Shown here: positions 1-64,000 of the stretch, piece by piece | Layout: every line of letters begins with the position of its first letter | How positions within the stretch are numbered: position 1 is the stretch's first letter | Assembly: GCA_907163075.1 (NCBI GenBank) | Contig: CAJQTY010000001.1 | Location: forward strand, 2,728,001 to 2,792,000 | DNA from: an uncultured Rhodocyclaceae bacterium | GTDB taxonomy: Bacteria > Pseudomonadota > Gammaproteobacteria > Burkholderiales > Rhodocyclaceae | DNA length: 64,000 bases | Reading direction: 5' to 3' | Made by a program: the position numbers and the translations under genes | Notes under the pieces: generated by a model | Database searches by the model: none | Told to the model about the DNA's origin: nothing | The model's input: only the letters and a program-made list of their open reading frames with translations

Positions 1-26
1 TCGTGCGCGTTAAATAAGGATTGGTT

Positions 27-740
27 GTGATTTCTCCGGACGACCTTAGAAATAGTGTGCGGGGATACCTTAGTCACCCCTCGGTGGAACGCATGGCGCT
101 CAAGGCCACACTGGATTCGATTAAATCCCGGTTGCCGGACAGCGAAACTGTGATATTCGGCGGAATGCTCCGCGACTTTGCGCTCGGAGATGCACGTAGG
201 TTCTCTTCCGATATTGACTTGGTTTCTCTTGCCAGCAAAGGCGACATTGCTAAAGCCGTGAAGGAGTTTTCTCCTGTTCGGAACAAGTTTGGTGGTTACA
301 GGTTTTCAGTGAAGAAGCAGATCTACGATATTTGGGCTTTCGAAGACACTTGGGCGTTCCGCGAAGGACTCGTAGCAGGGACGGAACTTAAGGATATTCT
401 AAAGACGACATTTTTTAACGTGGACGCTTCTGCTTACAGCATTACGCGGGACTGCTGTTACGTTTCCCTTATCATGCGGTCGAGTATTGAAGCTAGGCTT
501 CTTGACATAAATCTGGCCGAGAACCCTTCGCCGGACGGGATGGTTCGTCGTGCTATCCGGATTGGTTGTGAGAAGAACTTTGCCATCGCCCCCGAATTGG
601 CTAGATTCCTTCTCCGTAATTTAAAGCTTCAACACCTAGACCGTGTAAGTTGCATGTTTATGCTGGGATTAAAGAAGCACGTTGAGCATGGTGTTGAAGG
701 CCCATATAGATTTGTTCCTCAGCCAACTCTATTTCCGTAA
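27..740 (+). CDS. Pol-beta-superfamily nucleotidyltransferase (PAP/CCA-like head)
   Basis: About 237 residues. Near residues 45-68 the motif FGGMLRDFALGD followed by SSDIDLV gives the GG-x-x-RD and D-x-D signatures of class II Pol-beta nucleotidyltransferases (poly(A) polymerase/tRNA nucleotidyltransferase head domain). It lacks the length of a full CCA-adding enzyme, so tRNA repair is unlikely. I prefer the GTG at 27, six bases after AAGGA, over the TTG at 21. A TAA just upstream suggests that it follows another gene in an operon outside the window. Nothing shows whether it acts on RNA, protein or small nucleotides. Its position in a defence-rich island makes a conflict-system role possible, but this is inference. 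Confidence 0.65.
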   Translation: MISPDDLRNSVRGYLSHPSVERMALKATLDSIKSRLPDSETVIFGGMLRDFALGDARRFSSDIDLVSLASKGDIAKAVKEFSPVRNKFGGYRFSVKKQIYDIWAFEDTWAFREGLVAGTELKDILKTTFFNVDASAYSITRDCCYVSLIMRSSIEARLLDINLAENPSPDGMVRRAIRIGCEKNFAIAPELARFLLRNLKLQHLDRVSCMFMLGLKKHVEHGVEGPYRFVPQPTLFP

Positions 741-791
741 CCTGAAGCCACGAAGCGTGGGCAGTACGGCAATTGGCACCCAAGCTTCGTG

Positions 792-1256
792 CTAGTGATC
801 TGAGCTGTCAGGAATAATTAGAGTGGATTGATTCGCCGGATCATACGTCAAGGGAGTCATCGTGTCGGTGGCTTTGAGTACGCGGTACGCCGTGAGACCG
901 GAACGATCACGAGCGACCAGAACGGGAACCTGCTCGTGGCAGAGACCGTGCTTGTAGGCCTTCTGCAGCAGCGTATGCTGCCCTTTGAACGACAGCAGGA
1001 ACATCGTTGCGTCAGCCTCCCCTATGCCAACCAAGGCCTCCGGCTGTAACGCCTGCGGACGCCAGGAAACGATGGCGTCAGCGATGGGCGGTTCCAACAT
1101 GGATGCATGTCGAGATTGTTTCCGCCCGTTCGCAGCGTCCGCCCGTCCTGAAGTGTTGCGGCTTGGCCAGACCACTTCTCCTTTTTGTGCAGCCCACACA
1201 AAGGCTTGCCGCTTAACGCGTTGAACGTCCGCAGGCACCTGCGGCGGCGATATCAC
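792..1256 (-). pseudogene. IS1595-like transposase remnant
   Basis: The open frame of about 154 codons contains HEQVPVLVARDRSG and, earlier, GIGEADATMFLLSFKGQ. These resemble the DDE-domain segments of IS1595 transposases (EADET-x-FL-x-SFKG and EQVPVLVARDRSG). The frame is shorter than the family's usual length of about 300 residues, and the first 40 residues do not look like the family, so this is a decayed fragment. No terminal inverted repeats were identified. Confidence 0.55.
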
Positions 1257-1559
1257 TGGCCGTTCCGTGCCGGTACACTCGCGTCATACCACTGTTGCAC
1301 TTCAGGCTTGAATCCGCCGGGTATATAACCCCAGCTTTTCCAGAAAATCGCAGGCCGTTGAAGACTGCAGGGCACATTCGTTTTCACCAGCACCCAGCTA
1401 ATTTCCTGAGAGCGTTCCGGAAAATCTGAAGTAAGGCTGCATCCAGAGCCGCCTAGACCCCGCCCGGCCAGATAGAATGTCGAACTGGTCGAGCGAAGCT
1501 GATTGACTTAACGATGCATTGACGCCTGCGCCGACACGATCACGCTATCAACGAAATTT
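1257..1559. other. Gene-free stretch with decayed coding traces
   Basis: No intact gene is visible. On the minus strand near 1250-1390 two frames give short readable pieces (ending YDASVPARNGQ and starting ALQSSTACDFLEKLG) that look like one small protein broken by a frameshift, perhaps the C-terminus of a GNAT-type acetyltransferase. The identification is too weak for a gene call. Confidence 0.25.
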
Positions 1560-1787
1560 CTATCCAGGACCCTTTGGAGCCGCGGAGGTTTCGATGCCGA
1601 TGAGCGCCTCGGCAATGCAGTTGTTCTTGACTCGAATATAGTGCTCGGGCGAGTATTTTAGATACGCCAACTCATCGACACGCAGTGCCCGCACCGCACT
1701 TTGGTCAGTTGCGGCGCAATCAGGCGTTCCTTGGTAGCATCTGTGTGAATGCGGTAGTTGACCTTGGCCAGCCGCAACCTCAGTCAT
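1560..1787 (-). pseudogene. Frameshifted remnant, possibly KilA-N/RhuM-type
   Basis: The frame starts by overlapping the stop codon of the radical SAM gene, but its first 30 residues are low-complexity nonsense. The neighbouring frame (+1) reads NYRIHTDATKERLIAPQLT, which resembles the RIHTDAIKE segment seen in RhuM/KilA-N-like phage and virulence proteins. The open frame resumes with LRVDELAYLKYSPEHYIRVK. I read this as a small decayed gene and not as part of the upstream operon. Family assignment is weak. Confidence 0.3.
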
Positions 1788-3205
1788 CTTCCTCGTCGTT
1801 CATTGATAGCAGGATTTAACAGGCGGTTGGCGCGGTAGACGAACTCGAGAACGATTTCCTTGGACACTTCACACAAAGAAGTCCTCGGAACAGCCGAGTT
1901 CCGCAGGATCTCTTTTCCGTCTGCTGACTTCACCGGTCCATAGCGATCCGAAAGTGCCTCCAGACGTCCCATACGCTTGGCCTCTGCCTCCCATTCGGTG
2001 CCAGGGTACGCTTTTGCGAAGTGGGCATAGCCATCGACAAGCAAGCCTCGGGACAGTAGCTCTGCCACAAACTCGAGAGTCTGTTGCATGTGAGGGACGG
2101 TCTCGTTCGGCATACCGAACATGAAATAGCCTCTGGTCCCGATTCCGGCCGATCGGCATCGCTCGAGAGCCTCCAGAACCATCGCCCTTGTGATCCCTCG
2201 CTTTATCTTGCGCAACATCTCGTCGCTGCCGCTCTCGATTCCGATGCCGATCCTATGTATTCCGCAACTACGCAGTTCGGCGAGCATGGACACTGATGTC
2301 CGGCTGAGCACATCTGCGCGCGCGAGGACCTTAAAATTTACCGCCCCTTCAAGCGAACGAGTTCTGAGTGAACTGACGAACGCTTGCATCCGCCTCTCGC
2401 CGGCGATGAAGACATCGTCGAAGAAGTGAATGCTTTGTACACCAACTTCCCGAACAAGATGCTCGATGTCCGCAACCACCCGTTCCATCGCTCGGTACCG
2501 AACCATGCCCATGCTGTTCGGCGTCGAGCAGAAGGCACATTTCCACTGGCAGCCCCTCGAACTTAGCATTACCGCCTCGGGCACTTGAGCCTGATTGACG
2601 AAGACGCCGCCGAACTTGCGATACAAGACCTGCACGTCTTCGTCCGACCCAATTCGAAGCTGCTCGCTTCTCAGTTCCGTGTAGATCCCGTCCGAAAGAT
2701 TGGCCGTGCCGGCAATGCATGCCACAGGTCTGCCGTCAAGTAGTTCGCGGATCACGCGTTCGCCTTCTCCAATACAGCAGATGGCGTCCGGGAAGTTGGC
2801 GAGTGCACGTCTTGGGTTAAGCATCGCGCCTACTCCACCCAGTAAAAGGCGCGCGTTCACGCCAGCGAGCCTGAGCCTGCCGACAAGCTCTGCGGCGATA
2901 CCAACGACGCGGTGGGTGAAGCACAGGCCGACCCAGCGTGGGCGCGCCTGCATCGTTTCCAGCACAAGCTGATTCAGACTGAGGCCGCACTCGCCGTCAA
3001 TGTACTTGACGCGAAACTCACCTGGTACGCCCAGGATTGACCGGCTCGCAGCAGCGCTAGCTACGTATATGGCCCCCAAGGCGGGCGCGAAGTCGAGCGG
3101 CCGCACGGGATCTTCGCTATCGGGGTAGAGCGCCGACGGACAATTGACAATCACGATGTCCGCGTCGTGAGTCGAAGAGTCATAGTTGGCGAAGATTCCC
3201 TTCAT
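1784..3205 (-). CDS. B12-binding-domain radical SAM protein
   Basis: About 473 residues. The N-terminal part (about 15-170) has the layout of a cobalamin-binding Rossmann domain: DIVIVNCPSALYP at the start, GLCFTHRVVG in the middle, LLLGGVGAMLNP and CCIGEGE towards the end. A radical SAM core begins near residue 220 with SSRGCQWKCAFCST, giving the C-x3-C-x2-C iron-sulfur ligands. The start ATG at 3205 was chosen over 3238 because GGAGG lies 8 bases upstream. The gene lies 120 bp downstream of the NACHT protein gene on the same strand and probably shares its transcript. The substrate is unknown; family members include methyltransferases and cyclases. Pairing with an NLR-like protein suggests a defence role, which is inference. 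Confidence 0.8.
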   Translation of the reverse strand: MKGIFANYDSSTHDADIVIVNCPSALYPDSEDPVRPLDFAPALGAIYVASAAASRSILGVPGEFRVKYIDGECGLSLNQLVLETMQARPRWVGLCFTHRVVGIAAELVGRLRLAGVNARLLLGGVGAMLNPRRALANFPDAICCIGEGERVIRELLDGRPVACIAGTANLSDGIYTELRSEQLRIGSDEDVQVLYRKFGGVFVNQAQVPEAVMLSSRGCQWKCAFCSTPNSMGMVRYRAMERVVADIEHLVREVGVQSIHFFDDVFIAGERRMQAFVSSLRTRSLEGAVNFKVLARADVLSRTSVSMLAELRSCGIHRIGIGIESGSDEMLRKIKRGITRAMVLEALERCRSAGIGTRGYFMFGMPNETVPHMQQTLEFVAELLSRGLLVDGYAHFAKAYPGTEWEAEAKRMGRLEALSDRYGPVKSADGKEILRNSAVPRTSLCEVSKEIVLEFVYRANRLLNPAINERRGR

Positions 3206-3324
3206 GCTTGCTGCCTCCGCCCAGCCGATGGCCTGCATCCATCACTGGATTGAATATGCAGGGTCCGGAACCTCCGACGCGCCCCACGTAACGAGTCCGG
3301 TACCCGCTTCGATGAACCGGATGC

Positions 3325-6300
3325 CTAGAGCGCCGCACCACGGTCACGAAAGAACGTACGGTACTCCTCCGTCAGTCCGCGGGCACCCCGGAGGTCAGCT
3401 CCGGTGCAAGGAATGCGGCGCCGTTGCTTTCCTTCCGGTGGGAAGCTGCCGGCCGCCGCGTAGCTTGGCGAAGACCAAAGCCGCATCACTCCATCGTAAC
3501 TCGCTGTCCCGAGCCAACGTCCATCCTGAGAGAACCGCAGTTCGCGGACATTTTCGCCGTGGCCCGGACCGATGTTCCAGACCTGCGCGAGTGTCGGCAC
3601 TGCAAGCACAAAGACGAGATTCGGGTGGCAGCTCACTGCCAATTGGGCAAGCGCAGGGTGGAATGCGATCGAAAATATCGACCCCGGCAACACGACACGT
3701 GAGACCTCTGCTCGTTCCGCCAGGGAGGTAAGCACAACAGTCGCGTCCTTGCCTCCTGTTGCCATCCACATTCCGCTGGCGTCTACATCCAGCGCCCGAA
3801 CCGATTCCGTATGACGTAGAAGAGGTGTCGAATCTTGGAAGTACGGCCCTGGCAGGATTTCGACCACCCCATCGGATCGGCCGATCAGAAGAGCGCCTGC
3901 AGCGGTTGAGTAAACCAACGCTCGGCAATTTACCGGGGAAAAGTCTCTCACAACACGCGTGACTGCGGTACCCGCATCGGCAAAGCTGACGCGGCCGCCG
4001 GTTGCATAGAAGAGCTCATCTGACTTACGCCCGAACGACAAGGCTTCCACCTTCGCCAGGTGCGAATCAGTGTATCGCTCGTGCGCTCGCAACTCAGAGT
4101 CCATGAGAATGATGTCGCCATGGCTAGTGCCAGCCGCGATCGCCTTGCCATCGGCGGACCAACGACATACATAAACGGTGCCCGCAGTCCGAACGGTGCG
4201 AACCACCGCCTGATTGAGCACGTCCCAGAGCGTCACACCTTCACCCTGGATACACGTGACTGCGCTTCGGCCGTTGGACGAGAAATCCAGGCTATACACA
4301 GCCCCCGACTCGCCCCAGCTAACGTCGACAAACTCGGCGTTGGAGAAGTCAGTGTGCGTCAAGTTCGTGTTACTGAAATCGCAGGAGGTCAACTTGGAAC
4401 CCGAGAACCTTGTTCCTGAGAGGTCGGCGCCTGAGAGATTTGCGCCAGCAAAGGCGATTCGCGAAAGGTCCCTATAGCGCATATCTGGTGTCATGGCGCG
4501 GATCAGCGTCGCCAAATTACCCAGGAAATACTCGGATGTGCCCGGCGGCTCGTCACGATGCTTCGCGAGAATGTCCCAGAGGAAGGCCAACACTTCGCCA
4601 TCTGATCGTCTGCTTCCCGTCGCGGTTGTCACCGGCGCTCCGGCGGCGGCATCCGAGGTCACGTGGCTGGATCGGCGCGATGCCATGTCCGCGAACATGT
4701 CGACAATCGGCCTCGCCAGTGGCGTTTCACACAGAGACTTCCGCAGAACGGACTCGTCCTCCATCGAGAATGCGAGCAAGGGCGCTGTCACCGCCAACTG
4801 CTCGCCGCCAAGATCTGGGTGGAAGTATTCGGACCATTGATACCTTTGCGGAACGCCCCGCAGGTCCACGTCCGGCCGTTCGAGCGCCAGGGATAGGTAT
4901 TCGCCTGCAAGGACCCCGAGCTGTGCGGCTGTTCGATAGGCCGCGAAGAACTCCAGAATCGACCTATGGGCCGGACGGTATTCCCCGTTGGCGCTACGGA
5001 TCAGCAAACTCTGGCCGAGCATGTCATGCTGCCACTGGTCCAGCATTGCAGACCCTGCCACTCGCTGACCGAACAGTGCGCGGAGTAGTCCTGGTATTTC
5101 CCTGTGATGAAGGGAGAGCTTGTTCGTGCGCAGCATGTCGCACGAAACTTCACACATGAAGTACAACTTGTCTGCTGGCGAAGTGAACGTTCGACCGGCG
5201 CCTGTGTCCCGCTCCATCTTTCGCCGCACGGCATAGAAGTAGACCCTGGCCAGGCTGATGGGTCTCTCGACATCCAGGGATGGAAGCGCATCGAGGATGA
5301 GGTCGATCATTAAGGGCCGTCGGGCAAGGCTTGCCAGTGCGTCTGAGGAAAGGATTCTCTCCCTGGCTTCTGCCGGAGCGGACGAATCCAGGACGGACCG
5401 GACCTGTTGCGGACTGAGCTGCTGTATCTCCAAGACCTCGAAGCTTGGGCTCGCAGTTGGCTCGGCTGGCGTCTTGAACGTTCGGACGCGACCGCCGAGG
5501 AGTTCACGCCCGCGTACCGCGTCAGGGAAGTGTTCAGTTCTCGACGTTAGCAGCACCTTTGAACCCGGCACCAGCAGCCGCGCGAGTTCCCAGAAGTGCT
5601 TCAGAACCTGTTCGGTGTCTATGCGCCCGGCCATCTCATCGAAGCCGTCGAGGATGAGCAACAACCTTCCCATCCTATTGAGCTGTTCGAACGCGGAATA
5701 GCCGGCGAGTCGAACCCGGTACGTTCGGCAGAGGACATCAGTGATGAGGGCCTCGATGCTGCCACTTCGCGGATACTCGCGCAGTGGCACGTAGAGGGGG
5801 AAGCGGCGCCTCCGCAGACCCGATGCAGCGTCTGATCGGTATCGTTGTAGGCACGTCCAAGCATACTTGAGTGCGAACCAAGTCTTTCCTGATCCGAACT
5901 CGCCTAACAGCGACAATTGGCTTACGGAAGGGTCGTCGAGCCACCGGTCGACATATCCGTCCAACGACCCATTTCGGGCATCGTATCGGCTGCGACCAAT
6001 TGGTTCTCGGCCTGAAGGGTCGTACTCGTCTTTGAGGCACGCTAGCGGCACGTACCTGCTAAGCACGCCCCGACTCTCGACCTCTCTCTCCAGCCAGCTC
6101 TTGTAGGTCGTAAAGTCCACCTCCGCGTCGATGAATTGATCGAGCGTGTAGCAGTGCAAAGGGATCGTACCGGCACCAGGGTTCGCTGAATCGACCGCAG
6201 CTTGGCTCACCCGGCGCAACGCTACCAGCCAGCCCTCACGCGCCAGCTGTTTTGCTGCGGTGGCCCTTAATTGCGCTAGCTCGACGAGGCCAGCTTCTCC

Positions 6301-7059
6301 GTCAGCGCCGACAACCACAATGGGCTCAGGCCCATGCCGGCCGGGTACTGTGATGGACCACGTGAACGCACCGTCGGCTCCCCGAGTTTCAGAATCGATA
6401 CGGTAACCGACCGCGGTGAACCAATCGCGCAACTGCTGCGCAAGAAGGTCCCCTGGGGTTCCGTCGGGTAGCCGGGCGGCGTAAGCTGCTTGGAGTCTGC
6501 GGATCTCGGTGTGTAGTCGTCTAGAGTCAGGAGCTTGCCAACCTTCGGCAAGCATCGCGGTTAGCGCGCGGTATCGCCGTATCAGCCATGCGTTGAGATC
6601 GACGGCAATCCGTTCCGGCAGATCCTCAAAGCCGTCAACGAACGCGTAGGTCACGCCGCATGATGGGTCGAGAACTTCCAGCTGAAGAAATGGATCGTCC
6701 GTTTGCTCTGCCAACACGCGGTGAAGGTAAACGAAACGCGGCTTTCCCAGTTGCGCCGCGGCCCTGAACTCGCACTGCGTTCCTTCGCCGGTGGCCTGCA
6801 AGAAGACACCTACATAAACGTCCGCCTCTTCGACCCCGTAGCACGACGTTTCTAGTACGCTTTCGGGGCGGGCACCGGCGGTGTCCTCGTAAAGCCAAGT
6901 GCGCACCCCTCGGCCGCGGAGTTCGGCGGCGATTCGCTCGCGAACTGGTCCCAGGTCGCGCATGCCGGAACTAATGAAGACATGCAGCGCATCGCCCAGC
7001 GGCACTTGCGAGACTAAAGAATCAGCGGTGTGGGGCATGGTGCAAGCACTGTCCGCCAC
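3325..7059 (-). CDS. DUF4062-NACHT-pentapeptide-WD40 NLR-like (STAND) protein
   Basis: 1244 residues. Domains in order: DUF4062 (about 25-125, starting VFISSGMRDLGPVRERIA), a TIR/SIR-like fold in other STAND proteins; a linker region (about 200-290) that may be a restriction-endonuclease-like fold; a NACHT ATPase with Walker A GEFGSGKTWF near 385 and Walker B LLLILDGFDE near 455; pentapeptide repeats (FAGANLSGADLSGTRF, about 870-910); and WD40-type repeats to the C-terminus (about 925-1210). This is a cytoplasmic sensor layout: the repeats sense, NACHT oligomerises and the N-terminus acts. The start is GTG 7059 or ATG 7038, with no clear ribosome site for either. The gene has its own promoter and is followed by a radical SAM gene. 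The trigger and effector activity are unknown. A role in phage defence is inferred from the domain class. Confidence 0.85.
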   Translation of the reverse strand: MADSACTMPHTADSLVSQVPLGDALHVFISSGMRDLGPVRERIAAELRGRGVRTWLYEDTAGARPESVLETSCYGVEEADVYVGVFLQATGEGTQCEFRAAAQLGKPRFVYLHRVLAEQTDDPFLQLEVLDPSCGVTYAFVDGFEDLPERIAVDLNAWLIRRYRALTAMLAEGWQAPDSRRLHTEIRRLQAAYAARLPDGTPGDLLAQQLRDWFTAVGYRIDSETRGADGAFTWSITVPGRHGPEPIVVVGADGEAGLVELAQLRATAAKQLAREGWLVALRRVSQAAVDSANPGAGTIPLHCYTLDQFIDAEVDFTTYKSWLEREVESRGVLSRYVPLACLKDEYDPSGREPIGRSRYDARNGSLDGYVDRWLDDPSVSQLSLLGEFGSGKTWFALKYAWTCLQRYRSDAASGLRRRRFPLYVPLREYPRSGSIEALITDVLCRTYRVRLAGYSAFEQLNRMGRLLLILDGFDEMAGRIDTEQVLKHFWELARLLVPGSKVLLTSRTEHFPDAVRGRELLGGRVRTFKTPAEPTASPSFEVLEIQQLSPQQVRSVLDSSAPAEARERILSSDALASLARRPLMIDLILDALPSLDVERPISLARVYFYAVRRKMERDTGAGRTFTSPADKLYFMCEVSCDMLRTNKLSLHHREIPGLLRALFGQRVAGSAMLDQWQHDMLGQSLLIRSANGEYRPAHRSILEFFAAYRTAAQLGVLAGEYLSLALERPDVDLRGVPQRYQWSEYFHPDLGGEQLAVTAPLLAFSMEDESVLRKSLCETPLARPIVDMFADMASRRSSHVTSDAAAGAPVTTATGSRRSDGEVLAFLWDILAKHRDEPPGTSEYFLGNLATLIRAMTPDMRYRDLSRIAFAGANLSGADLSGTRFSGSKLTSCDFSNTNLTHTDFSNAEFVDVSWGESGAVYSLDFSSNGRSAVTCIQGEGVTLWDVLNQAVVRTVRTAGTVYVCRWSADGKAIAAGTSHGDIILMDSELRAHERYTDSHLAKVEALSFGRKSDELFYATGGRVSFADAGTAVTRVVRDFSPVNCRALVYSTAAGALLIGRSDGVVEILPGPYFQDSTPLLRHTESVRALDVDASGMWMATGGKDATVVLTSLAERAEVSRVVLPGSIFSIAFHPALAQLAVSCHPNLVFVLAVPTLAQVWNIGPGHGENVRELRFSQDGRWLGTASYDGVMRLWSSPSYAAAGSFPPEGKQRRRIPCTGADLRGARGLTEEYRTFFRDRGAAL

Positions 7060-7353
7060 AAGTCGCCGGGCGGGTCGAGCGAGGGAAATCGTGGCGGGCC
7101 AGCCGCAGGGTCTTCATGGTCTCCCTACGCAGTACAGCCTACGACCGACCGATCATAAAGAATAAGAAATCCAACGGCACCTACGAAAGTATATGACCCT
7201 TCATCAAGCAGCGTCAATGTCGAATTTGGGGCGTGGTTCAAAAAATGCTGTTTTTGGGTAACACCGGCAACAACGTCCCTCGCCAAATCGAGGGCAATAA
7301 TTCGGGTGAGACTGCGGAAACGGGAATGGGCGGTGCCCCATCCCACGATGAAC
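7060..7353. other. Leader of the NACHT gene plus IS-end-like sequence
   Basis: The part nearest the NACHT gene is an untranslated leader of about 130 bases with a promoter at its upstream edge. The rest (about 7220-7353) lies just beyond the stop of the transposase remnant and is probably old IS end sequence. A minus-strand open frame here has no recognisable content. Confidence 0.4.
7188..7217 (-). promoter_or_regulatory. Sigma-70-like promoter of the NACHT/radical SAM pair
   Basis: On the minus strand, TTGACG (7217-7212) and TATACT (7193-7188) are separated by 18 bases. Both boxes match the sigma-70 consensus at five of six positions. The predicted start lies about 120 bases before the first start codon, so the leader is long. 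No operator is obvious. Confidence 0.5.
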
Positions 7354-7695
7354 TCAGGCGGGAGAGAAGCGCTGGAAACCGAGGTGTTCAAGCCAGTGGG
7401 GGTGCTTTTCCCCGGTCATCAATTCTTTGGGACTCTTGCCGGTTCGTTCGGCGATCCGGCTGCGCATGAAGGTGCGATGATTGAGGAAGAACTGCAGCAG
7501 GCGGAGGTACGTTTGTCCCAGTTGATGGCGCAGGAAAAAGTAAGTGCGCAGCCGCGAATTGAAGTTTTCCACCAGTGAACTTGCCCGGGGAATCGCCTGC
7601 ATTGCGGCAATGACGGCGTCGAAGACGCGGAGGAATTTACCGCCCAGCCGTTTGTGGAGTTGATCGTATCGCTGCCAGTAGGCCGTGGACGAAGG
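7354..7695 (-). pseudogene. C-terminal fragment of a DDE-type transposase
   Basis: The frame carries RASSLVENFNSRLRTYFFLR and LLQFFLNHRTFMRSR, typical of the C-terminus of a large DDE transposase (a family I cannot name with confidence). The N-terminal two thirds are missing. The first about 15 codons of the open frame are only the reverse strand of an integrase tail, so the break lies near 7690. Confidence 0.6.
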
Positions 7696-7789
7696 CGACT
7701 TGGGACATGCCAACATCGCCACGACGCGCATTTACGACCACCGCAAGACTAGGCCGGAAGACAGTCCGACGTTTAAGGTGACGTATTGA
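7684..7789 (+). pseudogene. Tyrosine recombinase C-terminal tail
   Basis: The plus strand encodes [17 protein letters not shown], which holds the LGH motif and the catalytic tyrosine of a phage-type integrase, followed by a short tail and TGA at 7787-7789. Everything upstream has been replaced by the transposase fragment on the other strand. It marks an older integrase gene that was cut by an insertion or deletion. Confidence 0.65.
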
Positions 7790-7850
7790 GAGCATCCGTT
7801 GACGTACATAGTTTTTGCTGAAATTTTCATTGTCTAAGCTGGAAACCCGC

Positions 7851-7865
7851 TGTCCTTTAAGGACA
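7851..7865. repeat. 15-bp palindrome, left copy
   Basis: TGTCCTTTAAGGACA is an inverted repeat with 7-bp arms and one central base. A near-identical copy lies at 8375-8389, and the two flank the small zinc-ribbon gene. It could be a recombination site or an operator; see findings. Confidence 0.7.
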
Positions 7866-7946
7866 CTCGACACATCCGGTTGAGCTACTTGATGTATTCT
7901 TACTTATTCAAGCCGAATTAATTCAACTAAAACAGGAGCTCGAAAA

Positions 7947-8345
7947 ATGGGTGAATGGTCAGAGTATTTCGAGGATTTCCCTGAGGAAAACCCGGCAAAC
8001 TGGGTCAACGGGCGGTTTGATCCTGCCTTGCGTGCACAACTGAATAAAGAAGCTTTTCAGCAAGAGGTCGCAAACGCAGAAGTAAACGAGCTCATCGCTA
8101 AGGCGAAGCAATTACGTAGGGAAAAATCCTTAGCGCGCAAAGCTAAATCGTTGCTGGTCACGGAAGACTGCCCCCAATGCGGTCTCACCGAACTCAACAC
8201 GTACAAGCTGGAAGACGATTTTTACCTGTGCGAATGCCAGGACTGCGGGATCTATGGTGCTGGACCAACCCAAGCGGAAGCACTGGAAAGTACCGCTGCA
8301 GCGCTCGGTGAAGGGTTGGACTGGCGGGAAGAAGCACTCGATTAG
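7947..8345 (+). CDS. Small acidic zinc-ribbon protein, unknown function
   Basis: 132 residues starting MGEWSEYFEDFPEENPANW. The N-terminal half is acidic; a charged helical stretch (about 50-70) follows; then CPQCGL (near 77) and CECQDCG (near 98) form a four-cysteine zinc ribbon. AGGAG lies 8 bases before the ATG, so the start is firm. Proteins of this general type are found on plasmids and phages, and a Lar/restriction-alleviation-like role is one possibility, but I see no decisive motif. It stands alone between two matching palindromes and between integrase and IS remnants, which suggests a recently moved passenger gene. Confidence 0.7.
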   Translation: MGEWSEYFEDFPEENPANWVNGRFDPALRAQLNKEAFQQEVANAEVNELIAKAKQLRREKSLARKAKSLLVTEDCPQCGLTELNTYKLEDDFYLCECQDCGIYGAGPTQAEALESTAAALGEGLDWREEALD

Positions 8346-8374
8346 AACGCTGCCTGGCGCAGTTATTTACGCCC

Positions 8375-8389
8375 TGTCCTTTTAGGACA
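8375..8389. repeat. 15-bp palindrome, right copy
   Basis: TGTCCTTTTAGGACA, one base different from the copy at 7851. Both are preceded by a C-rich CCTG/CGCTG context. It starts 30 bp after the stop codon of the zinc-ribbon gene and could also act as a weak hairpin. Confidence 0.65.
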
Positions 8390-8503
8390 AACCGGAAGGT
8401 CGAGGACGGGCAGTTTCGGCCGCTACGAAATATTGGAAAGTCTTAGCGTACGATTTTTTCCGAATTCTGTGGCGACCCCTGATATGAAAGATGCAGGTGG
8501 TGG

Positions 8504-8925
8504 CTATCTTCTTTTTCCCAGACCGGTGTGAATGGCGCGGAATAGGGAGCCAGCGAGGCGGAGCAAAAGGTAGCCAGTCGATTGCTTAAAATGGACTCCT
8601 GAGAGTCCGGGGTGTGTTGCTGGTTTTTGTCTTGCCTTGGCCAGCGGGCGTAGCGTAGCGGAGCACGGTGGCCAAGGCAAGACGGCGCCATTCAATGGGG
8701 TTTGGTGACCCCCTTTTCTGGCGCAGGATTCCCACGGGTGCTGGCCTCTGTTGCTGTGATTGGACTGTTTTTCCTGGTCCGCTTTTTCGAGGCGGCTAGG
8801 CGATAGCTCTCACCATTCATCTCCAGAATGTGAACATGATGGGTCAGCCGGTCCAGTAGCGCGCCGGTCAGGCGTTCGGAACCAAAGACACTCGTCCATT
8901 CGTCGAACGGCAGATTGAATGCGGA
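8504..8925 (-). pseudogene. IstB (IS21 family) C-terminal remnant
   Basis: Reading the minus strand from about 8925 gives [19 protein letters not shown], then [20 protein letters not shown], the characteristic C-terminus of the IS21 helper ATPase IstB. The AAA core and the partner IstA are absent. The frame runs on beyond the usual IstB end until 8504, through IS-tail sequence. The remnant stops where the IS91-type element begins. Confidence 0.7.
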
Positions 8926-9050
8926 GTGTATTGTTGGACGAAGCCGCTACGCGGAGAAAGTACACCTCGCGGCCCCACGAATTATTCTGCACGAACACGC
9001 CCTCGCTTGTGAGGACGTGATTTTGCCCAACTTCGTGAGGATAAGCCAGC

Positions 9051-9958
9051 ATGAACACCGCATCATTGGCGCAGTTTGACCGGCACTACCAGAGCCATCT
9101 GAAACACCTCCAGCTCAAAGGTTTGCAACCGAAGACCGTCGAAGCCTATTCGCGGGCCATTCGCCGGATCGGCGACTACTTTGATCATCAGATTGAGCAT
9201 CTGACCGAAGCGCAACTCACCGACTACTTCAGCGACCTGATTACCAGTCACTCCTGGAGCACGGTCAAGCTCGACCTCTACGGGCTGAAGTTTTACTACG
9301 ATCACGTCCTGCGCCAGCCCTGGGTCGCGCCTGGCCTGATCAAGCCCCCGAAGAGCCTGCGTTTGCCCGATATCGTCACGGTCGCGGAGGCCCAGCGCCT
9401 GTTTGCTGCCACCCGCGTGGTCAGCTACCGCGTGTTCTACTTTACGCTCTACAGTCTGGGGTTGCGCTTGGGTGAGGGGCTACGACTCCAGGTCGGCGAT
9501 ATCGATGCGGTACGACAGCGCGTCCACGTCCGCAACGCCAAAGGCAATCGAGACCGTCTTGTCCCACTGCCGCAGGCGACGCACCACGTGCTACGCCGCT
9601 TCTGGTCCGTACATCGCAATCCTGTACTGCTGTTTCCCAATCGCCACGGCGGCTTGAAGGGGGCGGCAACGGCCACGACACCGATGGACGCCGGCGGCGT
9701 GCAGAGAACGCTGCATCAGGTGATCGCAACCTGCGGCTTAAAAAAAAGATCACGCCGCACAGTTTGCGCCATGCCTACGCCACGCACCTAATCGAAGCCG
9801 GCGTCGACCTGATCGAGGTGCAGAAGATCCTCGGTCACCACTCCATTCTCACCACCGTTCGCTACACCCATCTGACCGACCAGACCAAGCACCATGCCAT
9901 CGACCGAATCAACGGCCTGATGAGCAGCTTCTCCATCGACTGGGGCAAGGTCAAATGA
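9051..9958 (+). CDS. Tyrosine recombinase of the IS91-type element, split by a frameshift
   Basis: The reading frame from ATG 9051 (GAGGA upstream) carries a SAM-like N-terminal core-binding domain and the first catalytic arginine in [17 protein letters not shown]. At about 9740 the frame breaks in a run of eight A followed by G. The second frame continues with [19 protein letters not shown], then [15 protein letters not shown], supplying the H-x-x-R, LGH and catalytic tyrosine. A -1 shift on A8G would restore the full protein of about 302 residues, so programmed slippage, mutation and sequencing error are all possible. The stop TGA overlaps the transposase ATG. Confidence 0.7.
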
Positions 9959-11073
9959 TCCGGCTTGCCGCCGTGATCCAAACCTTCGAGGCGGAATTCC
10001 TGACGCAGTACCGGAACCGGCTTCGGCCCGAGCACTATCGCGCCCTGACCGCGATGACGCATTGCCGTACGCAAGCCAGCCCGAAGATGCAGGTCAGCTG
10101 CACCGAATGCAGCCACCAGAGCCTGGTGCCGCATTCCTGCGGCCATCGCCATTGCCCGCACTGCCAGGACCATGAGAGTCAGCAGTGGCTGGAACGCCAG
10201 ATGAAGAAACAGGTGCCCGCCGACTACTTCCTGCTGACCTTTACCGTGCCGGCCGAATTCAGGGCGCTGGTCTTCGCGCACCAACGCGTCGTCTACGAAC
10301 TGCTGATGCGCTGCGCCTGGGAGACGGTGCGCACTTTCAGTCAGAACGACCGGCAACTCCGGGGCACGCCCGGCGCCATTGCGGTGTTGCATACGAACAC
10401 GCGCCGGCTGGATTTCCATCCTCATGTGCATCTGGTGATGCCGGCGGCGGTGGTCGACGGCAAGGACAAGCAATGGCGCACCAAACGACGGGGCAAAGGC
10501 AGGAAGGGCTATCTCTTCAACCAGGAGGCGCTGGCCAAGGTCTTCCGGGCGAAGCTGCTGGCAGGCATCAAAGCGGCCGGACTGACACTGCCCGGCCGCT
10601 ATCCCGCGAAGTGGGTGGTCGATTGCAAATCCGTCGGCAGTGGCGAACCGGCGCTGATCTACCTTGGGCGCTATCTTTACCGCGGCGTGATTCGCGAGAA
10701 GGACATCGTGTCCTGCGGCGATGGCCAGGTCTGCTTCCGCTATCAGAATGCCAAGACCGGCCGGACCGAGCAGCGCACCGTGTCCGGTGCGGATTTCCTG
10801 TGGCTGGTCTTGCAGCATGTGCTGCCCAAAGGGTTCCGGCGGGCACGCAACTTTGGCTTTCTGCACCCCAACTGCCAGCGCCTGATCGCCGTGCTGCACG
10901 TGCTGCTCAAATTCGTCCCGGGTCGCTCGATGGCCTGGGTGAAACAACGTGCGCCGATTCTGTGTTCCTGCTGCGGGGCAGTGATGCTGATCGTGAAGAC
11001 TCGGATTCGAACGCTGCGCTCAGGCCGCGTGCCCGTGCCTATTGTCCTTAGCGGGCAAACCGTGACCGTGTAA
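9955..11073 (+). CDS. IS91-family transposase (HUH, Y2)
   Basis: 372 residues. An N-terminal zinc-binding region contains [20 protein letters not shown] with a following CQDH. The HUH motif appears as HPHVHLVMP near residue 150. The two-tyrosine region is [12 protein letters not shown] near 240. The protein nicks and joins single-stranded DNA for rolling-circle transposition. The ATG overlaps the recombinase stop (ATGA), so the two are probably translationally coupled. Length and motifs look intact. Confidence 0.85.
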
Positions 11074-11312
11074 GCGCACCTGAACACCTGACGAAAAATC
11101 AGCGCCCAGCACGCTGAGGGAACGGCGCGCTCCGAATTCAGGGGCGCCGGGGCAATCAACGCCCGAATCGGACGTCGGCAGCCGCAATGGCTCGCTGCGA
11201 GGGGCGTCTTAGCCTTCGCCCAACCGGTAAAACATCACACCGGGGTACTTCCAAAATACATATCTGCTAGGGGCGAATGGCTCCCGGTCCGGGCTCGTCC
11301 AACAAACGGTTC

Positions 11313-11334
11313 AGATCGTGGCTTCGCACGATCT
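11313..11334. other. Hairpin at the putative oriIS end of the IS91 element
   Basis: AGATCGTG and CACGATCT form an 8-bp stem with a six-base loop. GTTC follows six bases later at 11341, the usual target tetranucleotide beside the origin end of IS91 elements. The adjoining sequence GTTATGCAGAG is the left repeat of the recombinase trio, so the IS ends exactly at that element. Confidence 0.5.
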
Positions 11335-11345
11335 AACCTTGTTCG

Positions 11346-11411
11346 TTATGCAGAGCCCCTTGTTCAGGAGCCCTGATTTTCCCTATTTCCTGGGTTGTTC
11401 TCTCCGCATAA
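11346..11411. repeat. Left boundary repeat pair of the RIT element
   Basis: TTATGCAGAG at 11346 and the inverted CTCCGCATAA at 11402 face each other across 46 bp. The inner half lies within the last codons of the third recombinase gene. The right side of the element has a matching pair, which fits paired recombinase binding arms. Confidence 0.45.
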
Positions 11412-12402
11412 CGGGGCGAGCTTTGAGCGACGCGATCAGTTGATCTGTTGCCTTAAAGCGCCTTGATCGCAACTTTGGCGCGATGACAGATTCAAGAGCT
11501 TCCAACTTCACCGAAGGATCGGCGCGCGTGTACATTTCCGTCGTCTGCATATGGGCGTGTCCGAGCCAAAGAGAAACCTTCCGTAGGTCTTTGGTCGCCT
11601 GGAGAATCGTTAGCGCGCAGGTATGTCTCAGTACATGGGGGCTGACGTGCTTTGCCGCCAAGGATGGACAATGTTCCAAGGCTGTTTTGGCGTGCTTTCG
11701 GAGGATATATTCGAATCCGGAACGTGTCATGGATTCGCCGCGAACATTGGTGAATAGTTCTGGCACCAATACTTCACCCCGCACTGATAGCCATGCGCGC
11801 AAAGCCGATGTTGTTTCCTTCCACAATGGTAAGCAACGCTCCTTTCGACCCTTTCCGTGGACAAGAACGCTGGCGTGTGGCTGAAGGTTTACGTCGCCCA
11901 GTTGCAGTCCGACCAGCTCCGAAACACGCAATCCGCCGGCAAAGCACAGATGAAGCATCGCGCGATCGCGAATGCCTTCACGAGATTTTGGTATTGGCGC
12001 ATTGAGTATCGACTGCATCTCTTCAACCATAAGATGTTTCACCAGACGAGTTTCAGCTTTCTTCGAAGGAATCGCCACGATACGTTGAATCTGTTCCAAG
12101 GCCGACGGCACACGATATGCCATGAAGTGCATGAATGACTTGATGGCCGCGAGTCGGGTGTTTCTGGAGCTTGCCCCATTGCCGCGATCCGTCTCGAGAT
12201 GATTCAGGAAAGCGACCACAAGAGGCGCGTCAAGCTGCTCCAAATTCAACGCCGATGGCGCGACCTTGAGACGGTCGCTGGCATATTCAAACAGCAGTTT
12301 GAAAGCGTAGGCGTAGGAATCGCAAGTGTTGACGCTAGCGTTACGCTCGACGGGCAGGCGCTGTTGGAGAAAGGCTGTAACGTGCGGCGCGATAGGATTC
12401 AT
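11383..12402 (-). CDS. Tyrosine recombinase, third of the RIT trio
   Basis: 339 residues. A SAM-like N-terminal domain (about 1-100) is followed by the catalytic domain with GGLRVSELVGLQLGDV (first Arg), HVSPHVLRHTCALTIL (His-x-x-Arg), WLGHAHMQTTEMYTR (LGH and catalytic Tyr). The ATG overlaps the end of the second gene by 4 bp. It acts on DNA ends of the element together with its two partners. The gene appears intact. Confidence 0.85.
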   Translation of the reverse strand: MNPIAPHVTAFLQQRLPVERNASVNTCDSYAYAFKLLFEYASDRLKVAPSALNLEQLDAPLVVAFLNHLETDRGNGASSRNTRLAAIKSFMHFMAYRVPSALEQIQRIVAIPSKKAETRLVKHLMVEEMQSILNAPIPKSREGIRDRAMLHLCFAGGLRVSELVGLQLGDVNLQPHASVLVHGKGRKERCLPLWKETTSALRAWLSVRGEVLVPELFTNVRGESMTRSGFEYILRKHAKTALEHCPSLAAKHVSPHVLRHTCALTILQATKDLRKVSLWLGHAHMQTTEMYTRADPSVKLEALESVIAPKLRSRRFKATDQLIASLKARPVMRREQPRK

Positions 12403-13310
12403 GACTTTTCTCCCATGACAAAGCGTTCACAACGATCAGCAATCTTTCCCATCAGTTCAGGCGTTGCCTCGAGATACCAGTAAGTATTGGCAACGCTGCC
12501 GTGGCCAAGATATGTCGACAGCGCCAACCTATGTTTCGTGATGTGATCGCGATCGTCTGGGCAGGTTTCCAGGGCTCTGACGGCGAAGGTATGTCGAAGC
12601 GAATGCGGGGTGGCGCGAGGAGATCGTTGTGTTCCACATGGAATGCCGATATTGATTGCGGCGGTTCGAAATGCGGAATCAACATTGTTGAGACGTAACG
12701 GCCTGCCATACATTGAGATGAACACGTGGTCATCTAACGGCCCATAACGGCGACGACGCTCAAGATATCGGTCAAGTTGCGCTTGAGCCGTTTCATGCAA
12801 TGGTACGAGGCGGCTTTTGTGAAACTTGGAACAACGAATTACCAGACCATCCGTCGTGACGTCCTCATAGCGCAGGCGGATTGCTTCAGACACGCGAAGA
12901 CCCGTGCAAGCGAGCAGTGCAAAGAAGGTACTGTAGGTATCTCGACGCAGGCCATGGTAGACCGGTTGGAATGCCGCCTGGACAAGGCGCTCGATATTCC
13001 CCTGTGAGAAGATGTATGGAACAGGCCGGCACCGATGTTCGCTGCCAAATACCGGGGGAGGTAATTCATGGCGTGGTTCCTCGGCATGGGCATAGCGTGC
13101 GAACCGAATCACTTGACCCAGCAGGCGCGCGCGCTCGGCAAGCGAATGCGCCAATCCAGCCCATTCGATGGCGGTTTCCGAGCATACGTAATGCTTGCGC
13201 CTTGCATCGGAATATGCGGCAAAGCTTTGTAGATGCCTACCGAGGGAGTCAAGTTGAAATCCGCAAGCACGGCGCACCGCCAGATACGACGCGACCGCGT
13301 CCGCTAACAT
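12399..13310 (-). CDS. Tyrosine recombinase, second of the RIT trio
   Basis: 303 residues. Motifs: TGLRVSEAIRLRYEDV near 140, TPHSLRHTFAVRALE near 235, and YLGHGSVANTYWYLE near 270 with the catalytic tyrosine. Its start overlaps the first recombinase gene by 7 bp and its end overlaps the third by 4 bp. No break is visible. Confidence 0.85.
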   Translation of the reverse strand: MLADAVASYLAVRRACGFQLDSLGRHLQSFAAYSDARRKHYVCSETAIEWAGLAHSLAERARLLGQVIRFARYAHAEEPRHELPPPVFGSEHRCRPVPYIFSQGNIERLVQAAFQPVYHGLRRDTYSTFFALLACTGLRVSEAIRLRYEDVTTDGLVIRCSKFHKSRLVPLHETAQAQLDRYLERRRRYGPLDDHVFISMYGRPLRLNNVDSAFRTAAINIGIPCGTQRSPRATPHSLRHTFAVRALETCPDDRDHITKHRLALSTYLGHGSVANTYWYLEATPELMGKIADRCERFVMGEKS

Positions 13311-14563
13311 GATTGCACCATCGGCCAGGGCTGAGCGATGCTCCGCAAAGAAATAACGTCAACTTTCGCGTAGATCTGCGTAGTTTCGATGGAGCGGTGG
13401 CGGAGGATAGCAGCAATATCCTGCAGAGATGCGCCTTGCCGCAACATGGAACTGGCAGCGGAATGCCTGAGGACATGGGCGGCTCCTCGGCTCGCACATG
13501 CGACTTCGGCGCGGCGCATCGCCCGTTCGACGATGACCGAGACGGCGCTGTGACATGCAAAGGCCCGGAAAGGCGCACGGGATCGGACAAACACGGCGTT
13601 ACTTTCCGACTGCGGCCGTCCGTGTTGCAGGTAATCCACCAGAGCTTCGCCAATTTCGTGCGTCAGCGGTAGCCGTGTCTCACGCCGGCTCTTTCCTGAA
13701 ACCGAAATCGAGGCGCCTTTCCAGTCGATATCCCCAAGACGTAACTGCCAAACATCACCGGCCCGCAATGCCAAGCGCGAAAGTAGCAGCAGAATTGCGC
13801 GATCCCGCTTGCCAACTGCCGATGTCTGGTCGCACGACGCGATCACACGTTCTACGTCGTCCGCTTGCAGGTAGCGCGGCAGAGATGAAAGGCGCCAATG
13901 AGCCACTGCCGGCACGGCCGCATCAAGGCCCACCGGGCATTTGCCTTCGGCGATCAGGAAACGAAGGAACATGCGTAGAGCCGTCGTGCAGTTCTTTGCC
14001 GTTGCCCATTCGCACTTATGACTTTGCTCCAGCACAAACTGTCGCAAGCACTGGGCATCAAGTCTGTGCGGATCTTCGCCAATTCGTTTCAGCAAGTCTC
14101 GTAGCGGGATGCTGTAATTTTAAAGTGTCGGGTCAGTCGTTCCGCGTTGCTGGCGCATCCATGCATAGAATTCCGCAAGCAGAATTGGATCTGGTGCCGC
14201 TGGACGAGAACGACGGTCGACGTCAATTCCAGTACCACAAGCGTATCCAACGAATCGGAGTGCGCCGCGCAATAACCCAGAACGCTGATAATGTCCGTAC
14301 CCGGAACATTTGCATCGACTCAAGTGATCGTCGAAGCGAGGAAGAAGCTGCAGGTTCCAACTGCTGCGAGGTATGGCGTCTTTCGTCGCCCAATAAATGA
14401 AATGCTCGGCAGCTCGGATATGTCTGCGAGCGGTGATCTTTGCGTAGCCAGCTTCCCACAGATCCTGCGCAAACCCTTCGACCAAGGATCCGCTATGGCC
14501 ATTGTGAAGCGATTGAATTCGTGCAGGTGATTTGAAGTATTCCGCGATCATGACGTCCTCCAT
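13304..14563 (-). pseudogene. Tyrosine recombinase, first of the RIT trio, with an in-frame TAA
   Basis: The frame from ATG 14563 encodes a core-binding domain of 147 codons, then TAA at 14122-14120, then continues in the same frame (NYSIPLRDLLKRIGEDP) to the end at 13304. The C-terminal part keeps RLALRAGDVWQLRLGDID, HVLRHSAASSMLRQG and LRHRSIETTQIYAK, so all catalytic residues are present. Without the stop the protein would be about 419 residues, normal for a first RIT recombinase. A single base change explains the stop; restart at the TTG near 14095 would give a catalytic domain without its DNA-grip domain. Confidence 0.75.
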
Positions 14564-14597
14564 TGATAAGCAATCTCAGGCCAGAGGGCCGTCACTA

Positions 14598-14687
14598 TTA
14601 TGCGGAGTTGGCAAACTGATCGTGTAAGCACACCTCCTTGAATCAGCTACGTTATTTCAATCCCGACAGACCTCCAATCCGCATAAC
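14598..14687. repeat. Right boundary repeat pair of the RIT element
   Basis: TTATGCGGAG at 14598 and inverted TCCGCATAAC at 14678 match the left pair (11346-11411). The outer half overlaps the start of the IstB remnant, so the repeat may mark the insertion point of the RIT element into an IS21 copy. Confidence 0.4.
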
Positions 14688-14917
14688 AATACACTCCGCA
14701 TTCAATCTGAGCTTCTCGGAATGGTCCAGCGTCTTTGGCGACGCCAAGATGACGACGGCGCTACTGGATCGACTCACCCATCATTGCCACATCTTGGAGA
14801 CGGGCAACGAGTCGTACCGCTTCCAGCACAGCAGCATGGCGGCGAAATCTCGGATCAAATCGCGGGAGGATAAACGCAAAGGAGGGGAGAGCGCGCCGCC
14901 AGACGATCCGTTCTGAG
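14638..14917 (+). pseudogene. IstB (IS21 family) C-terminal remnant, second IS21 type
   Basis: From about 14701 the frame reads [19 protein letters not shown], then [20 protein letters not shown], an IstB C-terminus of a different subtype from the one at 8504-8925. The ATPase core and IstA are missing. The bases just upstream (14638-14700) do not match IstB. The sequence to about 15118 contains an imperfect hairpin and GGGTCA-type repeats that look like the IS21 right end. Confidence 0.7.
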
Positions 14918-15104
14918 GGGTCGCGTGGGGAAATCCGCTACGGGCTACGCCCTTCGCTCCTTTCCCCACGCATTTCTACCGCATCGGACGGCAGAAAAGA
15001 CACGTTTCAAAAACCAGCGATTTGATACACTTATCCACAGCTGCTGATTCAAAACGCAGCAACCGCTCCTGGGTCACTATTCAATCGGCAGAGTGGGTCA
15101 ATAT

Positions 15105-15389
15105 TCAACCAGCGCCAACACCCAGTGCGCCGTCGCCGACGGCCAAGCGAGGTCCCACCGACAGTCCGCGACGCGCCAGATCACGTAGCACGTCCAGCCA
15201 CGATTCTTTCGATTCGCACAGTCCGTCGCCGATGGTCACTAACTCTTTCCGACCGTCAGGCGTAACTCCGATGATCACCAGCAGGCATTCGGGCACATAC
15301 CATTTGCGCGCGCCGAAATCCCAGCGGGCGCCGAGGGCCTTGGCTTCGTCTTTTGCTTTGAAGGGAACATCGAGATAGGTATTGCTCAC
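15105..15389 (-). pseudogene. Chimeric frame: DUF5710 start joined to an IS256 transposase piece
   Basis: The first about 32 codons read YLDVPFKAKDEAKALGARW and RKWYVPE, the DUF5710 module of plasmid/phage primase-like proteins. At about 15290 it switches in frame to CLLVIIGVTPDGRKELV and GLSVGPRLAVGDGALG, part of the catalytic domain of an IS256 (mutator) transposase, and ends at an IS21 end. This is two remnants fused by deletion or insertion, not a real domain pairing, although the frame is open. Confidence 0.65.
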
Positions 15390-15431
15390 GGGACGAATTA
15401 TGCAGGACTACCGCGAACCGCGCCGCAAAAC

Positions 15432-15455
15432 TGCATTGGTGCATTGGTGCATTGG
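15432..15455. repeat. Tandem octamer TGCATTGG x3
   Basis: Three perfect back-to-back copies of TGCATTGG upstream of the methylase gene. It lies between the IS256/DUF5710 remnant and the methylase and could be a slippage tract or a binding-site array; no function can be read from it. Confidence 0.6.
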
Positions 15456-15603
15456 AACTACTGATTTTGGCAACTCGCCAACCACATGAGTTACCTAAGA
15501 CATCATTCGCGCCATTTAAACTGAAAATGAAGATTCAGGCATCCACATTATCCACGGGACGGGCTCATTTTCGCGTTTAGCGCTGAAAGCAACACGTTGC
15601 AAT

Positions 15604-15635
15604 TGACATCATCGTCATTTTTGACGATGATGTCA
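15604..15635 (+). promoter_or_regulatory. Perfect 13-bp inverted repeat over the methylase start
   Basis: TGACATCATCGTC and its exact complement GACGATGATGTCA are separated by six bases (ATTTTT). The second arm contains two candidate ATG start codons (15627 and 15630), and no other ribosome site is visible. As RNA it would form a strong hairpin that hides the start; as DNA it could be an operator for self-regulation. Either would limit methylase expression. Confidence 0.6.
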
Positions 15636-16319
15636 CAAATGAGATATCCCGGTGGAAAAGGCAAATGTTTTCAGCAACTCATTAATTTGATGCCGCCGCA
15701 TTCAACCTATATAGAGTCGCATCTTGGTGGTGGAGCCGTGCTGAGAAACAAGGCGCCGGCGAATCGAAGCATCGGTATTGATATTGATCCGAGAGTGATT
15801 TCGTTGTGGAATTCCCGCTATCCGGGAGTGTGTGAGCTGATTCAAGACGATGCTCACGACTATCTTCGAAAATTGAAAATCGACGGCAATGAACTGATCT
15901 ATGCAGATCCTCCGTATATCCCTTCAACGCGCCGCAAAGCCAAGGTCTATGCTTGTGATTACTTGTTTGACGATCATGAGCGATTGCTGAACGTACTGAC
16001 GTCCATCCCTTGCATGGTAATGGTCTCTGGGTATGATAATGACCTTTACAACGACATGCTTGTCGGTTGGCGAAAAGTCTGTTTCAAGGCAAAAACACAT
16101 ACCGACGTCCGAACCGAACATGTCTGGCTGAACTTCGGTTCTCCCAAGGCACTCCATGACTTTAGCCACTGCGGCAGTAATTTCCGTGAGCGACAGACGA
16201 TCAAGCGTCGTCAGCAACGGCTGCAAAAGCGAATCAGCCAAATGGATCCTATCGAACGTAATGAGTTAGTCAATTGGCTAAATTCAAACTACGGAAACCT
16301 TCCGTTGGAGAGCATTTGA
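15627..16319 (+). CDS. DNA adenine methylase, D12 (Dam-like) class
   Basis: About 230 residues. RYPGGKGK close to the N-terminus is the SAM-binding FxGG-type motif, and DPPYIPSTRR near residue 95 is the catalytic DPPY motif; the order fits alpha-type N6-adenine methylases. Candidate starts are ATG 15627, 15630 and 15639, all inside or just after an inverted repeat. The stop overlaps the glycosylase start (TGATG), so the two genes are coupled. No cognate restriction enzyme is present, so it may mark self DNA for the neighbouring cluster or act as an orphan. The target sequence cannot be read from the protein. Confidence 0.85.
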   Translation: MMSQMRYPGGKGKCFQQLINLMPPHSTYIESHLGGGAVLRNKAPANRSIGIDIDPRVISLWNSRYPGVCELIQDDAHDYLRKLKIDGNELIYADPPYIPSTRRKAKVYACDYLFDDHERLLNVLTSIPCMVMVSGYDNDLYNDMLVGWRKVCFKAKTHTDVRTEHVWLNFGSPKALHDFSHCGSNFRERQTIKRRQQRLQKRISQMDPIERNELVNWLNSNYGNLPLESI

Positions 16320-17167
16320 TGCAGATTGGATGGATATTCAACGAATCGGATTTGTTCGACATTGTCCTCCCCGACCCGGCGGAGGAAGTTATTCCTGGTG
16401 TCTGTTGGGGTGCGATTGACGCATTTCCATCTCCAGCATACTGGAAGTATCAGGTGCTCGCACGACGGCATCAAGAAACACAAATTCAGTATCGCCTGGG
16501 TCAGTCGCTGGCGGAAGAAGTAGGAGCCTGTTTGCTAGGTGGCCACGGAATTCCCGCATCATTAGGTTTAGCTGCCTTTCAACACATCAAGACACGGGGT
16601 GCGTTCGGTGACGAACCTCCTGACGAGTCGATCTTGCTTGATTGGCTGAGTGAACCGATAAGTTGTGGCACACGCGCGATTCACTATAGGTTCGCGCGGC
16701 AGAAATCGAAATACCTGGCGTTTGCATTAAAGCGGATTCGCGCCGTTTCTCCTCCTGTGGAGTCTGGGAGACGCCTGCGAGATTGGTTAGTCGAATTACC
16801 AGGGATCGGTTACAAAACCGCCTCCTGGATCGCAAGAAATTGGTTAGATGCGGATGATGTGGCAATTCTTGATATCCATGTGCTTCGTGCTGGACAGCTA
16901 GGCGGATTTTTCAAGTTAGGCCTTAGTGTTGAGCGACATTACCGAGAAATTGAAGATCAATTCATCCTGCTGAGCCACGGAATGAACATCAAGGCATCAG
17001 AACTTGATGCGGTTATCTGGCACGAGATGATGTCCTCACCACAAGCGGTGCATCGAACGCTGAAATCGTTCGTTGTAACAGCAACCAAGCCAAGGAATAG
17101 ATTAAAAGACGGGCTTCGAACCAAGCAACGCAACACCAACGCCAACCAACTTGCCCTGCTCATTTAG
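16319..17167 (+). CDS. HhH-GPD (OGG-like) DNA glycosylase/lyase
   Basis: 282 residues. The helix-hairpin-helix is LVELPGIGYKTASWIARNW (near 158-176), with the catalytic lysine in GYKTAS, and the catalytic aspartate follows in VAILDIHVLR. Both residues mark bifunctional 8-oxoguanine-type glycosylases. The ATG overlaps the methylase stop, so they are made together. The last 66 bases overlap the end of the nitroreductase gene on the other strand. OGG-like proteins of this kind accompany QueC-like enzymes in type IV CBASS, so the substrate may be a modified base and not 8-oxoguanine. The gene is intact. Confidence 0.8.
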   Translation: MQIGWIFNESDLFDIVLPDPAEEVIPGVCWGAIDAFPSPAYWKYQVLARRHQETQIQYRLGQSLAEEVGACLLGGHGIPASLGLAAFQHIKTRGAFGDEPPDESILLDWLSEPISCGTRAIHYRFARQKSKYLAFALKRIRAVSPPVESGRRLRDWLVELPGIGYKTASWIARNWLDADDVAILDIHVLRAGQLGGFFKLGLSVERHYREIEDQFILLSHGMNIKASELDAVIWHEMMSSPQAVHRTLKSFVVTATKPRNRLKDGLRTKQRNTNANQLALLI

Positions 17168-17779
17168 TTCGCTTGCCCAAGGTTCCCCCGTAATCCCTAA
17201 CGGACAGAAATTTAGGCGCAGTGACTCCGCAACCAAGGCCATATGACCAATCAAAATACCAGCATCGCGCCAAACAAGACTCGCGGCGTAGTCATACTTG
17301 CTGGCAGTTTTACCCGGTTCGGCAACAAACAATAAGGTCGTCCCCAGTTGTGGGTCAAGAACCTCACGGACTTTTCGACAGAGATCACGAAGTAGTGAAC
17401 TAGCCTGATCAATTTGCGCCAATCCGTGGCTCTCTGGCACATACCGTGACCAAACGCTTCGCTCATTCTCGATCAGAATGTGTATCGGGTGGATTGCTCC
17501 TGCCGATGGCGTTGGCCGCTGGGTAATTGGAAATCCCAGGCAATCGGTGCCCGAGGTTGTTATACGGCAGGTAAGCCATAGAAAATACGCGAGTTGGTTT
17601 GAGGTCAGAGTTCCGAATGATCTTTGACTTCTTCGGGACGTTACAACTTCGTGAAAGCGGGGTAGATTCAGATCAAAGGGAACCGCCAGTAGTTCGACGA
17701 TATGCGCGTCCCATTCCACGGGTTGCCATACTGAAAAATCAACGCGGGGAGATGGATTACCGAGATCGATCCAGGTCAT
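17102..17779 (-). CDS. SagB/ThcOx-type nitroreductase-fold oxidoreductase
   Basis: About 225 residues from ATG 17779 (a longer frame opens at 17842). SRRSQRSFGTLTSNQLAYFL and RPTPSAGAIHPIHILIENE are typical of the SagB-like branch of FMN-dependent nitroreductases; VWRDAGILIGHMALVAESL is the later FMN-side helix. SagB enzymes oxidise azolines in peptide natural products, but no azoline-forming partner is present. The start lies inside the end of the QueC-like gene, so the two are coupled. It could oxidise or reduce a deazaguanine or its protein adduct; that is inference. Confidence 0.75.
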   Translation of the reverse strand: MTWIDLGNPSPRVDFSVWQPVEWDAHIVELLAVPFDLNLPRFHEVVTSRRSQRSFGTLTSNQLAYFLWLTCRITTSGTDCLGFPITQRPTPSAGAIHPIHILIENERSVWSRYVPESHGLAQIDQASSLLRDLCRKVREVLDPQLGTTLLFVAEPGKTASKYDYAASLVWRDAGILIGHMALVAESLRLNFCPLGITGEPWASELNEQGKLVGVGVALLGSKPVF

Positions 17780-18362
17780 AGCCAAGCTCGTGGAAAACTT
17801 CAAAATACTTGTTGCACCCACGGCAGTGGCCGCATGCAACATTTGCTTTGTGGCAACTATGAGCCCAAGCCAAGCAGTCGCTCGAAATGCCGGAACGGAG
17901 GACTAACTCGGTTGTTGTCAGATCCATCGCGGGTGCGTGGACCTGTATCCTACCCTCCTGGCAGAACATCAGGGCGGACAGAGAATCAACAAATTCCTGG
18001 GTACCGTCGCGATGGCTTGAATCGGACCTAACTGTTCCAATCCAAAGCTCGGTAATGCCAAGCGAAATTGCGCGCATCGCAACCAGTGTGACCAGCAGTT
18101 GATTTCTGTAGGGCCACCAATCCGAAGCGGGCGCGCAAGTATCAGCCTCGGCTCCAGCCATATCCCCTGAACCTAAAGTGCGGCAATCGATCCGAAGAAC
18201 TTGATGAGGAAGGTCAAGGCGCTTACAGATGGCCGTTGCCGCTGCAATCTCTCCTTCAGCCGCCAGTTGCCCATAGTCCACAGTGAAGGCAAGGTCAGGA
18301 TGTTTCCACCACGCAAGCGCAAGTGAATCCATTCCCCCAGACAATAGCAGCGCAGATTTCAT
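17757..18362 (-). CDS. QueC-like 7-cyano-7-deazaguanine synthase family protein
   Basis: 201 residues. The N-terminal PP-loop is LLLSGGMDSLALAWW (SGGxDS, ATP binding). The C-terminus has CHKANVACGHCRGC, the C-x7-C-x2-C-x2-C zinc site of QueC. It is slightly shorter than housekeeping QueC (about 220-230). No QueD, QueE or QueF lies nearby, so it is not part of a queuosine operon. QueC-like enzymes also serve type IV CBASS and Qat, where, as I recall recent work, they attach a 7-deazaguanine to a partner protein's N-terminus. The start overlaps the upstream fusion gene by 4 bp (ATGA). Confidence 0.85.
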   Translation of the reverse strand: MKSALLLSGGMDSLALAWWKHPDLAFTVDYGQLAAEGEIAAATAICKRLDLPHQVLRIDCRTLGSGDMAGAEADTCAPASDWWPYRNQLLVTLVAMRAISLGITELWIGTVRSDSSHRDGTQEFVDSLSALMFCQEGRIQVHAPAMDLTTTELVLRSGISSDCLAWAHSCHKANVACGHCRGCNKYFEVFHELGYDLDRSR

Positions 18363-19567
18363 TGCTCGGCGGCCGTCCAGAGAGTCTGGTAGATGGCAGT
18401 GACGTAGTCTTCGTAAAGCATACAGCCGGAACCGAGCATCATTTTCTTATCTTCATCTGATTCGTTTTCGGAGTAAAAGATTACCGGCTTGCCAACGGCG
18501 CGCGCATACCCGATTTCATAAACCGTGCCGGGGTCAAGCCCATCACCGATTGCGAATACAAGATCACAATCGCGAATGGCCTTTAGGTCCAGCTCAACCA
18601 CATCATTGGCCGAGCCGCGACCGACATCATGGAAGGGCGAAAACACGGCAAGTCCCATCTCACGCAAATTCGTCCGTGCCTGTTCCAGCAACCATAGCTC
18701 ACCCAACGTGAAAAAAGGGCCAGCAAGATACACCGTCGGTCTAAACCCATCAAGATAGCGCCTTGACGGTTGAATGGTCCGAGAACAGAACTCGTTTAAG
18801 CGCCGCTCTGTCGGGAAGCCTCGGTTTTCGCAGTAGTAAGCGGTCGCTTTCGACGCCAGCATTGCTGACTCGGCGGCGGGTAGGCATTTCGTTATCCAAT
18901 TGAAAGCAAAATTGGCTACATAGTTGTCACCAGACCCCAACTTCCAGACACGTTCGGTTCGGAATGCGGGTATCTGCGAAAACGCACCCCGATCCAGAAC
19001 AAGAGCGCCACGTGCCCCCATCTTAACAACCACTACTTCGGCATTAGACTTCTCTGAAATCTCCTGCGCGACCAAGTGCAGATCATCATCTATTCTTCCA
19101 GTCAGCACTTTTGCCTCGTGGTTATTCAATACGATGGCCAAATGTTCAGAACGCGATCCATTCTCGTGAAAATTCTTGGGGGCGGTGACACTCTGAGGGT
19201 CATAGACAGCAAAAGCTGCATGAACGATCGCGTCGCTATCAATCATTCCGAAACGAACAACCCCTTCCTCACAGATTTCGAGAGGCGGGAGCGAACCCGA
19301 CGGACTACTGATTTTCGGCCTAGCCAAACCGTGATCATAGTGGAAGCCCGTACATTCTTTAATATCTTCCGCGAGTAGTGCGAACCCCTCAAGAGCCGCT
19401 CGTTCTTCGATGACCTGTTTTCCCAACGGGTCGAGGTGTGCATGGAGCGTTGCATGTCCTCCCATTTGCGCGATGGCAGACGCAGCACGTCCGGCGGAAC
19501 CGTAGACCTCGCACCAGTTTGGATGCATGCATATTTCACGGTAGACACCACCAACGATATGAAGCAT
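18359..19567 (-). CDS. PfkB-family kinase fused to nucleoside 2-deoxyribosyltransferase
   Basis: 402 residues. Residues about 1-265 are a PfkB/ribokinase-like domain: GGVYREI at the start, NNHEAKVLTG in the middle, and KLGSGDNYVANFAFNW in place of the usual GAGD anion hole, keeping the base aspartate. Residues about 280-400 are a nucleoside deoxyribosyltransferase: VYLAGPFF, VFSPFHDVGRG, CDLVFAIGDG and GTVYEIGYARAVGKPV with the catalytic glutamate. Together they could phosphorylate a nucleoside and swap or remove its base, so they would fit supply of a modified base or nucleotide to the QueC-like protein. The gene starts 21 bp after the small MSGTSGGS protein. Confidence 0.85.
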   Translation of the reverse strand: MLHIVGGVYREICMHPNWCEVYGSAGRAASAIAQMGGHATLHAHLDPLGKQVIEERAALEGFALLAEDIKECTGFHYDHGLARPKISSPSGSLPPLEICEEGVVRFGMIDSDAIVHAAFAVYDPQSVTAPKNFHENGSRSEHLAIVLNNHEAKVLTGRIDDDLHLVAQEISEKSNAEVVVVKMGARGALVLDRGAFSQIPAFRTERVWKLGSGDNYVANFAFNWITKCLPAAESAMLASKATAYYCENRGFPTERRLNEFCSRTIQPSRRYLDGFRPTVYLAGPFFTLGELWLLEQARTNLREMGLAVFSPFHDVGRGSANDVVELDLKAIRDCDLVFAIGDGLDPGTVYEIGYARAVGKPVIFYSENESDEDKKMMLGSGCMLYEDYVTAIYQTLWTAAEQ

Positions 19568-19588
19568 GTCAATCTCCTATTTCTACAA

Positions 19589-19912
19589 CTACTTGGCAGC
19601 AACCCGAATACGAACTTGACCTCCATTTACGCTTAGAACGGTCGCGCAGTATTGAGTACCCCCAAGGAGACATTCACGCAACCTCTGAACCTGTGGCGCA
19701 GCAATTCCTCCGGCAATTTTTCCGTCATGCACCGCTGCAACGATAGTTGTCGATCCGGATTGTGTGATAACCACTTCAAGCAAACTCCCCTCAAGCAGGT
19801 TATCTACAACCTCATCCTTCGGCGAGTTGAGTTGTGTTTCGAACGAGAGCGCATCACACGAATCTGAAGATTCAAATCCATTGTTAAAACTACCACCACT
19901 TGTTCCTGACAT
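19589..19912 (-). CDS. Small protein with MSGTSGGS N-terminus, unknown
   Basis: 107 residues. The N-terminal 30 are Ser/Gly/Asn-rich and look unfolded (MSGTSGGSFNNGF). The rest (about 32-107) is predicted to be a compact beta-rich domain ending VLSVNGGQVRIRVAAK. GGGAGA lies 8 bases before the ATG, so the start is good. It is the first gene of the QueC-like operon. Met followed by Ser is normally trimmed, leaving a free Ser-Gly-Thr-Ser end. QatB proteins, partners of another QueC-like enzyme, also begin with a GTS-type sequence as I remember them, so this may be the protein that is modified. No known domain was recognised. Confidence 0.65.
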   Translation of the reverse strand: MSGTSGGSFNNGFESSDSCDALSFETQLNSPKDEVVDNLLEGSLLEVVITQSGSTTIVAAVHDGKIAGGIAAPQVQRLRECLLGGTQYCATVLSVNGGQVRIRVAAK

Positions 19913-19934
19913 ATCGTTCTCCCATTAGGCGTTA

Positions 19935-19986
19935 TTGAAATAGTAACGTTTCAAATCCAATAGCTCCCGCTTCGATTTGCAAATCG
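19935..19986 (-). promoter_or_regulatory. Two palindromes upstream of the QueC-like operon
   Basis: TTGAAA-N8-TTTCAA (19935-19954) and the perfect 14-bp palindrome CGATTTGCAAATCG (19973-19986) lie 23 to 74 bp before the first start codon. AT-rich sequence with TACAAT follows further upstream on the minus strand (about 19998-20003). This fits an operator region, but no regulator gene is linked and no clear -35 box was found. Confidence 0.4.
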
Positions 19987-20247
19987 CATAAATATTGTAC
20001 GACTTTATCATCCTTGTAAGCGTAGTGCCTTTGCATCTAGACGCTCACGTTGATTTGTAAGCCTCGACAGGTTTGGCGTTAAGGTCATGAGGGAGTATTT
20101 CGCCTAACCTCAGATTTCCTGATCCCGACGGGATTTTTGCGAGCTGAACCGGAAAAGCAATGGCACTTTATCTGACTGAACGTGACGATTGCCAAGGTAA
20201 GATTGGATCGTCGATCCAGCGCGATCATGCACGACGAGTCAGAGCAC

Positions 20248-20943
20248 ATGAAGCAATCATTTTCGCCGGAATTCCCTCGCGGTGCTGAGAAGATTGGAAA
20301 CGGGCTGAGCATTCTTAAGGAAGAGGAGACGGTCACCTACTTTCTGGGGAGCGACAACTATTTTTCGCATGCACAGGGTGACCGGAGTGGAGAGCGGTTT
20401 GCGCTCACGAGCCTGATGGTGAATCGGCATGTTCGGGCGGCAGACCTGGAGCGCTCCTCGCTGGGCATTCCGCACCGCACTCTGATGAACTGGATGGCGC
20501 AGTACCGGGAAGCCGGGCCGGGATCCTTCTATTCGGAGGCGTCGCACCAGAAGCCACGTGTCATGACGCCCAACGTGGTGGGGGAGTTTGCGAACCTGCT
20601 GGCGGCAGGCTACCGTCCCGCGGCTATTGCTCGACAAGTTGGCATCGGCGAATCCACGTTGCGCAAAGCCATCGCGCGCAAGCGCATTGTGCCGTGTGCG
20701 ACGATCCCGACAGACGGCATGAACCAGATCACGGCCCTTGTCGGCAGCACCAAGGGCGAACGCAGCCGACTCGATGCCGAAGCCGCAGAAGGGGTAGGCA
20801 CCGCCTGCACCCGTGCGGATGAACGCATGGCCGCCGTGCTGGGGCTGGCGCACAGTGCCGCCACCCGCTTTGAACCCGCCACCGATGTCAGTCTGGGCGG
20901 GTTGCTGGCGGGACTGTCCAACCTTCTGAAGCAACTGCCATGA
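20248..20943 (+). CDS. IS66-type element accessory protein (TnpA-like, HTH)
   Basis: About 231 residues from ATG 20248 (MKQSFSPEFPRGAEKIGNG), chosen because relatives begin MKxSFS; an earlier start at 20182 is possible. The central part has two helix-turn-helix stretches (GIPHRTLMNWMAQYREAG and GYRPAAIARQVGIGESTLR). Such proteins precede tnpB in a subgroup of IS66 elements. Its stop overlaps the tnpB start. The element is incomplete, so the protein is probably functionless unless other copies exist. Confidence 0.6.
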   Translation: MKQSFSPEFPRGAEKIGNGLSILKEEETVTYFLGSDNYFSHAQGDRSGERFALTSLMVNRHVRAADLERSSLGIPHRTLMNWMAQYREAGPGSFYSEASHQKPRVMTPNVVGEFANLLAAGYRPAAIARQVGIGESTLRKAIARKRIVPCATIPTDGMNQITALVGSTKGERSRLDAEAAEGVGTACTRADERMAAVLGLAHSAATRFEPATDVSLGGLLAGLSNLLKQLP

Positions 20944-21160
20944 TGCCGACGCCGAACCAGGTCTGGCTGGTGGTCGAAGCGATCGACATGCGCGCCGGCA
21001 TCGACGGCCTCTCGCAGCGGGTCCAGACCACTCTCGGCCGCACGCCGTGCGATGGCAGCGCCTACGCCTTCCGCAACCGCCGCCAGAATCGACTCAAGCT
21101 GCTCATCTGGGATGGCACCGGCGTCTGGGTGCGACGGAGCCTTACAGATCAACTGCACTC
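20940..21160 (+). pseudogene. IS66 TnpB, truncated
   Basis: The frame gives VWLVVEAIDMRAGIDGLS and LKLLIWDGTGVWV, the TnpB (IS66 Orf2) signature. It loses similarity after about residue 70 and runs into the reversed end of the zinc-ribbon gene. The transposase TnpC and the right end are missing, so a deletion or a later rearrangement joined this IS to the Tn7-like module. Confidence 0.75.
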
Positions 21161-22729
21161 GTACCTTTTCAGGTAATACTTAACAGCAGAAACAGATAGT
21201 CCGTCATTTGCCATACGTCCGGGAAACAGCTTCACCGAATTCTTGCCTGACCTACTCTCGTCAGCCGCGTCAGACAGGAAGCGGTCGACGGGCGCAGCTA
21301 TTTTCACCCAGTCATTATCGATCTGCAGTCTGACTATGCCATCCGAAATATCCAAGTGTCTGCGGTCCATGGAAAGAACTTTCTCAAGTGGGACGCCATA
21401 TAACACCGACAGCAGTTTTGCCACCATGGCTAGACGCGCCTTCTTGGTCGAGGCCGATCTGATTGCCGACACCAAACGGCCGACCATATCTGCAATCGCG
21501 TTCACGGATGGCTCTTTGCTAGCACTCTTGTTTGGAATCGCCAGGCTGTGCCCCGTAATTTCCTTCACGAATTTAACCCAAGGGAAAAGTGATGCACGAT
21601 GGCCCGGCTTTGACTTCAGGAATGCTTTGACATGATCGCTCGTCAGATCAGCAATTTTGGCGACTTCAGAGAAATTCAGGAGAGCTAGCGCGGATCGGAG
21701 ATAGAGTCGTCGGGTGCGTGCGCTCAGCGTTTCTTTCTGCGCCAAAAAATCAACGGCATACTTTCTTAGCGACTTTTCCCATGGCTTCCCCTTGGCCAGC
21801 AGCAGCGCACTCTCGATCCTTCGAATATCCGACGATTCAGCACGTTCCTGCATTGACTCGGTAAAAAAACCGCGTTCTCTCAAAAACATCCCGAATAAAC
21901 CAGAACGCCTGAATTCTTCGGTGGTAAGCAGTGATGGAATAGTCGAAAGATCTATCGAACGACTGTCGGTGTGAAACTGTTCCACGCGATCAAGGATGAC
22001 TAAAATTCTTGGCAGTGATCCGAGCACCTGGTTCACCGAGTTCCTGGCGATTACCCACTCAACAAACGCATTCAGCAGCGTGTTCGTATCCGAATAGAAC
22101 AAAAGCAAAGCCAGTTGTTCGGCTTTATGCCGAAAGGAACGAATCAATCCGCAGCGCAAACAAGGAGCGCTCCCTGCTCCGCCGAGAGAAACTCCGCAGT
22201 CTGGACAGGGGTGAATAGCATCTGGCGCTGCGGCACACCGTTTACAAAGAGCTTTGCCGTCCTGTGAAAGAGCAAATCGCTCACGGTGTTTGCCACAGAT
22301 ACAGCAGGTCGCACAGGTTAGTTTGCGCCGGCATGCATCGCAAATCTGTTCCTCCGTTACGCCGACAATCCGAGATAGACGTGACGACAACGCCCCGCAA
22401 TGGGGGCACGCTTTCTTCTCCCGAAAGTACGGGGCACAACTGGGGCAAACCGGTTTTCCCTTGAAAATAAGCCCAGCAGATTTCATTGGGCGTTCACAGC
22501 GCAGACAAACACGCGCAGCTCTACGGCAGGTTGGGCATATTGGCTCAGGATCCTGCGCCAATGCACGGACCGGTCCGGCACACTGAACGCAGGTTCGATG
22601 CTTGAAGAGGCGTTGATAGCAGGTTTGGCACAAAGGTGTACCAAGGTGGACTTTGTGAGCCTTTGCGATTCCTCTGCCGCACTCTCCACACTGACGCTGG
22701 ACCCCGTTTGACGGTTTCGTCAAGGTCAT
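21149..22729 (-). CDS. Zinc-ribbon-rich transposition protein (TniE-like)
   Basis: 526 residues. The first about 190 hold at least six CxxC pairs (CGECGRG, CQTC, CVQC, CPTC, CLRC, CPSC, CPHCG, CDAC, CPDCG, CLRCG), an array of zinc ribbons that would grip DNA or RNA; the remainder is alpha-helical and resembles a recombinase-like core-binding domain without a visible catalytic tyrosine. The gene is last in the tns-like operon and overlaps TniQ by 4 bp, the place of tniE in comM-targeting elements, where it helps choose the target site. The C-terminus ends at the join with the IS66 remnant, so a few residues may be lost. Confidence 0.65.
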   Translation of the reverse strand: MTLTKPSNGVQRQCGECGRGIAKAHKVHLGTPLCQTCYQRLFKHRTCVQCAGPVRALAQDPEPICPTCRRAARVCLRCERPMKSAGLIFKGKPVCPSCAPYFREKKACPHCGALSSRLSRIVGVTEEQICDACRRKLTCATCCICGKHRERFALSQDGKALCKRCAAAPDAIHPCPDCGVSLGGAGSAPCLRCGLIRSFRHKAEQLALLLFYSDTNTLLNAFVEWVIARNSVNQVLGSLPRILVILDRVEQFHTDSRSIDLSTIPSLLTTEEFRRSGLFGMFLRERGFFTESMQERAESSDIRRIESALLLAKGKPWEKSLRKYAVDFLAQKETLSARTRRLYLRSALALLNFSEVAKIADLTSDHVKAFLKSKPGHRASLFPWVKFVKEITGHSLAIPNKSASKEPSVNAIADMVGRLVSAIRSASTKKARLAMVAKLLSVLYGVPLEKVLSMDRRHLDISDGIVRLQIDNDWVKIAAPVDRFLSDAADESRSGKNSVKLFPGRMANDGLSVSAVKYYLKRYECS

Positions 22730-23838
22730 CGGTCCGCCCCGTTAAGCACCCCCGCCTTTCTGATGAGCAGTCCTGCTCTTGCCTCCCTGTAGGCACCCTT
22801 GGTCTCGTAGTCATCTCGAAGACGTCGAAAATTGACTTTTAACCGGCGGCGCCGAATGTTCACCGGCCCATGCGAATAGGGAAGTCGATCAATGGCTGTC
22901 TTGACCCAGCAGGGCCAAGGTCCAAATTCCTGTGCAAGGTAGTGCTGGGTCAGATCGGACATTGCGGCCCACTGAACCCATGCATCAGGCCAGCCAAGGA
23001 GCCATCGACCGACTTCTCCCATCACCGCCGCACGTTCGGATGTTCGCAACAGTGCCCAGGTCTTGTTTTTCTTCGCAGGAATTGCAACCAATGCACTTGA
23101 TTTGCGTGCTGCCAAACGACACATCCGATGCACGCCGTCGAGAAAATCCATTGGTCCAATATCCTCGACGAACGCTCCTCCGATGCCAGTCAGTGTGTGG
23201 GTATGTAGCGCTTCCTCCGCATCGACGAGTGTGCCTGACAATGCAAACAGCACGGCGAGTTGCAAGCGCAAGGCAGGGTCTTCAGCGCTTGTGCCCTCGC
23301 GAGTGATCAGGGATGCCCCACATTTGTGGCATTCAGCATTGGTTAGGGACTGCTTACGATGTGGCGTGAATGGAGCATTGCAGCTCGGGCATGAATCCCG
23401 AAGCAAACTGCCATGAATTGGACAGGCCACCATGAACTCGAGCCGCCAAAGCCGACGCAAAAAATGTGGTTTCGCGGCCAAGCATGCCGAACAATACTGT
23501 TGTCCAAAACGACGGCGTACCCGGTGATAGACGCCCACTGGCAGAATACCTCTCTGACACCCCTGTATCCAATCTTTGAAACCAGTGGCTTTCACCACGT
23601 CGCGTAACGTCGTACGTTCCAATGCATCGAATCGGATACCGGTGACGCGCGAAACCTGATGAAGCAGGGCATCCGGCGCCGTGCGGTCGATATCACGCGT
23701 CCAGAACTGCAACGTTGGCCACAACAAAACGCAAAGCTCGTGGCCTGATGCGCTGTGATTGTGCGCAAGGCGCAAGAGTAGGGACGATAGCGTTTCGCCT
23801 GGTTGGGGAGAAGGCACGTGCGCTACCAACGTTGTCAC
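22726..23838 (-). CDS. TniQ/TnsD-type target-site protein
   Basis: 370 residues. It starts PSPQPGETLSSLLLRLA, the TniQ family N-terminus. Two zinc-binding groups follow: YCSACLAAKPHFLRRLW, then ACPIHGSLLRDSCPSC with CHKCGASL. TniQ-type proteins recruit the TnsC-like ATPase to the attachment site. The gene overlaps its neighbours by 4 bp on both sides. With the adjacent zinc-ribbon protein it probably recognises comM. Confidence 0.8.
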   Translation of the reverse strand: MTTLVAHVPSPQPGETLSSLLLRLAHNHSASGHELCVLLWPTLQFWTRDIDRTAPDALLHQVSRVTGIRFDALERTTLRDVVKATGFKDWIQGCQRGILPVGVYHRVRRRFGQQYCSACLAAKPHFLRRLWRLEFMVACPIHGSLLRDSCPSCNAPFTPHRKQSLTNAECHKCGASLITREGTSAEDPALRLQLAVLFALSGTLVDAEEALHTHTLTGIGGAFVEDIGPMDFLDGVHRMCRLAARKSSALVAIPAKKNKTWALLRTSERAAVMGEVGRWLLGWPDAWVQWAAMSDLTQHYLAQEFGPWPCWVKTAIDRLPYSHGPVNIRRRRLKVNFRRLRDDYETKGAYREARAGLLIRKAGVLNGADR

Positions 23839-24713
23839 GCGGCAACTTCCCGGCTTCGGAGTTTAGCGACAACGCAATCGACAATGTCCCTGGTTATTTT
23901 TTCCTTGCCGTCCTTGATTGCTGCTACGGCCGATTCTTTGATGATGCGAGTTATGCTTCCAATGGTTCCTTGTCCTCCCAGAATTATGGGTATGGCGATT
24001 TCTTTGTCGTTTGCAATGTTAGAGCGCTCCGCAAGCGGTATTGTCAATTCGATGCTTGCCAGAAGACTTAGGGTCTCCGTATTCTTTCCCCACTTCGGTA
24101 GCGACAATTTTTCGAACCGGGTGACAAACTGGGAATCAGTAGCGAGAGCAACAACGATGTTATTCGTCCCTGCCGCCACAAATGACACGCGTAACACATT
24201 TATCAAGCTTTTCAATGAGGCGAGGAATTGCCGCTGGTTTGCAGCCGACCCGTTGAGCATGTTATGAAACTCGTCAGCCAAGAGCAGCCGAATACCCAAC
24301 TCACTAACGCGGTCAATGATCTTGGCGAGCAACCGTTCGGGTGCGGCATCCTCCCGATGCGCAACTAACAGCGCTTTTAGTATTTGGCTATAGAGCCGTC
24401 CTTCATCAGGAGCTGACGGCGTCTCGAATTTCAAAACGGCTACATGCGACTCGTCGCTCTCACTCCCGCGCAGGGGATGCTGTTTGATGCATTGTTGAAG
24501 GAGCATCGTCTTCCCGTTATTAGGATCACCGACAATCGCTAGACACGGCATACGTAGGTTACGTGGATACTCAATTAGTCTGGTGAATTCCTCCAAAATA
24601 GCCGTGGCAGCGGTGTAGCCTATCCACCTATCCTGCTCGATAAACTCAATACGGTCTTCAGGCGTCCACAGGACAGCAGTCAGGGCCTCCCCCAAGAGGT
24701 GATCAAATTTCAT
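23835..24713 (-). CDS. TnsC/TniB-type AAA+ ATPase
   Basis: 292 residues. Walker A is VGDPNNGKTMLLQQ near 60 and Walker B is LLLADEFHNML near 140, with the DEFH box usual in TniB. It bridges the target-recognition proteins and the transposase and controls activation. The start overlaps the tnsB-like stop (ATGA). Intact. Confidence 0.85.
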   Translation of the reverse strand: MKFDHLLGEALTAVLWTPEDRIEFIEQDRWIGYTAATAILEEFTRLIEYPRNLRMPCLAIVGDPNNGKTMLLQQCIKQHPLRGSESDESHVAVLKFETPSAPDEGRLYSQILKALLVAHREDAAPERLLAKIIDRVSELGIRLLLADEFHNMLNGSAANQRQFLASLKSLINVLRVSFVAAGTNNIVVALATDSQFVTRFEKLSLPKWGKNTETLSLLASIELTIPLAERSNIANDKEIAIPIILGGQGTIGSITRIIKESAVAAIKDGKEKITRDIVDCVVAKLRSREVAA

Positions 24714-26722
24714 ATGTCAATATCCTTGAATGCTGTCGCAGGACTACTGAAGAGATCGTCGTCGGTATCTGACGCTGCGTTATCCGCGGCAGACGTGTTA
24801 GCCTTTTTCGTTGGAGTAGCGGCGCTATGGTTTGAACCTGGGGCGGCGTTCGAGGGGTTTTTCGCTGCAGACTTTTTGTTTGCCGGTTTTGGTTTACTCT
24901 TCGCTTTTCTAGCGGCCTGGGTCTGTTCGATCTCGTACGTCTCGCGCGCCTTGCTTCGCTGTACATAGCCTTTGGTTGCTGCTTCGTCGACGTGAAGCAA
25001 GCCTTCCTTAGTCATCGCTCCGCGATACTCATCGTATTCTGACCAACTGATATCCGGCCACGTCGTGTCGCGTACCGGGATTTCGAAGTGTTGATTAACC
25101 TCTGGATCCCAGAACCAGATGCGTCGAATGCTTCGCGGGTCATAGTGAAAGAGAAATTTTCTCTTCTTTGTCGGATCCGCTGGATCAGGTGCTCCGATCC
25201 AGCGATTGAGAACCTCGTGGTAATACTTGCGTGTTCCGATTTCGACTCCATACGGATGAATCGCACGCCGCTCAAACGGAAGAAAATCGAGTCGCATTTT
25301 TTCTGGATTTAGCGGTATTGGGGGTAAGCCGACACCCGGGTTGTTGGCATCTCCGAGCAAACCTTGCTCCCATTTGCGAAGTGGCGTCGTATTGAGAGAG
25401 GAATGCCGATTGACGTGATAACTATTGACGATCCAATCGACGATCTCCAATTCCAGTGCCGCAAGCGTATAAACGGACTTTTTAGAGGAATCGTAGTCAG
25501 GGCTGATATCAGGCGCCCGGTGGGTGGTCCCGCGTTTCTTGTGTAATTGCTTATTGACATTCCCGACCATGGACTCGATATAGGCACCGTACCGTGGTTT
25601 TTTAAATGGGCGCAGTTGAAGATCGATGTTGTGCTCTTCGCACGCGCGCCGGAGTAACGCCCCCTTGAATTCATTGGCGTTGTCCGAGAATACTTTTCGA
25701 TACTTGCCAAAGACAGGCCATCGGCCGGGCAGACCCAGTTTGGACAACAAGTCGCGTTTTGGCATCATTCCCATATAGAGGCACACCCCGGCTCCGAACG
25801 CGGAAGGACTCATCAGGCTTAGGAAATAGCCGACGATCATTCGCGAGAACGAATCGATTGCCAGAGTAAGCCATGGTCGCTTCTCGATTGGCTGGCGTGT
25901 CTGAACGTCCACCACTTTCATGTCCAACAGGACGTGGTCGATCTGCACAGATTCCAGTGGAAACGTTCCCTCCGGGAAACTTCCTGGCGTAGCCTCAAAA
26001 CGATGCTGTGCTAATTCCTTGTTACCTCGTTCAGACATCCTCCGCTTCAGCGGAATATCAACGATGCGGTTGCGAATGGTGTTGGAGTGAGGTCGACTGA
26101 TCCCTTTTTTATCGCAACTGTCATGGATTCTCTGTATCACTGTTGCGGGAGTGTCGGCTTGCGGATCGAGGTATAGCTCCAAATCTTCGTCAATGATCGC
26201 TTCTTGCTCGGCATTTAGTAACCTTGTTCCTCGCTTCCGGCCACGCGTTCCTTTTACGAGTCCAGACATGTGCCCTGAATTTCTATAACTGGCCATCCAT
26301 CGGTATAGCGTACTGGCTTGCATTGCCTTTTCCTTTGCAACCAGCACCACATCAGCGCGTGTGCGCCTAGGGGTTTCGAGGAGAGGTCTGATGATCGCGT
26401 GGCGTACTTTTGCTTCATTCCAGTCCGCATCGCTTATATCGTTGATGTTACGCCTGGTTGATCTTTGCGCACTGGATGTGGTTTCTCCTTCCACCGCCTG
26501 GTTCGCCGTTTCCGAGACGGCCGTGACCGATGCTTCAGAAACATGCTTTAACTCAGTTGGATGAACCCGCTCGGTCTCGCCACTATCAACGTACTGAATC
26601 ACAACGCTATCGAGCGACAATAGGCGACGGACCTTGCATGCCTTCCCAAGATAGGAGACATAGGCGCCTTGAGTTATCTCGAAGTATCCTCCCCGTGGCT
26701 GAACTTGGTTGGCGTCAGACAT
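24710..26722 (-). CDS. TnsB/TniA-type DDE transposase
   Basis: 670 residues. The N-terminal half has HTH DNA-binding segments (MQASTLYRWMASYRNSG). The DDE residues are in SVQIDHVLLDMKVVD near 260, FSDNANEFKG near 340 and YGAYIESMVGNVNK near 380. A Mu-type beta-barrel follows, and the last 50 residues are Lys/Ala-rich and probably disordered, likely the TnsC contact. It joins the transposon 3' ends to comM. The gene overlaps the TnsA-like gene by 8 bp. Confidence 0.9.
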   Translation of the reverse strand: MSDANQVQPRGGYFEITQGAYVSYLGKACKVRRLLSLDSVVIQYVDSGETERVHPTELKHVSEASVTAVSETANQAVEGETTSSAQRSTRRNINDISDADWNEAKVRHAIIRPLLETPRRTRADVVLVAKEKAMQASTLYRWMASYRNSGHMSGLVKGTRGRKRGTRLLNAEQEAIIDEDLELYLDPQADTPATVIQRIHDSCDKKGISRPHSNTIRNRIVDIPLKRRMSERGNKELAQHRFEATPGSFPEGTFPLESVQIDHVLLDMKVVDVQTRQPIEKRPWLTLAIDSFSRMIVGYFLSLMSPSAFGAGVCLYMGMMPKRDLLSKLGLPGRWPVFGKYRKVFSDNANEFKGALLRRACEEHNIDLQLRPFKKPRYGAYIESMVGNVNKQLHKKRGTTHRAPDISPDYDSSKKSVYTLAALELEIVDWIVNSYHVNRHSSLNTTPLRKWEQGLLGDANNPGVGLPPIPLNPEKMRLDFLPFERRAIHPYGVEIGTRKYYHEVLNRWIGAPDPADPTKKRKFLFHYDPRSIRRIWFWDPEVNQHFEIPVRDTTWPDISWSEYDEYRGAMTKEGLLHVDEAATKGYVQRSKARETYEIEQTQAARKAKSKPKPANKKSAAKNPSNAAPGSNHSAATPTKKANTSAADNAASDTDDDLFSSPATAFKDIDI

Positions 26723-27401
26723 TCAGGAGGCTCCAGATTGGCGACGCCATAGTGAGAGGCTTGTGTATATCGATTCTAATTTTTCCGTCGATGACAAGCT
26801 TCCACAAAATGCCGACCGCCTCAAGGCGGCGATCAGGATCGGAAAAGCTTGCTGCCAGCAATTTCGCGGGGGTGCTGATCTTGAGTTCATTCATTACGCG
26901 CACCAGGGTCTCACCGATGCAATCGTGATCGACGTAATCAATGAAGCCTCGTAGGAATTTGAACTGTTTCAGACGGGGGGCGCGGATTATTCGTTCGGTT
27001 GCGATACGAAATCGCCAACCGCGTTGCCGACACAAGAGCGCAGCACGTTGAAACCCCGGACGGAGTTCACCCCACTTTTTCCGAAGATCTGCGCGTGGTT
27101 TGATCTCATAGAGCACAGGGGAGAATATTCGATTATGCTTGTCAGGTTTGAATCGGCACAGAAAATCGGGCGTATAGCGGTTATGTTTGCCTTCCTTGAA
27201 TTTCAACCGAAGCGGTTGAGCGCCAACATAGCTCAGTTTTCGTGCAAAATCCGCGGCCTCGAGGAAGTCGCGTTCCATTGGGCCTTCGTAAGGAACAAGT
27301 CCAATGCCCGCCATGCTAACGTAACCGGTAATAAATCGTTGATTGGAGATGACGTTGCGAACACCGTTACGGCTAGTCGCGTCTATAACTGTAAAAGTCA
27401 T
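26715..27401 (-). CDS. TnsA-type endonuclease (TniC-like)
   Basis: 228 residues. YTPDFLCRF and LYEIKPRADLRKKW give the catalytic aspartate and the E-x-K pair of the TnsA restriction-like fold. It cuts the 5' strands so the element moves by cut and paste instead of replication. First gene of the operon, starting about 100 bp inside the transposon end, so its promoter must lie among the end repeats. Confidence 0.85.
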   Translation of the reverse strand: MTFTVIDATSRNGVRNVISNQRFITGYVSMAGIGLVPYEGPMERDFLEAADFARKLSYVGAQPLRLKFKEGKHNRYTPDFLCRFKPDKHNRIFSPVLYEIKPRADLRKKWGELRPGFQRAALLCRQRGWRFRIATERIIRAPRLKQFKFLRGFIDYVDHDCIGETLVRVMNELKISTPAKLLAASFSDPDRRLEAVGILWKLVIDGKIRIDIHKPLTMASPIWSLLNV

Positions 27402-27405
27402 ACTC

Positions 27406-27487
27406 AGTCCGCCTTATTAATGTTTTAGTCCGATAATAAGATGTATAGATTATTCAGAAATATGCCATATTTCGGGCACTTAGTCCG
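27406..27487. repeat. Transposon right-end repeats (putative TnsB sites)
   Basis: AGTCCG occurs at 27406, 27427 and 27482, each followed by an A/T-rich run; the last two share TTAGTCCGAT. Spaced repeats of this kind at the element border fit TnsB-binding sites. The comM reading frame resumes at about 27507. Confidence 0.6.
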
Positions 27488-27506
27488 ATTTTTAAATGGA
27501 AGTCTC

Positions 27507-28163
27507 AGCGGCAGTGTGCCGCGCCCGGGCGAGATTTCGCTCGCTCACCAGGGCGTTTTGTTCCTGGACGAACTGCCCGAATTCGACCGGCGCGTGCTCG
27601 AAGCGCTGCGCGAGCCGCTCGAAAGCGGCCGCATCCACATCTCGCGCGCGGCGCGGCAAGCCGATTTTCCGGCGCAGTTTCAGCTCATCGCGGCGATGAA
27701 CCCCTGTCCCTGCGGCTTTCTCGGCGCGACCAACGGCAAATGCCGGTGCACTCCCGACCAGGTGGCGCGCTACCGCGGCAAGCTCTCCGGCCCGCTGCTC
27801 GACCGCATCGATTTGCAGATCGAAGTCCCGTCGCTCCCGGCCGAAGCACTGCAACAGGCCGCCGATGGCGAGTCGTCGGCCACCGTGCGTGCCCGCGTGG
27901 CGGTGGCGCGCGAGCGCCAGCAGGAGCGCCAGGGCAAGCCGAACGCGCGTCTGGCGGGCAAGGAAATCGACCGCTTCTGCCCGCCCGACGCGGCCGGCGC
28001 CGCGCTGCTCAAACAGGCGCTGAGCCGCCTCAACCTCTCGGCCCGCGCTTACCACCGCGTGCTCCGGGTTGCCCGCAGCATCGCCGATCTGGCCGGCAGC
28101 GCGGCCATTGCCTCACAACACATCGCCGAAGCCGTGCAGTACCGCCGCTTCGCCAAGGACTGA
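27507..28163 (+). pseudogene. comM: comM 3' fragment (Mg-chelatase-like ATPase YifB/ComM)
   Basis: The frame resumes at SGSVPRPGEISLAHQGVLFL and runs 218 codons to TGA 28163. It keeps the Walker B segment GVLFLDELPEF, the FQLIAAMNPCPCGFLG sensor region and the Mg-chelatase C-terminal domain. The full protein has about 500 residues; the Walker A half must lie left of the island, outside the window. ComM is a hexameric helicase that promotes branch migration during natural transformation. The open frame reaches back into the transposon end (to 27441), so a short hybrid could be made, but it would lack ATP binding. Confidence 0.9.
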
Positions 28164-28164
28164 C

Positions 28165-29370
28165 TTGCCCACCACCCAGACAGTCAAGCCGCCGCGCGGC
28201 ATCGCGGTCCTGCTCGCCGCGATGTCGGCGCTCGGCCCCTTCTCGATCGACACTTACCTGCCGTCGTTCCAGGACATCGGCGAGAGCCTGCACGCGACGC
28301 CGATCGAGGTGCAGCAGACGCTGACCGCCTACCTGCTGCCATTCGCCATGATGGCCCTGTGGCACGGCGCGATTTCCGACGCGCTGGGGCGGCGACGGGT
28401 GCTGCTCGTCACCCTCGGGCTGTTCGGACTGTCGCTGTTCGGCTGCCTGTTCGCCACGCGCATCGAACATTTGTGGATACTGCGCGCCTTGCAGGGGATG
28501 TCGGCCGGGGCTGGCATCGTCATCAGCCGCGCCATCGTGCGCGACCTGTTCGACGGCGCGGCGGCGCAGCGTCTGATGTCGCACATCACCATGATGTTCG
28601 CCCTGGCGCCGGCTATCGCGCCGATGATCGGCGGCGGCCTGCAGACGTGGTTCGGCTGGCGCTCGGTATTCGCTTTCCTGGTCATGATGACTTTCGCGCT
28701 ATGGCTCGCCTGCTGGCGCGTGCTGCCGGAGACGCTGCCGCCGGAACGCCGGCAGCCGCTGCACCCCGGCTACCTGGCCAGAACCTACTGGAAGGTCATG
28801 GGTTCGCCGGCTTTCCTGACGGCCTGCGGCGGGCTGGCATTCAACTTCGCCGGGTTCTTCATCTACGTGATGTCGGCCCCGGTCTTCCTGATGCGCCACC
28901 TGGGCGTTCCCGAGACCGGTTTTCTCTGGCTGTTCGGTCCGGCCATGGCCGGCCTGATGTCCGGCGCCTGGCTGTCGGGGAGGCTGGCCGGCCGCGTCTC
29001 GATGAAGCGGACTGTCGTACTCGGCTACATGGTGATGGGCGTAGCGGCCGTCGGCAATATCGCGCTCAATGTATTGTTCCCGCCGGCGCTCCCGTGGAGC
29101 GTCATGCCGATCCTCGTGTACACCTTCGGCATGTCGCTGGCCATGCCCTGCCTGACGCTGATGGCCCTCGACCCCTTCCCCCAGCAGCGCGGACTGGCCG
29201 CCTCCTGCCAGATGTTCCTGCAATCCGCAGCTAACGGAGTGATTGCCGGCGTTCTCGCGCCGCTGCTCTGGGACTCGACGCGGACCATGGCCTTCGGCAT
29301 GGGTACCCTGATGCTGCTCGGCGCGGCATCGGTCTGGCTGCACCACCGGGTTTCCACGCACAAGCCCTGA
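28165..29370 (+). CDS. Bcr/CflA-family MFS drug exporter
   Basis: About 401 residues, twelve predicted membrane segments. SALGPFSIDTYLPSFQDIG at the start is the Bcr/CflA signature, and DALGRRRVLLVTLGLF is the loop 2-3 MFS motif A. The best start is TTG 28165, one base after the comM stop, which places MPTTQTVKPPRG before the first helix; no good ATG exists before residue 20. Substrate unknown. Confidence 0.8.
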   Translation: MPTTQTVKPPRGIAVLLAAMSALGPFSIDTYLPSFQDIGESLHATPIEVQQTLTAYLLPFAMMALWHGAISDALGRRRVLLVTLGLFGLSLFGCLFATRIEHLWILRALQGMSAGAGIVISRAIVRDLFDGAAAQRLMSHITMMFALAPAIAPMIGGGLQTWFGWRSVFAFLVMMTFALWLACWRVLPETLPPERRQPLHPGYLARTYWKVMGSPAFLTACGGLAFNFAGFFIYVMSAPVFLMRHLGVPETGFLWLFGPAMAGLMSGAWLSGRLAGRVSMKRTVVLGYMVMGVAAVGNIALNVLFPPALPWSVMPILVYTFGMSLAMPCLTLMALDPFPQQRGLAASCQMFLQSAANGVIAGVLAPLLWDSTRTMAFGMGTLMLLGAASVWLHHRVSTHKP

Positions 29371-29491
29371 GTCCGGCGCGAAGCGGGGCCGCGGGCGGGG
29401 ACATTTGGCCCGTATCCCGCCGGGCGAACCCCATTGGCATTCAATTTGCGCTACAGTCACCGGTCAGCGCCTTACTTATAATTACACGTAC

Positions 29492-30664
29492 ATGCATCCA
29501 TATTCGACTTCCCTCGTCCATCGGCCGCCCCGGTGGCGTGCCGGCCGATGGCTTGCCATCGTGGCCGTCACCATGTTCGCCGGCTGCGCCGGGAACGTTG
29601 TGCAACAGGGTGCCGTGCCGTTGCGCCCGGCCGATGTGCGCGCCCGGATTGTCAGCCTGCTGCCCGACACAACGGCCGACCGCCCGGGCTGGGCCGTCGA
29701 TATCTACGCCGCGTTTGCCGCGCTGGGGATCGACCCGAGCCTCCCGAACATCTGCGCGGCGTTGGCCGTGACGGAACAGGAATCGACCTTTCGCGCCGAC
29801 CCGTTGGTGCCGAACCTCGGCCGTATCGCCTGGGAGGAAATCGACCGTCGGGCCGAGCGGCTGGGCGTCCCCGCGTTCGCGGCGCGCCTGGCGCTCAAGA
29901 TTTCGTCGCCGAACGGGAAGAGCTACAGCGAACGCATCGACACGGTGAAGACGGAGCGGGAACTGAGCGAGATTTTCGAAGACTTCATCGGCATGGTGCC
30001 GATGGGACAGCGCCTGTTCGCCGACCGGAACCCGGTACGCACCGGCGGCGCGATGCAGGTCAGCATCGCCTTTGCCGAAAGGCACGCGCAGGAGCATCCC
30101 TATCCCTACACGGTGACCGGCTCGATTCGCCGCGAGGTGTTCACCCGCCGCGGCGGCATGTATTTCGGCATCGCCCACCTGCTCGGCTATCCGGCCGCCT
30201 ACGACAAACCGATCTACCGCTTCGCCGATTTCAACGCCGGCCGCTACGCCAGTCGCAACGCGGCGTTCCAGAACGCCGTGAGCCTCGCTTCGGGCATTCC
30301 GCTCGATCTCGACGGGGATCTTGTCCGCCTGGGCGACGATGATCCGGGCAAGGCGGGTAGCACCGAACTGGCGGTGCGTTCGCTCGGGAGATCGCTCGGC
30401 ATCGGCGACGAAGCGATTCGTCGTGCGCTCCGGCAGGGCGACAGCCCGGAGTTCGAGCGTAGCGATCTTTACGCAGGACTGTTCGAACTGGCCGAAAGGA
30501 CCGAACGGCGGCCGCTGCCGCGCGCCCTGATGCCGAAAATCACGCTGCACGGGCCGAAGATCACGCGCAAGCTGACCACCGAATGGTTCGCCAGCCGGGT
30601 CGATGAACGGTACCGGCGATGCCTCGCGCGCGCCGCCGCTCCGGTCGCGCCGGAAAGAATGTAG
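29492..30664 (+). CDS. DUF1615 family lipoprotein
   Basis: About 390 residues. A signal peptide with lipobox FAGC at residues 28-31 predicts attachment to the outer membrane. The middle region holds CAALAVTEQESTFRADPLV and GGAMQVSIAFAERHA, which resemble a lysozyme-like/transglycosylase fold with a possible catalytic glutamate in TEQES, as in DUF1615 proteins. It stands alone, about 120 bp after the exporter gene. Confidence 0.75.
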   Translation: MHPYSTSLVHRPPRWRAGRWLAIVAVTMFAGCAGNVVQQGAVPLRPADVRARIVSLLPDTTADRPGWAVDIYAAFAALGIDPSLPNICAALAVTEQESTFRADPLVPNLGRIAWEEIDRRAERLGVPAFAARLALKISSPNGKSYSERIDTVKTERELSEIFEDFIGMVPMGQRLFADRNPVRTGGAMQVSIAFAERHAQEHPYPYTVTGSIRREVFTRRGGMYFGIAHLLGYPAAYDKPIYRFADFNAGRYASRNAAFQNAVSLASGIPLDLDGDLVRLGDDDPGKAGSTELAVRSLGRSLGIGDEAIRRALRQGDSPEFERSDLYAGLFELAERTERRPLPRALMPKITLHGPKITRKLTTEWFASRVDERYRRCLARAAAPVAPERM

Positions 30665-30740
30665 AGTGTTGTTTCATGGAATGGCGGAGAATCGGCATCG
30701 CTTGACAATGCAAGCCTCAGGAACGCTTCAGGAGAACGTC

Positions 30741-31244
30741 ATGTATTCACTGCAGGATCAGGATTTAACCCCGGAACAGGTAATTCAACTGACCAGCACG
30801 ATGATTTCCGTAGCCAAGGCGAACGGGGTAGATCCCGCGGAAACCGTACTGATCCGCGAATTCTACGAAAACGCCCGCAGCGAAGACATGCCGCCGACCG
30901 ACGCCATGCTGGAAAGCCAGGCCGAGAGTCAATTCAACTTCGACGCACTGGCTGGTGGCTCGCCGGAATTTGCCGATGCGCTGGTCTATATGGGGCTCAT
31001 GACCGCTTACGCCGACGGCAGCCTCAGCCAGGAGGAACGCGGCCTCGTCAAATCGATTGCCAAAGCGACAGGAATGGATGACGAACTGCTGGCCAAACAC
31101 CTGTCCCGGGTACACGACGAGGCGGTCCGCTCCCTCTCGCACTTGCCGGATTCGGGATTGAAAGACAGTGTGCTTGCCGAATCGCCCAGGCAATCCCGGT
31201 CCATTCCCGTTGCAGCGGAGCTTTTCCCCGACGCGCACAAATGA
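30741..31244 (+). CDS. TerB-like acidic protein
   Basis: 167 residues, strongly alpha-helical and acidic. MGLMTAYADGSLSQEERGLV near residue 85-105 matches the TerB/DjlA pattern of helices with an acidic ADG-x-x-xxE loop that may bind metal. GGAGA is 6 bases before the ATG. The last three codons and the stop lie inside a stray tmRNA copy on the other strand, so the C-terminus may be shorter than the original. The role is unknown. Confidence 0.6.
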   Translation: MYSLQDQDLTPEQVIQLTSTMISVAKANGVDPAETVLIREFYENARSEDMPPTDAMLESQAESQFNFDALAGGSPEFADALVYMGLMTAYADGSLSQEERGLVKSIAKATGMDDELLAKHLSRVHDEAVRSLSHLPDSGLKDSVLAESPRQSRSIPVAAELFPDAHK

Positions 31245-31348
31245 CGACGGGGACCGAAGTCCCCGCCGGCTTTTCTTTGGTAACAAGGCTCAAGCAGCCT
31301 CGGCACAGGCCTTGAGCGGCCAGCGCGAAACGCTCATCGTTGGCGTTA
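31236..31348 (-). pseudogene. Partial copy of the tmRNA gene (tag to downstream hairpin)
   Basis: About 112 bases on the minus strand match ssrA positions 53209-53321 with only about three differences. The copy includes the tag codons, but its tag stop TAA has become CAA. The tRNA-like parts are absent, so it cannot act as tmRNA. Duplicated pieces of ssrA are usually left by integrating elements that use the gene as attachment site. The copy is inverted relative to ssrA. Coordinates are good to one or two bases. Confidence 0.8.
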
Positions 31349-31782
31349 AACCGAACTTCGGCCCCTGAACTGTCCAGGACCCGGATCTGGCGAGGGTTGT
31401 GGCCGTTTTTTTTGACATACATGTACCCATGTAGCTGAAACTTTTATGTTTCGCGAGTGTAGTGTTGGACGCTGTCTGGAACTCATACCAACCGCCGGTA
31501 GGGCGGAAAAGCGCAGCGCCTTCCGCCGTCCGAGCGCCATTCGGCGGATAACGCTACGCTCATCCGCCCTACAAAGCCGAACCGGCGCAGCTTTCAAACA
31601 GGCGCCATCAAGATCGCATCACTACACAAGCCGCCCCGATGCGCGGCGGACCGACGCGGCGTGAGTCATCCGGCAAATTGCCGCCAGCATGACACTCGTT
31701 GGGTGGCCCGGGCGCACGTCCCGGTTTTCGCCCGATCGCCCGGCAATCGCCGTAGAATGAAACATTAAGCGATCAGAACCTG
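31349..31782. other. Gene-free stretch with a dispersed repeat
   Basis: No gene is supported between the tmRNA copy and narX. The middle is the inverted repeat described at 31462-31633. The last 110 bp may hold the narX promoter, but I see no convincing boxes. Confidence 0.5.
31462..31633. repeat. Dispersed REPIN-like repeat, copy 1
   Basis: GTAGGGCGGA at about 31498 and TCCGCCCTAC at about 31563 form an inverted pair. The flanks, from GTGTTGGACGCTGTCTGGA to ATCGCATCACTACA, recur at 61290-61458. The inner AAAGCGCAGCGCCTTCCG also occurs at 57694-57786. Together these are mosaic members of a palindromic intergenic family. Confidence 0.7.
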
Positions 31783-33708
31783 GTGATGACAGCCAACAAG
31801 CAATGGAGTCTGGGCGCCAAACTGGCCTTGCTCGGCGCGCCTTTTTTGCTGCTCGTGTTGCTGTCGACTGCGGCGACGCTGTGGGTGTCGTGGCAGCTCG
31901 ACGGCGGCGCCGCGGCGGTCAATGAAGCCGGCCGCATGCGGATGCAGGCCTACCGGATGTCGTTCTCGGTCGGCCTTGTGCAGACCGGTGCGGTCCCGGC
32001 GCAGCAGATCGAGGAATTCGATCAAAGCATCTCGATACTGCGTACCGGCGACCCCGAGCGCCCGCTCTTCGTCCCGTGGGACAGTAATGTGCGCGAGAAA
32101 TTCGAGACCGTCGCGCGCGACTGGTCCGGCTACCGCGCGCGCTGGCTCGATGGCCGGCCGGCACAGCCGGCCGAACGGCTGGCCGAGGAAACCGGCGCTT
32201 TCGTCGCGGACATCGACGCGCTGGTGGTTGCCATCGAATCGCACATGGCCCGGTGGACCGCCGTGCTCTACCTGCTGCAGGTTTCCGTATTGACCCTGGC
32301 CATACTGGTCGCGGTGATACTGGTCTACACCGGGTACGTTTTTGTCCTGGAGCCGGTCGGCCAGCTCAAGCAGGCCATCGAAAAAATTCAGCAGGGCAAT
32401 TTCGACGCACGGGTGGAACATCTCACCAGCGACGAGTTCGGCACTCTGGCCCAGGGCTTCAACGGCATGGCCGAGAACCTGCAGCACATGTATCGCCACC
32501 TGGAACACAAGGTGGCCGAAAAAACCGGCGAGCTTGAGGAAAAGAACGAGCGTCTGGAAGGTCTCTACGAAGTGACCGCGCTGGTCGCCAATTCGACGGC
32601 GCTCGACGATCTGGCGCAAGGCTTCGTCAAGAGCGTGGCACGCATCGCCCGGGCCGATGGCGTCACCATCCGCTGGTCGGACCAGGACAACCAGCGCTAC
32701 CTGATGCTCGCCGCCCAGGGCATGCCGCAGGCGCTGGTCGATGCCGAGCAATGCATCGAAAAGGGCGGCTGCTATTGCGGGGCGGTCAGCGCGGAACCGG
32801 GCTTGCGCGTCATTCCGATCCAGGCCGATCAAACGCTTTCACAACTGTCGTGCGCCCGCGCCGGCTTCAAGACCGTGATCAACATCCCGGTCCGTCTGCA
32901 TGAGCGCCTGATGGGCGAAGTCGATCTCTTCTTCAATGCCCGCGTCAGCCCGACGCCGGCGCTGCGCTCGCTGCTCGAGGCACTCGGCAGCCACCTGGCC
33001 AGCGCCATGGAGAACCTGCGCCTGAATGCGCTGGAAAAGGAAGCCGCGGTGGCGCAGGAGCGCCTCTATCTCGCCCGCGAACTGCACGATTCCATCGCCC
33101 AGTCGCTGGCGTTCACGAAAATCCAGGTGCAGCTGATGCGCGACGCCGTGCGCTCGGGCAATTCAGCCGAGATTCAGTCGGTCCTAGAAGAGATCGAGAT
33201 CGGCGTGCGCGAAAGCTACGGCGACGTGCGCGAACTGCTGATCCATTTCCGCACGCGAACGAACGCCGAGGATATCGAACCGGCGCTGGTCACGACCTTG
33301 CGGAAATTCGAGCACCAGAGCGGCGTAGGAACATCGTTTTCGATTCAGGGACAGGGCATGCCGCTTTCTCCCGACCTCCAGATACAGGTACTGCACATCA
33401 TCCAGGAGGCGCTCTCGAACGTGCGCAAGCACGCCCACGCCACGCAGGTCGGTCTTGACGTCCGGCAGCAGCCGGCATGGCGTTTCGCGGTCAGCGACAA
33501 CGGTGTCGGCTTCGACTTCGCCGGCGATCAGCCCGACGAAACCCACGTCGGTCTGCGCATCATGAAGGAGCGGGCCCAGCGCATCGGTGCCGAGCTGGAC
33601 GTAATCTCGGCACCGGGCCAGGGCACTTCGGTCGTTCTCACCCTGCCGCCGCATGCCCAACCGATGGCTCAGGTGGTGGTGCCGCCGGCGGAAAGTGTCA
33701 CGGCATGA
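31783..33708 (+). CDS. narX: Nitrate/nitrite sensor histidine kinase NarX
   Basis: 641 residues. A membrane segment (15-37) is followed by the ligand-binding helix NEAGRMRMQAYRMSF, the P-box of NarX/NarQ, then a second membrane segment (about 160-185), HAMP, a cysteine cluster (CIEKGGCYCG and LSCARAG, about 325-365), the HisKA_3 box LARELHDSIAQSLAF near 430 and a C-terminal ATPase with DNGVGFDFAG. It senses nitrate or nitrite in the periplasm and phosphorylates NarL. The start is GTG 31783 or the next codon, ATG 31786. The stop overlaps narL. Confidence 0.9.
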   Translation: MMTANKQWSLGAKLALLGAPFLLLVLLSTAATLWVSWQLDGGAAAVNEAGRMRMQAYRMSFSVGLVQTGAVPAQQIEEFDQSISILRTGDPERPLFVPWDSNVREKFETVARDWSGYRARWLDGRPAQPAERLAEETGAFVADIDALVVAIESHMARWTAVLYLLQVSVLTLAILVAVILVYTGYVFVLEPVGQLKQAIEKIQQGNFDARVEHLTSDEFGTLAQGFNGMAENLQHMYRHLEHKVAEKTGELEEKNERLEGLYEVTALVANSTALDDLAQGFVKSVARIARADGVTIRWSDQDNQRYLMLAAQGMPQALVDAEQCIEKGGCYCGAVSAEPGLRVIPIQADQTLSQLSCARAGFKTVINIPVRLHERLMGEVDLFFNARVSPTPALRSLLEALGSHLASAMENLRLNALEKEAAVAQERLYLARELHDSIAQSLAFTKIQVQLMRDAVRSGNSAEIQSVLEEIEIGVRESYGDVRELLIHFRTRTNAEDIEPALVTTLRKFEHQSGVGTSFSIQGQGMPLSPDLQIQVLHIIQEALSNVRKHAHATQVGLDVRQQPAWRFAVSDNGVGFDFAGDQPDETHVGLRIMKERAQRIGAELDVISAPGQGTSVVLTLPPHAQPMAQVVVPPAESVTA

Positions 33709-34412
33709 GCAGCGTCGCCCCGATTCGCATCCTGGTGGTCGATGACCACACGCTCTTTCGCCGCGGCCTGACGGCGCTCCTGTCGCGCGACCCGCAGGTG
33801 CAGGTCGTCGGCGACGCCGCCGACGCCGGACAGGCGCTGCGCCGGGCGCAGCAGCTGCAGCCCGACATCATCCTGCTCGACAACCACCTGCCGGGGGTCA
33901 ACGGGGTGGATGCCTTGCCGGCGCTGCGCGAGGCGGCGCCCGGCGCCCGCATCCTGATACTGACAGTCAGCGAGGACGAAACCGACCTTGCCGCCGCCTT
34001 GCGTGGCGGCGCCATCGGCTATCTGCTGAAAACGATGGAAGGCGATGCCTTGATCACCGCCATCCAGCGCGCCATGCGCGGCGACAGCGTCATCGCCCCG
34101 GAGATGATGAGCAAGCTGGTGGCCGCCTATCGCGGAGCGGTCACGGAAGCCGCCGCCGGCGAGGCGGCCAGCGCTCGCGCCGAACCGGCGCCGGCGGAGT
34201 CGGCAGCGCAGGCCGCGATCGCCAGCCTGTCGCCGCGCGAACTCGACATCCTGCGCGGCATCGCGGGCGGAGCCAGCAACAAGGAAATCGCGCGTGCGCA
34301 CGGGATCGCCGAGACGACCGTCAAAATCCATGTGCAGCACATCCTGCGCAAACTCGACGTCAGCTCGCGTGTGCACGCGGCGGTTATCGCATCCGAGAAC
34401 GGTCTGCTTTGA
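33705..34412 (+). CDS. narL: Nitrate/nitrite response regulator NarL
   Basis: 235 residues. The receiver domain starts IRILVVDDHTLFRRGLTALL with the phosphoacceptor in IILLDNHLPGVNG; a linker rich in Ala and Glu (about 150-168) leads to a LuxR-type HTH (LSPRELDILRGIAGGASNKE and ETTVKIHVQHILRKL). Its ATG overlaps the narX stop (ATGA). It probably controls the narK-narG operon just downstream. Confidence 0.9.
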   Translation: MSSVAPIRILVVDDHTLFRRGLTALLSRDPQVQVVGDAADAGQALRRAQQLQPDIILLDNHLPGVNGVDALPALREAAPGARILILTVSEDETDLAAALRGGAIGYLLKTMEGDALITAIQRAMRGDSVIAPEMMSKLVAAYRGAVTEAAAGEAASARAEPAPAESAAQAAIASLSPRELDILRGIAGGASNKEIARAHGIAETTVKIHVQHILRKLDVSSRVHAAVIASENGLL

Positions 34413-34575
34413 TCTGCGGCAAGAAAATTCGATGAAAACCCCGTCCTAGTTCCACGGAACGATGGCGCTGGCGTGCGGGGTAGTTCCATTTGCCCTGCCG
34501 GGTGCTCCTTCAGGAGGATGCCGGAGCGGGACAGTCTCCCCTAAATTGGGGTCATGCAAACGAGAGGTTTTTGAC

Positions 34576-35823
34576 ATGACTAAAAAGGGGCAGGCGCTCT
34601 CCGTTCTCTTTGTCAGCACGCTCGCCTTCACGGTGTGCTTCATGGTCTGGATGATGTTCGGTGTGATCGGCATCCCGATCAAAAAGGCACTGGGCCTGAA
34701 CGCGACAGAGTTCGGGCTGCTTACGGCGACACCGGTGCTGACCGGTTCCCTGATTCGCGTGCCGCTCGGCATCTGGACCGACAAATACGGCGGGCGCATC
34801 GTCATGGCGACGCTGATGGCGCTGACGATCCCGGCCATCTGGATGATGAGCTATGCCACCGCCTACTGGCATTTCCTGGTCATTGGCCTCTTTGTCGGCC
34901 TCGCCGGAGGTTCCTTCTCGGTCGGCACGCCCTACGTGGCGCGCTGGTTTCCGAGGCATCAGCAGGGCTTCGCCATGGGCATCTACGGCGCCGGCAACTC
35001 GGGGGCGGCGGTCAACAAGTTTCTCGCTCCGGCCCTCGTCGTGGCCTTCGGCTGGACCATGGTGCCGATGGTCTACGCCGGTGTCATGACGGCGATGGTC
35101 ATCATCTTCTGGCTGTTCAGCCACAGCGACCCGGATCACCACGTGGCGCACCGGATCAGATTCATTGACCAGCTCAAAGCGCTCAAGGACCCGCGGGTGC
35201 TCAAGTACTGCCAGTTCTACAGCATCGTCTTTGGCGGCTACGTCGCCTTGTCGCTGTGGATGGTGCAGTACTACGTCGGCGAATTCGGGCTCGACATCCG
35301 TACCGCCGCGCTGCTCGCCGCCTGCTTCTCGCTGCCGGGCGGCGTGCTGCGCGCCGTTGGCGGCTGGATGTCCGACAAATGGGGTGCGCACAGCGTCACC
35401 TGGTGGGTGATGTGGGTGAGCTGGATATGCCTCTTCCTGCTCAGTTATCCGCAGACCGATCTGACGATCGCCACCACCAGCGGCCCGGTGACCTTCCATA
35501 TCGGCCTCAACGTGTACCTGTTCACCATCCTGATGTTCATTCTGGGCATCGCCTTCGCCTTCGGCAAGGCCAGCGTCTTCAAGTACATCAGCGACGACTA
35601 TCCGGCCAACATCGGCACTATCAGCGGCATCGTCGGCCTTGCCGGCGGCCTCGGCGGTTTTGTCCTGCCGATCATGTTCGGCGGCCTCATGGATCTGACC
35701 GGAATGCGCTCCAGCGCCTTCATGCTGATGTACGGCGTCGTCTGGGTGTCGCTGATCTGGATGTACTGGACCGAGGTTCGCCGCGGCGAACTGATGGGCC
35801 ATCACGCCAAGCCACAGAATTGA
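34576..35823 (+). CDS. narK1: Nitrate transporter NarK1 (proton symporter type)
   Basis: 415 residues with twelve membrane segments. SVGTPYVARWFPRHQQGFAM and GIYGAGNSGAAVNKF carry the nitrate-binding arginine and the first nitrate signature; IGTISGIVGLAGGLGGFVL is the second. GAGAGG lies 9 bases before the ATG. It brings nitrate in for NarG. The upstream 160 bp hold the operon promoter; TTGATCTGCGGCAA at 34409 is only a weak FNR-type box. A 23-bp gap separates it from narK2. Confidence 0.85.
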   Translation: MTKKGQALSVLFVSTLAFTVCFMVWMMFGVIGIPIKKALGLNATEFGLLTATPVLTGSLIRVPLGIWTDKYGGRIVMATLMALTIPAIWMMSYATAYWHFLVIGLFVGLAGGSFSVGTPYVARWFPRHQQGFAMGIYGAGNSGAAVNKFLAPALVVAFGWTMVPMVYAGVMTAMVIIFWLFSHSDPDHHVAHRIRFIDQLKALKDPRVLKYCQFYSIVFGGYVALSLWMVQYYVGEFGLDIRTAALLAACFSLPGGVLRAVGGWMSDKWGAHSVTWWVMWVSWICLFLLSYPQTDLTIATTSGPVTFHIGLNVYLFTILMFILGIAFAFGKASVFKYISDDYPANIGTISGIVGLAGGLGGFVLPIMFGGLMDLTGMRSSAFMLMYGVVWVSLIWMYWTEVRRGELMGHHAKPQN

Positions 35824-35846
35824 TTTCAACCTCGCAAAGGCACTCC

Positions 35847-37478
35847 ATGACCAATACGACACATTCACGTGCCGACATCGCCGACTGGCGTCCGGAAGAC
35901 AACGACTTCTGGGAGTCCACCGGCAAGAAGGTCGCCTACCGCAACCTGTGGATCTCGGTCCCGGCGCTGCTGTGCGGCTTCGCGGTGTGGGGCATGTGGG
36001 GCATCATCACGGTGCAGATGCTCAACCTCGGCTTTCCCTTCACTCAGGCCGAGCTGTTCACGCTGACCGCCATTTCCGGCATCTCCGGCGCCACCATGCG
36101 CATTCCGGCGTCCTTCCTGATTCGCCTGGCCGGCGGGCGCAATACGATCTTCCTGACCACCGCCATGCTGCTGGCGCCGGCCATCGGCACCGGCATCGCG
36201 CTGCAGCATCCGGGCTGGCCACTGTGGGTATTCCAGCTGATGGCGCTGTGGTCCGGCGTCGGCGGCGGTAATTTTGCCAGCTCGATGTCCAATATCAGCA
36301 CCTTCTTCCCCAAGCGGCTGCAGGGCACGGCGCTCGGGCTTAACGCCGGTCTCGGCAACTTTGGCGTGACGACGATGCAGATCGTGATTCCGCTGGTGAT
36401 GACCGTGAGTCTTTTCGGCGACTTCGGCGGCGGATCGACGCAGCTCATCAAGGACAGCGGCTGGATTTTCGGCAAGATCGCCGCCGGCACGCCGACCTGG
36501 ATCCAGAACGCCGGCTTCGCCTGGGTGCTGTCGCTGGTGCCGCTGTCGATCCTGTGCTGGTTCGGCATGAACAACCTGAAAACGGTTTCGGCGGACACCG
36601 GCAACCCGATCGTCGCCTTCGCCAAGGTCACCTACCTCTACACGCTGGCCTTCGTTCCGGCGATCTTCGGCCTCTACCTCTATCTGCCGGCGCCGACCGG
36701 GCTTGGCCTGATCAGCATGTGGGTGGCGATTCCGCTGGACATCGTCAGCGCCCTGCTGATAATGCGCCTGGCGGCCTTCGGCACGATGAAGGAGAACGTC
36801 GCCAAGCAGTTCCAGATCTTCAGCAACAAGCATACCTGGTCGATGACGGCGCTCTACATCGTGACCTTCGGCTCCTTTATCGGCTTTTCCATGGCGCTGC
36901 CGCTGGCCATCACCGTTATCTTCGGCTTCCAGCACGTGGCCGACCCGGTCACCGGCGTTCTGTCGCACACCCTGAAGAACCCCAACGCGCCATCGGCGCT
37001 GACCTACGCCTGGATCGGCCCCTTCATCGGCGCGGCGGTGCGACCTGTCGGCGGCTGGATCTCGGACAAGGTCGGCGGGTCCATCGTCACGCAGATCATC
37101 TCCGCCGTGATGGTGGTGGCTTCCGCCGCGGTCGGCTACGTGATGCTGCTGGCCTACAACTCGCCGCAGCCCGAGCAGCACTTTCTGACCTTCATGGCGC
37201 TGTTCGCGGTGCTGTTTACCGCCAGCGGCATCGGCAACGGCTCGACTTTCCGCAGCATCGGCTTCATTTTCGACCGCCAGCAGGCCGGCCCGGTGCTCGG
37301 CTGGACCTCGGCCATCGCCGCCTACGGCGCCTTCATCGCCCCGGTCGTGATCGGTGGCGAGATCAAGGCTGGCACGCCGCAAAACGCCATGTACGGCTTC
37401 GCCATTTTCTACGCTTTCTGCCTGGTTCTGAACTGGTGGTTTTACCTGCGCGCCGGTTCGGAAATCAAGAACCCCTGA
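35847..37478 (+). CDS. narK2: Nitrate/nitrite antiporter NarK2
   Basis: 543 residues, longer than NarK1 by a hydrophilic N-terminus (DWRPEDNDFWESTGKKVAYR) and extra loops. SSMSNISTFFPKRLQGTALG and LNAGLGNFGVTTMQ form the first nitrate signature; WIGPFIGAAVRPVGGWISDK lies in the second half. NarK2-type proteins exchange nitrite out for nitrate in. In some relatives NarK1 and NarK2 are fused; here they are separate genes. narG starts 33 bp downstream. Confidence 0.85.
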   Translation: MTNTTHSRADIADWRPEDNDFWESTGKKVAYRNLWISVPALLCGFAVWGMWGIITVQMLNLGFPFTQAELFTLTAISGISGATMRIPASFLIRLAGGRNTIFLTTAMLLAPAIGTGIALQHPGWPLWVFQLMALWSGVGGGNFASSMSNISTFFPKRLQGTALGLNAGLGNFGVTTMQIVIPLVMTVSLFGDFGGGSTQLIKDSGWIFGKIAAGTPTWIQNAGFAWVLSLVPLSILCWFGMNNLKTVSADTGNPIVAFAKVTYLYTLAFVPAIFGLYLYLPAPTGLGLISMWVAIPLDIVSALLIMRLAAFGTMKENVAKQFQIFSNKHTWSMTALYIVTFGSFIGFSMALPLAITVIFGFQHVADPVTGVLSHTLKNPNAPSALTYAWIGPFIGAAVRPVGGWISDKVGGSIVTQIISAVMVVASAAVGYVMLLAYNSPQPEQHFLTFMALFAVLFTASGIGNGSTFRSIGFIFDRQQAGPVLGWTSAIAAYGAFIAPVVIGGEIKAGTPQNAMYGFAIFYAFCLVLNWWFYLRAGSEIKNP

Positions 37479-37511
37479 TCTCGGCTTCAACCCATACTAC
37501 AGAGGTACTCC

Positions 37512-40500
37512 ATGAGCCATTTCCTCGATCGACTCAGTTACTTTTCCCAGGCCAAAGAGGCTTTTTCCGGCGACCACGGCGTCACTAACGGTGAAGACCG
37601 CACCTGGGAAGACGCCTACCGCGACCGCTGGGCGCACGACAAGATCGTGCGCTCGACGCACGGTGTGAATTGCACCGGCTCCTGCTCGTGGAAGATCTAC
37701 GTCAAGGGCGGCATCGTGACCTGGGAAACCCAGCAGACCGACTACCCGCGCACGCGCTGGGACATGCCCAACCACGAGCCGCGCGGCTGCGCGCGCGGCG
37801 CCAGTTACAGCTGGTACCTGTACAGCGCCAATCGCGTCAAATACCCGCTGGTGCGCGGCCGGCTGCTCAAGCTGTGGCGCGAAGCCCGCCTGGCGCATGA
37901 CCCGGTCGATGCCTGGGCGTCGATCGCGCAGTCCGACGTCAAGCGCAAGGAATACCAGGGCGTGCGCGGCCTCGGCGGCTTTGTGCGCTCAAGCTGGGAC
38001 GAGGTCAATGAAATCGTCGCCGCCGCCAACGTCTACACCATCAAGAAATACGGTCCGGACCGGGTCATCGGTTTCTCGCCGATCCCGGCCATGTCGATGG
38101 TCTCCTATGCCGCTGGCAGCCGTTACCTGAGCCTGATCGGCGGCGTCTGCATGAGCTTCTACGACTGGTACTGCGACCTGCCGCCGGCCAGCCCGCAAAT
38201 CTGGGGCGAGCAGACGGACGTGCCGGAATCGGCCGACTGGTACAACTCCAGCTTCATCATCGCCTGGGGTTCCAATGTGCCGCAGACGCGCACGCCGGAT
38301 GCGCACTTCTTCACCGAGGTGCGCTACAAGGGCACCAAGACCGTCGCCGTGACGCCCGACTACTCGGAAGTCGCCAAGCTTTCCGATATCTGGATGAAGC
38401 CCAAGCAGGGCACCGACGCCGCCGTGGCCATGGCCATGGGCCACGTCATCCTCAAGGAGTTCTACTTCCCCGACGGCGGCGAAGAACGCCGGGCCGCCCC
38501 AAGTTCTTCACCCCCCCTCGGGGGGCAGCCGCCAACAGGCGGCGTGGGGGCTCGCACTGTGCGCAGCGCGTACTTCGACAACTACGTGCGCCGCTATACC
38601 GACATGCCGATGCTGGTGATGCTCAAGGAACACCAGTTGCCGAGCGGCGAAACCGTGCTGGTTCCCGATCGCTATGTGCGCGCATCCGACTTTGATGGCG
38701 CGCTGGGTGCCACCAATAATCCCGAGTGGAAAACGGTCGCGCTGGACGATAAGGGCCAGGTCGTGCTGCCCAACGGCGCCATAGGATTTCGTTGGGGGCC
38801 GGATGGCCGTGCTGACGAAGGACAATGGAACCTGGAAGCCAGGGAAGCCAGCAACGGCGCAGACGTAAAACTCAGGCTTTCGGTAATGGAAGGCCACAAT
38901 CCGGGCGTGACTGCGGACACACTCACGGCCAAGGTCGGCTTCCCCTACTTCGGCGGCATCGAAAGCGAACACTTCCCGAACAACGCCAGCGGTGCCGGAG
39001 CCAGCAATGTGCTGGTGCGAACCGTTCCCGTGCAGCGCGTCTCGTTGGGCAACGGCGCCGGAGATGCGCTGGTGGCCACGGTCTTCGACCTGCAGGTGGC
39101 CAACTACGGCGTCGCCCGCGGCCTGCCGGGCGAACTGGCGGCCAGGGACTTCAACGATGACACGCCGTACACGCCGGCATGGCAGGAACGAATTACCGGT
39201 ACGCCGCGCGAGCAGCTGATTACCGTGGCGCGCCAGTTCGCCGATAACGCCGACCGCACGCAGGGCAAGTCGATGGTCATCATCGGCGCGGCGATGAACC
39301 ACTGGTATCACGCCGACATGAACTACCGCGGCGTCATCAACATGCTGATGATGTGCGGCTGCATCGGTCAGAGCGGCGGCGGCTGGGCGCATTACGTGGG
39401 CCAGGAGAAGCTGCGCCCGCAGACCGGCTGGACGGCGCTGGCCTTTGCCCTGGACTGGATTCGCCCACCGCGGCAGATGAACTCGACCAGCTTCTTTTAC
39501 GCCCACACCGACCAGTGGCGCTATGAAAAACTGGGCATGGAAGAGGTGCTCTCGCCGCTGGCCGACAAGAAACTTTACGCCGGCAGCATGATCGACTACA
39601 ACGTGCGCGCCGAGCGCATGGGCTGGCTTCCCTCCGCACCGCAGCTCAAGACCAATCCGCTGCACGTGGTGCGTGACGCGCTTGCCGCCGGCGTCGACCC
39701 CAAGGACTACACGGTCAAGGGACTCAAGGACGGCTCGCTCACGATGAGCTGCGAAGACCCCGACCATCCCGACAACTGGCCGCGCAACATGTTCGTCTGG
39801 CGCTCCAACATCCTCGGTTCCAGTGGCAAGGGGCACGAGTATTTCCTGAAGCACCTGCTCGGCACGAGCAACGGGGTGCAGGGCAAGGATCTTGGTGTCG
39901 AGGAGGCCAAGCCCACCGAGGTGGTCTGGCACGACAAGGCGCCGGAAGGCAAGCTCGACCTGCTGGTAACGCTCGATTTCCGCCTGAGCACGACCTGCCT
40001 CTATTCCGACATCGTGCTGCCAACCGCCACCTGGTACGAGAAGAACGACCTCAACACCAGCGACATGCACCCCTTCATCCACCCTCTGTCCACGGCTGTT
40101 GACCCGGCCTGGCAGTCACGCAGCGACTGGGATATCTACAAGGGTTTCGCCAGGAAATTCAGCGAAGTCTGCATCGGCCACCTGGGCGTCGAGCGTGAAA
40201 TGGTGCTCACCCCCCTGATGCACGATTCGCCGTCGGAGCTGGCGCAGCCTTTTGGTGTGAAGGACTGGAAGCGCGGCGAGATCGGCCTGATTCCCGGCAA
40301 GACGGCGCCCAACATGGCGGTCGTCGAGCGCGACTATCCCAACGTTTACAAGCGCTTCACCGCCCTCGGCCCGCTAATGAACAAGGCCGGCAACGGCGGT
40401 AAGGGCATCAACTGGAATACGCAGACCGAGGTCAGGCAACTGGGCGAACTTAATGGGCTGGTGCTGGATGAAGGTGTTACGTGTGGCATGCCGAGCATCG

Positions 40501-41414
40501 ATACCGACATCGACGCCTGCGAAGTCGTACTGCAACTGGCCCCGGAAACCAATGGTCATGTGGCCGTAAAAGCGTGGGAGGCTCTGGGCAAACAAACCGG
40601 CCTCGACCACACGCATCTGGCGCTGTACCGTGAGGACGAAAAGATCCGCTTCCGCGATATTCAGGCGCAGCCGCGCAAGATCATCAGCTCGCCGACGTGG
40701 AGCGGAATCGAGTCGGAGACGGTGTCGTACAACGCCGGCTACACCAACGTGCACGAGTTGATTCCGTGGCGCACGCTGACCGGACGCCAGCAGTTCTACA
40801 TGGATCACCCGTGGATGACGGCGTTTGGCGAGGGATTTTCCAGCTACCGTCCGCCGGTCGACCTCAAGACGACGGCCGGCATCCACAACATCAAGCCGAA
40901 CGGCAACACCGAAATCGCCCTCAACTTCATCACCCCGCACCAGAAGTGGGGCATTCACTCGACCTATACGGACAACCTGCTGATGCTCACGCTCAACCGC
41001 GGCGGCCCCGTCATCTGGCTCAGCGAGGACGACGCCAGGCGCGCCGGCATCGTCGACAACGACTGGGTCGAGCTGTTCAACATCAACGGCGCCATTGCCG
41101 CGCGTGCCGTGGTCAGCCAGCGGGTCAACCCGGGCATGGTGCTGATGTACCACGCCCAGGAAAAGATCGTGAATACGCCTGGCTCGGAGATCACCGGTTG
41201 TCGTGGCGGCATCCACAACTCGGTGACGCGCATCGTGCTCAAGCCGACGCACATGATCGGCGGCTATGCGCAATTCAGCTACGGCTTCAACTACTACGGC
41301 ACCATCGGCACCAACCGCGATGAGTTTGTCGTCGTGCGCAAGATGAACAAGGTGGATTGGCTGGACGGCGAGCCGGCCGCCGACGCAGCTGCCAACACCG
41401 CCGCCCACGCGTAA
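37512..41414 (+). CDS. narG: Respiratory nitrate reductase alpha subunit
   Basis: 1300 residues. The FS0 cluster ligands are in THGVNCTGSCSWKIYVKGG (His plus three Cys, about 47-65); the Mo ligand aspartate is in YDWYCDLPPASPQIWGE near 220. The enzyme reduces nitrate with quinol electrons on the cytoplasmic face of the membrane. After VILKEFYFPDGG (about 322) the protein has some 28 residues more than E. coli NarG, rich in Ser, Pro and Gly, before YFDNYVRRYTDMPML; this comes from an inserted palindromic sequence. The frame is kept throughout and all other family blocks look normal. Confidence 0.95.
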   Translation: MSHFLDRLSYFSQAKEAFSGDHGVTNGEDRTWEDAYRDRWAHDKIVRSTHGVNCTGSCSWKIYVKGGIVTWETQQTDYPRTRWDMPNHEPRGCARGASYSWYLYSANRVKYPLVRGRLLKLWREARLAHDPVDAWASIAQSDVKRKEYQGVRGLGGFVRSSWDEVNEIVAAANVYTIKKYGPDRVIGFSPIPAMSMVSYAAGSRYLSLIGGVCMSFYDWYCDLPPASPQIWGEQTDVPESADWYNSSFIIAWGSNVPQTRTPDAHFFTEVRYKGTKTVAVTPDYSEVAKLSDIWMKPKQGTDAAVAMAMGHVILKEFYFPDGGEERRAAPSSSPPLGGQPPTGGVGARTVRSAYFDNYVRRYTDMPMLVMLKEHQLPSGETVLVPDRYVRASDFDGALGATNNPEWKTVALDDKGQVVLPNGAIGFRWGPDGRADEGQWNLEAREASNGADVKLRLSVMEGHNPGVTADTLTAKVGFPYFGGIESEHFPNNASGAGASNVLVRTVPVQRVSLGNGAGDALVATVFDLQVANYGVARGLPGELAARDFNDDTPYTPAWQERITGTPREQLITVARQFADNADRTQGKSMVIIGAAMNHWYHADMNYRGVINMLMMCGCIGQSGGGWAHYVGQEKLRPQTGWTALAFALDWIRPPRQMNSTSFFYAHTDQWRYEKLGMEEVLSPLADKKLYAGSMIDYNVRAERMGWLPSAPQLKTNPLHVVRDALAAGVDPKDYTVKGLKDGSLTMSCEDPDHPDNWPRNMFVWRSNILGSSGKGHEYFLKHLLGTSNGVQGKDLGVEEAKPTEVVWHDKAPEGKLDLLVTLDFRLSTTCLYSDIVLPTATWYEKNDLNTSDMHPFIHPLSTAVDPAWQSRSDWDIYKGFARKFSEVCIGHLGVEREMVLTPLMHDSPSELAQPFGVKDWKRGEIGLIPGKTAPNMAVVERDYPNVYKRFTALGPLMNKAGNGGKGINWNTQTEVRQLGELNGLVLDEGVTCGMPSIDTDIDACEVVLQLAPETNGHVAVKAWEALGKQTGLDHTHLALYREDEKIRFRDIQAQPRKIISSPTWSGIESETVSYNAGYTNVHELIPWRTLTGRQQFYMDHPWMTAFGEGFSSYRPPVDLKTTAGIHNIKPNGNTEIALNFITPHQKWGIHSTYTDNLLMLTLNRGGPVIWLSEDDARRAGIVDNDWVELFNINGAIAARAVVSQRVNPGMVLMYHAQEKIVNTPGSEITGCRGGIHNSVTRIVLKPTHMIGGYAQFSYGFNYYGTIGTNRDEFVVVRKMNKVDWLDGEPAADAAANTAAHA
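38479..38566. repeat. Palindromic GC-rich insertion within narG
   Basis: The stretch contains GCCGCCCCAAG, a CCCCCC-TC-GGGGGG hairpin near 38513-38526 and GGCGGCGTGGGGGCTC. This matches a type of dispersed palindromic element common between genes in Burkholderiales and Rhodocyclales, from general knowledge. It is in frame and gives the extra residues of NarG. Confidence 0.6.
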
Positions 41415-41425
41415 GGAGAAAACAA

Positions 41426-42949
41426 GTGAAAATTCGCGCTCAAATCGGCATGGTATTGAACCTCGACAAGTGCATCGGCTGCCACACCTGTTCGGTTACC
41501 TGCAAGAACGTCTGGACCAGCCGCCCCGGCATGGAATACGCCTGGTTCAACAACGTCGAGACCAAGCCCGGCATCGGTTATCCGAAGGAGTGGGAGAACC
41601 AGGACAAGTGGAACGGCGGCTGGGTACGCAAGGCCAGCGGCGAGATCGAGCCGCGCCAGGGCGGCAAGTGGAAGCTGCTCATGCGCATCTTCGCCAATCC
41701 CAATCTGCCCGAGATCGACGACTACTACGAACCCTTTACCTTCGACTACGACCATCTGCAGTCGGCCCCCGAATCGAAAGCGGCGCCGACGGCGCGCCCG
41801 CGCAGCCTGATCACCGGCAAGCGGATGGAAAAGATCGTCTGGGGCCCGAACTGGGAAGAGATTCTCGGCGGCGAGTTCGCCAAGCGCAGCAAGGACAAGA
41901 ACTTCGACGACATCCAGAAGGAGATGTACGGGCAGTTCGAGAACACCTTCATGATGTACCTGCCCAGGCTGTGCGAACACTGCCTTAACCCGGCCTGCGT
42001 CGCGAGCTGCCCGTCGGGCTCGATCTACAAGCGCGAGGAGGACGGCATCGTACTCATCGATCAGGACAAGTGCCGCGGCTGGCGCATGTGCGTCAGCGGC
42101 TGCCCGTACAAGAAGATCTACTACAACTGGAAATCGGGCAAGGCCGAAAAGTGCATCTTCTGCTATCCGCGCATCGAGGCCGGCCAGCCCACGGTCTGCT
42201 CGGAAACCTGCGTCGGCCGCATCCGCTACCTCGGCGTGCTGCTCTACGACGCCGACCGCATCGAGGCGGCGGCCAGTGTCGAGCATGATCGCGACCTGTA
42301 CCAGGCGCAGCTCGACGTCTTTCTCGACCCCAACGACCCGGCGGTCATCGAACAGGCGCGCAACGACGGGATTCCGGACAAATGGATGGAGGCCGCGCGC
42401 AACAGCCCGGTGTACAAGATGGCGGTGGACTGGAAAGTGGCCCTGCCGCTGCACCCCGAGTACCGCACCCTGCCGATGGTCTGGTACGTGCCGCCGCTGT
42501 CGCCAATCAGCGCCGCGGCGAACGCCGGCCAACTCGGCGTCAACGGCGAAATTCCCGACGTCAAACAGTTGCGCATCCCGGTCAAGTACCTGGCCAACCT
42601 GCTCACGGCGGGCGATACGCAGCCGGTCGAGCGCGCCCTTGAACGCATGCTGGCGATGCGCGCCTACCAGCGCGCAAAGCACGTCGATGGACGCATCAAC
42701 ACCGCCGTCCTTGACCAGGTAAAAATGACCCAGGCCGAGGTCGAGGAGATGTACCACGTGATGGCCATCGCCAACTATGAGGACCGTTTCGTCATTCCCA
42801 GCACGCATCGTGAGTACGCCGAGAATACCTTCGACATGCGCGGCGGTTGCGGCTTCTCGTTCGGCAGCGGGTGTTCCGACGGCAGCAGCGAAAGCAGCCT
42901 GTTCGGCGGCAGCAAGCGGCGCACCATCCCGATCAAGGCGGAGGTCTGA
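41426..42949 (+). CDS. narH: Respiratory nitrate reductase beta subunit
   Basis: 507 residues from GTG 41426, 9 bases after AAGGAG; the start VKIRAQIGMVLNLDKC equals the family N-terminus. Four cysteine groups bind FS1-FS4: CIGCHTCSVTC, CEHCLNPACVASC, CRGWRMCVSGC (Trp in place of one Cys, the 3Fe-4S cluster) and CIFCYPRIEAGQPTVC. It passes electrons from NarI to NarG. Confidence 0.95.
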   Translation: MKIRAQIGMVLNLDKCIGCHTCSVTCKNVWTSRPGMEYAWFNNVETKPGIGYPKEWENQDKWNGGWVRKASGEIEPRQGGKWKLLMRIFANPNLPEIDDYYEPFTFDYDHLQSAPESKAAPTARPRSLITGKRMEKIVWGPNWEEILGGEFAKRSKDKNFDDIQKEMYGQFENTFMMYLPRLCEHCLNPACVASCPSGSIYKREEDGIVLIDQDKCRGWRMCVSGCPYKKIYYNWKSGKAEKCIFCYPRIEAGQPTVCSETCVGRIRYLGVLLYDADRIEAAASVEHDRDLYQAQLDVFLDPNDPAVIEQARNDGIPDKWMEAARNSPVYKMAVDWKVALPLHPEYRTLPMVWYVPPLSPISAAANAGQLGVNGEIPDVKQLRIPVKYLANLLTAGDTQPVERALERMLAMRAYQRAKHVDGRINTAVLDQVKMTQAEVEEMYHVMAIANYEDRFVIPSTHREYAENTFDMRGGCGFSFGSGCSDGSSESSLFGGSKRRTIPIKAEV

Positions 42950-42951
42950 CC

Positions 42952-43659
42952 ATGGCCCTCCCTGATGCCTCCGTCAGCCTGCGCGCACTGGCGCGGCTGC
43001 TGTCCTATCCGGACGCGGCCGTGCGTGGCGATTTGCCCGACCTGCGCGCCGCGCTGAACGCCGAGCGTGCGCTACCGGAACGTCGCCGGGGCGAGCTCGA
43101 CGCGCTGATTGCTTCGCTGGAAAACGGCAACGCGCTGGAAAGCGAGGCCGAGTACGTGCACTTGTTCGACCGCGGGCGCGGCACCTCGCTGCACCTCTTT
43201 GAACACGTGCATGGCGATTCGCGCGATCGCGGCCCGGCCATGATTGATCTGGCGCAGACCTACGAAAAGGCCGGCCTGTTTCTGGCGCCCGGCGAACTGC
43301 CGGACTATTTGCCGGTGGTGCTTGAATTCGTCTCGACCCAGCCGCCGCGCGAAGCGCGTGCCTTCCTCGGCGAGATGGCGCACATTTTCAACGCCATTTT
43401 CAACGCCCTGCAGCAGCGCAAAAGTCCGTACGCCAGCATTCTGGGCGCCCTGCTCGAGCTGAGCGGGGAGCAGGCGCACGCGGTCCGCATCGTCCCCGAC
43501 GAACCGATTGACACGGCCTGGGAGGAACCGGTGGTATTCGACGGATGTTCTGCCAAGGGGCAGGCCAAATCCAGCGCGGCCCAACCGATCCACTTTGTCA
43601 AAAACGAGGCGTCCAGCTCGAGCGCCAAGGTCTCTGCACACACCGGAGTATCGCCATGA
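42952..43659 (+). CDS. narJ: Nitrate reductase assembly chaperone NarJ
   Basis: 235 residues, all-helical TorD/NarJ family (LRALARLLSYPDAAVRGDLP; YVHLFDRGRGTSLHLFEHVH). It binds the NarG N-terminus until the cofactors are in place and is not part of the final enzyme. It starts 3 bp after narH and overlaps narI (ATGA). Confidence 0.9.
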   Translation: MALPDASVSLRALARLLSYPDAAVRGDLPDLRAALNAERALPERRRGELDALIASLENGNALESEAEYVHLFDRGRGTSLHLFEHVHGDSRDRGPAMIDLAQTYEKAGLFLAPGELPDYLPVVLEFVSTQPPREARAFLGEMAHIFNAIFNALQQRKSPYASILGALLELSGEQAHAVRIVPDEPIDTAWEEPVVFDGCSAKGQAKSSAAQPIHFVKNEASSSSAKVSAHTGVSP

Positions 43660-44390
43660 ACACACTCGACACTTTTCTTTTTGGTCTGTATCCCTACATC
43701 TGCCTCAGCGTCTTTTTGCTGGGCAGCCTGATCCGCTTCGACCGCGACCAGTACACCTGGAAGAGCGATTCCTCGCAGATGCTCAAGGCCGGGCAGTTGC
43801 GGATCGGCAGCAACCTGTTCCACATCGGCGTACTGTTCCTGTTCTTCGGCCACCTGGTCGGCATGCTGACGCCGCACTTCCTGTACGAGCCGTTCATCAG
43901 CGCCGGCACCAAGCAGTTGCTGGCCATGACCGCTGGCGGCATTGCCGGCTTGCTCGGTTTCGTCGGCGTGAGCATGCTGCTGCATCGCCGCCTGAGCGAA
44001 CCACGCATCCGCATCAACTCAAAAACCAGCGATATCGTGCTGCTCGTGCTGCTCTGGCTGCAGCTTGCGCTGGGGCTGGCGACATTGCCACTGTCCGCCC
44101 AGCATCTGGACGGCAGCATGATGATGCGGCTGGCCGAATGGGCACAGCGCATCGTGACCTTCCGTACCGGCGCCCCCGAACTTCTGGCCGAGGCCGGCTG
44201 GTTGTTCAAGATGCACATGTTCCTCGGGATGAGCATCTTCTTCATCTTTCCCTTCACCCGCCTGGTCCACGTATGGAGCGGTTTCGGTGTCGCCGGTTAT
44301 CTGCTGCGGCCCTACCAGGTCGTGCGCGCGCGCCGGTTGAACGTGCCCGCCGGACACAACCAGCCGCGTCGCCCCGGCGCCAGCGTTTAG
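43656..44390 (+). CDS. narI: Respiratory nitrate reductase gamma subunit (cytochrome b)
   Basis: 244 residues with five membrane segments. Haem-ligand histidines are in NLFHIGVLFLFFGHLVGM (near 50-66) and in the C-terminal half in FKMHMFLGMSIFFIFPFTRL and LVHVWSG. It oxidises quinol and anchors NarGH to the membrane. Confidence 0.95.
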   Translation: MNTLDTFLFGLYPYICLSVFLLGSLIRFDRDQYTWKSDSSQMLKAGQLRIGSNLFHIGVLFLFFGHLVGMLTPHFLYEPFISAGTKQLLAMTAGGIAGLLGFVGVSMLLHRRLSEPRIRINSKTSDIVLLVLLWLQLALGLATLPLSAQHLDGSMMMRLAEWAQRIVTFRTGAPELLAEAGWLFKMHMFLGMSIFFIFPFTRLVHVWSGFGVAGYLLRPYQVVRARRLNVPAGHNQPRRPGASV

Positions 44391-44400
44391 GAAATCCGCC

Positions 44401-45201
44401 ATGCCAATCGACATCCTCGACATCCCGGTCAGGCCGGAAATTGCCCGCATCAACGACGTAGCGCTGAATCTGGCGGATGAACGTCTTGTTGCCGATGAGC
44501 TCCGCCAGCGCGCCTGTTCCGAGTTGCTGCGCCAGGCGGCAATCGCCAGCGGCCTGCTGCCGGCAAGCGACGCGCCGGCGGCTGATGGCGTACTCAGCGA
44601 GGCCGCCTCGAGCGCCATCGAAGCCCTGCTCGAACAGACCCTGGCTATCCCGGAACCTGCCGAAGACGAGTGCCGGCGGCACCATGCAGCGCACCAGGCG
44701 GACTATTCGACCGGTGAGCGGGTGCATGCGCGGCACATCCTGTTTGCTGTCACGCCGGGGGTCGATGTCGTGGCGCTGCGCAATCGCGCCGAGACGACCC
44801 TGCTCGACGTGCGCTGCCACGACGGCAGCAATTCCGAAGACCGCTTCGCCAGCGCGGCCGGCACGCAGTCCAACTGCCCGAGCGGGGCCGACGGGGGCGA
44901 TCTGGGCTGGCTGAGGGCTGCCGATTGCGCGCCCGAATTTGCCAGGGAGCTATTCGGGCAGGCCGAGGTCGGCGTTCTGCCGCGCCTGGTGCATAGCCGT
45001 TTCGGTTTTCATGTGGTCGAAGTCCTCCGCCGCCAGGCCGGCGTCGCACAGCCGTTCGAGGCCGTGCGCGGCGCCGTCGCCATGGCGCTACGGCAAAAGA
45101 CCTACGTCACCGCCCTGCGCCAGTATCTGCGCCAACTGGCGGGCCAGGCGACCATCGTCGGGGTGGATATCGAAGCAGCGGAAACGCCACTGGTTCAGTA
45201 A
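44401..45201 (+). CDS. PpiC/parvulin-type peptidyl-prolyl isomerase of the nar operon
   Basis: 266 residues. The parvulin domain (about 100-210) reads ARHILFAVTPGVDV, GGDLGWLRAADCAPEF and HSRFGFHVVEVLRR. The N-terminal 90 residues are helical and NifM-like. No signal peptide is visible, so it should act in the cytoplasm. It follows narI by 10 bp and ends 3 bp before the convergent lipA stop. Many nar operons of related bacteria carry such a gene, probably to help fold NarGHJI. Confidence 0.8.
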   Translation: MPIDILDIPVRPEIARINDVALNLADERLVADELRQRACSELLRQAAIASGLLPASDAPAADGVLSEAASSAIEALLEQTLAIPEPAEDECRRHHAAHQADYSTGERVHARHILFAVTPGVDVVALRNRAETTLLDVRCHDGSNSEDRFASAAGTQSNCPSGADGGDLGWLRAADCAPEFARELFGQAEVGVLPRLVHSRFGFHVVEVLRRQAGVAQPFEAVRGAVAMALRQKTYVTALRQYLRQLAGQATIVGVDIEAAETPLVQ

Positions 45202-45204
45202 TTG

Positions 45205-46188
45205 TCAGGTGACTCCGGCGCTGTGCGCCTGCTGATCGGCCCAATACGATGAGCGTACCATCGGGCCGCAGGCGGCGCCGGTAAACCCCATCGCCTTGGC
45301 CTCGCGTTCGAACATGGCGAAGGTGTCCGGATGTACATAGCGCGAAACCGGCAAATGGTGACCGGAGGGCGCCAGGTACTGGCCGATGGTGAGCATTTCG
45401 ACACCGTTGGCGCGCAGGTCGCGCAGCACGTCGAGAATTTCGTCGTCGGTTTCGCCCAGTCCGACCATCAGGCCGGACTTGGTCGGCACCTGCGGATAGC
45501 GCGCCTTGAAGCCCCTCATGAAGGCCAGCGAGTGGGCGTAGTCGGCCCCGGGACGTGCCTGCCTGTACAGGCGCGGCACGGTTTCCATGTTGTGATTGAG
45601 CACGTCGGGCAGCGATTGGCCGAGCACCTCGATGGCGATCTCCATGCGCCCGCGGAAATCGGGCACCAGTGTTTCTATGGTCGTCGCCGGCGATTTTTCG
45701 CGTACTGCGGCAATGACGTCGACGAAATGCTGGGCGCCGCCATCGCGCAGGTCGTCGCGGTCGACGCTGGTAATCACCACGTAGCGCAGTTTGAGGCTGG
45801 CCACGCTGTCGGCCAGATGCGCCGGTTCGTTGACGTCGGGCGGTAGCGGCTTGCCGTGGCCGACGTCGCAGAACGGGCAGCGGCGCGTGCAGATGTCGCC
45901 AAGAATCATGAAGGTGGCGGTGCCGCGCCCGAAGCACTCGCCGATGTTCGGGCAGGCCGCTTCCTCACAGACGGTATGCAGCTTCTGGTCGCGCAGCATC
46001 TTCTTTATTTCGCCGAAGCGGCCGGCGTCGTTGCCGGCCTTGACGCGAATCCACGTCGGCTTGCGCAGTGGCTCGGCGGCGGCGACGACCTTGATCGGGA
46101 TGCGCGCCGTTTTCAGTTCGCCGCGCTGCTTGACGCCGGCAATCCTGGTGCCCGGCTTGCCCGCTGGCTCGCCTTGGTGTTCGCTCAT
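45205..46188 (-). CDS. lipA: Lipoyl synthase
   Basis: 327 residues. The auxiliary cluster ligands [12 protein letters not shown] and the radical SAM motif CTRRCPFC are both present, as is the C-terminal R-SSY serine ligand ([10 protein letters not shown]). It inserts two sulfurs into octanoyl chains to make lipoate. Its start overlaps lipB by 4 bp. Confidence 0.95.
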
Positions 46189-46814
46189 GCTTGCTCCAGT
46201 TGTCGGGTGAGGTGGCTGACCAGCGATTCGGCGGCTTGTGCCGGCGTCAATTCAACGCCCATGTCCTGCAACTGGGTCACTGGCATGCCGGCAAGACCGC
46301 AGGGGTTGATCGCGAAAAAGGGCGATAGGTCCATGCCCACGTTCAGACTGACCCCATGATAGCAGCCGTTCTTCCTGACGCGCAGCCCGAGGGCGGCGAT
46401 CTTGGCCAGCGCTCCGTCCTGTTCGACGTATACGCCTGGCGCGCCGTCCATCCGCCGGGCACTTACGCCGTGTTCGGCAAGCACTTCGATGACGGCCTGC
46501 TCGATGCGGGAAACGAGTGCGCGCACCTTTAGATCGCGGCGCGCCAGATCGAGCATCAGGTAGATCACCACCTGGCCGGGGCCGTGGTAGGTAATCTGGC
46601 CGCCGCGATCGATCCGCACCAGTGGAATGCCGGCGTCGAACAGCAGGTCATCGGGCCTTCCGGCCTGCCCCAGCGTATACACCGGCGGGTGCTCGCAAAT
46701 CCACAGTTCGTCCGGCGTATCCACGGTACGAGCGGCGGTGAAGTCCTTCATCGCCTGCCAGGTCGGGTCATAGGCGACATGGCCGAGCCGGCGCACGACC
46801 AGTGCGGAACTCAA
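46185..46814 (-). CDS. lipB: Octanoyl-ACP:protein N-octanoyltransferase
   Basis: 209 residues. [20 protein letters not shown] and [18 protein letters not shown] (catalytic cysteine) are the LipB signatures. It moves octanoate from acyl carrier protein to lipoyl domains, feeding LipA. It overlaps its neighbours on both sides by 4 bp. Confidence 0.95.
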
Positions 46815-47089
46815 AGCACCACCTTGACCAGCGGGTGGCTGCTCAGTTCGCGATAGAGTGCGTCGAGCTGGGTTTTCGACGTGGCGTTGATGGTGCAGGT
46901 AAGGCTGAGGTACTTGCCCCCGCTCGAAGTGCGCATTTCCATGGTGGCGCCATCGTAATCCGGAGCGTGACGCAACACAACATCGAGCACCGTCTGCGCC
47001 AGCGCCGCGTTCGCCAGACCCATGATCTTGATCGGGAAGGGGCAGGGAAACTCGAGCAGCGTTTCCGCTTGCTGTGCGCTGTCAGGCAC
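46811..47089 (-). CDS. DUF493 (YbeD-like) protein
   Basis: 92 residues. LLEFPCPFPIKIMGLAN at the start and YLSLTCTINATSKTQLDALY later are typical of the YbeD/DUF493 ferredoxin-like fold, probably a small-ligand-binding regulator. It sits between dat and lipB, the usual position between dac and lipB genes. Confidence 0.9.
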   Translation of the reverse strand: MPDSAQQAETLLEFPCPFPIKIMGLANAALAQTVLDVVLRHAPDYDGATMEMRTSSGGKYLSLTCTINATSKTQLDALYRELSSHPLVKVVL

Positions 47090-47954
47090 CGGCGCCCCGC
47101 GTTACCTGGTCGCGAAAAGCGCAGTACCAGGCGTGCATCTGCCCGGTCACCGGGCCGGGCTTGCCGGCCAGGGCGCCGTGGCCGACCGGCTGGCCGTCGA
47201 GCGTGGCGATCGGCAGCACTTCCTTGGTAGACGATGTGATCCACAGTTCGTCGGCCGAGCGCAGCTCGGCTTCGTTGACCGGGCGGACGGCATGCGGCGC
47301 GCCATGCCGGGCGGCGAGTTCGAGCACCAGGTCGTAGGTTATGCCGGGCAGTATGCGCTGATCCTTGGGCGGCGCCAGGATAATGCCGTCCTTGACGACG
47401 AAGACGTTCGATGCCGATCCCTCGGTCAGGAAACCGTCGCGCAGCATGATGGTTTCGACACAGCCGGCATCAGCCGCCAGCTGGCGCATCAGTACGTTGG
47501 GCAGCAGGGCGACCGTTTTCAGGTCGCAGCGCGCCCAGCGGATATCCTGCGCAGTGATCGTGGCGACGCCGGACTGGCGTTGTTCCGGCGTCGGGCGGAC
47601 GAGCGGCGCGGTGAACAGGAAAACCGTTGGCGCCACGCCCTTCGGGAACGTCGGATCGCGCCTGAGGTCGGCGCCGCGAGTGATCTGGATATACAACGTC
47701 TGATCCGCGAATTCCGCCGCGGCGATGAGGCGCCGGATGATCGCCCGCCATGCGTCGTCGCTGTGCGGGTTGGGCAGGCGGATGCCGTCGAGCGAGGATT
47801 GCATGCGGCGCAGGTGTTCGTCGATGCGGAACGGGCAGCGCGAATAAACCGGAATGACTTCATAGACGCCGTCCGCGTACAGGAAGCCGCGATCGAGCGG
47901 CGATATACGCGCTTCGGATAGCGGCATGAACTGGCCGTTGAGGTAGGCGGTCAT
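47082..47954 (-). CDS. dat: D-amino acid aminotransferase
   Basis: 290 residues, class IV PLP fold. The PLP lysine is in CDLKTVALLPNVLMRQLA near 148 and the second signature is FLTEGSASNVFVVKDG. It interconverts D-alanine and D-glutamate, both used in peptidoglycan. Overlaps the DUF493 gene by 8 bp and follows dacC by 11 bp. A branched-chain/aminodeoxychorismate-like specificity cannot be fully excluded. Confidence 0.85.
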   Translation of the reverse strand: MTAYLNGQFMPLSEARISPLDRGFLYADGVYEVIPVYSRCPFRIDEHLRRMQSSLDGIRLPNPHSDDAWRAIIRRLIAAAEFADQTLYIQITRGADLRRDPTFPKGVAPTVFLFTAPLVRPTPEQRQSGVATITAQDIRWARCDLKTVALLPNVLMRQLAADAGCVETIMLRDGFLTEGSASNVFVVKDGIILAPPKDQRILPGITYDLVLELAARHGAPHAVRPVNEAELRSADELWITSSTKEVLPIATLDGQPVGHGALAGKPGPVTGQMHAWYCAFRDQVTRGAGA

Positions 47955-47965
47955 GAACGTTCCTT

Positions 47966-49099
47966 CTAGTTGAACCAGAGCCGCACGCTATCGATGGCGC
48001 GGCCAAAAATGCCGGCCAGCGGGATGGCGTCGATGGCCACCACGGGGTAGTCGCCGAACGGCTTGCCATCCAGGCTGACCTTCATCGTGCCGAGTACCTG
48101 GCCGGCGGCGACCGGTGCGATCAGCGGTTGCTGCGCGACCAACTCGGACTTCAGACGCGGCGCATAACCCTTGGGCACGGCCAGGATGAAGTCGTGCGTG
48201 AAGCCGGCCTTGACCGTCTTCGCCGTGCCTTTCCAGACCTTGAGGTCGGATACCGACTGGTCCTTGGCGTAGAGCTGCACGGCGTCATAGAACTGGAAAC
48301 CGAAGTTGAGCAGCTTGAGTGACTCCGCGGTACGCACCTTGTCGGAAGCCGTGCCGAGCACAACCGACAGCAGGCGGCGCGGACCGCGCTTGGACGATGA
48401 AATCAGGCAGTAGCCGGCCGCCTCGGTGTGTCCCGTCTTCACGCCATCGACCGTCGGATCGAGCCATAGCAAGCGGTTGCGGTTGGGCTGGGTGATGTTG
48501 TTGTAGCGGAACTCCTTGAGCGAGTAGTACTTCGCGTAGTCCTCGGGGAAGTCGCGGATCAGCGCACCGGCGAGGATCGCCAGATCGCGCGCCGTGGTGT
48601 AGTGCTGCGGATCCGGCATGCCCGCCGCGTTGCGGAAGCTGGAGGCCTTCATGCCGAGGCGCTGTGCCTCGCGGTTCATCATCTGCGCGAAAATGTCCTC
48701 GTTGCCGGAGATGGCTTCGGCAAGCGCGACACAGGCATCATTGCCGGATTGCACGATCATGCCCTTGATCAGATCGTCGACCTTCACCTGCGTGCCGACC
48801 TGGATGAACATGCGTGAGCCTTGCGACTTCCAGGCCCGTTCCGAAACCGTGATCATCTGGTCGATCTTGATCGTGCCCTGCTTGAGCGCGGAGAAGGTGA
48901 GGTAGGCGGTCATCAGCTTGGTCAGCGAAGCCGGTTCGAGGCGCTCGTCCGGCGCCTGTGAAGCGAGTTCCTGCCCTGAACCGGATTCGATGAGCAACCA
49001 GGACTTGGCAGCCAGTGCCGGCGGCGTGGGCAACTGCTGGGCGAGAACCAGTGTCGGGAGAAGAAGCAGGGCAATGAATAACGTTCGAATCTTGCGCAT
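47966..49099 (-). CDS. dacC: D-alanyl-D-alanine carboxypeptidase (PBP5/6 type)
   Basis: 377 residues. Signal peptide 1-20 (LLLLPTLVLAQQ), catalytic SLTK near 59, SGN near 117, KTG in VDGVKTGHTEAAGYC near 220, a C-terminal beta domain and a final amphipathic helix (GRAIDSVRLWF) for membrane anchoring. It trims pentapeptides in the periplasm. First gene of the cluster that leads to lipA. Confidence 0.9.
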   Translation of the reverse strand: MRKIRTLFIALLLLPTLVLAQQLPTPPALAAKSWLLIESGSGQELASQAPDERLEPASLTKLMTAYLTFSALKQGTIKIDQMITVSERAWKSQGSRMFIQVGTQVKVDDLIKGMIVQSGNDACVALAEAISGNEDIFAQMMNREAQRLGMKASSFRNAAGMPDPQHYTTARDLAILAGALIRDFPEDYAKYYSLKEFRYNNITQPNRNRLLWLDPTVDGVKTGHTEAAGYCLISSSKRGPRRLLSVVLGTASDKVRTAESLKLLNFGFQFYDAVQLYAKDQSVSDLKVWKGTAKTVKAGFTHDFILAVPKGYAPRLKSELVAQQPLIAPVAAGQVLGTMKVSLDGKPFGDYPVVAIDAIPLAGIFGRAIDSVRLWFN

Positions 49100-49380
49100 G
49101 GGTAACCGTGTCAGCGTGGAAAACCGCGATTATAACAAGCGCCCAGCCGGCCTCCACCGAGTATTCCGTGTGTCATTTTGTAACCGGCAGCTCCTGCCGA
49201 CACCGGCCGGGGCGTTGGCGGTATCCAGATATGGTTCAAAAAGCGTACAAGCCGATACAAAACGCCGTCAAAGCGGCAACAGACGCGGCAGGCGGGTATC
49301 GGTAAGCTTCGTTTCGTCAGGTGAAAAGTAATTTCACTGCCTGATGCAACATTTGAATGTCTTATTAAAAGGAAAGAATC

Positions 49381-49686
49381 ATGAACTCAATCACTACCTC
49401 GACTTTGCTCAAATCCGTCCTGAACAACCGGGCCCTGTCGTCCGCGCTGGCACTGGCTATCTGGATTGCAGCCGTCATGAGTGGCTCGGCGCCGGTTATT
49501 TTAGTGGCCTGCCTGCTGATTGTAGCTCGCCCGTTCTTATATATCGCCACGCTCCGCCAGAACGCCGGAGAAAAGGCCGGTAAGCCGTCGTTGCTTCGCG
49601 CGGCACTGACCAAGTCGGATTACCGGGGCACCTGGGCTGACGGGCACAATTCCCCGGAATATGCCAGCGGCCGCGCCCTCGCCTAA
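49381..49686 (+). CDS. Small membrane protein, unknown
   Basis: 101 residues with two predicted membrane segments (about 20-35 and 40-56, ALALAIWIAAVMSG and VILVACLLIVARPFLY) and a charged C-terminal tail (TKSDYRGTWADGHNSPEY). AAGGAAAG is 5 bases before the ATG. No known family. It stands alone between dacC and a terminator. Confidence 0.55.
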   Translation: MNSITTSTLLKSVLNNRALSSALALAIWIAAVMSGSAPVILVACLLIVARPFLYIATLRQNAGEKAGKPSLLRAALTKSDYRGTWADGHNSPEYASGRALA

Positions 49687-49770
49687 AGCGGCGGCACCGG
49701 CCCGGCGGGCCGGTAAATAGCCGAACGTAATCGCACAAGCCCCCTCAAACACGGAGGCCATAAAATCGAT

Positions 49771-49792
49771 GCCCGTCCTGAAGAGGACGGGC
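49771..49792. terminator. Rho-independent terminator
   Basis: GCCCGTCCT and AGGACGGGC form a 9-bp stem with a GAAG loop followed by ATTTGCATT. It lies between convergent genes and could serve both the small membrane protein and the Spy-like gene. Confidence 0.75.
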
Positions 49793-49847
49793 ATTTGCAT
49801 TGGCGCGGGCATTCCGCAACCGGGCAAAGCCGCCCGCGGGCGAAAAT

Positions 49848-50375
49848 TTAGCCCTTGCCCCCGTCACGGCCGGGGCCGCGCTGGCCGAAGTGGTCCATGC
49901 GATCCATCCGGCTCTTGAAGAAGAGGCGCACTTTTTCCTTCTGCTCCGGATTGAGCGCGTCGTAAACGGCCAGCCAGCGTTCGCGACCGGCTTCGTGCTG
50001 TTTCTGCCCCTCGGTGCGGAAATCATCCATGCGCTTGAGGACGGCACGCAAATCGGCGCCCGGCTGATTGAGCAGGGCCTGCGTTTCCTCGCGCTGCTTG
50101 CGCATGCGCTCACCCATGCTGACCTTGTGATCCTTGGCGGCCTTGTCGGCATTCTGCCAGAGCGCTTCCTGCTTGGCATCGAGCTTGAGATCGTCGTGCA
50201 GGCGCGACATGCCTTTCATGCCGCGGTCCGAATACTGGCGGTGCATGCCGTGGCCGGAAAAGCCGCAGGCGCCGTCGCCCGGCGGCATGGCAAAGGCGCT
50301 GGCGGCGAGACCAAGCGAAAGTACGGCGGACGCGGCGATGAGGCGTGGGGAGAATTTCGGAAACTGTACATTCAT
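49848..50375 (-). CDS. Spy/CpxP-like periplasmic protein (LTXXQ)
   Basis: 175 residues. Signal peptide about 1-29 (SLGLAASAFAMP). Two LTxxQ-like repeats: LDAKQEALWQNADKAA near 66 and LNPEQKEKVRLFFKSR near 142, in an all-helical, charged protein. Such proteins act as periplasmic chaperones or stress reporters. It is divergent from the two-component pair at 50578, which probably regulates it. Confidence 0.8.
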   Translation of the reverse strand: MNVQFPKFSPRLIAASAVLSLGLAASAFAMPPGDGACGFSGHGMHRQYSDRGMKGMSRLHDDLKLDAKQEALWQNADKAAKDHKVSMGERMRKQREETQALLNQPGADLRAVLKRMDDFRTEGQKQHEAGRERWLAVYDALNPEQKEKVRLFFKSRMDRMDHFGQRGPGRDGGKG

Positions 50376-50577
50376 GGCGTAACTCCTCTATTGTCGATTG
50401 AGCTGATCGTCAAATGCAGCGCGTCGAAGCAGTGCATCTTTTGACAATGCCATTTTCTGCCCATTTCCATTGCAAAGGATTTCGCCACCGCGGCGGACGA
50501 TTGCAAATTGTTTCAGCGGCCAATAAGTCTGCCGGCGGCGGCATAGAATGGCAGTCATACCGATCCAGGGCACGATC

Positions 50578-51309
50578 ATGAAAAAGATCCTTCTCGTCGA
50601 CGACGACCCCGAATTGCGGCAATTGCTCGCCACGTATCTCGGCCGGCACAGCTTCGACACCCTACTGCTGCCGGATACGCGCCAGCTCGACGCCTATCTC
50701 GAGCGTTACCAGCCGCTCCTCATCGTGCTTGACCTGATGATGCCCGGCGAGGACGGCCTGGCCGCCTGCCGCCGCCTGCGCGGACGGGGCGAGACGCGGC
50801 CGATCATCATGCTGACCGCGCGCGATGAGCCGGTGGACCGCGTCGTCGGCCTGGAAATGGGCGCTGACGACTATGTCGGCAAGCCCTTCGACCCGCGCGA
50901 ACTGGTCGCCCGCATTGAAGCCGTCCTGCGCCGCGGCCTGGCGCCGCCCGCCGCGCCGGATGCGAAAGGCGGCGTCTTCCAGTTCGGCGAGTGGAGCCTG
51001 GATCGTGCCGCCCGCCAGCTTTCGCGGGCAGGCCAGGCGGTTACCCTGACCAGCGGCGAGTTCGCCCTGCTCAACACGCTGGTGAGCAATTCCAATCGGC
51101 CGATGAAGCGCGAACGCCTGCTCGAATTGACGCGCGGCGACGACAGCGAGTCTTTCGATCGCGCCATCGACGTGCAGATCCACCGCCTGCGCCGCCTGCT
51201 CGAAACGGACCCGGCGCATCCGCGCTATTTGCAGACCGTGTGGGGTGTCGGCTACGTCTTCGTCCCCGATAGCGAATCGACTGAAACGGGCGCAGGAACG
51301 GCAGAATGA
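50578..51309 (+). CDS. OmpR-family response regulator
   Basis: About 243 residues from ATG 50578. Receiver: KKILLVDDDPELRQLL with the phosphoacceptor in LIVLDLMMPGEDG and LTARDEP; C-terminal winged helix: LTSGEFALLNTLVSN and VDVQIHRLRRLLE-type segment with VWGVGYVFVP. Its end overlaps the kinase start (ATGA). Closest in type to OmpR/RstA/CpxR; the neighbour suggests control of envelope stress. Confidence 0.9.
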   Translation: MKKILLVDDDPELRQLLATYLGRHSFDTLLLPDTRQLDAYLERYQPLLIVLDLMMPGEDGLAACRRLRGRGETRPIIMLTARDEPVDRVVGLEMGADDYVGKPFDPRELVARIEAVLRRGLAPPAAPDAKGGVFQFGEWSLDRAARQLSRAGQAVTLTSGEFALLNTLVSNSNRPMKRERLLELTRGDDSESFDRAIDVQIHRLRRLLETDPAHPRYLQTVWGVGYVFVPDSESTETGAGTAE

Positions 51310-52625
51310 AGCGGCTGCCCGTCTCGCTCGCCGCGCGTACCGTCCTGCTCGTCATCGCCGCCGTTGCCGTCGCCGAGATCGCCACCTTCACACTGATTTC
51401 CCACCACGGGCAGGCCAGGCATATCAACCAGACGACCCAGTTGATCGCCGGCCAGGTGCGTGTGCTGCGGACCGTTCTGCCCGGACTCGACGACGAGGCG
51501 CGCAAGCGGCTCGAGGAGGCCGATGTCGGCGAACAGTGGCTGCAGTTGCGCGTGGATGACGAATCCGTGCCTGATCACCAGCCGGAGTTCGGCTTCGCCC
51601 GCGCACTCGCCGCCGATCTCGGCCACGTTCTGCGCGAACCGGTCGTCCTGCGTCATGCCGGCACGCGCCAGCGCGGTGGCTTGTGGATCGGTTTCATGGT
51701 CGGCGGCGAACGCTGGTGGCTGGTGCTGCCACCGCCGCGCTTCAAGCCGCAGGACCTGCCGCCTGAACTGTGGCCGTGGCTGGCCGCGTCGCTGGCCGTG
51801 CTGGTGGTGATCGCCGGGCTTTTCGTGCGCGGCATTGTCGGCCCGCTGGCGCGCCTCGGCGACGCCGTGGCGGCCACCGGTGATGGCAGCGCGCGCACGG
51901 TGACGCCGGAAGGCCCGAAAGAGGTGCAGCGCCTGGCCCGGCGGCACAACACCATGGTCACGCAACTGGCGGCCGCCGATGCCGAGCGGCGCGAGATGCT
52001 GGCCGGCCTGACGCACGATCTGCGCGCACCGCTGGCGCGCCTGCGCGTGCGCCTGGCTTTGCTTGAAGACAACACCGAACGCGCCGGCCTGGCGCGCGAT
52101 ACGGACGATATGGAACGCATCGTCGGCCAGTGCCTGGCCTTCCTGCGCAGCGAGGAAAGCAGCGTCCAGGCGGGAACGCCGCTGCTGATCGCCGATGCGG
52201 TGAGCGGTGAAGTCGCGCGTCATCGCGAACTCGGCCAGCCGCTGACGATGACCGTCAGCGAAGCCGCGGCCGCCTGCGAGGTGATCATCGACCATGGCAG
52301 CCTGCAACGCCTGCTCGACAATCTGATCGACAACGCTTTGCGCTACGGTGCGCCACCGGTCGAAATCTCGCTCTCCGTCGAGCGTGCGGCGACCTTGACA
52401 CTGCGCGTCCGCGATCATGGCCCGGGAATCCCTGCCGAGCAGCGTACAAGGGCTCTCGAAGCCTTCTCCCAGATCGAGCCGGCGCGCGCCACGCGCGGTA
52501 GTTGCGGCCTCGGGCTGGCGATCGTGCGGCGCATCGTCGCCGGCTGTTGCGGCGAGCTTACGCTGACCGAGGCGCCCGGTGGCGGCCTGGAGGTCGTGCT
52601 CGATTTCCCCGTCCTCGCCGGATGA
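51306..52625 (+). CDS. EnvZ-like sensor histidine kinase
   Basis: 439 residues. Membrane segments near 12-32 and 160-180 enclose a periplasmic domain of about 125 residues; HAMP follows, then the H-box MLAGLTHDLRAPLARLR near 238, N-box DNLIDNALRYG near 340, and G-boxes DHGPGIPAEQ and GSCGLGLAIVRRI. It phosphorylates the regulator encoded just before it. Confidence 0.9.
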   Translation: MKRLPVSLAARTVLLVIAAVAVAEIATFTLISHHGQARHINQTTQLIAGQVRVLRTVLPGLDDEARKRLEEADVGEQWLQLRVDDESVPDHQPEFGFARALAADLGHVLREPVVLRHAGTRQRGGLWIGFMVGGERWWLVLPPPRFKPQDLPPELWPWLAASLAVLVVIAGLFVRGIVGPLARLGDAVAATGDGSARTVTPEGPKEVQRLARRHNTMVTQLAAADAERREMLAGLTHDLRAPLARLRVRLALLEDNTERAGLARDTDDMERIVGQCLAFLRSEESSVQAGTPLLIADAVSGEVARHRELGQPLTMTVSEAAAACEVIIDHGSLQRLLDNLIDNALRYGAPPVEISLSVERAATLTLRVRDHGPGIPAEQRTRALEAFSQIEPARATRGSCGLGLAIVRRIVAGCCGELTLTEAPGGGLEVVLDFPVLAG

Positions 52626-52681
52626 GCGCAGAATATCGTTTTGAAGGCGGCTTGCCGAATCGATAAACCTTGGAGGTTGGC

Positions 52682-52957
52682 ATGAGCAACAAACATCTGC
52701 ATCTGCTTCAGAGCATCTACCATGACCCGCTCAGCTCCAATATTCACTGGCGGGAGATCGAATCCCTGCTGCTGCACCTGGGGGCGACCATCGAGTCGGC
52801 GCATGGCGCGCGTTTCAGGATCGTGCTGAACAAGGTCGAAGTCTTCCTGCACCACCCGCACAACAGCTCCACCTGCCCGAAACAGGAGATCAAGCAGATC
52901 CGCGAATTCCTCGCCCATGCCGGGGTGACGCTGTCGAGCTACGAGGCCGGCAAGTAA
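52682..52957 (+). CDS. HicA-like mRNA interferase fold protein
   Basis: 91 residues, start supported by GGAGG 6 bases upstream. HWREIESLLLHLGATIES, then FRIVLNKVEVFLHHPHN and QIREFLAHAGV follow the HicA order (dsRBD-like fold, catalytic His in the middle strand). A HicB antitoxin gene is not present on either side, so it may be a solitary or domesticated member. Confidence 0.7.
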   Translation: MSNKHLHLLQSIYHDPLSSNIHWREIESLLLHLGATIESAHGARFRIVLNKVEVFLHHPHNSSTCPKQEIKQIREFLAHAGVTLSSYEAGK

Positions 52958-53054
52958 CAGCGACCGGACGCGCGTCGTGCAACCGGAATCCGGCGCCGGT
53001 CCTTGATAATCGGTCGGTGAGGCCCCATAATGAACTTACGGTTGTAATTCCGGC

Positions 53055-53325
53055 AATCTGGAGGCGTTCTGGACGCGGGTTCGATTCCCGCCACCTCCAC
53101 CTAAGTGCATCGGAGTGCGTTTAGGTGGGGGTGCCATGGTTTCGACAGGGCGGGCAAAGGAAAGCAGGCAACTCGTCAGGCGATCGACGTTAATGAAGCA
53201 AATCTCTAAACGCCAACGATGAGCGTTTCGCACTGGCCGCTTAAGGCCTATGCCGAGGCTGCTTGAGCCTTGTTACCAAAGAAAAGCCGGCGGGGACTTC
53301 GGTCCCCGTCGTCATTTGTGCTCGC
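53055..53325 (+). ncRNA. ssrA: tmRNA, circularly permuted two-piece form
   Basis: The acceptor piece comes first: GCGGGTTCGATTCCCGC T-arm and CACCTCC (53092-53098) plus A-CC. A short spacer follows, then the 5' piece GGGGGTGCCATGG (from 53127), whose first seven bases pair with CACCTCC. The tag frame at 53212-53244 encodes ANDERFALAA and a stop. A GGGGACTTCGGTCCCC hairpin lies at the 3' end. The permuted order is known in alphaproteobacteria, cyanobacteria and a group of betaproteobacteria. Outer borders are approximate. Rescues stalled ribosomes with SmpB. Confidence 0.9.
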
Positions 53326-53657
53326 CACTACGTCATCGAAAGCCGTACCGTCGGCCCGGCGATTTGCCCGGCTATCGGCGTCGGAGCGGCGCCATTGACT
53401 ACGTGGAGATTGCGAAGAGTCGCAAGCACGGTGAAAAAGTCAGGTTTTCGGGCAATTACCGATCTGCGTAATGAAAAGATCGGTTATCAAATTCGCGAAC
53501 GAACGCTGGCGCGCCTTCCTTGTCGTGGGGTGGTGGGAGATCGGGGAAAAGCCGGGCCGACCTTGCCTGTCAGCGGTCGGCGTATCGATGACCAATCGAG
53601 CCCGGTGAGGCAGAATCGTTCTTCACTAAATCATGTTGGATTAGACGGATACACTGC
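53326..53657. other. Gene-free stretch after ssrA
   Basis: No supported gene, repeat or clear terminator. Its position beside ssrA makes it a candidate site for old integration events, but no direct attachment repeat was found here. Confidence 0.4.
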
Positions 53658-54563
53658 ATGCTTCACTTGCTTGTCTCGCTGTGGCCCTTGTTCGCGCTAA
53701 TCCTTGGCGGTTATGTCTGCCGCCAAATGAAATTCCCGAATGAAGGGTTTTGGCCGGGGGCCGAACGGTTCAACTACTTCGTGCTTTTTCCGGCCCTGTT
53801 GTTCAAGAGCCTGGCGACAGCACCGCTAACGAACCCCGCGTTGCCGCGCGTGGCGTTATGTGTCGGGCTCGTCCTCGGACTGTCGTGGGTGGCGCTTTGC
53901 CTCACGCGGCGAATGTTTGGATGGAAAGCCGAGCGGTTCGGGGTTTTCGTGCAGGGAGCGCTCAGGTTCAATACGTACATCGGATTGGCCGCGATTGGCA
54001 GTGTATTCGGGAATGTGGGTTTAACCTTGGTGGCACTGTTGCTGGCGGTGACGGTGCCGACCGTCAATGTCTTATCGGTATATGCCTTCACGTCGGAGCA
54101 GTCAATTCGTCCCGCCGCTTTGGCCCTGACTATTTTGAAGAACCCGTTGATCGCGGCTTGTCTTATTGGCGTGGTCGTCAATGTGTTAGGCATTCGCCTT
54201 GTTGGCGGTACCGACAGTTTTTTTTCTTTCCTGGCTACCACCAGCCTGCCGCTGGGTCTGTTGTGTGTCGGGGCGGCACTTCAACCTCAGGAACTGCGCG
54301 CAGAAAAGACCGCCCTGGTTTCAAACAGCATCAGCCGGTTATTGATCGTGCCTGCACTGGCGTATATCCTGACCTGGGCATTGGAACTGCCAGAAATGGA
54401 AAGCGCGATCCTGGTGTTGTTCTTCGCGTTGCCCTCGGCGCCCACTGCGTATGTCTTGGCTCGTCAGCTTGGTGGTGACGCGCATCTGATGGCGGGCATC
54501 ATCACGCTGCAAACGCTGCTTTCAGCGCTGTCCCTGCCGCTGATAATTCGGATTGTGATGTAG
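53658..54563 (+). CDS. AEC-family (auxin efflux carrier-like) transporter
   Basis: 301 residues, ten predicted membrane segments in two halves. FALILGGYVCRQMKFP and NYFVLFPALLFKSLAT in the first half and PLGLLCVGAALQPQELR plus VLFFALPSAPTAYVLARQLG in the second are AEC signatures. Substrate is unknown (malonate, malate and others in relatives). Stands alone. Confidence 0.85.
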   Translation: MLHLLVSLWPLFALILGGYVCRQMKFPNEGFWPGAERFNYFVLFPALLFKSLATAPLTNPALPRVALCVGLVLGLSWVALCLTRRMFGWKAERFGVFVQGALRFNTYIGLAAIGSVFGNVGLTLVALLLAVTVPTVNVLSVYAFTSEQSIRPAALALTILKNPLIAACLIGVVVNVLGIRLVGGTDSFFSFLATTSLPLGLLCVGAALQPQELRAEKTALVSNSISRLLIVPALAYILTWALELPEMESAILVLFFALPSAPTAYVLARQLGGDAHLMAGIITLQTLLSALSLPLIIRIVM

Positions 54564-54733
54564 GGATTCTTGCTTACCGGAGCGTTGGCGCGCTGGCTGC
54601 TTAAGGACATATAACCGACTGCCGTGTTGATTCGTTGGAACGACCGTTCAGGCCGATCAACTGCCGGTGGGATGACGTTGGATGTACTTTGATAACGCTC
54701 TACCTGCCTCTGAACAGATATCGACCAGACAAC

Positions 54734-54765
54734 AAAAAAGCCAACCGCACTCGGTTGGCTTTTTC
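54734..54765. terminator. Bidirectional rho-independent terminator
   Basis: AGCCAACCG and CGGTTGGCT form a 9-bp stem with a four-base loop, flanked by A-rich and T-rich runs on the two sides, so it can end both the tRNA transcript (minus) and the AEC gene (plus). Confidence 0.85.
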
Positions 54766-54798
54766 TTTTGCAGATCAACGACCTGTCCGCATTCGATG

Positions 54799-54873
54799 TG
54801 GAGCGGGCGAAGGGAGTCGAACCCTCGTCTCTTGCTTGGGAAGCAAGGGTAATAGCCGTTATACGACGCCCGC
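54799..54873 (-). tRNA. tRNA-Gly (anticodon CCC)
   Basis: 75 bases including an encoded CCA. The acceptor arms GCGGGCG and CGCCCGC pair fully; the anticodon arm is CTTGC-TTCCCAA-GCAAG, giving CCC; the T-arm contains GGGTTCGACTCCC. It reads GGG codons. Confidence 0.9.
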
Positions 54874-55123
54874 TCTGAACCTTTGGAGGAAGACGCAACC
54901 TTTCCCCGGACGGGGATTGTAGCATCAACCCCCTCGCGTTAGCGATTACACAGACCCTTCTCACGAAGAGTCACCAGATGGAAGTCAGCACGCTTTCACG
55001 TCAGGGCAATCGTTTCATCCCCTATCCTGCGCACCTACGGGAATGGCCGCAGCGAACAATCCGCTTCCGGCGCCCTGAGTTGGCTGTTTTCAACGTTCGC
55101 CTGAGTCCGCCGTCGGCTCGTGC

Positions 55124-55828
55124 TTAACGCACGTAGAGGCAGGCGGCGATGCCGGTGGCGATGGCATCGGCCATGCGCACCTGGCGTTCGGGATCGCGCA
55201 GCGCCAGTTCCTCCGCGCGGTGCTTGATGACGCCGGCCTCGAAGAGCACGGCCGGCAACGTCGTGCGATAGAGGACGACCAGCTTGTCGTAGTAGTGCAC
55301 CGTGTTGGCGGCATCGGCGTACGGGCGGTCTTGTCCGGGAAGCGAGTCGGCGTGGTGCGTGGCGCCGACAAAGCCGAGGCGCCGCAAACGTGCGCCAATG
55401 GCCGAGGCGCAGCGCAGGCTGGTGGTTGGCTGCGGATTGTCGCGCGAAACAAAGAGCGAAAAGCCGGCGTGACGGTCGCTGTACGTCTGCGCCGTGCCAT
55501 CCCAATCCCAATCTTCAAGCAGTTCGGGCTGCACCGAGTCGTGATGGATGGCGATGAAGAAATCGGCGCCGGCGGCCTGCTGCGGACGTTCATCGAGGCT
55601 GGCAATGCGCCCGTCGAGGTTGATCGGCCGCACGCCAAGCCCGCGTGCGGAAAGTGCCGAGGCCAGTCTGCCGGCGAGCACCAGATTGAAATCGAATTCC
55701 CTGCCGCCGCGTGCGCTGACGGCGCCCGATGCGGCCAGCGTATGGCCGACATCGACGGCGACCTCCGCCGCGCTCGCCAATGAACAGGCGACGCCGGCCA
55801 GGATGCCGAGTGTCAGCAGGGGAGGCAC
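55124..55828 (-). CDS. N-acetylmuramoyl-L-alanine amidase (Amidase_3)
   Basis: 234 residues. Signal peptide about 1-20 (LTLGILAGVACSLASA). Zinc ligands are in VAVDVGHT near 27, FIAIHHDSVQ near 93 and a glutamate in AVLFEAGVIKH near 200. It is a stand-alone catalytic domain without the AMIN domain of AmiC, so localisation to the septum may differ. Cleaves peptidoglycan stems in the periplasm. Confidence 0.85.
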   Translation of the reverse strand: MPPLLTLGILAGVACSLASAAEVAVDVGHTLAASGAVSARGGREFDFNLVLAGRLASALSARGLGVRPINLDGRIASLDERPQQAAGADFFIAIHHDSVQPELLEDWDWDGTAQTYSDRHAGFSLFVSRDNPQPTTSLRCASAIGARLRRLGFVGATHHADSLPGQDRPYADAANTVHYYDKLVVLYRTTLPAVLFEAGVIKHRAEELALRDPERQVRMADAIATGIAACLYVR

Positions 55829-55859
55829 GGGTCCGGCAGTTCCGGCAAGCTGTCGTGGA

Positions 55860-56225
55860 TCAGAAATCCTTGCTTGCTTCCCACAGGATGAACCCGCCTT
55901 CCTTCAGCGTCCACTCCATCATGTTGAGCAGCGGATGCGCGCGCTGGCCGAGGTGCACGCCGACACGCCCCGACTTGTGGTCTTCGTCGGCGGTATCCTC
56001 GTCCTCATCGAGTCCTTTTTCGTGCGCCCTGCGCTCGGCTTCGTGCAAGGCCACCTTTTCCTCGTTGATGGCGTGGTGCAACTTGGCAATGGCGTCCGGC
56101 AGCTGCTCCTTGGTGAATACCCCGCGCGCCGTACACTCCTTGCCGATGATGTCGAACAGGTGCCGCAGATGGACGGCGAACATGATGATCTCGCCGGAGG
56201 TGTTCGAGGTCAGTGTGACCAGCAT
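55860..56225 (-). CDS. DUF1840 protein
   Basis: About 121 residues from ATG 56225 (MLVTLTSNTSGEIIMFAVHL), the family's usual N-terminus. A helical middle and an acidic linker (DEDEDTADEDHKSG) precede a C-terminal helix (HPLLNMMEWTLKEGGFILWE). Small cytoplasmic protein of unknown role, common in betaproteobacteria. Confidence 0.8.
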   Translation of the reverse strand: MLVTLTSNTSGEIIMFAVHLRHLFDIIGKECTARGVFTKEQLPDAIAKLHHAINEEKVALHEAERRAHEKGLDEDEDTADEDHKSGRVGVHLGQRAHPLLNMMEWTLKEGGFILWEASKDF

Positions 56226-56386
56226 GATTTGCTCCCAGGGTGCACATTGTCGGCTGTGCTCGGAGCGCTCGTGCACAAGAGATCTCCGAGGCGGTGCCTG
56301 AAGCCCGGCTGTTCGGACGAAGCCATGACCTCTGCTTCATTCTACACCCGGCCCGAGGCTCTTTGCAGTACGACGGCCGGGTTAAA

Positions 56387-57637
56387 ATGGTTACCCACCA
56401 GAACCCGCCATCGGCAATGCCAAACATGCTCTGGATCAGGCTCTTCCTGCCCTTCGCCGGCGCCTACTTCCTGTCCTATCACTTTCGCACGGCCAATGCG
56501 GTCATCGGGCCGGTGCTGAGCGGCGAACTTTTGCTCGGCGCCGCCGACCTCGGCCTGCTGACCAGCGCCTATTTTCTCGCCTTTGGCGCTGCCCAGTTGC
56601 CGCTCGGCATGCTGCTTGACCGCTTTGGCGCACGCCGCGTGGAGGCCGCGCTGCTGCTGGTCGCCGCCGCCGGCGCCGCAGTTTTCGCCAGCGGCCAGCA
56701 TATCGGCACGCTGGCGCTCGGCCGAGGAATGATCGGCCTGGGCGTCTCGGCCTGCCTGATGGCATCGTTCAAATCCTTTTCGCAGTGGTTCCCGGCGGAA
56801 CGGCAGGCCTCGCTGACTGGCTGGATCATGACCTCGGGCACCCTCGGCGCGCTCGCCGCCTCGGCACCGCTCGACGCGGCGCTGCGGGTGGCGACCTGGC
56901 GCGAGATATTCCTCGCCCTGGCCGGACTGACCGGGGTGGTTGCCGCCTGGCTCTTCCTCAGCGTTCCCGACAAGCCGGGAACGCCGCGTCCCGAGCCGCT
57001 GGCGGCGCAGTGGACGGGCATCAAACAGGTGTTGGCGAGCCGGTATTTCTGGCGTTTCGCGCCCCTCGGCTGCGCCCAGATCGGCGGTTTCATGGCTGTG
57101 CAGAGCCTGTGGTCGAGTGCCTGGATGATTCATGTGAACGGCTTCTCGCGCTCGCTGGCGGCCGATCACCTGGCCGCCATGAGTGTGGCGATGGTCGCCG
57201 CCTATGCCCTGATCGGGATGCTGGCGACCCGCCTGGCGCGTCACGGAATCGGCACCATCCACCTGCTCGGCGGCGGCATGGCCATGTCGCTGCTGACGCT
57301 GCTGCTGATCATCACCCAGGCCGTCGACCAGCACTACCTGCTGTGGATCGCCTACGGTGTTTTCTCCAGTTTCGGCACGCTGGCCTACGCGCTAACCTCG
57401 GCTGGCTTCCCCGTCGCCCTCTCCGGGCGCGCCAACACGACTTTCAACCTGATGGCCTTCATCGGCGCCTTTGGCCTGCAATGGGGGATGGGCGTGATGA
57501 TCGACCTGTTGCGAGCTGCCGGCGACAGTACGCAAAGCGCGTACCGCAGCGCCTTTCTCGCGTTGTTCTGCATCCAGGCGGCCGCCTATGTCTGGCTGCT
57601 GGTCAGCGCCCGGTGGGCGAGTTCCAATGCGCGATAA
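56387..57637 (+). CDS. MFS transporter
   Basis: About 416 residues (start 56387 or 56417), twelve membrane segments. FGAAQLPLGMLLDRFGARRV carries motif A. The N-terminus LFLPFAGAYFLSYHFRTANA is like that of the nitrate/oxalate-type and related MFS groups, but no substrate motif is decisive. Divergent from DUF1840, with about 160 bp between. Confidence 0.8.
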   Translation: MVTHQNPPSAMPNMLWIRLFLPFAGAYFLSYHFRTANAVIGPVLSGELLLGAADLGLLTSAYFLAFGAAQLPLGMLLDRFGARRVEAALLLVAAAGAAVFASGQHIGTLALGRGMIGLGVSACLMASFKSFSQWFPAERQASLTGWIMTSGTLGALAASAPLDAALRVATWREIFLALAGLTGVVAAWLFLSVPDKPGTPRPEPLAAQWTGIKQVLASRYFWRFAPLGCAQIGGFMAVQSLWSSAWMIHVNGFSRSLAADHLAAMSVAMVAAYALIGMLATRLARHGIGTIHLLGGGMAMSLLTLLLIITQAVDQHYLLWIAYGVFSSFGTLAYALTSAGFPVALSGRANTTFNLMAFIGAFGLQWGMGVMIDLLRAAGDSTQSAYRSAFLALFCIQAAAYVWLLVSARWASSNAR

Positions 57638-57693
57638 ACCGTATGGACCGGGATAAGCCGGTTTGACCTGAAGGCCCGCCTCTTGTCTTTGTC

Positions 57694-57786
57694 GTAGGTC
57701 GGAAAAGCGCAGCGCCTTCCGACGCGGGCGACGAGATACCATCGGCTACCGATTGTCGGAAGGCGCCTTCGGCTTTTCCGACCTAC
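57694..57786. repeat. Dispersed palindromic repeat, copy 2
   Basis: GTAGGTCGGAAAAGC and GCTTTTCCGACCTAC are perfect 15-base inverted ends, and GCGCAGCGCCTTCCGAC matches part of the copy at 31498. It lies between convergent genes and may also act as a terminator. Confidence 0.75.
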
Positions 57787-57886
57787 AACACTGGCTCGCC
57801 AGCGCGCGCACTACCGCTGCCACCTCTCTGATCCCGGCTCACCCATCGGGGGAACCGCTTCTTTCGCCTGAAAGTCCCTTCAGCTC

Positions 57887-59245
57887 TCAGTTTGCCGCAA
57901 GTTCAGGGGCTCCGAGCAAGGACAATGCGGGCGCGTCGAGCACGGCAAACAGTTCGGCGATCGGCCGCGTTTCGTCCACATCCCCGCTCCCGATGCGCTC
58001 GCCGCAGCACTGGAAAACCCGGCGCGCCAGATGGCGCAGGCGCCAGCCGACCTCGTCGAGCATCAGGCAGACTTCGCCCATGCGGGCCGGGCTGCTTTCC
58101 AGCACGCCCAACTGGGCCAGGTCATAGACACCGGTCGCCCGCAGGCGTTTGTCCAGGTGCCGTATCACGCTCAGCGCGCGCCCGCCGATGTCGGCTGGCT
58201 GCGACGTTGAAGCGCCGGCCAAGGCTTCGGCGAGCAGCCGGGCCGACCGGATCTGTTTCAGCGTCGGCAGCACGCGGTCGGCAAAAGTGCCGGACGCGGC
58301 ACACTTGCCGGTGTTATCCAGAGGCGCCAGCGCCCGGTCGATCCAGGACGCGGCCGGCGGCGGAAACTCGTCGGGCATGATGCGCAAGGCCATGGCGAGC
58401 CGTTCGCGCAGGTCCGAAACGCCCGCCCGCTCGCCGCGCATGATGATGGCCGATAGCGTATCGACGACGCCGCAGAGTTGCCCGAGCAGACTTACGCCGG
58501 GTCCGCACAGACCGGCAGGATAGCCGCTCCCGTCAAGCCGTTCGTGGTGGTGCAGCACGCCGTCGGTAAGGGCTGGCGGGAAGTCGGTGAATTCGTCGAG
58601 CACGGCCTGCCCGATGCCGGGATGCGCGGCCAGGTGCGGCCATGCGTACGGCGGCAGCGGCCGGCTGCCGTCCACGTACGCCGGGTCGATGTACATCTCG
58701 CCGATGTCGCAGAGCAGCGCCGCGAGCAGCAGCCGATCGCAATCCTGTGCGCCCAGGCCAATCTCCGCGGCCAGACCGGCGCCAACGATGATGGCCGCCA
58801 GTTGGCCGGTGAAAGCCGCTTTGCGTTGCGTCCTGGATATGCTCAGCAGCAGCTTGAGCGGCCCGGGCAGCGGCATTCCGCGCAGGTTGTGCAAGGCCTC
58901 GCGGGCGCCGCCGGTGGCGCCCAGCCGCGCGAGCACCGGGTTATCGTTCATCAGGTCACGGCACTCGCCAACGATGCTATCCAGCGTCGCTCCGCATCCG
59001 ACCTCCAGGCTGGCTTCCAGCGGTCGTTGCAGGTGCCGCCCCGTCAGCACCTCGGCAAACACTGCCGAAACGCGGGTGCCACTGGCCCACAGGCGTGCGC
59101 CGTGGTCATCGACGATGTCGCAGCAGGCCCTTACGTCCATCGCCTCCGACAAACAAGCGATGCCCTGTAGGCAGTGCGGATTGACCACGCGCAAAGCGTC
59201 CCTGGTATATCCGATGATCCCGGTCTTGCCCGTTGTGCCCGACAT
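57887..59245 (-). CDS. HD-GYP-like protein with degenerate HD site
   Basis: About 452 residues. The start at 59245 (MSGTTGKTGIIG) is supported by GGAG 7 bases upstream. An N-terminal sensor-like part (1-190) precedes the HD-GYP region: LLLAALLCDIGEMYID, where HD is replaced by CD, then HPGIGQAVL, HHERLDGSGYPAG. The GYP motif is intact, but the first histidine of the metal site is lost, so c-di-GMP hydrolysis is doubtful; binding without cleavage is possible. Confidence 0.7.
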   Translation of the reverse strand: MSGTTGKTGIIGYTRDALRVVNPHCLQGIACLSEAMDVRACCDIVDDHGARLWASGTRVSAVFAEVLTGRHLQRPLEASLEVGCGATLDSIVGECRDLMNDNPVLARLGATGGAREALHNLRGMPLPGPLKLLLSISRTQRKAAFTGQLAAIIVGAGLAAEIGLGAQDCDRLLLAALLCDIGEMYIDPAYVDGSRPLPPYAWPHLAAHPGIGQAVLDEFTDFPPALTDGVLHHHERLDGSGYPAGLCGPGVSLLGQLCGVVDTLSAIIMRGERAGVSDLRERLAMALRIMPDEFPPPAASWIDRALAPLDNTGKCAASGTFADRVLPTLKQIRSARLLAEALAGASTSQPADIGGRALSVIRHLDKRLRATGVYDLAQLGVLESSPARMGEVCLMLDEVGWRLRHLARRVFQCCGERIGSGDVDETRPIAELFAVLDAPALSLLGAPELAAN

Positions 59246-59412
59246 TGAGTGCTCCATGTTCCCGAGTGCGCTCCGGCATTCCGCGACGCGGACGCCGCGA
59301 CACAATGCACATAGCGATGCCTGATGCTCTCAGAATACGGGGGCGCTGAAAATCCGTAGTTTGCGCAAAAAATGGCGGAAACTACGGAGGAGGCGGCGTT
59401 CTCCGACGGCCG

Positions 59413-60390
59413 TCAAACGGCCAGATCGATCTGCTGTAGCGAACCGGCGCCGCCGTCTTCGCGCAGGTAGATGCCGCTGGCGCGAATCTGGGCGAGCGTC
59501 CGGTTGCCCGTGTCGGTGAGTGTGAAGGGCGTCTCCGTCGAGCCCAGGTAGAGCGCCCCGACGCCCTTGTCGTGCAGGCCGCTCAGCGTATCCTGCCCGG
59601 ACGCAGCGCGCTGCCAGACGCGCAGGGCGGCAAACCCCGGGTCGGCCTCGTCCAGCCAGTGATTGCCGTCGCTGTCGAGCTTCGCCAGATCGCCAAAACC
59701 GTTGCCCGAGCGCGTGCCGAACAACTCGCTGCCATCATTGATGCGGCCATCGCCATTATTGTCGATGGCCAGGTAGCCGCTGCTTCCGGCGAGGCTGTCG
59801 ATGCTTTCCGTCCGGCCATCGGCGTCGAGATCGAAGGTGAAGCGCTTTCCTGAAAGCTCGGCGGCCTTGCCGTCGAAATTGATCACCAGCGGATCGCGCA
59901 GCTCGACCTTTCCGCTGTCCAGCATCTTGCGTTCGCACATGAAATCGCGACACATGGCCAGATCGAGCCTGAAGTCGAGACGGCGGCCATCGGCTGTTTG
60001 AATCTGCCCGGTCGAGGAAAAATCAGCGCTCTCGTGCTCGCGAACCGTCTCGGTCAATTCGCTCCTCCATTCCATCTCGCTGACTCGTCCCGGAGCAGCG
60101 GCATCTTGCTCGGGCACAGCCGCCGCCTCCGTTTTCAGTACGTCCCGGATATCCGTCACCGGTGCCCCGGTCTTTCCCAAGATTAGCGCCAGCATGCGGG
60201 CGATCAGCGTTTCGAGCAGCAGCAGTACCCGCTGTTCGCGGTCCGTCGCGCTCCCGGGCGCAACGGCGTCGGTCTGCGACACGCCGTTGAAGATGGTACG
60301 GAAGCTCCTCTCGGATTCGAAGCTGACCTGGTATTCACTGGAGAAACTGTGGCTGGCACTCATCGCCACGGCCGATTGCTCGATCTTCAT
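59413..60390 (-). CDS. Calcium-repeat protein, conserved hypothetical
   Basis: 325 residues, no signal peptide. EF-hand-like DxDxDG loops in FDLDADGRTESI, AIDNNGDGRINDGSELFG and KLDSDGNHWLDEADPGF (about 190-260) fit the VCBS/dockerin-like calcium motif. The protein resembles a family seen next to type-I-secreted proteins, but no transporter is nearby. AGGAG precedes the ATG. Confidence 0.65.
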   Translation of the reverse strand: MKIEQSAVAMSASHSFSSEYQVSFESERSFRTIFNGVSQTDAVAPGSATDREQRVLLLLETLIARMLALILGKTGAPVTDIRDVLKTEAAAVPEQDAAAPGRVSEMEWRSELTETVREHESADFSSTGQIQTADGRRLDFRLDLAMCRDFMCERKMLDSGKVELRDPLVINFDGKAAELSGKRFTFDLDADGRTESIDSLAGSSGYLAIDNNGDGRINDGSELFGTRSGNGFGDLAKLDSDGNHWLDEADPGFAALRVWQRAASGQDTLSGLHDKGVGALYLGSTETPFTLTDTGNRTLAQIRASGIYLREDGGAGSLQQIDLAV

Positions 60391-60539
60391 CGTTTGCTCC
60401 TTGCGTGTTTAGGGAAGCAAGCCGACGCAAGGCACGTGCCACCGGGGCGGAACCTCAAAGAATCAATGCCTTGGAATTTATCGGTCGGTGCCACCGGCAA
60501 CGCTCGCCGCCCGACCGGCAAGACGAGGCCCGGCGCACC

Positions 60540-61004
60540 TCATAAACGGCTGCCGTGCTGCAGGAAATGGTTGAGGCGCGACTCCCAGTCCTGCATGAAC
60601 CGCCGGTAGTATTCCTCGGTGAAGGAAGCGACGAAAGCGTCGCCCTCCGGTCCCAGGCTGGTGTGGGTGTAGGTCACCAGCGCCGACGAACCCGTCGCCG
60701 TCGGTTGCAAGGTGATGCTGAGCTTGCACGCCGTGAACTGCGGGGTGATCTTGAGCATTTCCAGGAAGCCGTGCTCGGGTTGGTGCCGGGTGATGTACCA
60801 CACGGCGTCATGCGGCGCGGCGGAGGTCATGAATACGCAGTCCGGCTCGCCAAGACCGGATTCCGAGACGACGCACAGCGGGTCCCAGCCGGCGATCCAG
60901 TCGGCCTCCCGAACCGGGCACAGCAAGGGGAATACGGTGGCCGGATCGGCGTTGAGTTGTTGCGTATAGTGGCGCGTGACGCGGTTTGGCGGGATGATTT
61001 TCAT
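60540..61004 (-). CDS. SRPBCC (START-like) family protein
   Basis: About 154 residues from ATG 61004 (MKIIPPNRVTRHYTQQL). ADPATVFPLLCPVREADWI and a C-terminal long helix (FTEEYYRRFMQDWESRLNHF) fit a Bet v1-like lipid or polyketide binding fold. Unlinked to an obvious partner. Confidence 0.7.
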   Translation of the reverse strand: MKIIPPNRVTRHYTQQLNADPATVFPLLCPVREADWIAGWDPLCVVSESGLGEPDCVFMTSAAPHDAVWYITRHQPEHGFLEMLKITPQFTACKLSITLQPTATGSSALVTYTHTSLGPEGDAFVASFTEEYYRRFMQDWESRLNHFLQHGSRL

Positions 61005-61289
61005 GGTTTCCAGGTTTCGAAAAATAAGCTGTTGATGCGCAACGGAGCGGGAGGCGTCCATATCATTCGCCCTGAGCAGTGCCGTTCGACGCGTTGAATT
61101 CGGGTTCGATATCGCTATTATCAATTAAGCCCGCTCTCCTGTAGCTGGGCTTTTTCATGAACGCCACACCAAAAATCCGTCCAGCCGACTGTCGGACTTG
61201 ATAAGTCGAAGCGAAAGATGTGGGAGACGAGCGCGATATTGCGCGGGCTTCAGGCGGATAGTCGCTCTGTTCGCGCGGCTGCCAGTGCG
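61005..61289. other. Gene-free stretch upstream of repeat copy 3
   Basis: No gene is supported. AAGCCCGC and GCTGGGCTTTTT near 61128-61155 could form a weak terminator-like hairpin. The rest holds nothing I recognise. Confidence 0.4.
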
Positions 61290-61458
61290 GTGTTGCACGC
61301 TGTCTGGAACTCATGCAATCAGCCGGTGGGTTGGAAAAATGCAGCGCTTTCTGCCATATAAGCCCCGTTCGGCGGATAACGCTACGCTCATCCGCCCTAC
61401 AAAACCGAACCTGCCTGGCTTTCATATTGGCGTCATCAAGATCGCATCACTACATTAG
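61290..61458. repeat. Dispersed REPIN-like repeat, copy 3
   Basis: It shares GTGTTG-ACGCTGTCTGGAA, TTCGGCGGATAACGCTACGC, CATCCGCCCTAC and CATCAAGATCGCATCACTACA with the copy at 31462-31633, in the same orientation. The left arm GTAGGGCGG is decayed here. Confidence 0.75.
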
Positions 61459-61493
61459 AATTCACAAACCTCATCGTCCCCCAGGACTCCGAC

Positions 61494-62744
61494 ATGCCTA
61501 CCGCCCCCATCGGCCCGCGCAACAATCCCATCAACCGGCTCGGCACGCCACTCAGCCCTTCGGCGACGCGTGTCATGCTGCTCGGCGCCGGCGAACTCGG
61601 CAAGGAAGTGATCATTGCCCTGCAGCGCCTCGGCATCGAGACGATCGCCGTCGATCGCTACGCCGATGCGCCCGGCATGCAGGTCGCCCATCGCTCGCAC
61701 GTGGTCGCGATGACCGACGGCCCGGCGCTGCGCGCCCTCATCGAGAAGGAAGCGCCGCAGCTGGTGGTGCCGGAAATCGAGGCCATCGCCACCGACATGC
61801 TGCTGGAAATCGAGCGCGACGGCCTGGCCGAAGTCATCCCGACGGCGCGCGCCACGCGCCTGACGATGAACCGCGAAGGCATCCGCCGGCTGGCCGCCGA
61901 GGAACTCGGCTTGCCTACCTCGCCCTACGCCTTTGCCGATTCGCTGGCCGCTTTGCAGGCCACGATCGATGACGGCCAGGGTGGCGGTATCGGCTATCCC
62001 TGCCTGGTCAAGCCGACGATGTCGTCGTCCGGCAAGGGCCAGTCGCTGCTGCGCGGGCCGGACGACGTGGTCCCGGCATGGGACTGCGCGATGCAGGGCG
62101 GGCGCGTCAGCCAGAGCCGTGTCATCGTTGAAGGTTTCATCGACTTCGATTACGAGATCACGCTGCTGACCGTGCGTGCGGTGGGCGCCAGCGGCGACGT
62201 GGAGACTTACTTTTGCGAACCGGTCGGACATCTCCAGATCAACGGCGATTACGTCGAATCCTGGCAGCCGCAAGCGATGAGCGAGGCGGCGCTGGAAAAA
62301 TCGCGCGCCATCGCCCGGGCCGTCACCGAAAATCTGGGCGGCCGCGGCCTGTTCGGCGTCGAACTCTTCATCAAGGGCGACCAGGTGTGGTTCTCGGAGG
62401 TCAGCCCGCGTCCGCACGACACCGGGCTGGTGACGCTGGCCTCGCAGCGTTTCTCCGAATTCGAACTGCACGCGCGCGCCATTCTCGGCTTGCCCGTGGA
62501 TGTTTCCTTGCGCGCGCCGGGCGCCTCGGCCGTCATCTATGGCGGCGTCGACGCCAGGGCTCTGGCCTTCGCCGGCGTGGCCGAAGCGCTAAGCGTGCCG
62601 GGCAGCGACCTGCGCCTGTTCGGCAAGCCGGAAAGTTTCAAGAAGCGGCGAATGGGCGTCGCGGTGGCCACCGGCGTCGATACGGAAGAAGCGCGCGGCC
62701 GTGCCAGACTGGCAGCAAGCCGGGTCAGGCCGGTCCTCGCGTGA
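61494..62744 (+). CDS. purT: Formate-dependent phosphoribosylglycinamide formyltransferase
   Basis: 416 residues. [20 protein letters not shown] (about 24-43) is the GAR-binding N-terminus; ATP-grasp elements include [16 protein letters not shown] near 175, [16 protein letters not shown] near 215 and [20 protein letters not shown] near 285. Uses formate and ATP in purine synthesis. Confidence 0.95.
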
Positions 62745-62857
62745 GTTACCGGAAGCGTGGCCGCCGACTTTCAATTACTCCCTCCCGCCGGCATGCATGG
62801 GCTTCTCGGCGGCAGGAATTCCTACCATTTGGCACAGTACTAGACAAGGAAAACATC

Positions 62858-63736
62858 ATGACCGTACGCGCCGATCCGGACACCGATTTTGACAGCCTGC
62901 TGCCCGCCGTTCCGTTCAGCCGCCGAAGTTTCATCGTTACCACCCTCGGCGCCGGGTTCGCGCTTTCCGTGCAACCGGTGACGGCGCAGACCGCCATTAC
63001 GACCGACAGCAACGGGCTCACAGCCGGCGAGATCAAGGTCGGCGAAATGCCCGCCTATCGCGCGCAGCCGGCCGCCGGCAGCAACTTCCCGGTGATCCTC
63101 GTCGTCCAGGAGATTTTCGGGGTGCACGAACACATCAAGGATATCTGCCGGCGCCTCGCCAAGCAGGGTTATCAGGCGATCGCCCCCGAACTTTACGCGC
63201 GCCAGGGCGATCCCCGAAAATACACCAATATCCAGACAATGATCGACGAGGTCGTGAGCAAGGTGCCGGACGCGCAGGTGCTCGATGATCTCGATGCCTG
63301 TGTTGCCTGGGCCAAGGGCAATGGCGGCGAGACCGCCCGGCTCGGCATTACCGGCTTCTGCTGGGGCGGGCGTATTTCCTGGCTGTACAGCGCGCACAAC
63401 CCGCTGTTGAAAGCCGGTGTCGCATGGTACGGCCGGGTTGTCGGCGCGGTGAACGAACGGAACCCGAAAAATCCGATCGACCTCGCCGGGCAGTTGAACG
63501 GGCCGGTGCTCGGCCTCTACGGCGGCCAGGACCAGGGTATCCCGCTCGACAGCCTGGAGCAGATGCGCAAGGCCATGGCCGCGTCGGCCAACAAGGCCAG
63601 CCAGGCCTCGCTGATCCACGTCTACGACAAGGCTCCACACGCCTTCAACGCCGATTACCGCCCGAGCTATCGCCAGGAGGAAGCCGAGGATGGCTGGAAG
63701 CGGCTGCTCGCCTGGTTCAGGCAGAACGGCGTCTGA
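62858..63736 (+). CDS. Tat-exported dienelactone hydrolase-family protein
   Basis: 292 residues. Twin-arginine signal [18 protein letters not shown], about residues 21-40. The alpha/beta hydrolase core has [10 protein letters not shown], the nucleophile cysteine in [10 protein letters not shown] near 165, aspartate in [10 protein letters not shown] and histidine in [13 protein letters not shown] lies 6 bases before the ATG. Likely cleaves lactones or esters in the periplasm. Confidence 0.85.
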
Positions 63737-63897
63737 GGGCGCCAGGCGGCGGTTGCCTGCGCCGAGGCAACTGGCCGCCTGGATAACCCGCTGGCAGGCG
63801 CCTTCAACAGCGAGGGCACGGTGAAGAGGGCGGGCGCTGAGCCAAGCTGTATTCCGGCCGGTTTTCCTAATATTCAGATTCGCCTATACTGGGAATC

Positions 63898-64000
63898 ATG
63901 CGAATCGAAACACTGCGTTCCCTGATCGCCTGCTGGCTGCTGACTATTCTCGCCGCCTGCGGCAGCGTGCCGCCGACGTCAGCGCCGGAGCCGCGCGCGC
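63898..64000 (+). CDS. Lipoprotein, partial (cut by window end)
   Basis: The frame starts MRIETLRSLIACWLLTI with lipobox LAAC near residue 20, followed by a proline-rich linker. Only 34 codons are visible, so the family is unknown. Confidence 0.6.
   Translation, partial: MRIETLRSLIACWLLTILAACGSVPPTSAPEPRA

Follow-up and report, generated by a model that had tools for sequence, protein, structure and literature searches.

An OGG-like protein is a putative ancillary component of type IV CBASS, although a check for it brought no confirmation. In type IV CBASS Cap9 and Cap10 perform deazaguanylation of an acceptor whose N-terminus reads MGGS (PMC11996544, PMC13279940; PMC13060819 and PMC4979651 were also used in this analysis). 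In Qat, the disordered N-terminal tail of QatB is essential, and so is its MGTS motif; the MGGS motif is essential as well, mutation of G2 showing that both motifs are needed for defence (PMC13279940). QueC-type protein capping is described there for two immune systems, with the reaction in Qat still unsolved. A third relevant group is Cluster 4 of PF06508, defined by Libby et al. (2026), in which about 89% of the QueC-like proteins have a PfkB-NDT neighbour (PMC13329287).

Here we analyse a gene cassette in a stretch of 64,000 nucleotides ("the window") from an uncultured Rhodocyclaceae bacterium. We give an even chance to the view that it is a horizontally mobile, probably antiviral cassette built around a nucleobase modification at the N-terminus of a small protein with a HIRAN domain.

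Gene content and relation to described systems

All six predicted genes are confirmed in the window, and their spacing is tight. The minus strand encodes a small protein (19589-19912; 107 aa; N-terminus MSGTSGGS), the proposed acceptor of the modification; a fusion of PfkB kinase and nucleoside 2-deoxyribosyltransferase (PfkB-NDT; 18359-19567; 402 aa; PF00294, 8.5e-10; PF05014, 4.6e-18); a QueC-like PP-loop enzyme of Cluster 4 type (17757-18362; 201 aa; PF06508, 1.5e-22), the proposed N-terminal nucleobase ligase; and a SagB-like FMN dehydrogenase (17102-17779; 225 aa; PF00881, 2.8e-05; TIGR03605, 4.8e-15, below the curated cut-off), the proposed azoline oxidase. The QueC-like gene overlaps the end of PfkB-NDT by 4 nt at its start and the start of SagB by 23 nt at its end. 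On the plus strand are an accessory D12-class adenine methyltransferase (15630-16319; 229 aa; PF02086, 1.9e-11) and an OGG-like HhH glycosylase (16274-17167; PF22175, 6.2e-13; the likelier start is the ATG at 16319), the latter overlapping SagB tail to tail over 66 nt. The packed minus-strand operon facing a methylase and a glycosylase, as claimed in the preliminary description, is thus borne out by Pfam matches and coordinates; because the same arrangement recurs across phyla, it is not due to chance.

The cassette resembles type IV CBASS in its short QueC-like ligase, in a flexible acceptor motif of small residues (MGGS there, MSG or MGG here) and in the retained base-reading Asp; it differs in having a HIRAN-like acceptor, a PfkB-NDT of its own and a SagB partner, and in an acceptor residue that is mostly Ser/Thr, while it is Gly in CBASS. 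With qatABCD it shares a QueC-family enzyme and a partner with a disordered N-terminal tail, but QatC is an extended protein of about 400 aa that carries Thr-Thr at the position of the Tyr/Asp pair, against 201 aa here, and QatB is helical while our small protein has a predicted beta fold (PMC13279940). PADLOC assigned a QueC model and methylase-type models, PD-Lambda-5_B being one of these, to the six proteins and matched neither a CD-NTase nor any Qat component among them (of the neighbours beyond, some were scanned); by Pfam and PADLOC, the six include no CD-NTase and no TGT-like Cap10, and by PADLOC no QatA and no QatD. As far as these six proteins show, the proposal of one system distinct from both CBASS and Qat is supported.

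The claim that no named system has such a gene set stands in part. The QueC-like/PfkB-NDT pair is already Cluster 4: the proteins belong to the same family, are short, carry CH(x)5CxxCxGCxK and have the same neighbour, and the motif printed as YGQ(x)6E corresponds to YGQ(x)5E here; for Cluster 4, the Results and discussion of that account say nothing of the small protein, SagB or OGG (PMC13329287). No printed system combining QueC and SagB was found in the literature covered, which leaves aside most subscription papers and bioRxiv.

Co-travel and distribution

Loci were sampled as the best 80 of at least 333 PfkB-NDT relatives in GTDB species genomes, and the sample therefore leans towards the kind of locus found in the window. 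Among these best 80 of at least 333, the small protein is present at 80/80 PfkB-NDT loci, the QueC-like gene at 79/80 and SagB at 75/80. The "two-armed" cluster suggested earlier is probably not the right picture, as in the same best 80 of at least 333 relatives OGG is a usual partner (76/80) whereas the methylase is accessory (41/80); the methylase was accordingly dropped as a core member. Reverse sampling with the small protein as sole bait recovered PfkB-NDT in 26/26 genomes and the QueC-like gene in 24/26, and each of the 24 plasmid QueC matches adjoins a PfkB-NDT match. Some genes are split, namely PfkB-NDT and OGG in L061 and QueC in L069 and L190. Most of the gene set is one conserved cassette moving between very different microbes.

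The cassette is scattered, occurring in 7/395, 3/369, 6/390 and 14/400 genomes of four sets (centres counted in), and is found on plasmids and in prophages. Going by record titles, its hosts are proteobacteria, Bacteroidota, Verrucomicrobiota, Myxococcota, cyanobacteria and haloarchaea. Phage records gave 8 weak matches, all to QueC-like phage genes. The preliminary description had made its system idea depend on the genes travelling together and not as part of a complete queuosine or natural product pathway. The idea is not refuted on this test: the genes move together, and the host's own canonical QueC (251.8 bits) and QueE lie elsewhere in its genome.

Conserved residues and the proposed cap

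In a fold search the small protein consists of a disordered tail (about residues 1-20) and a beta domain of predicted HIRAN-like fold. By sequence it has no match to Pfam HIRAN at E up to 1, and searches of Pfam, NCBIfam and PDB gave nothing usable, with weak CsrA-like noise. This structural prediction gives the small protein a HIRAN-like fold, preceded by a disordered tail that begins Met-Ser/Thr-Gly; compared with the HIRAN domains of HLTF and of HamB of Hachiman, which it resembles in predicted fold, it stands alone and has a conserved tail. Of 97 small proteins, 87 begin with M-[ST]-G when starts are assigned automatically by rule and 91 once the frames are read, against 12/1233 other ORFs of the sampled loci. 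In the tail, residues 2 and 3 alone hardly vary, whereas length and Ser content differ between loci, and the MSG motif is missing from the small protein of three loci in which PurA replaces QueC. Residue 2 is Ser or Thr in 82/82 SagB-bearing rows of a first tree and in 64/64 of a thinned and extended set, and the seven small proteins with Gly2 or Cys2 all lack SagB, a pattern for which the independent-pairs test is underpowered in both the first tree and the thinned set. The first tree leaves out L075 and L099 (both truncated) and near-duplicates, and scores L022 as Ser2 although the small gene there is broken between two frames; the second leaves out or doubts L176, L177 and L125.

The QueC-like protein of the window contains CHKANVACGHCRGCNK (the SGGxDS loop and the CH(x)5CxxCxGCxK zinc motif of Cluster 4 are both found), and its profile matches QueC (2pg3, 3bl5) and Cap9 (9nto). 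SGGxDS, R86, D119 and the four Cys are kept in 107-111 of 111 relatives; D119, the base-reading Asp of QueC and Cap9, is retained in 110/111 rows, and His occupies the position of the stacking Tyr in 105/111. The canonical YPDC substrate motif is replaced by H-x-D-G, and the score against TIGR00364 is 69 bits (cut-off 150). That CDG from the host is required was not upheld by searches of host genomes. Canonical QueC is missing from 13/50 hosts; in these 13, QueE-type matches occur in four (G001, G002, G003, G006), none in seven, while G426 and G441 gave just weak ones that may belong to other radical-SAM genes. Nine of the 50 hosts seemingly lack the CDG pathway, so the donor base may not derive from CDG; this absence is not final because five of the nine are MAGs and, of 14 control genomes, the two QueE models matched no more than 7 and 10. 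PF01242 is present in 13/18 host genomes searched and TGT in 14/16.

Asp214 and Glu351 of PfkB-NDT, which we take to be catalytic, are found in 112/112 relatives. For SagB the score against TIGR03605 is 55.5 bits (curated cut-off 78.4), and the top PDB matches of its profile are CyaGox (1.4e-16), presumably an azoline oxidase, BmdC (1.9e-12) and McbC (8.6e-4), the putative nitroreductase 3eo7 matching as well (3.4e-12); judged by profile, azoline oxidases are its closest solved relatives. In the Lys-Tyr motif, which we assume to be that of SagB-type azoline dehydrogenases, Tyr is kept in 91/91 rows and Lys is not conserved; the cassette protein also differs from SagB, McbC and BmdC in being short and single-domain and in that no YcaO cyclase was noticed with it. 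The best PDB match of the OGG-like protein is 3fhf, and the Lys and Asp of catalytic type in its HhH glycosylase fold, whose roles we presume, are kept in 96/96 relatives.

These observations can be interpreted as follows. Removal of Met would expose Ser2 (or Thr2) of the small protein on a flexible tail; PfkB-NDT would prepare or release a guanine-like base, and the QueC-like enzyme would adenylate its carboxylate and join it to the N-terminal amine, as in Cap9. At most loci the same enzyme may then activate the new amide (or proceed via a nitrile) and let the side chain of Ser/Thr close an oxazoline, AMP-forming azoline synthesis having a precedent in TruD; the SagB-like flavoenzyme would oxidise this to an oxazole, leaving a base-oxazole cap. 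The HIRAN domain might bring the cap to 3' ends of DNA or to phage DNA stalled in replication. The OGG-like protein, which has a fold that binds guanine-like bases, might read or remove the cap and perhaps cut DNA. Such a nucleobase-oxazole cap (QueC-type ligation to an N-terminal Ser/Thr, ring closure by a second adenylation, SagB-type aromatisation, a HIRAN-domain sensor and a dedicated kinase-deoxyribosyltransferase, with a PurA-like sister form) is a tentative reading, less likely than not, and would be a protein modification new to immunity; on this reading, the sister form, having a PurA-like ligase for QueC and a different N-terminus, would make the cap modular. Overall, the earlier reading is partly supported: one travelling system holds, and QueC-type modification aimed at the small protein is likely from the co-travel and the conserved N-terminus, while the two-armed layout probably does not hold, and azole formation by SagB on the first residue of the small protein is more likely than oxidation of a free base, given the azoline-oxidase matches and the Ser/Thr2 pattern. 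For discrimination of phage DNA by the glycosylase and the methylase, no support has so far emerged.

A simpler possibility, which we hold rather unlikely, is plain deazaguanylation as by Cap9, ending at the amide; SagB and OGG would then act elsewhere, on DNA, nucleotides or a different protein. In its favour, the Asp for reading the guanine edge is retained, His stands at the stacking Tyr in most rows, and the SagB-less Gly2 variants resemble the CBASS and Qat acceptors; against this, every SagB-bearing tree row has Ser/Thr2, the SagB profile is nearest to azoline makers, and some hosts seem to lack both QueC and QueE. Salvage of nucleobases or purines, suggested by Libby et al. for Cluster 4 (PMC13329287), would have PfkB-NDT and the QueC-like enzyme act on a free nucleoside or base with the other genes as bystanders. 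It agrees with two nucleotide-handling families whose catalytic residues are intact, and with the presence next to the cassette, in two near-identical Rhodobacterales plasmids, of a VUT-family gene whose annotation refers to queuosine salvage; it appears quite improbable, as it leaves unexplained why a small HIRAN-like protein whose N-terminus is conserved should head the operon and why SagB and OGG are partners, and does not account for the scattered distribution and the plasmid and prophage sites. Very unlikely, in our view, is a RiPP-like heterocyclisation in which SagB and a cyclase act on tail Ser/Thr as in microcin B17, QueC being separate: SagB family membership, McbC among the profile matches and the Gly/Ser-rich tails speak for it, but the tails are nearly invariant at residues 2 and 3 only, no YcaO occurs among the window proteins scanned or the 25 commonest flank Pfam families listed, and the MSG start is missing from three QueC-less loci.

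If N-terminal capping of the small protein is true, it would be a third QueC-type capping system, spread across diverse bacteria and haloarchaea, would provide the orphan enzymes of Cluster 4 with a substrate that can be tested, and would tie azole chemistry to immunity. The natural variants (Ser2/Gly2, SagB-less forms, the PurA-for-QueC swap) are built-in probes, and an acceptor of this size is convenient for mass spectrometry.

Mobile setting and neighbouring genes

Adjoining the cassette on the minus strand are Tn7-like transposition genes recognised by Pfam (21149-27401): a zinc-ribbon protein (21149-22729), TniQ (22726-23838; 4e-22), TniB/TnsC (23835-24713; TniB, 7.1e-64), a TnsB-like protein (24710-26722; Mu-transpos_C, 1.1e-06) and a TnsA-like protein (26715-27401; TnsA-like N, 3.2e-12). 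Beyond them, on the plus strand, lies the 3' part of a Mg-chelatase gene (27441-28163; PF01078 from profile position 93, PF13335), presumably comM, which is the likely insertion target; no convincing inverted pair of transposon ends was found around the cassette. Compared with a control from the same host (A8, 133 of 140 ORFs, in which 8 members still have QueC matches), the flanks of the cassette match a larger number of defence-type models. Judged indirectly, from these neighbours and the mobile and prophage context, the cassette is probably antiviral. At SagB-less loci the core is often followed by a dGTPase, an Mrr-type nuclease, or an AAA protein with DUF4435. At two loci (L045 and L053) the SagB gene comes after a second QueC-like copy that lies upstream.

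Composition and co-occurrence of the cassette

Gene calls and domain profiles define six genes in two convergent groups in the window. The minus-strand group consists, in order, of a small protein of 107 aa (19589-19912), a PfkB-NDT fusion (18359-19567), a QueC-like enzyme of 201 aa (17757-18362) and a SagB-like dehydrogenase (17102-17779); the opposing plus-strand pair encodes an adenine methylase of D12 type (15630-16319) followed by an OGG-like glycosylase (16274-17167). The 5.2 Mb host genome has a separate canonical QueC (251.8 bits) with an adjoining QueE-type gene.

A PfkB-NDT profile was run against 84,980 species, one genome each, and the best 80 of at least 333 relatives were used. 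Among these 80 loci (one of which, L075, ends at a contig edge) the small protein is present in all 80, OGG in 76 and the methylase in 41; the QueC-like and SagB genes, which the preliminary description had placed with PfkB-NDT in a candidate system, are present in 79 and 75 loci, respectively. A second sampling, by the small protein only, was chosen so that PfkB-NDT was not the starting point: it recovered 7 of 395 genomes in the phylum of locus L087 (6 without the centre), 3 of 369 in the window's class (2 without centre), and 6 of 390 and 14 of 400 in two Bacteroidota orders (5 and 13 without centres). With the centres (genomes G000, G001 and G002) left out, PfkB-NDT is found in 26/26 genomes and an adjoining QueC-like gene in 24, the other two carrying a PurA-type gene in its place; in this set L177 has unrelated genes inserted within the locus, and L190 and L191 are frame-broken. 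In plasmid records, every one of 24 QueC-like matches has a PfkB-NDT match at the adjoining position, and all 13 records matching the small protein fall within these 24; PfkB-NDT alone matched 79 records, of which the 55 outside the QueC-like set are more distant matches. The genes almost certainly represent one co-travelling system. Near a divergent PfkB-NDT (32% identical) on Rhizobium etli plasmid pB (L129) lie two genes, one OGG-like and the other of QueC type with the annotation "succinoglycan regulator"; no match to the small protein was found at this locus.

Libby et al. 2026 divided PF06508 into clusters and describe Cluster 4 as mainly proteobacterial, with zinc motif CH(x)5CxxCxGCxK and a PfkB-NDT neighbour in about 89% (PMC13329287). 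The QueC-like family of the cassette is Cluster 4, for which that paper proposes purine salvage; in its Results and discussion the small protein, SagB and OGG go unmentioned for this cluster. In our literature search no publication was found that gives these genes a name as a set. The cassette is real, widespread and unnamed; its core pair is already in print, but the meaning of the cassette is not.

Proposed protein capping and the donor base

In type IV CBASS a partner protein is reported to be modified at its N-terminal MGGS by a QueC-type enzyme, and the same is proposed in Qat at MGTS, the motif being essential for defence (PMC13279940, the QatBC paper in Nat Commun 2026). Cap9 joins CDG to a protein N-terminus. 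Canonical QueC converts CDG to the nitrile preQ0 in two ATP-dependent steps (PMC13279940). The reading we favour is that the cassette forms a third system of QueC-type protein capping, to which a proposed azole step is added, and modification of the small protein at its N-terminus by the QueC-like enzyme is likely.

Natural controls are provided by three Bacteroidota loci that lack QueC and have, after PfkB-NDT, a gene of PurA type (adenylosuccinate synthetase; PF00709, E about 1e-40 or better): L086 (10170-11372), L179 (4657-5841) and L192 (8500-9774). Their small proteins start with MSKRKD, MSKRNP and MKGKPD; at these three loci the MSG/MGG start is lost along with QueC. These loci possibly represent a PurA-type capping variant. 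Exceptions among loci with QueC are L125, in which the MSG start was not found, L176, which encodes a pair of small proteins starting MSNG and MAGI, and the broken locus L177.

Two Cap9 residues contact the deazaguanine, a Tyr by stacking and an Asp that recognises its N1/N2 edge; QatC has lost both (PMC13279940). In our alignment the Asp common to Cap9 and the cassette enzyme is retained in 110/111 QueC-like rows (the remaining row has a gap), unlike in QatC, whereas the Tyr is mostly replaced by His (105/111); Gly occupies the Cys of YPDC in 109/111. The cassette enzyme therefore probably still recognises a guanine-like edge, but the base itself may be other than CDG. In keeping with this, the host route to CDG is apparently missing in 9 of 50 hosts, and the cassette encodes a PfkB-NDT of its own, in which an Asp and a Glu of catalytic type are present in 112/112 rows. 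In four genomes (G001, G002, G003, G006) QueD- and QueE-type matches are present and canonical QueC was not found; CDG may be made there without canonical use. A VUT-family gene annotated with queuosine salvage adjoins the cassette on two near-identical Rhodobacterales plasmids (L007:8504-9043, L128:8468-9043).

SagB and residue 2 of the small protein

A single SagB sequence gives weak matches; a 25-row profile retrieves the azoline oxidases CyaGox, BmdC and McbC, and a putative nitroreductase ranks between these. In a 99-row tree, residue 2 of the small protein is Ser/Thr in 82/82 SagB-bearing rows and another residue in 7/17 SagB-less rows (Fisher p 1.3e-6, kinship ignored). A thinned set extended with more Bacteroidota gives Ser/Thr in 64/64 SagB-bearing rows, versus 13 Ser/Thr and 7 other in SagB-less rows. 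Residue 2 requires a minimum of four changes, and the SagB-less rows alone also require four; the SagB-less subtree spans 24.4 of 69.6 units, and 0.35 to the fourth power is ~0.015, a rough figure. A formal independent-pairs test of residue 2 against SagB, which was underpowered, reached no significance. The Gly2/Cys2 loci (L009, L121 and L122 from haloarchaea, L087, L091, L119, L186) have a SagB match in 0/7. Ser2 is found also without SagB, which is therefore not the sole reason for it.

With a Ser/Thr acceptor, the resulting N-terminal amide could be activated by a second adenylation, so that the side chain would close an oxazoline, to be converted to an oxazole by the SagB-type oxidase; TruD is a precedent for an AMP-forming azoline cyclase. 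Such a route would account for Ser/Thr2 and for the fact that no YcaO cyclase was noticed among the window proteins scanned or the 25 commonest flank Pfam families listed. Formation of an oxazole on the small protein is an inference that we rate as somewhat less likely than not. At L117 (11091-11639), L119 (11058-11618) and L120 (6888-7730), where SagB is missing, a protein of 180-280 aa with no Pfam match follows QueC.

Mobility and neighbours

The distribution of the cassette is uncommon and scattered. In the window it adjoins genes of Tn7-like TnsA, TnsB, TniB and TniQ types and the 3' part of a comM-type (Mg-chelatase) gene (21149-28163); elsewhere it is found on plasmids and on the virus-type contigs L094 and L095, which have a three-gene core without SagB or OGG and a CI-type repressor just downstream, L094 carrying also a P2-type GPA replication gene. 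L093 has only the QueC-like gene, at a contig edge. At other loci, Mg_chelatase and TniQ are each matched by 2 of 149 flanking ORFs.

PADLOC matches among the 149 flanking ORFs of 77 loci include AriA-type ATPases (7), AbiLi (5), dGTPase (4) and GajA/Old (4), with 25 of 360 models listed, whereas the 133 ORFs of 19 stretches surrounding canonical QueC in the same hosts matched 47 models in all, none but QueC more than twice, a rough control as the two sets reach out to different distances. At SagB-less loci, the gene directly after QueC can encode a dGTPase/HD-type phosphohydrolase (L010, L178, L182, L183) or a nuclease of Mrr type (L011, L126); in L087 and L091 it encodes an AAA protein, with DUF4435 next. 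None of these follows QueC in L055 and L094. The mobile context and these neighbours are indirect grounds for a role in defence, which we consider fairly probable. Genes for dGTPase/HD-type phosphohydrolases, identified by annotation at some loci and by Pfam HD or HD_assoc at others, recur near the cassette (L005, L010, L087, L124, L126, L178, L182, L183, L192). Towards the left end of the window, the minus strand encodes a B12-binding radical SAM protein (1784-3238) and a 1244-aa protein (3325-7059) with DUF4062, NA-iREase1 (inactive restriction-type), NACHT, pentapeptide and WD40 repeats, which from its domains looks like a STAND-type sensor.
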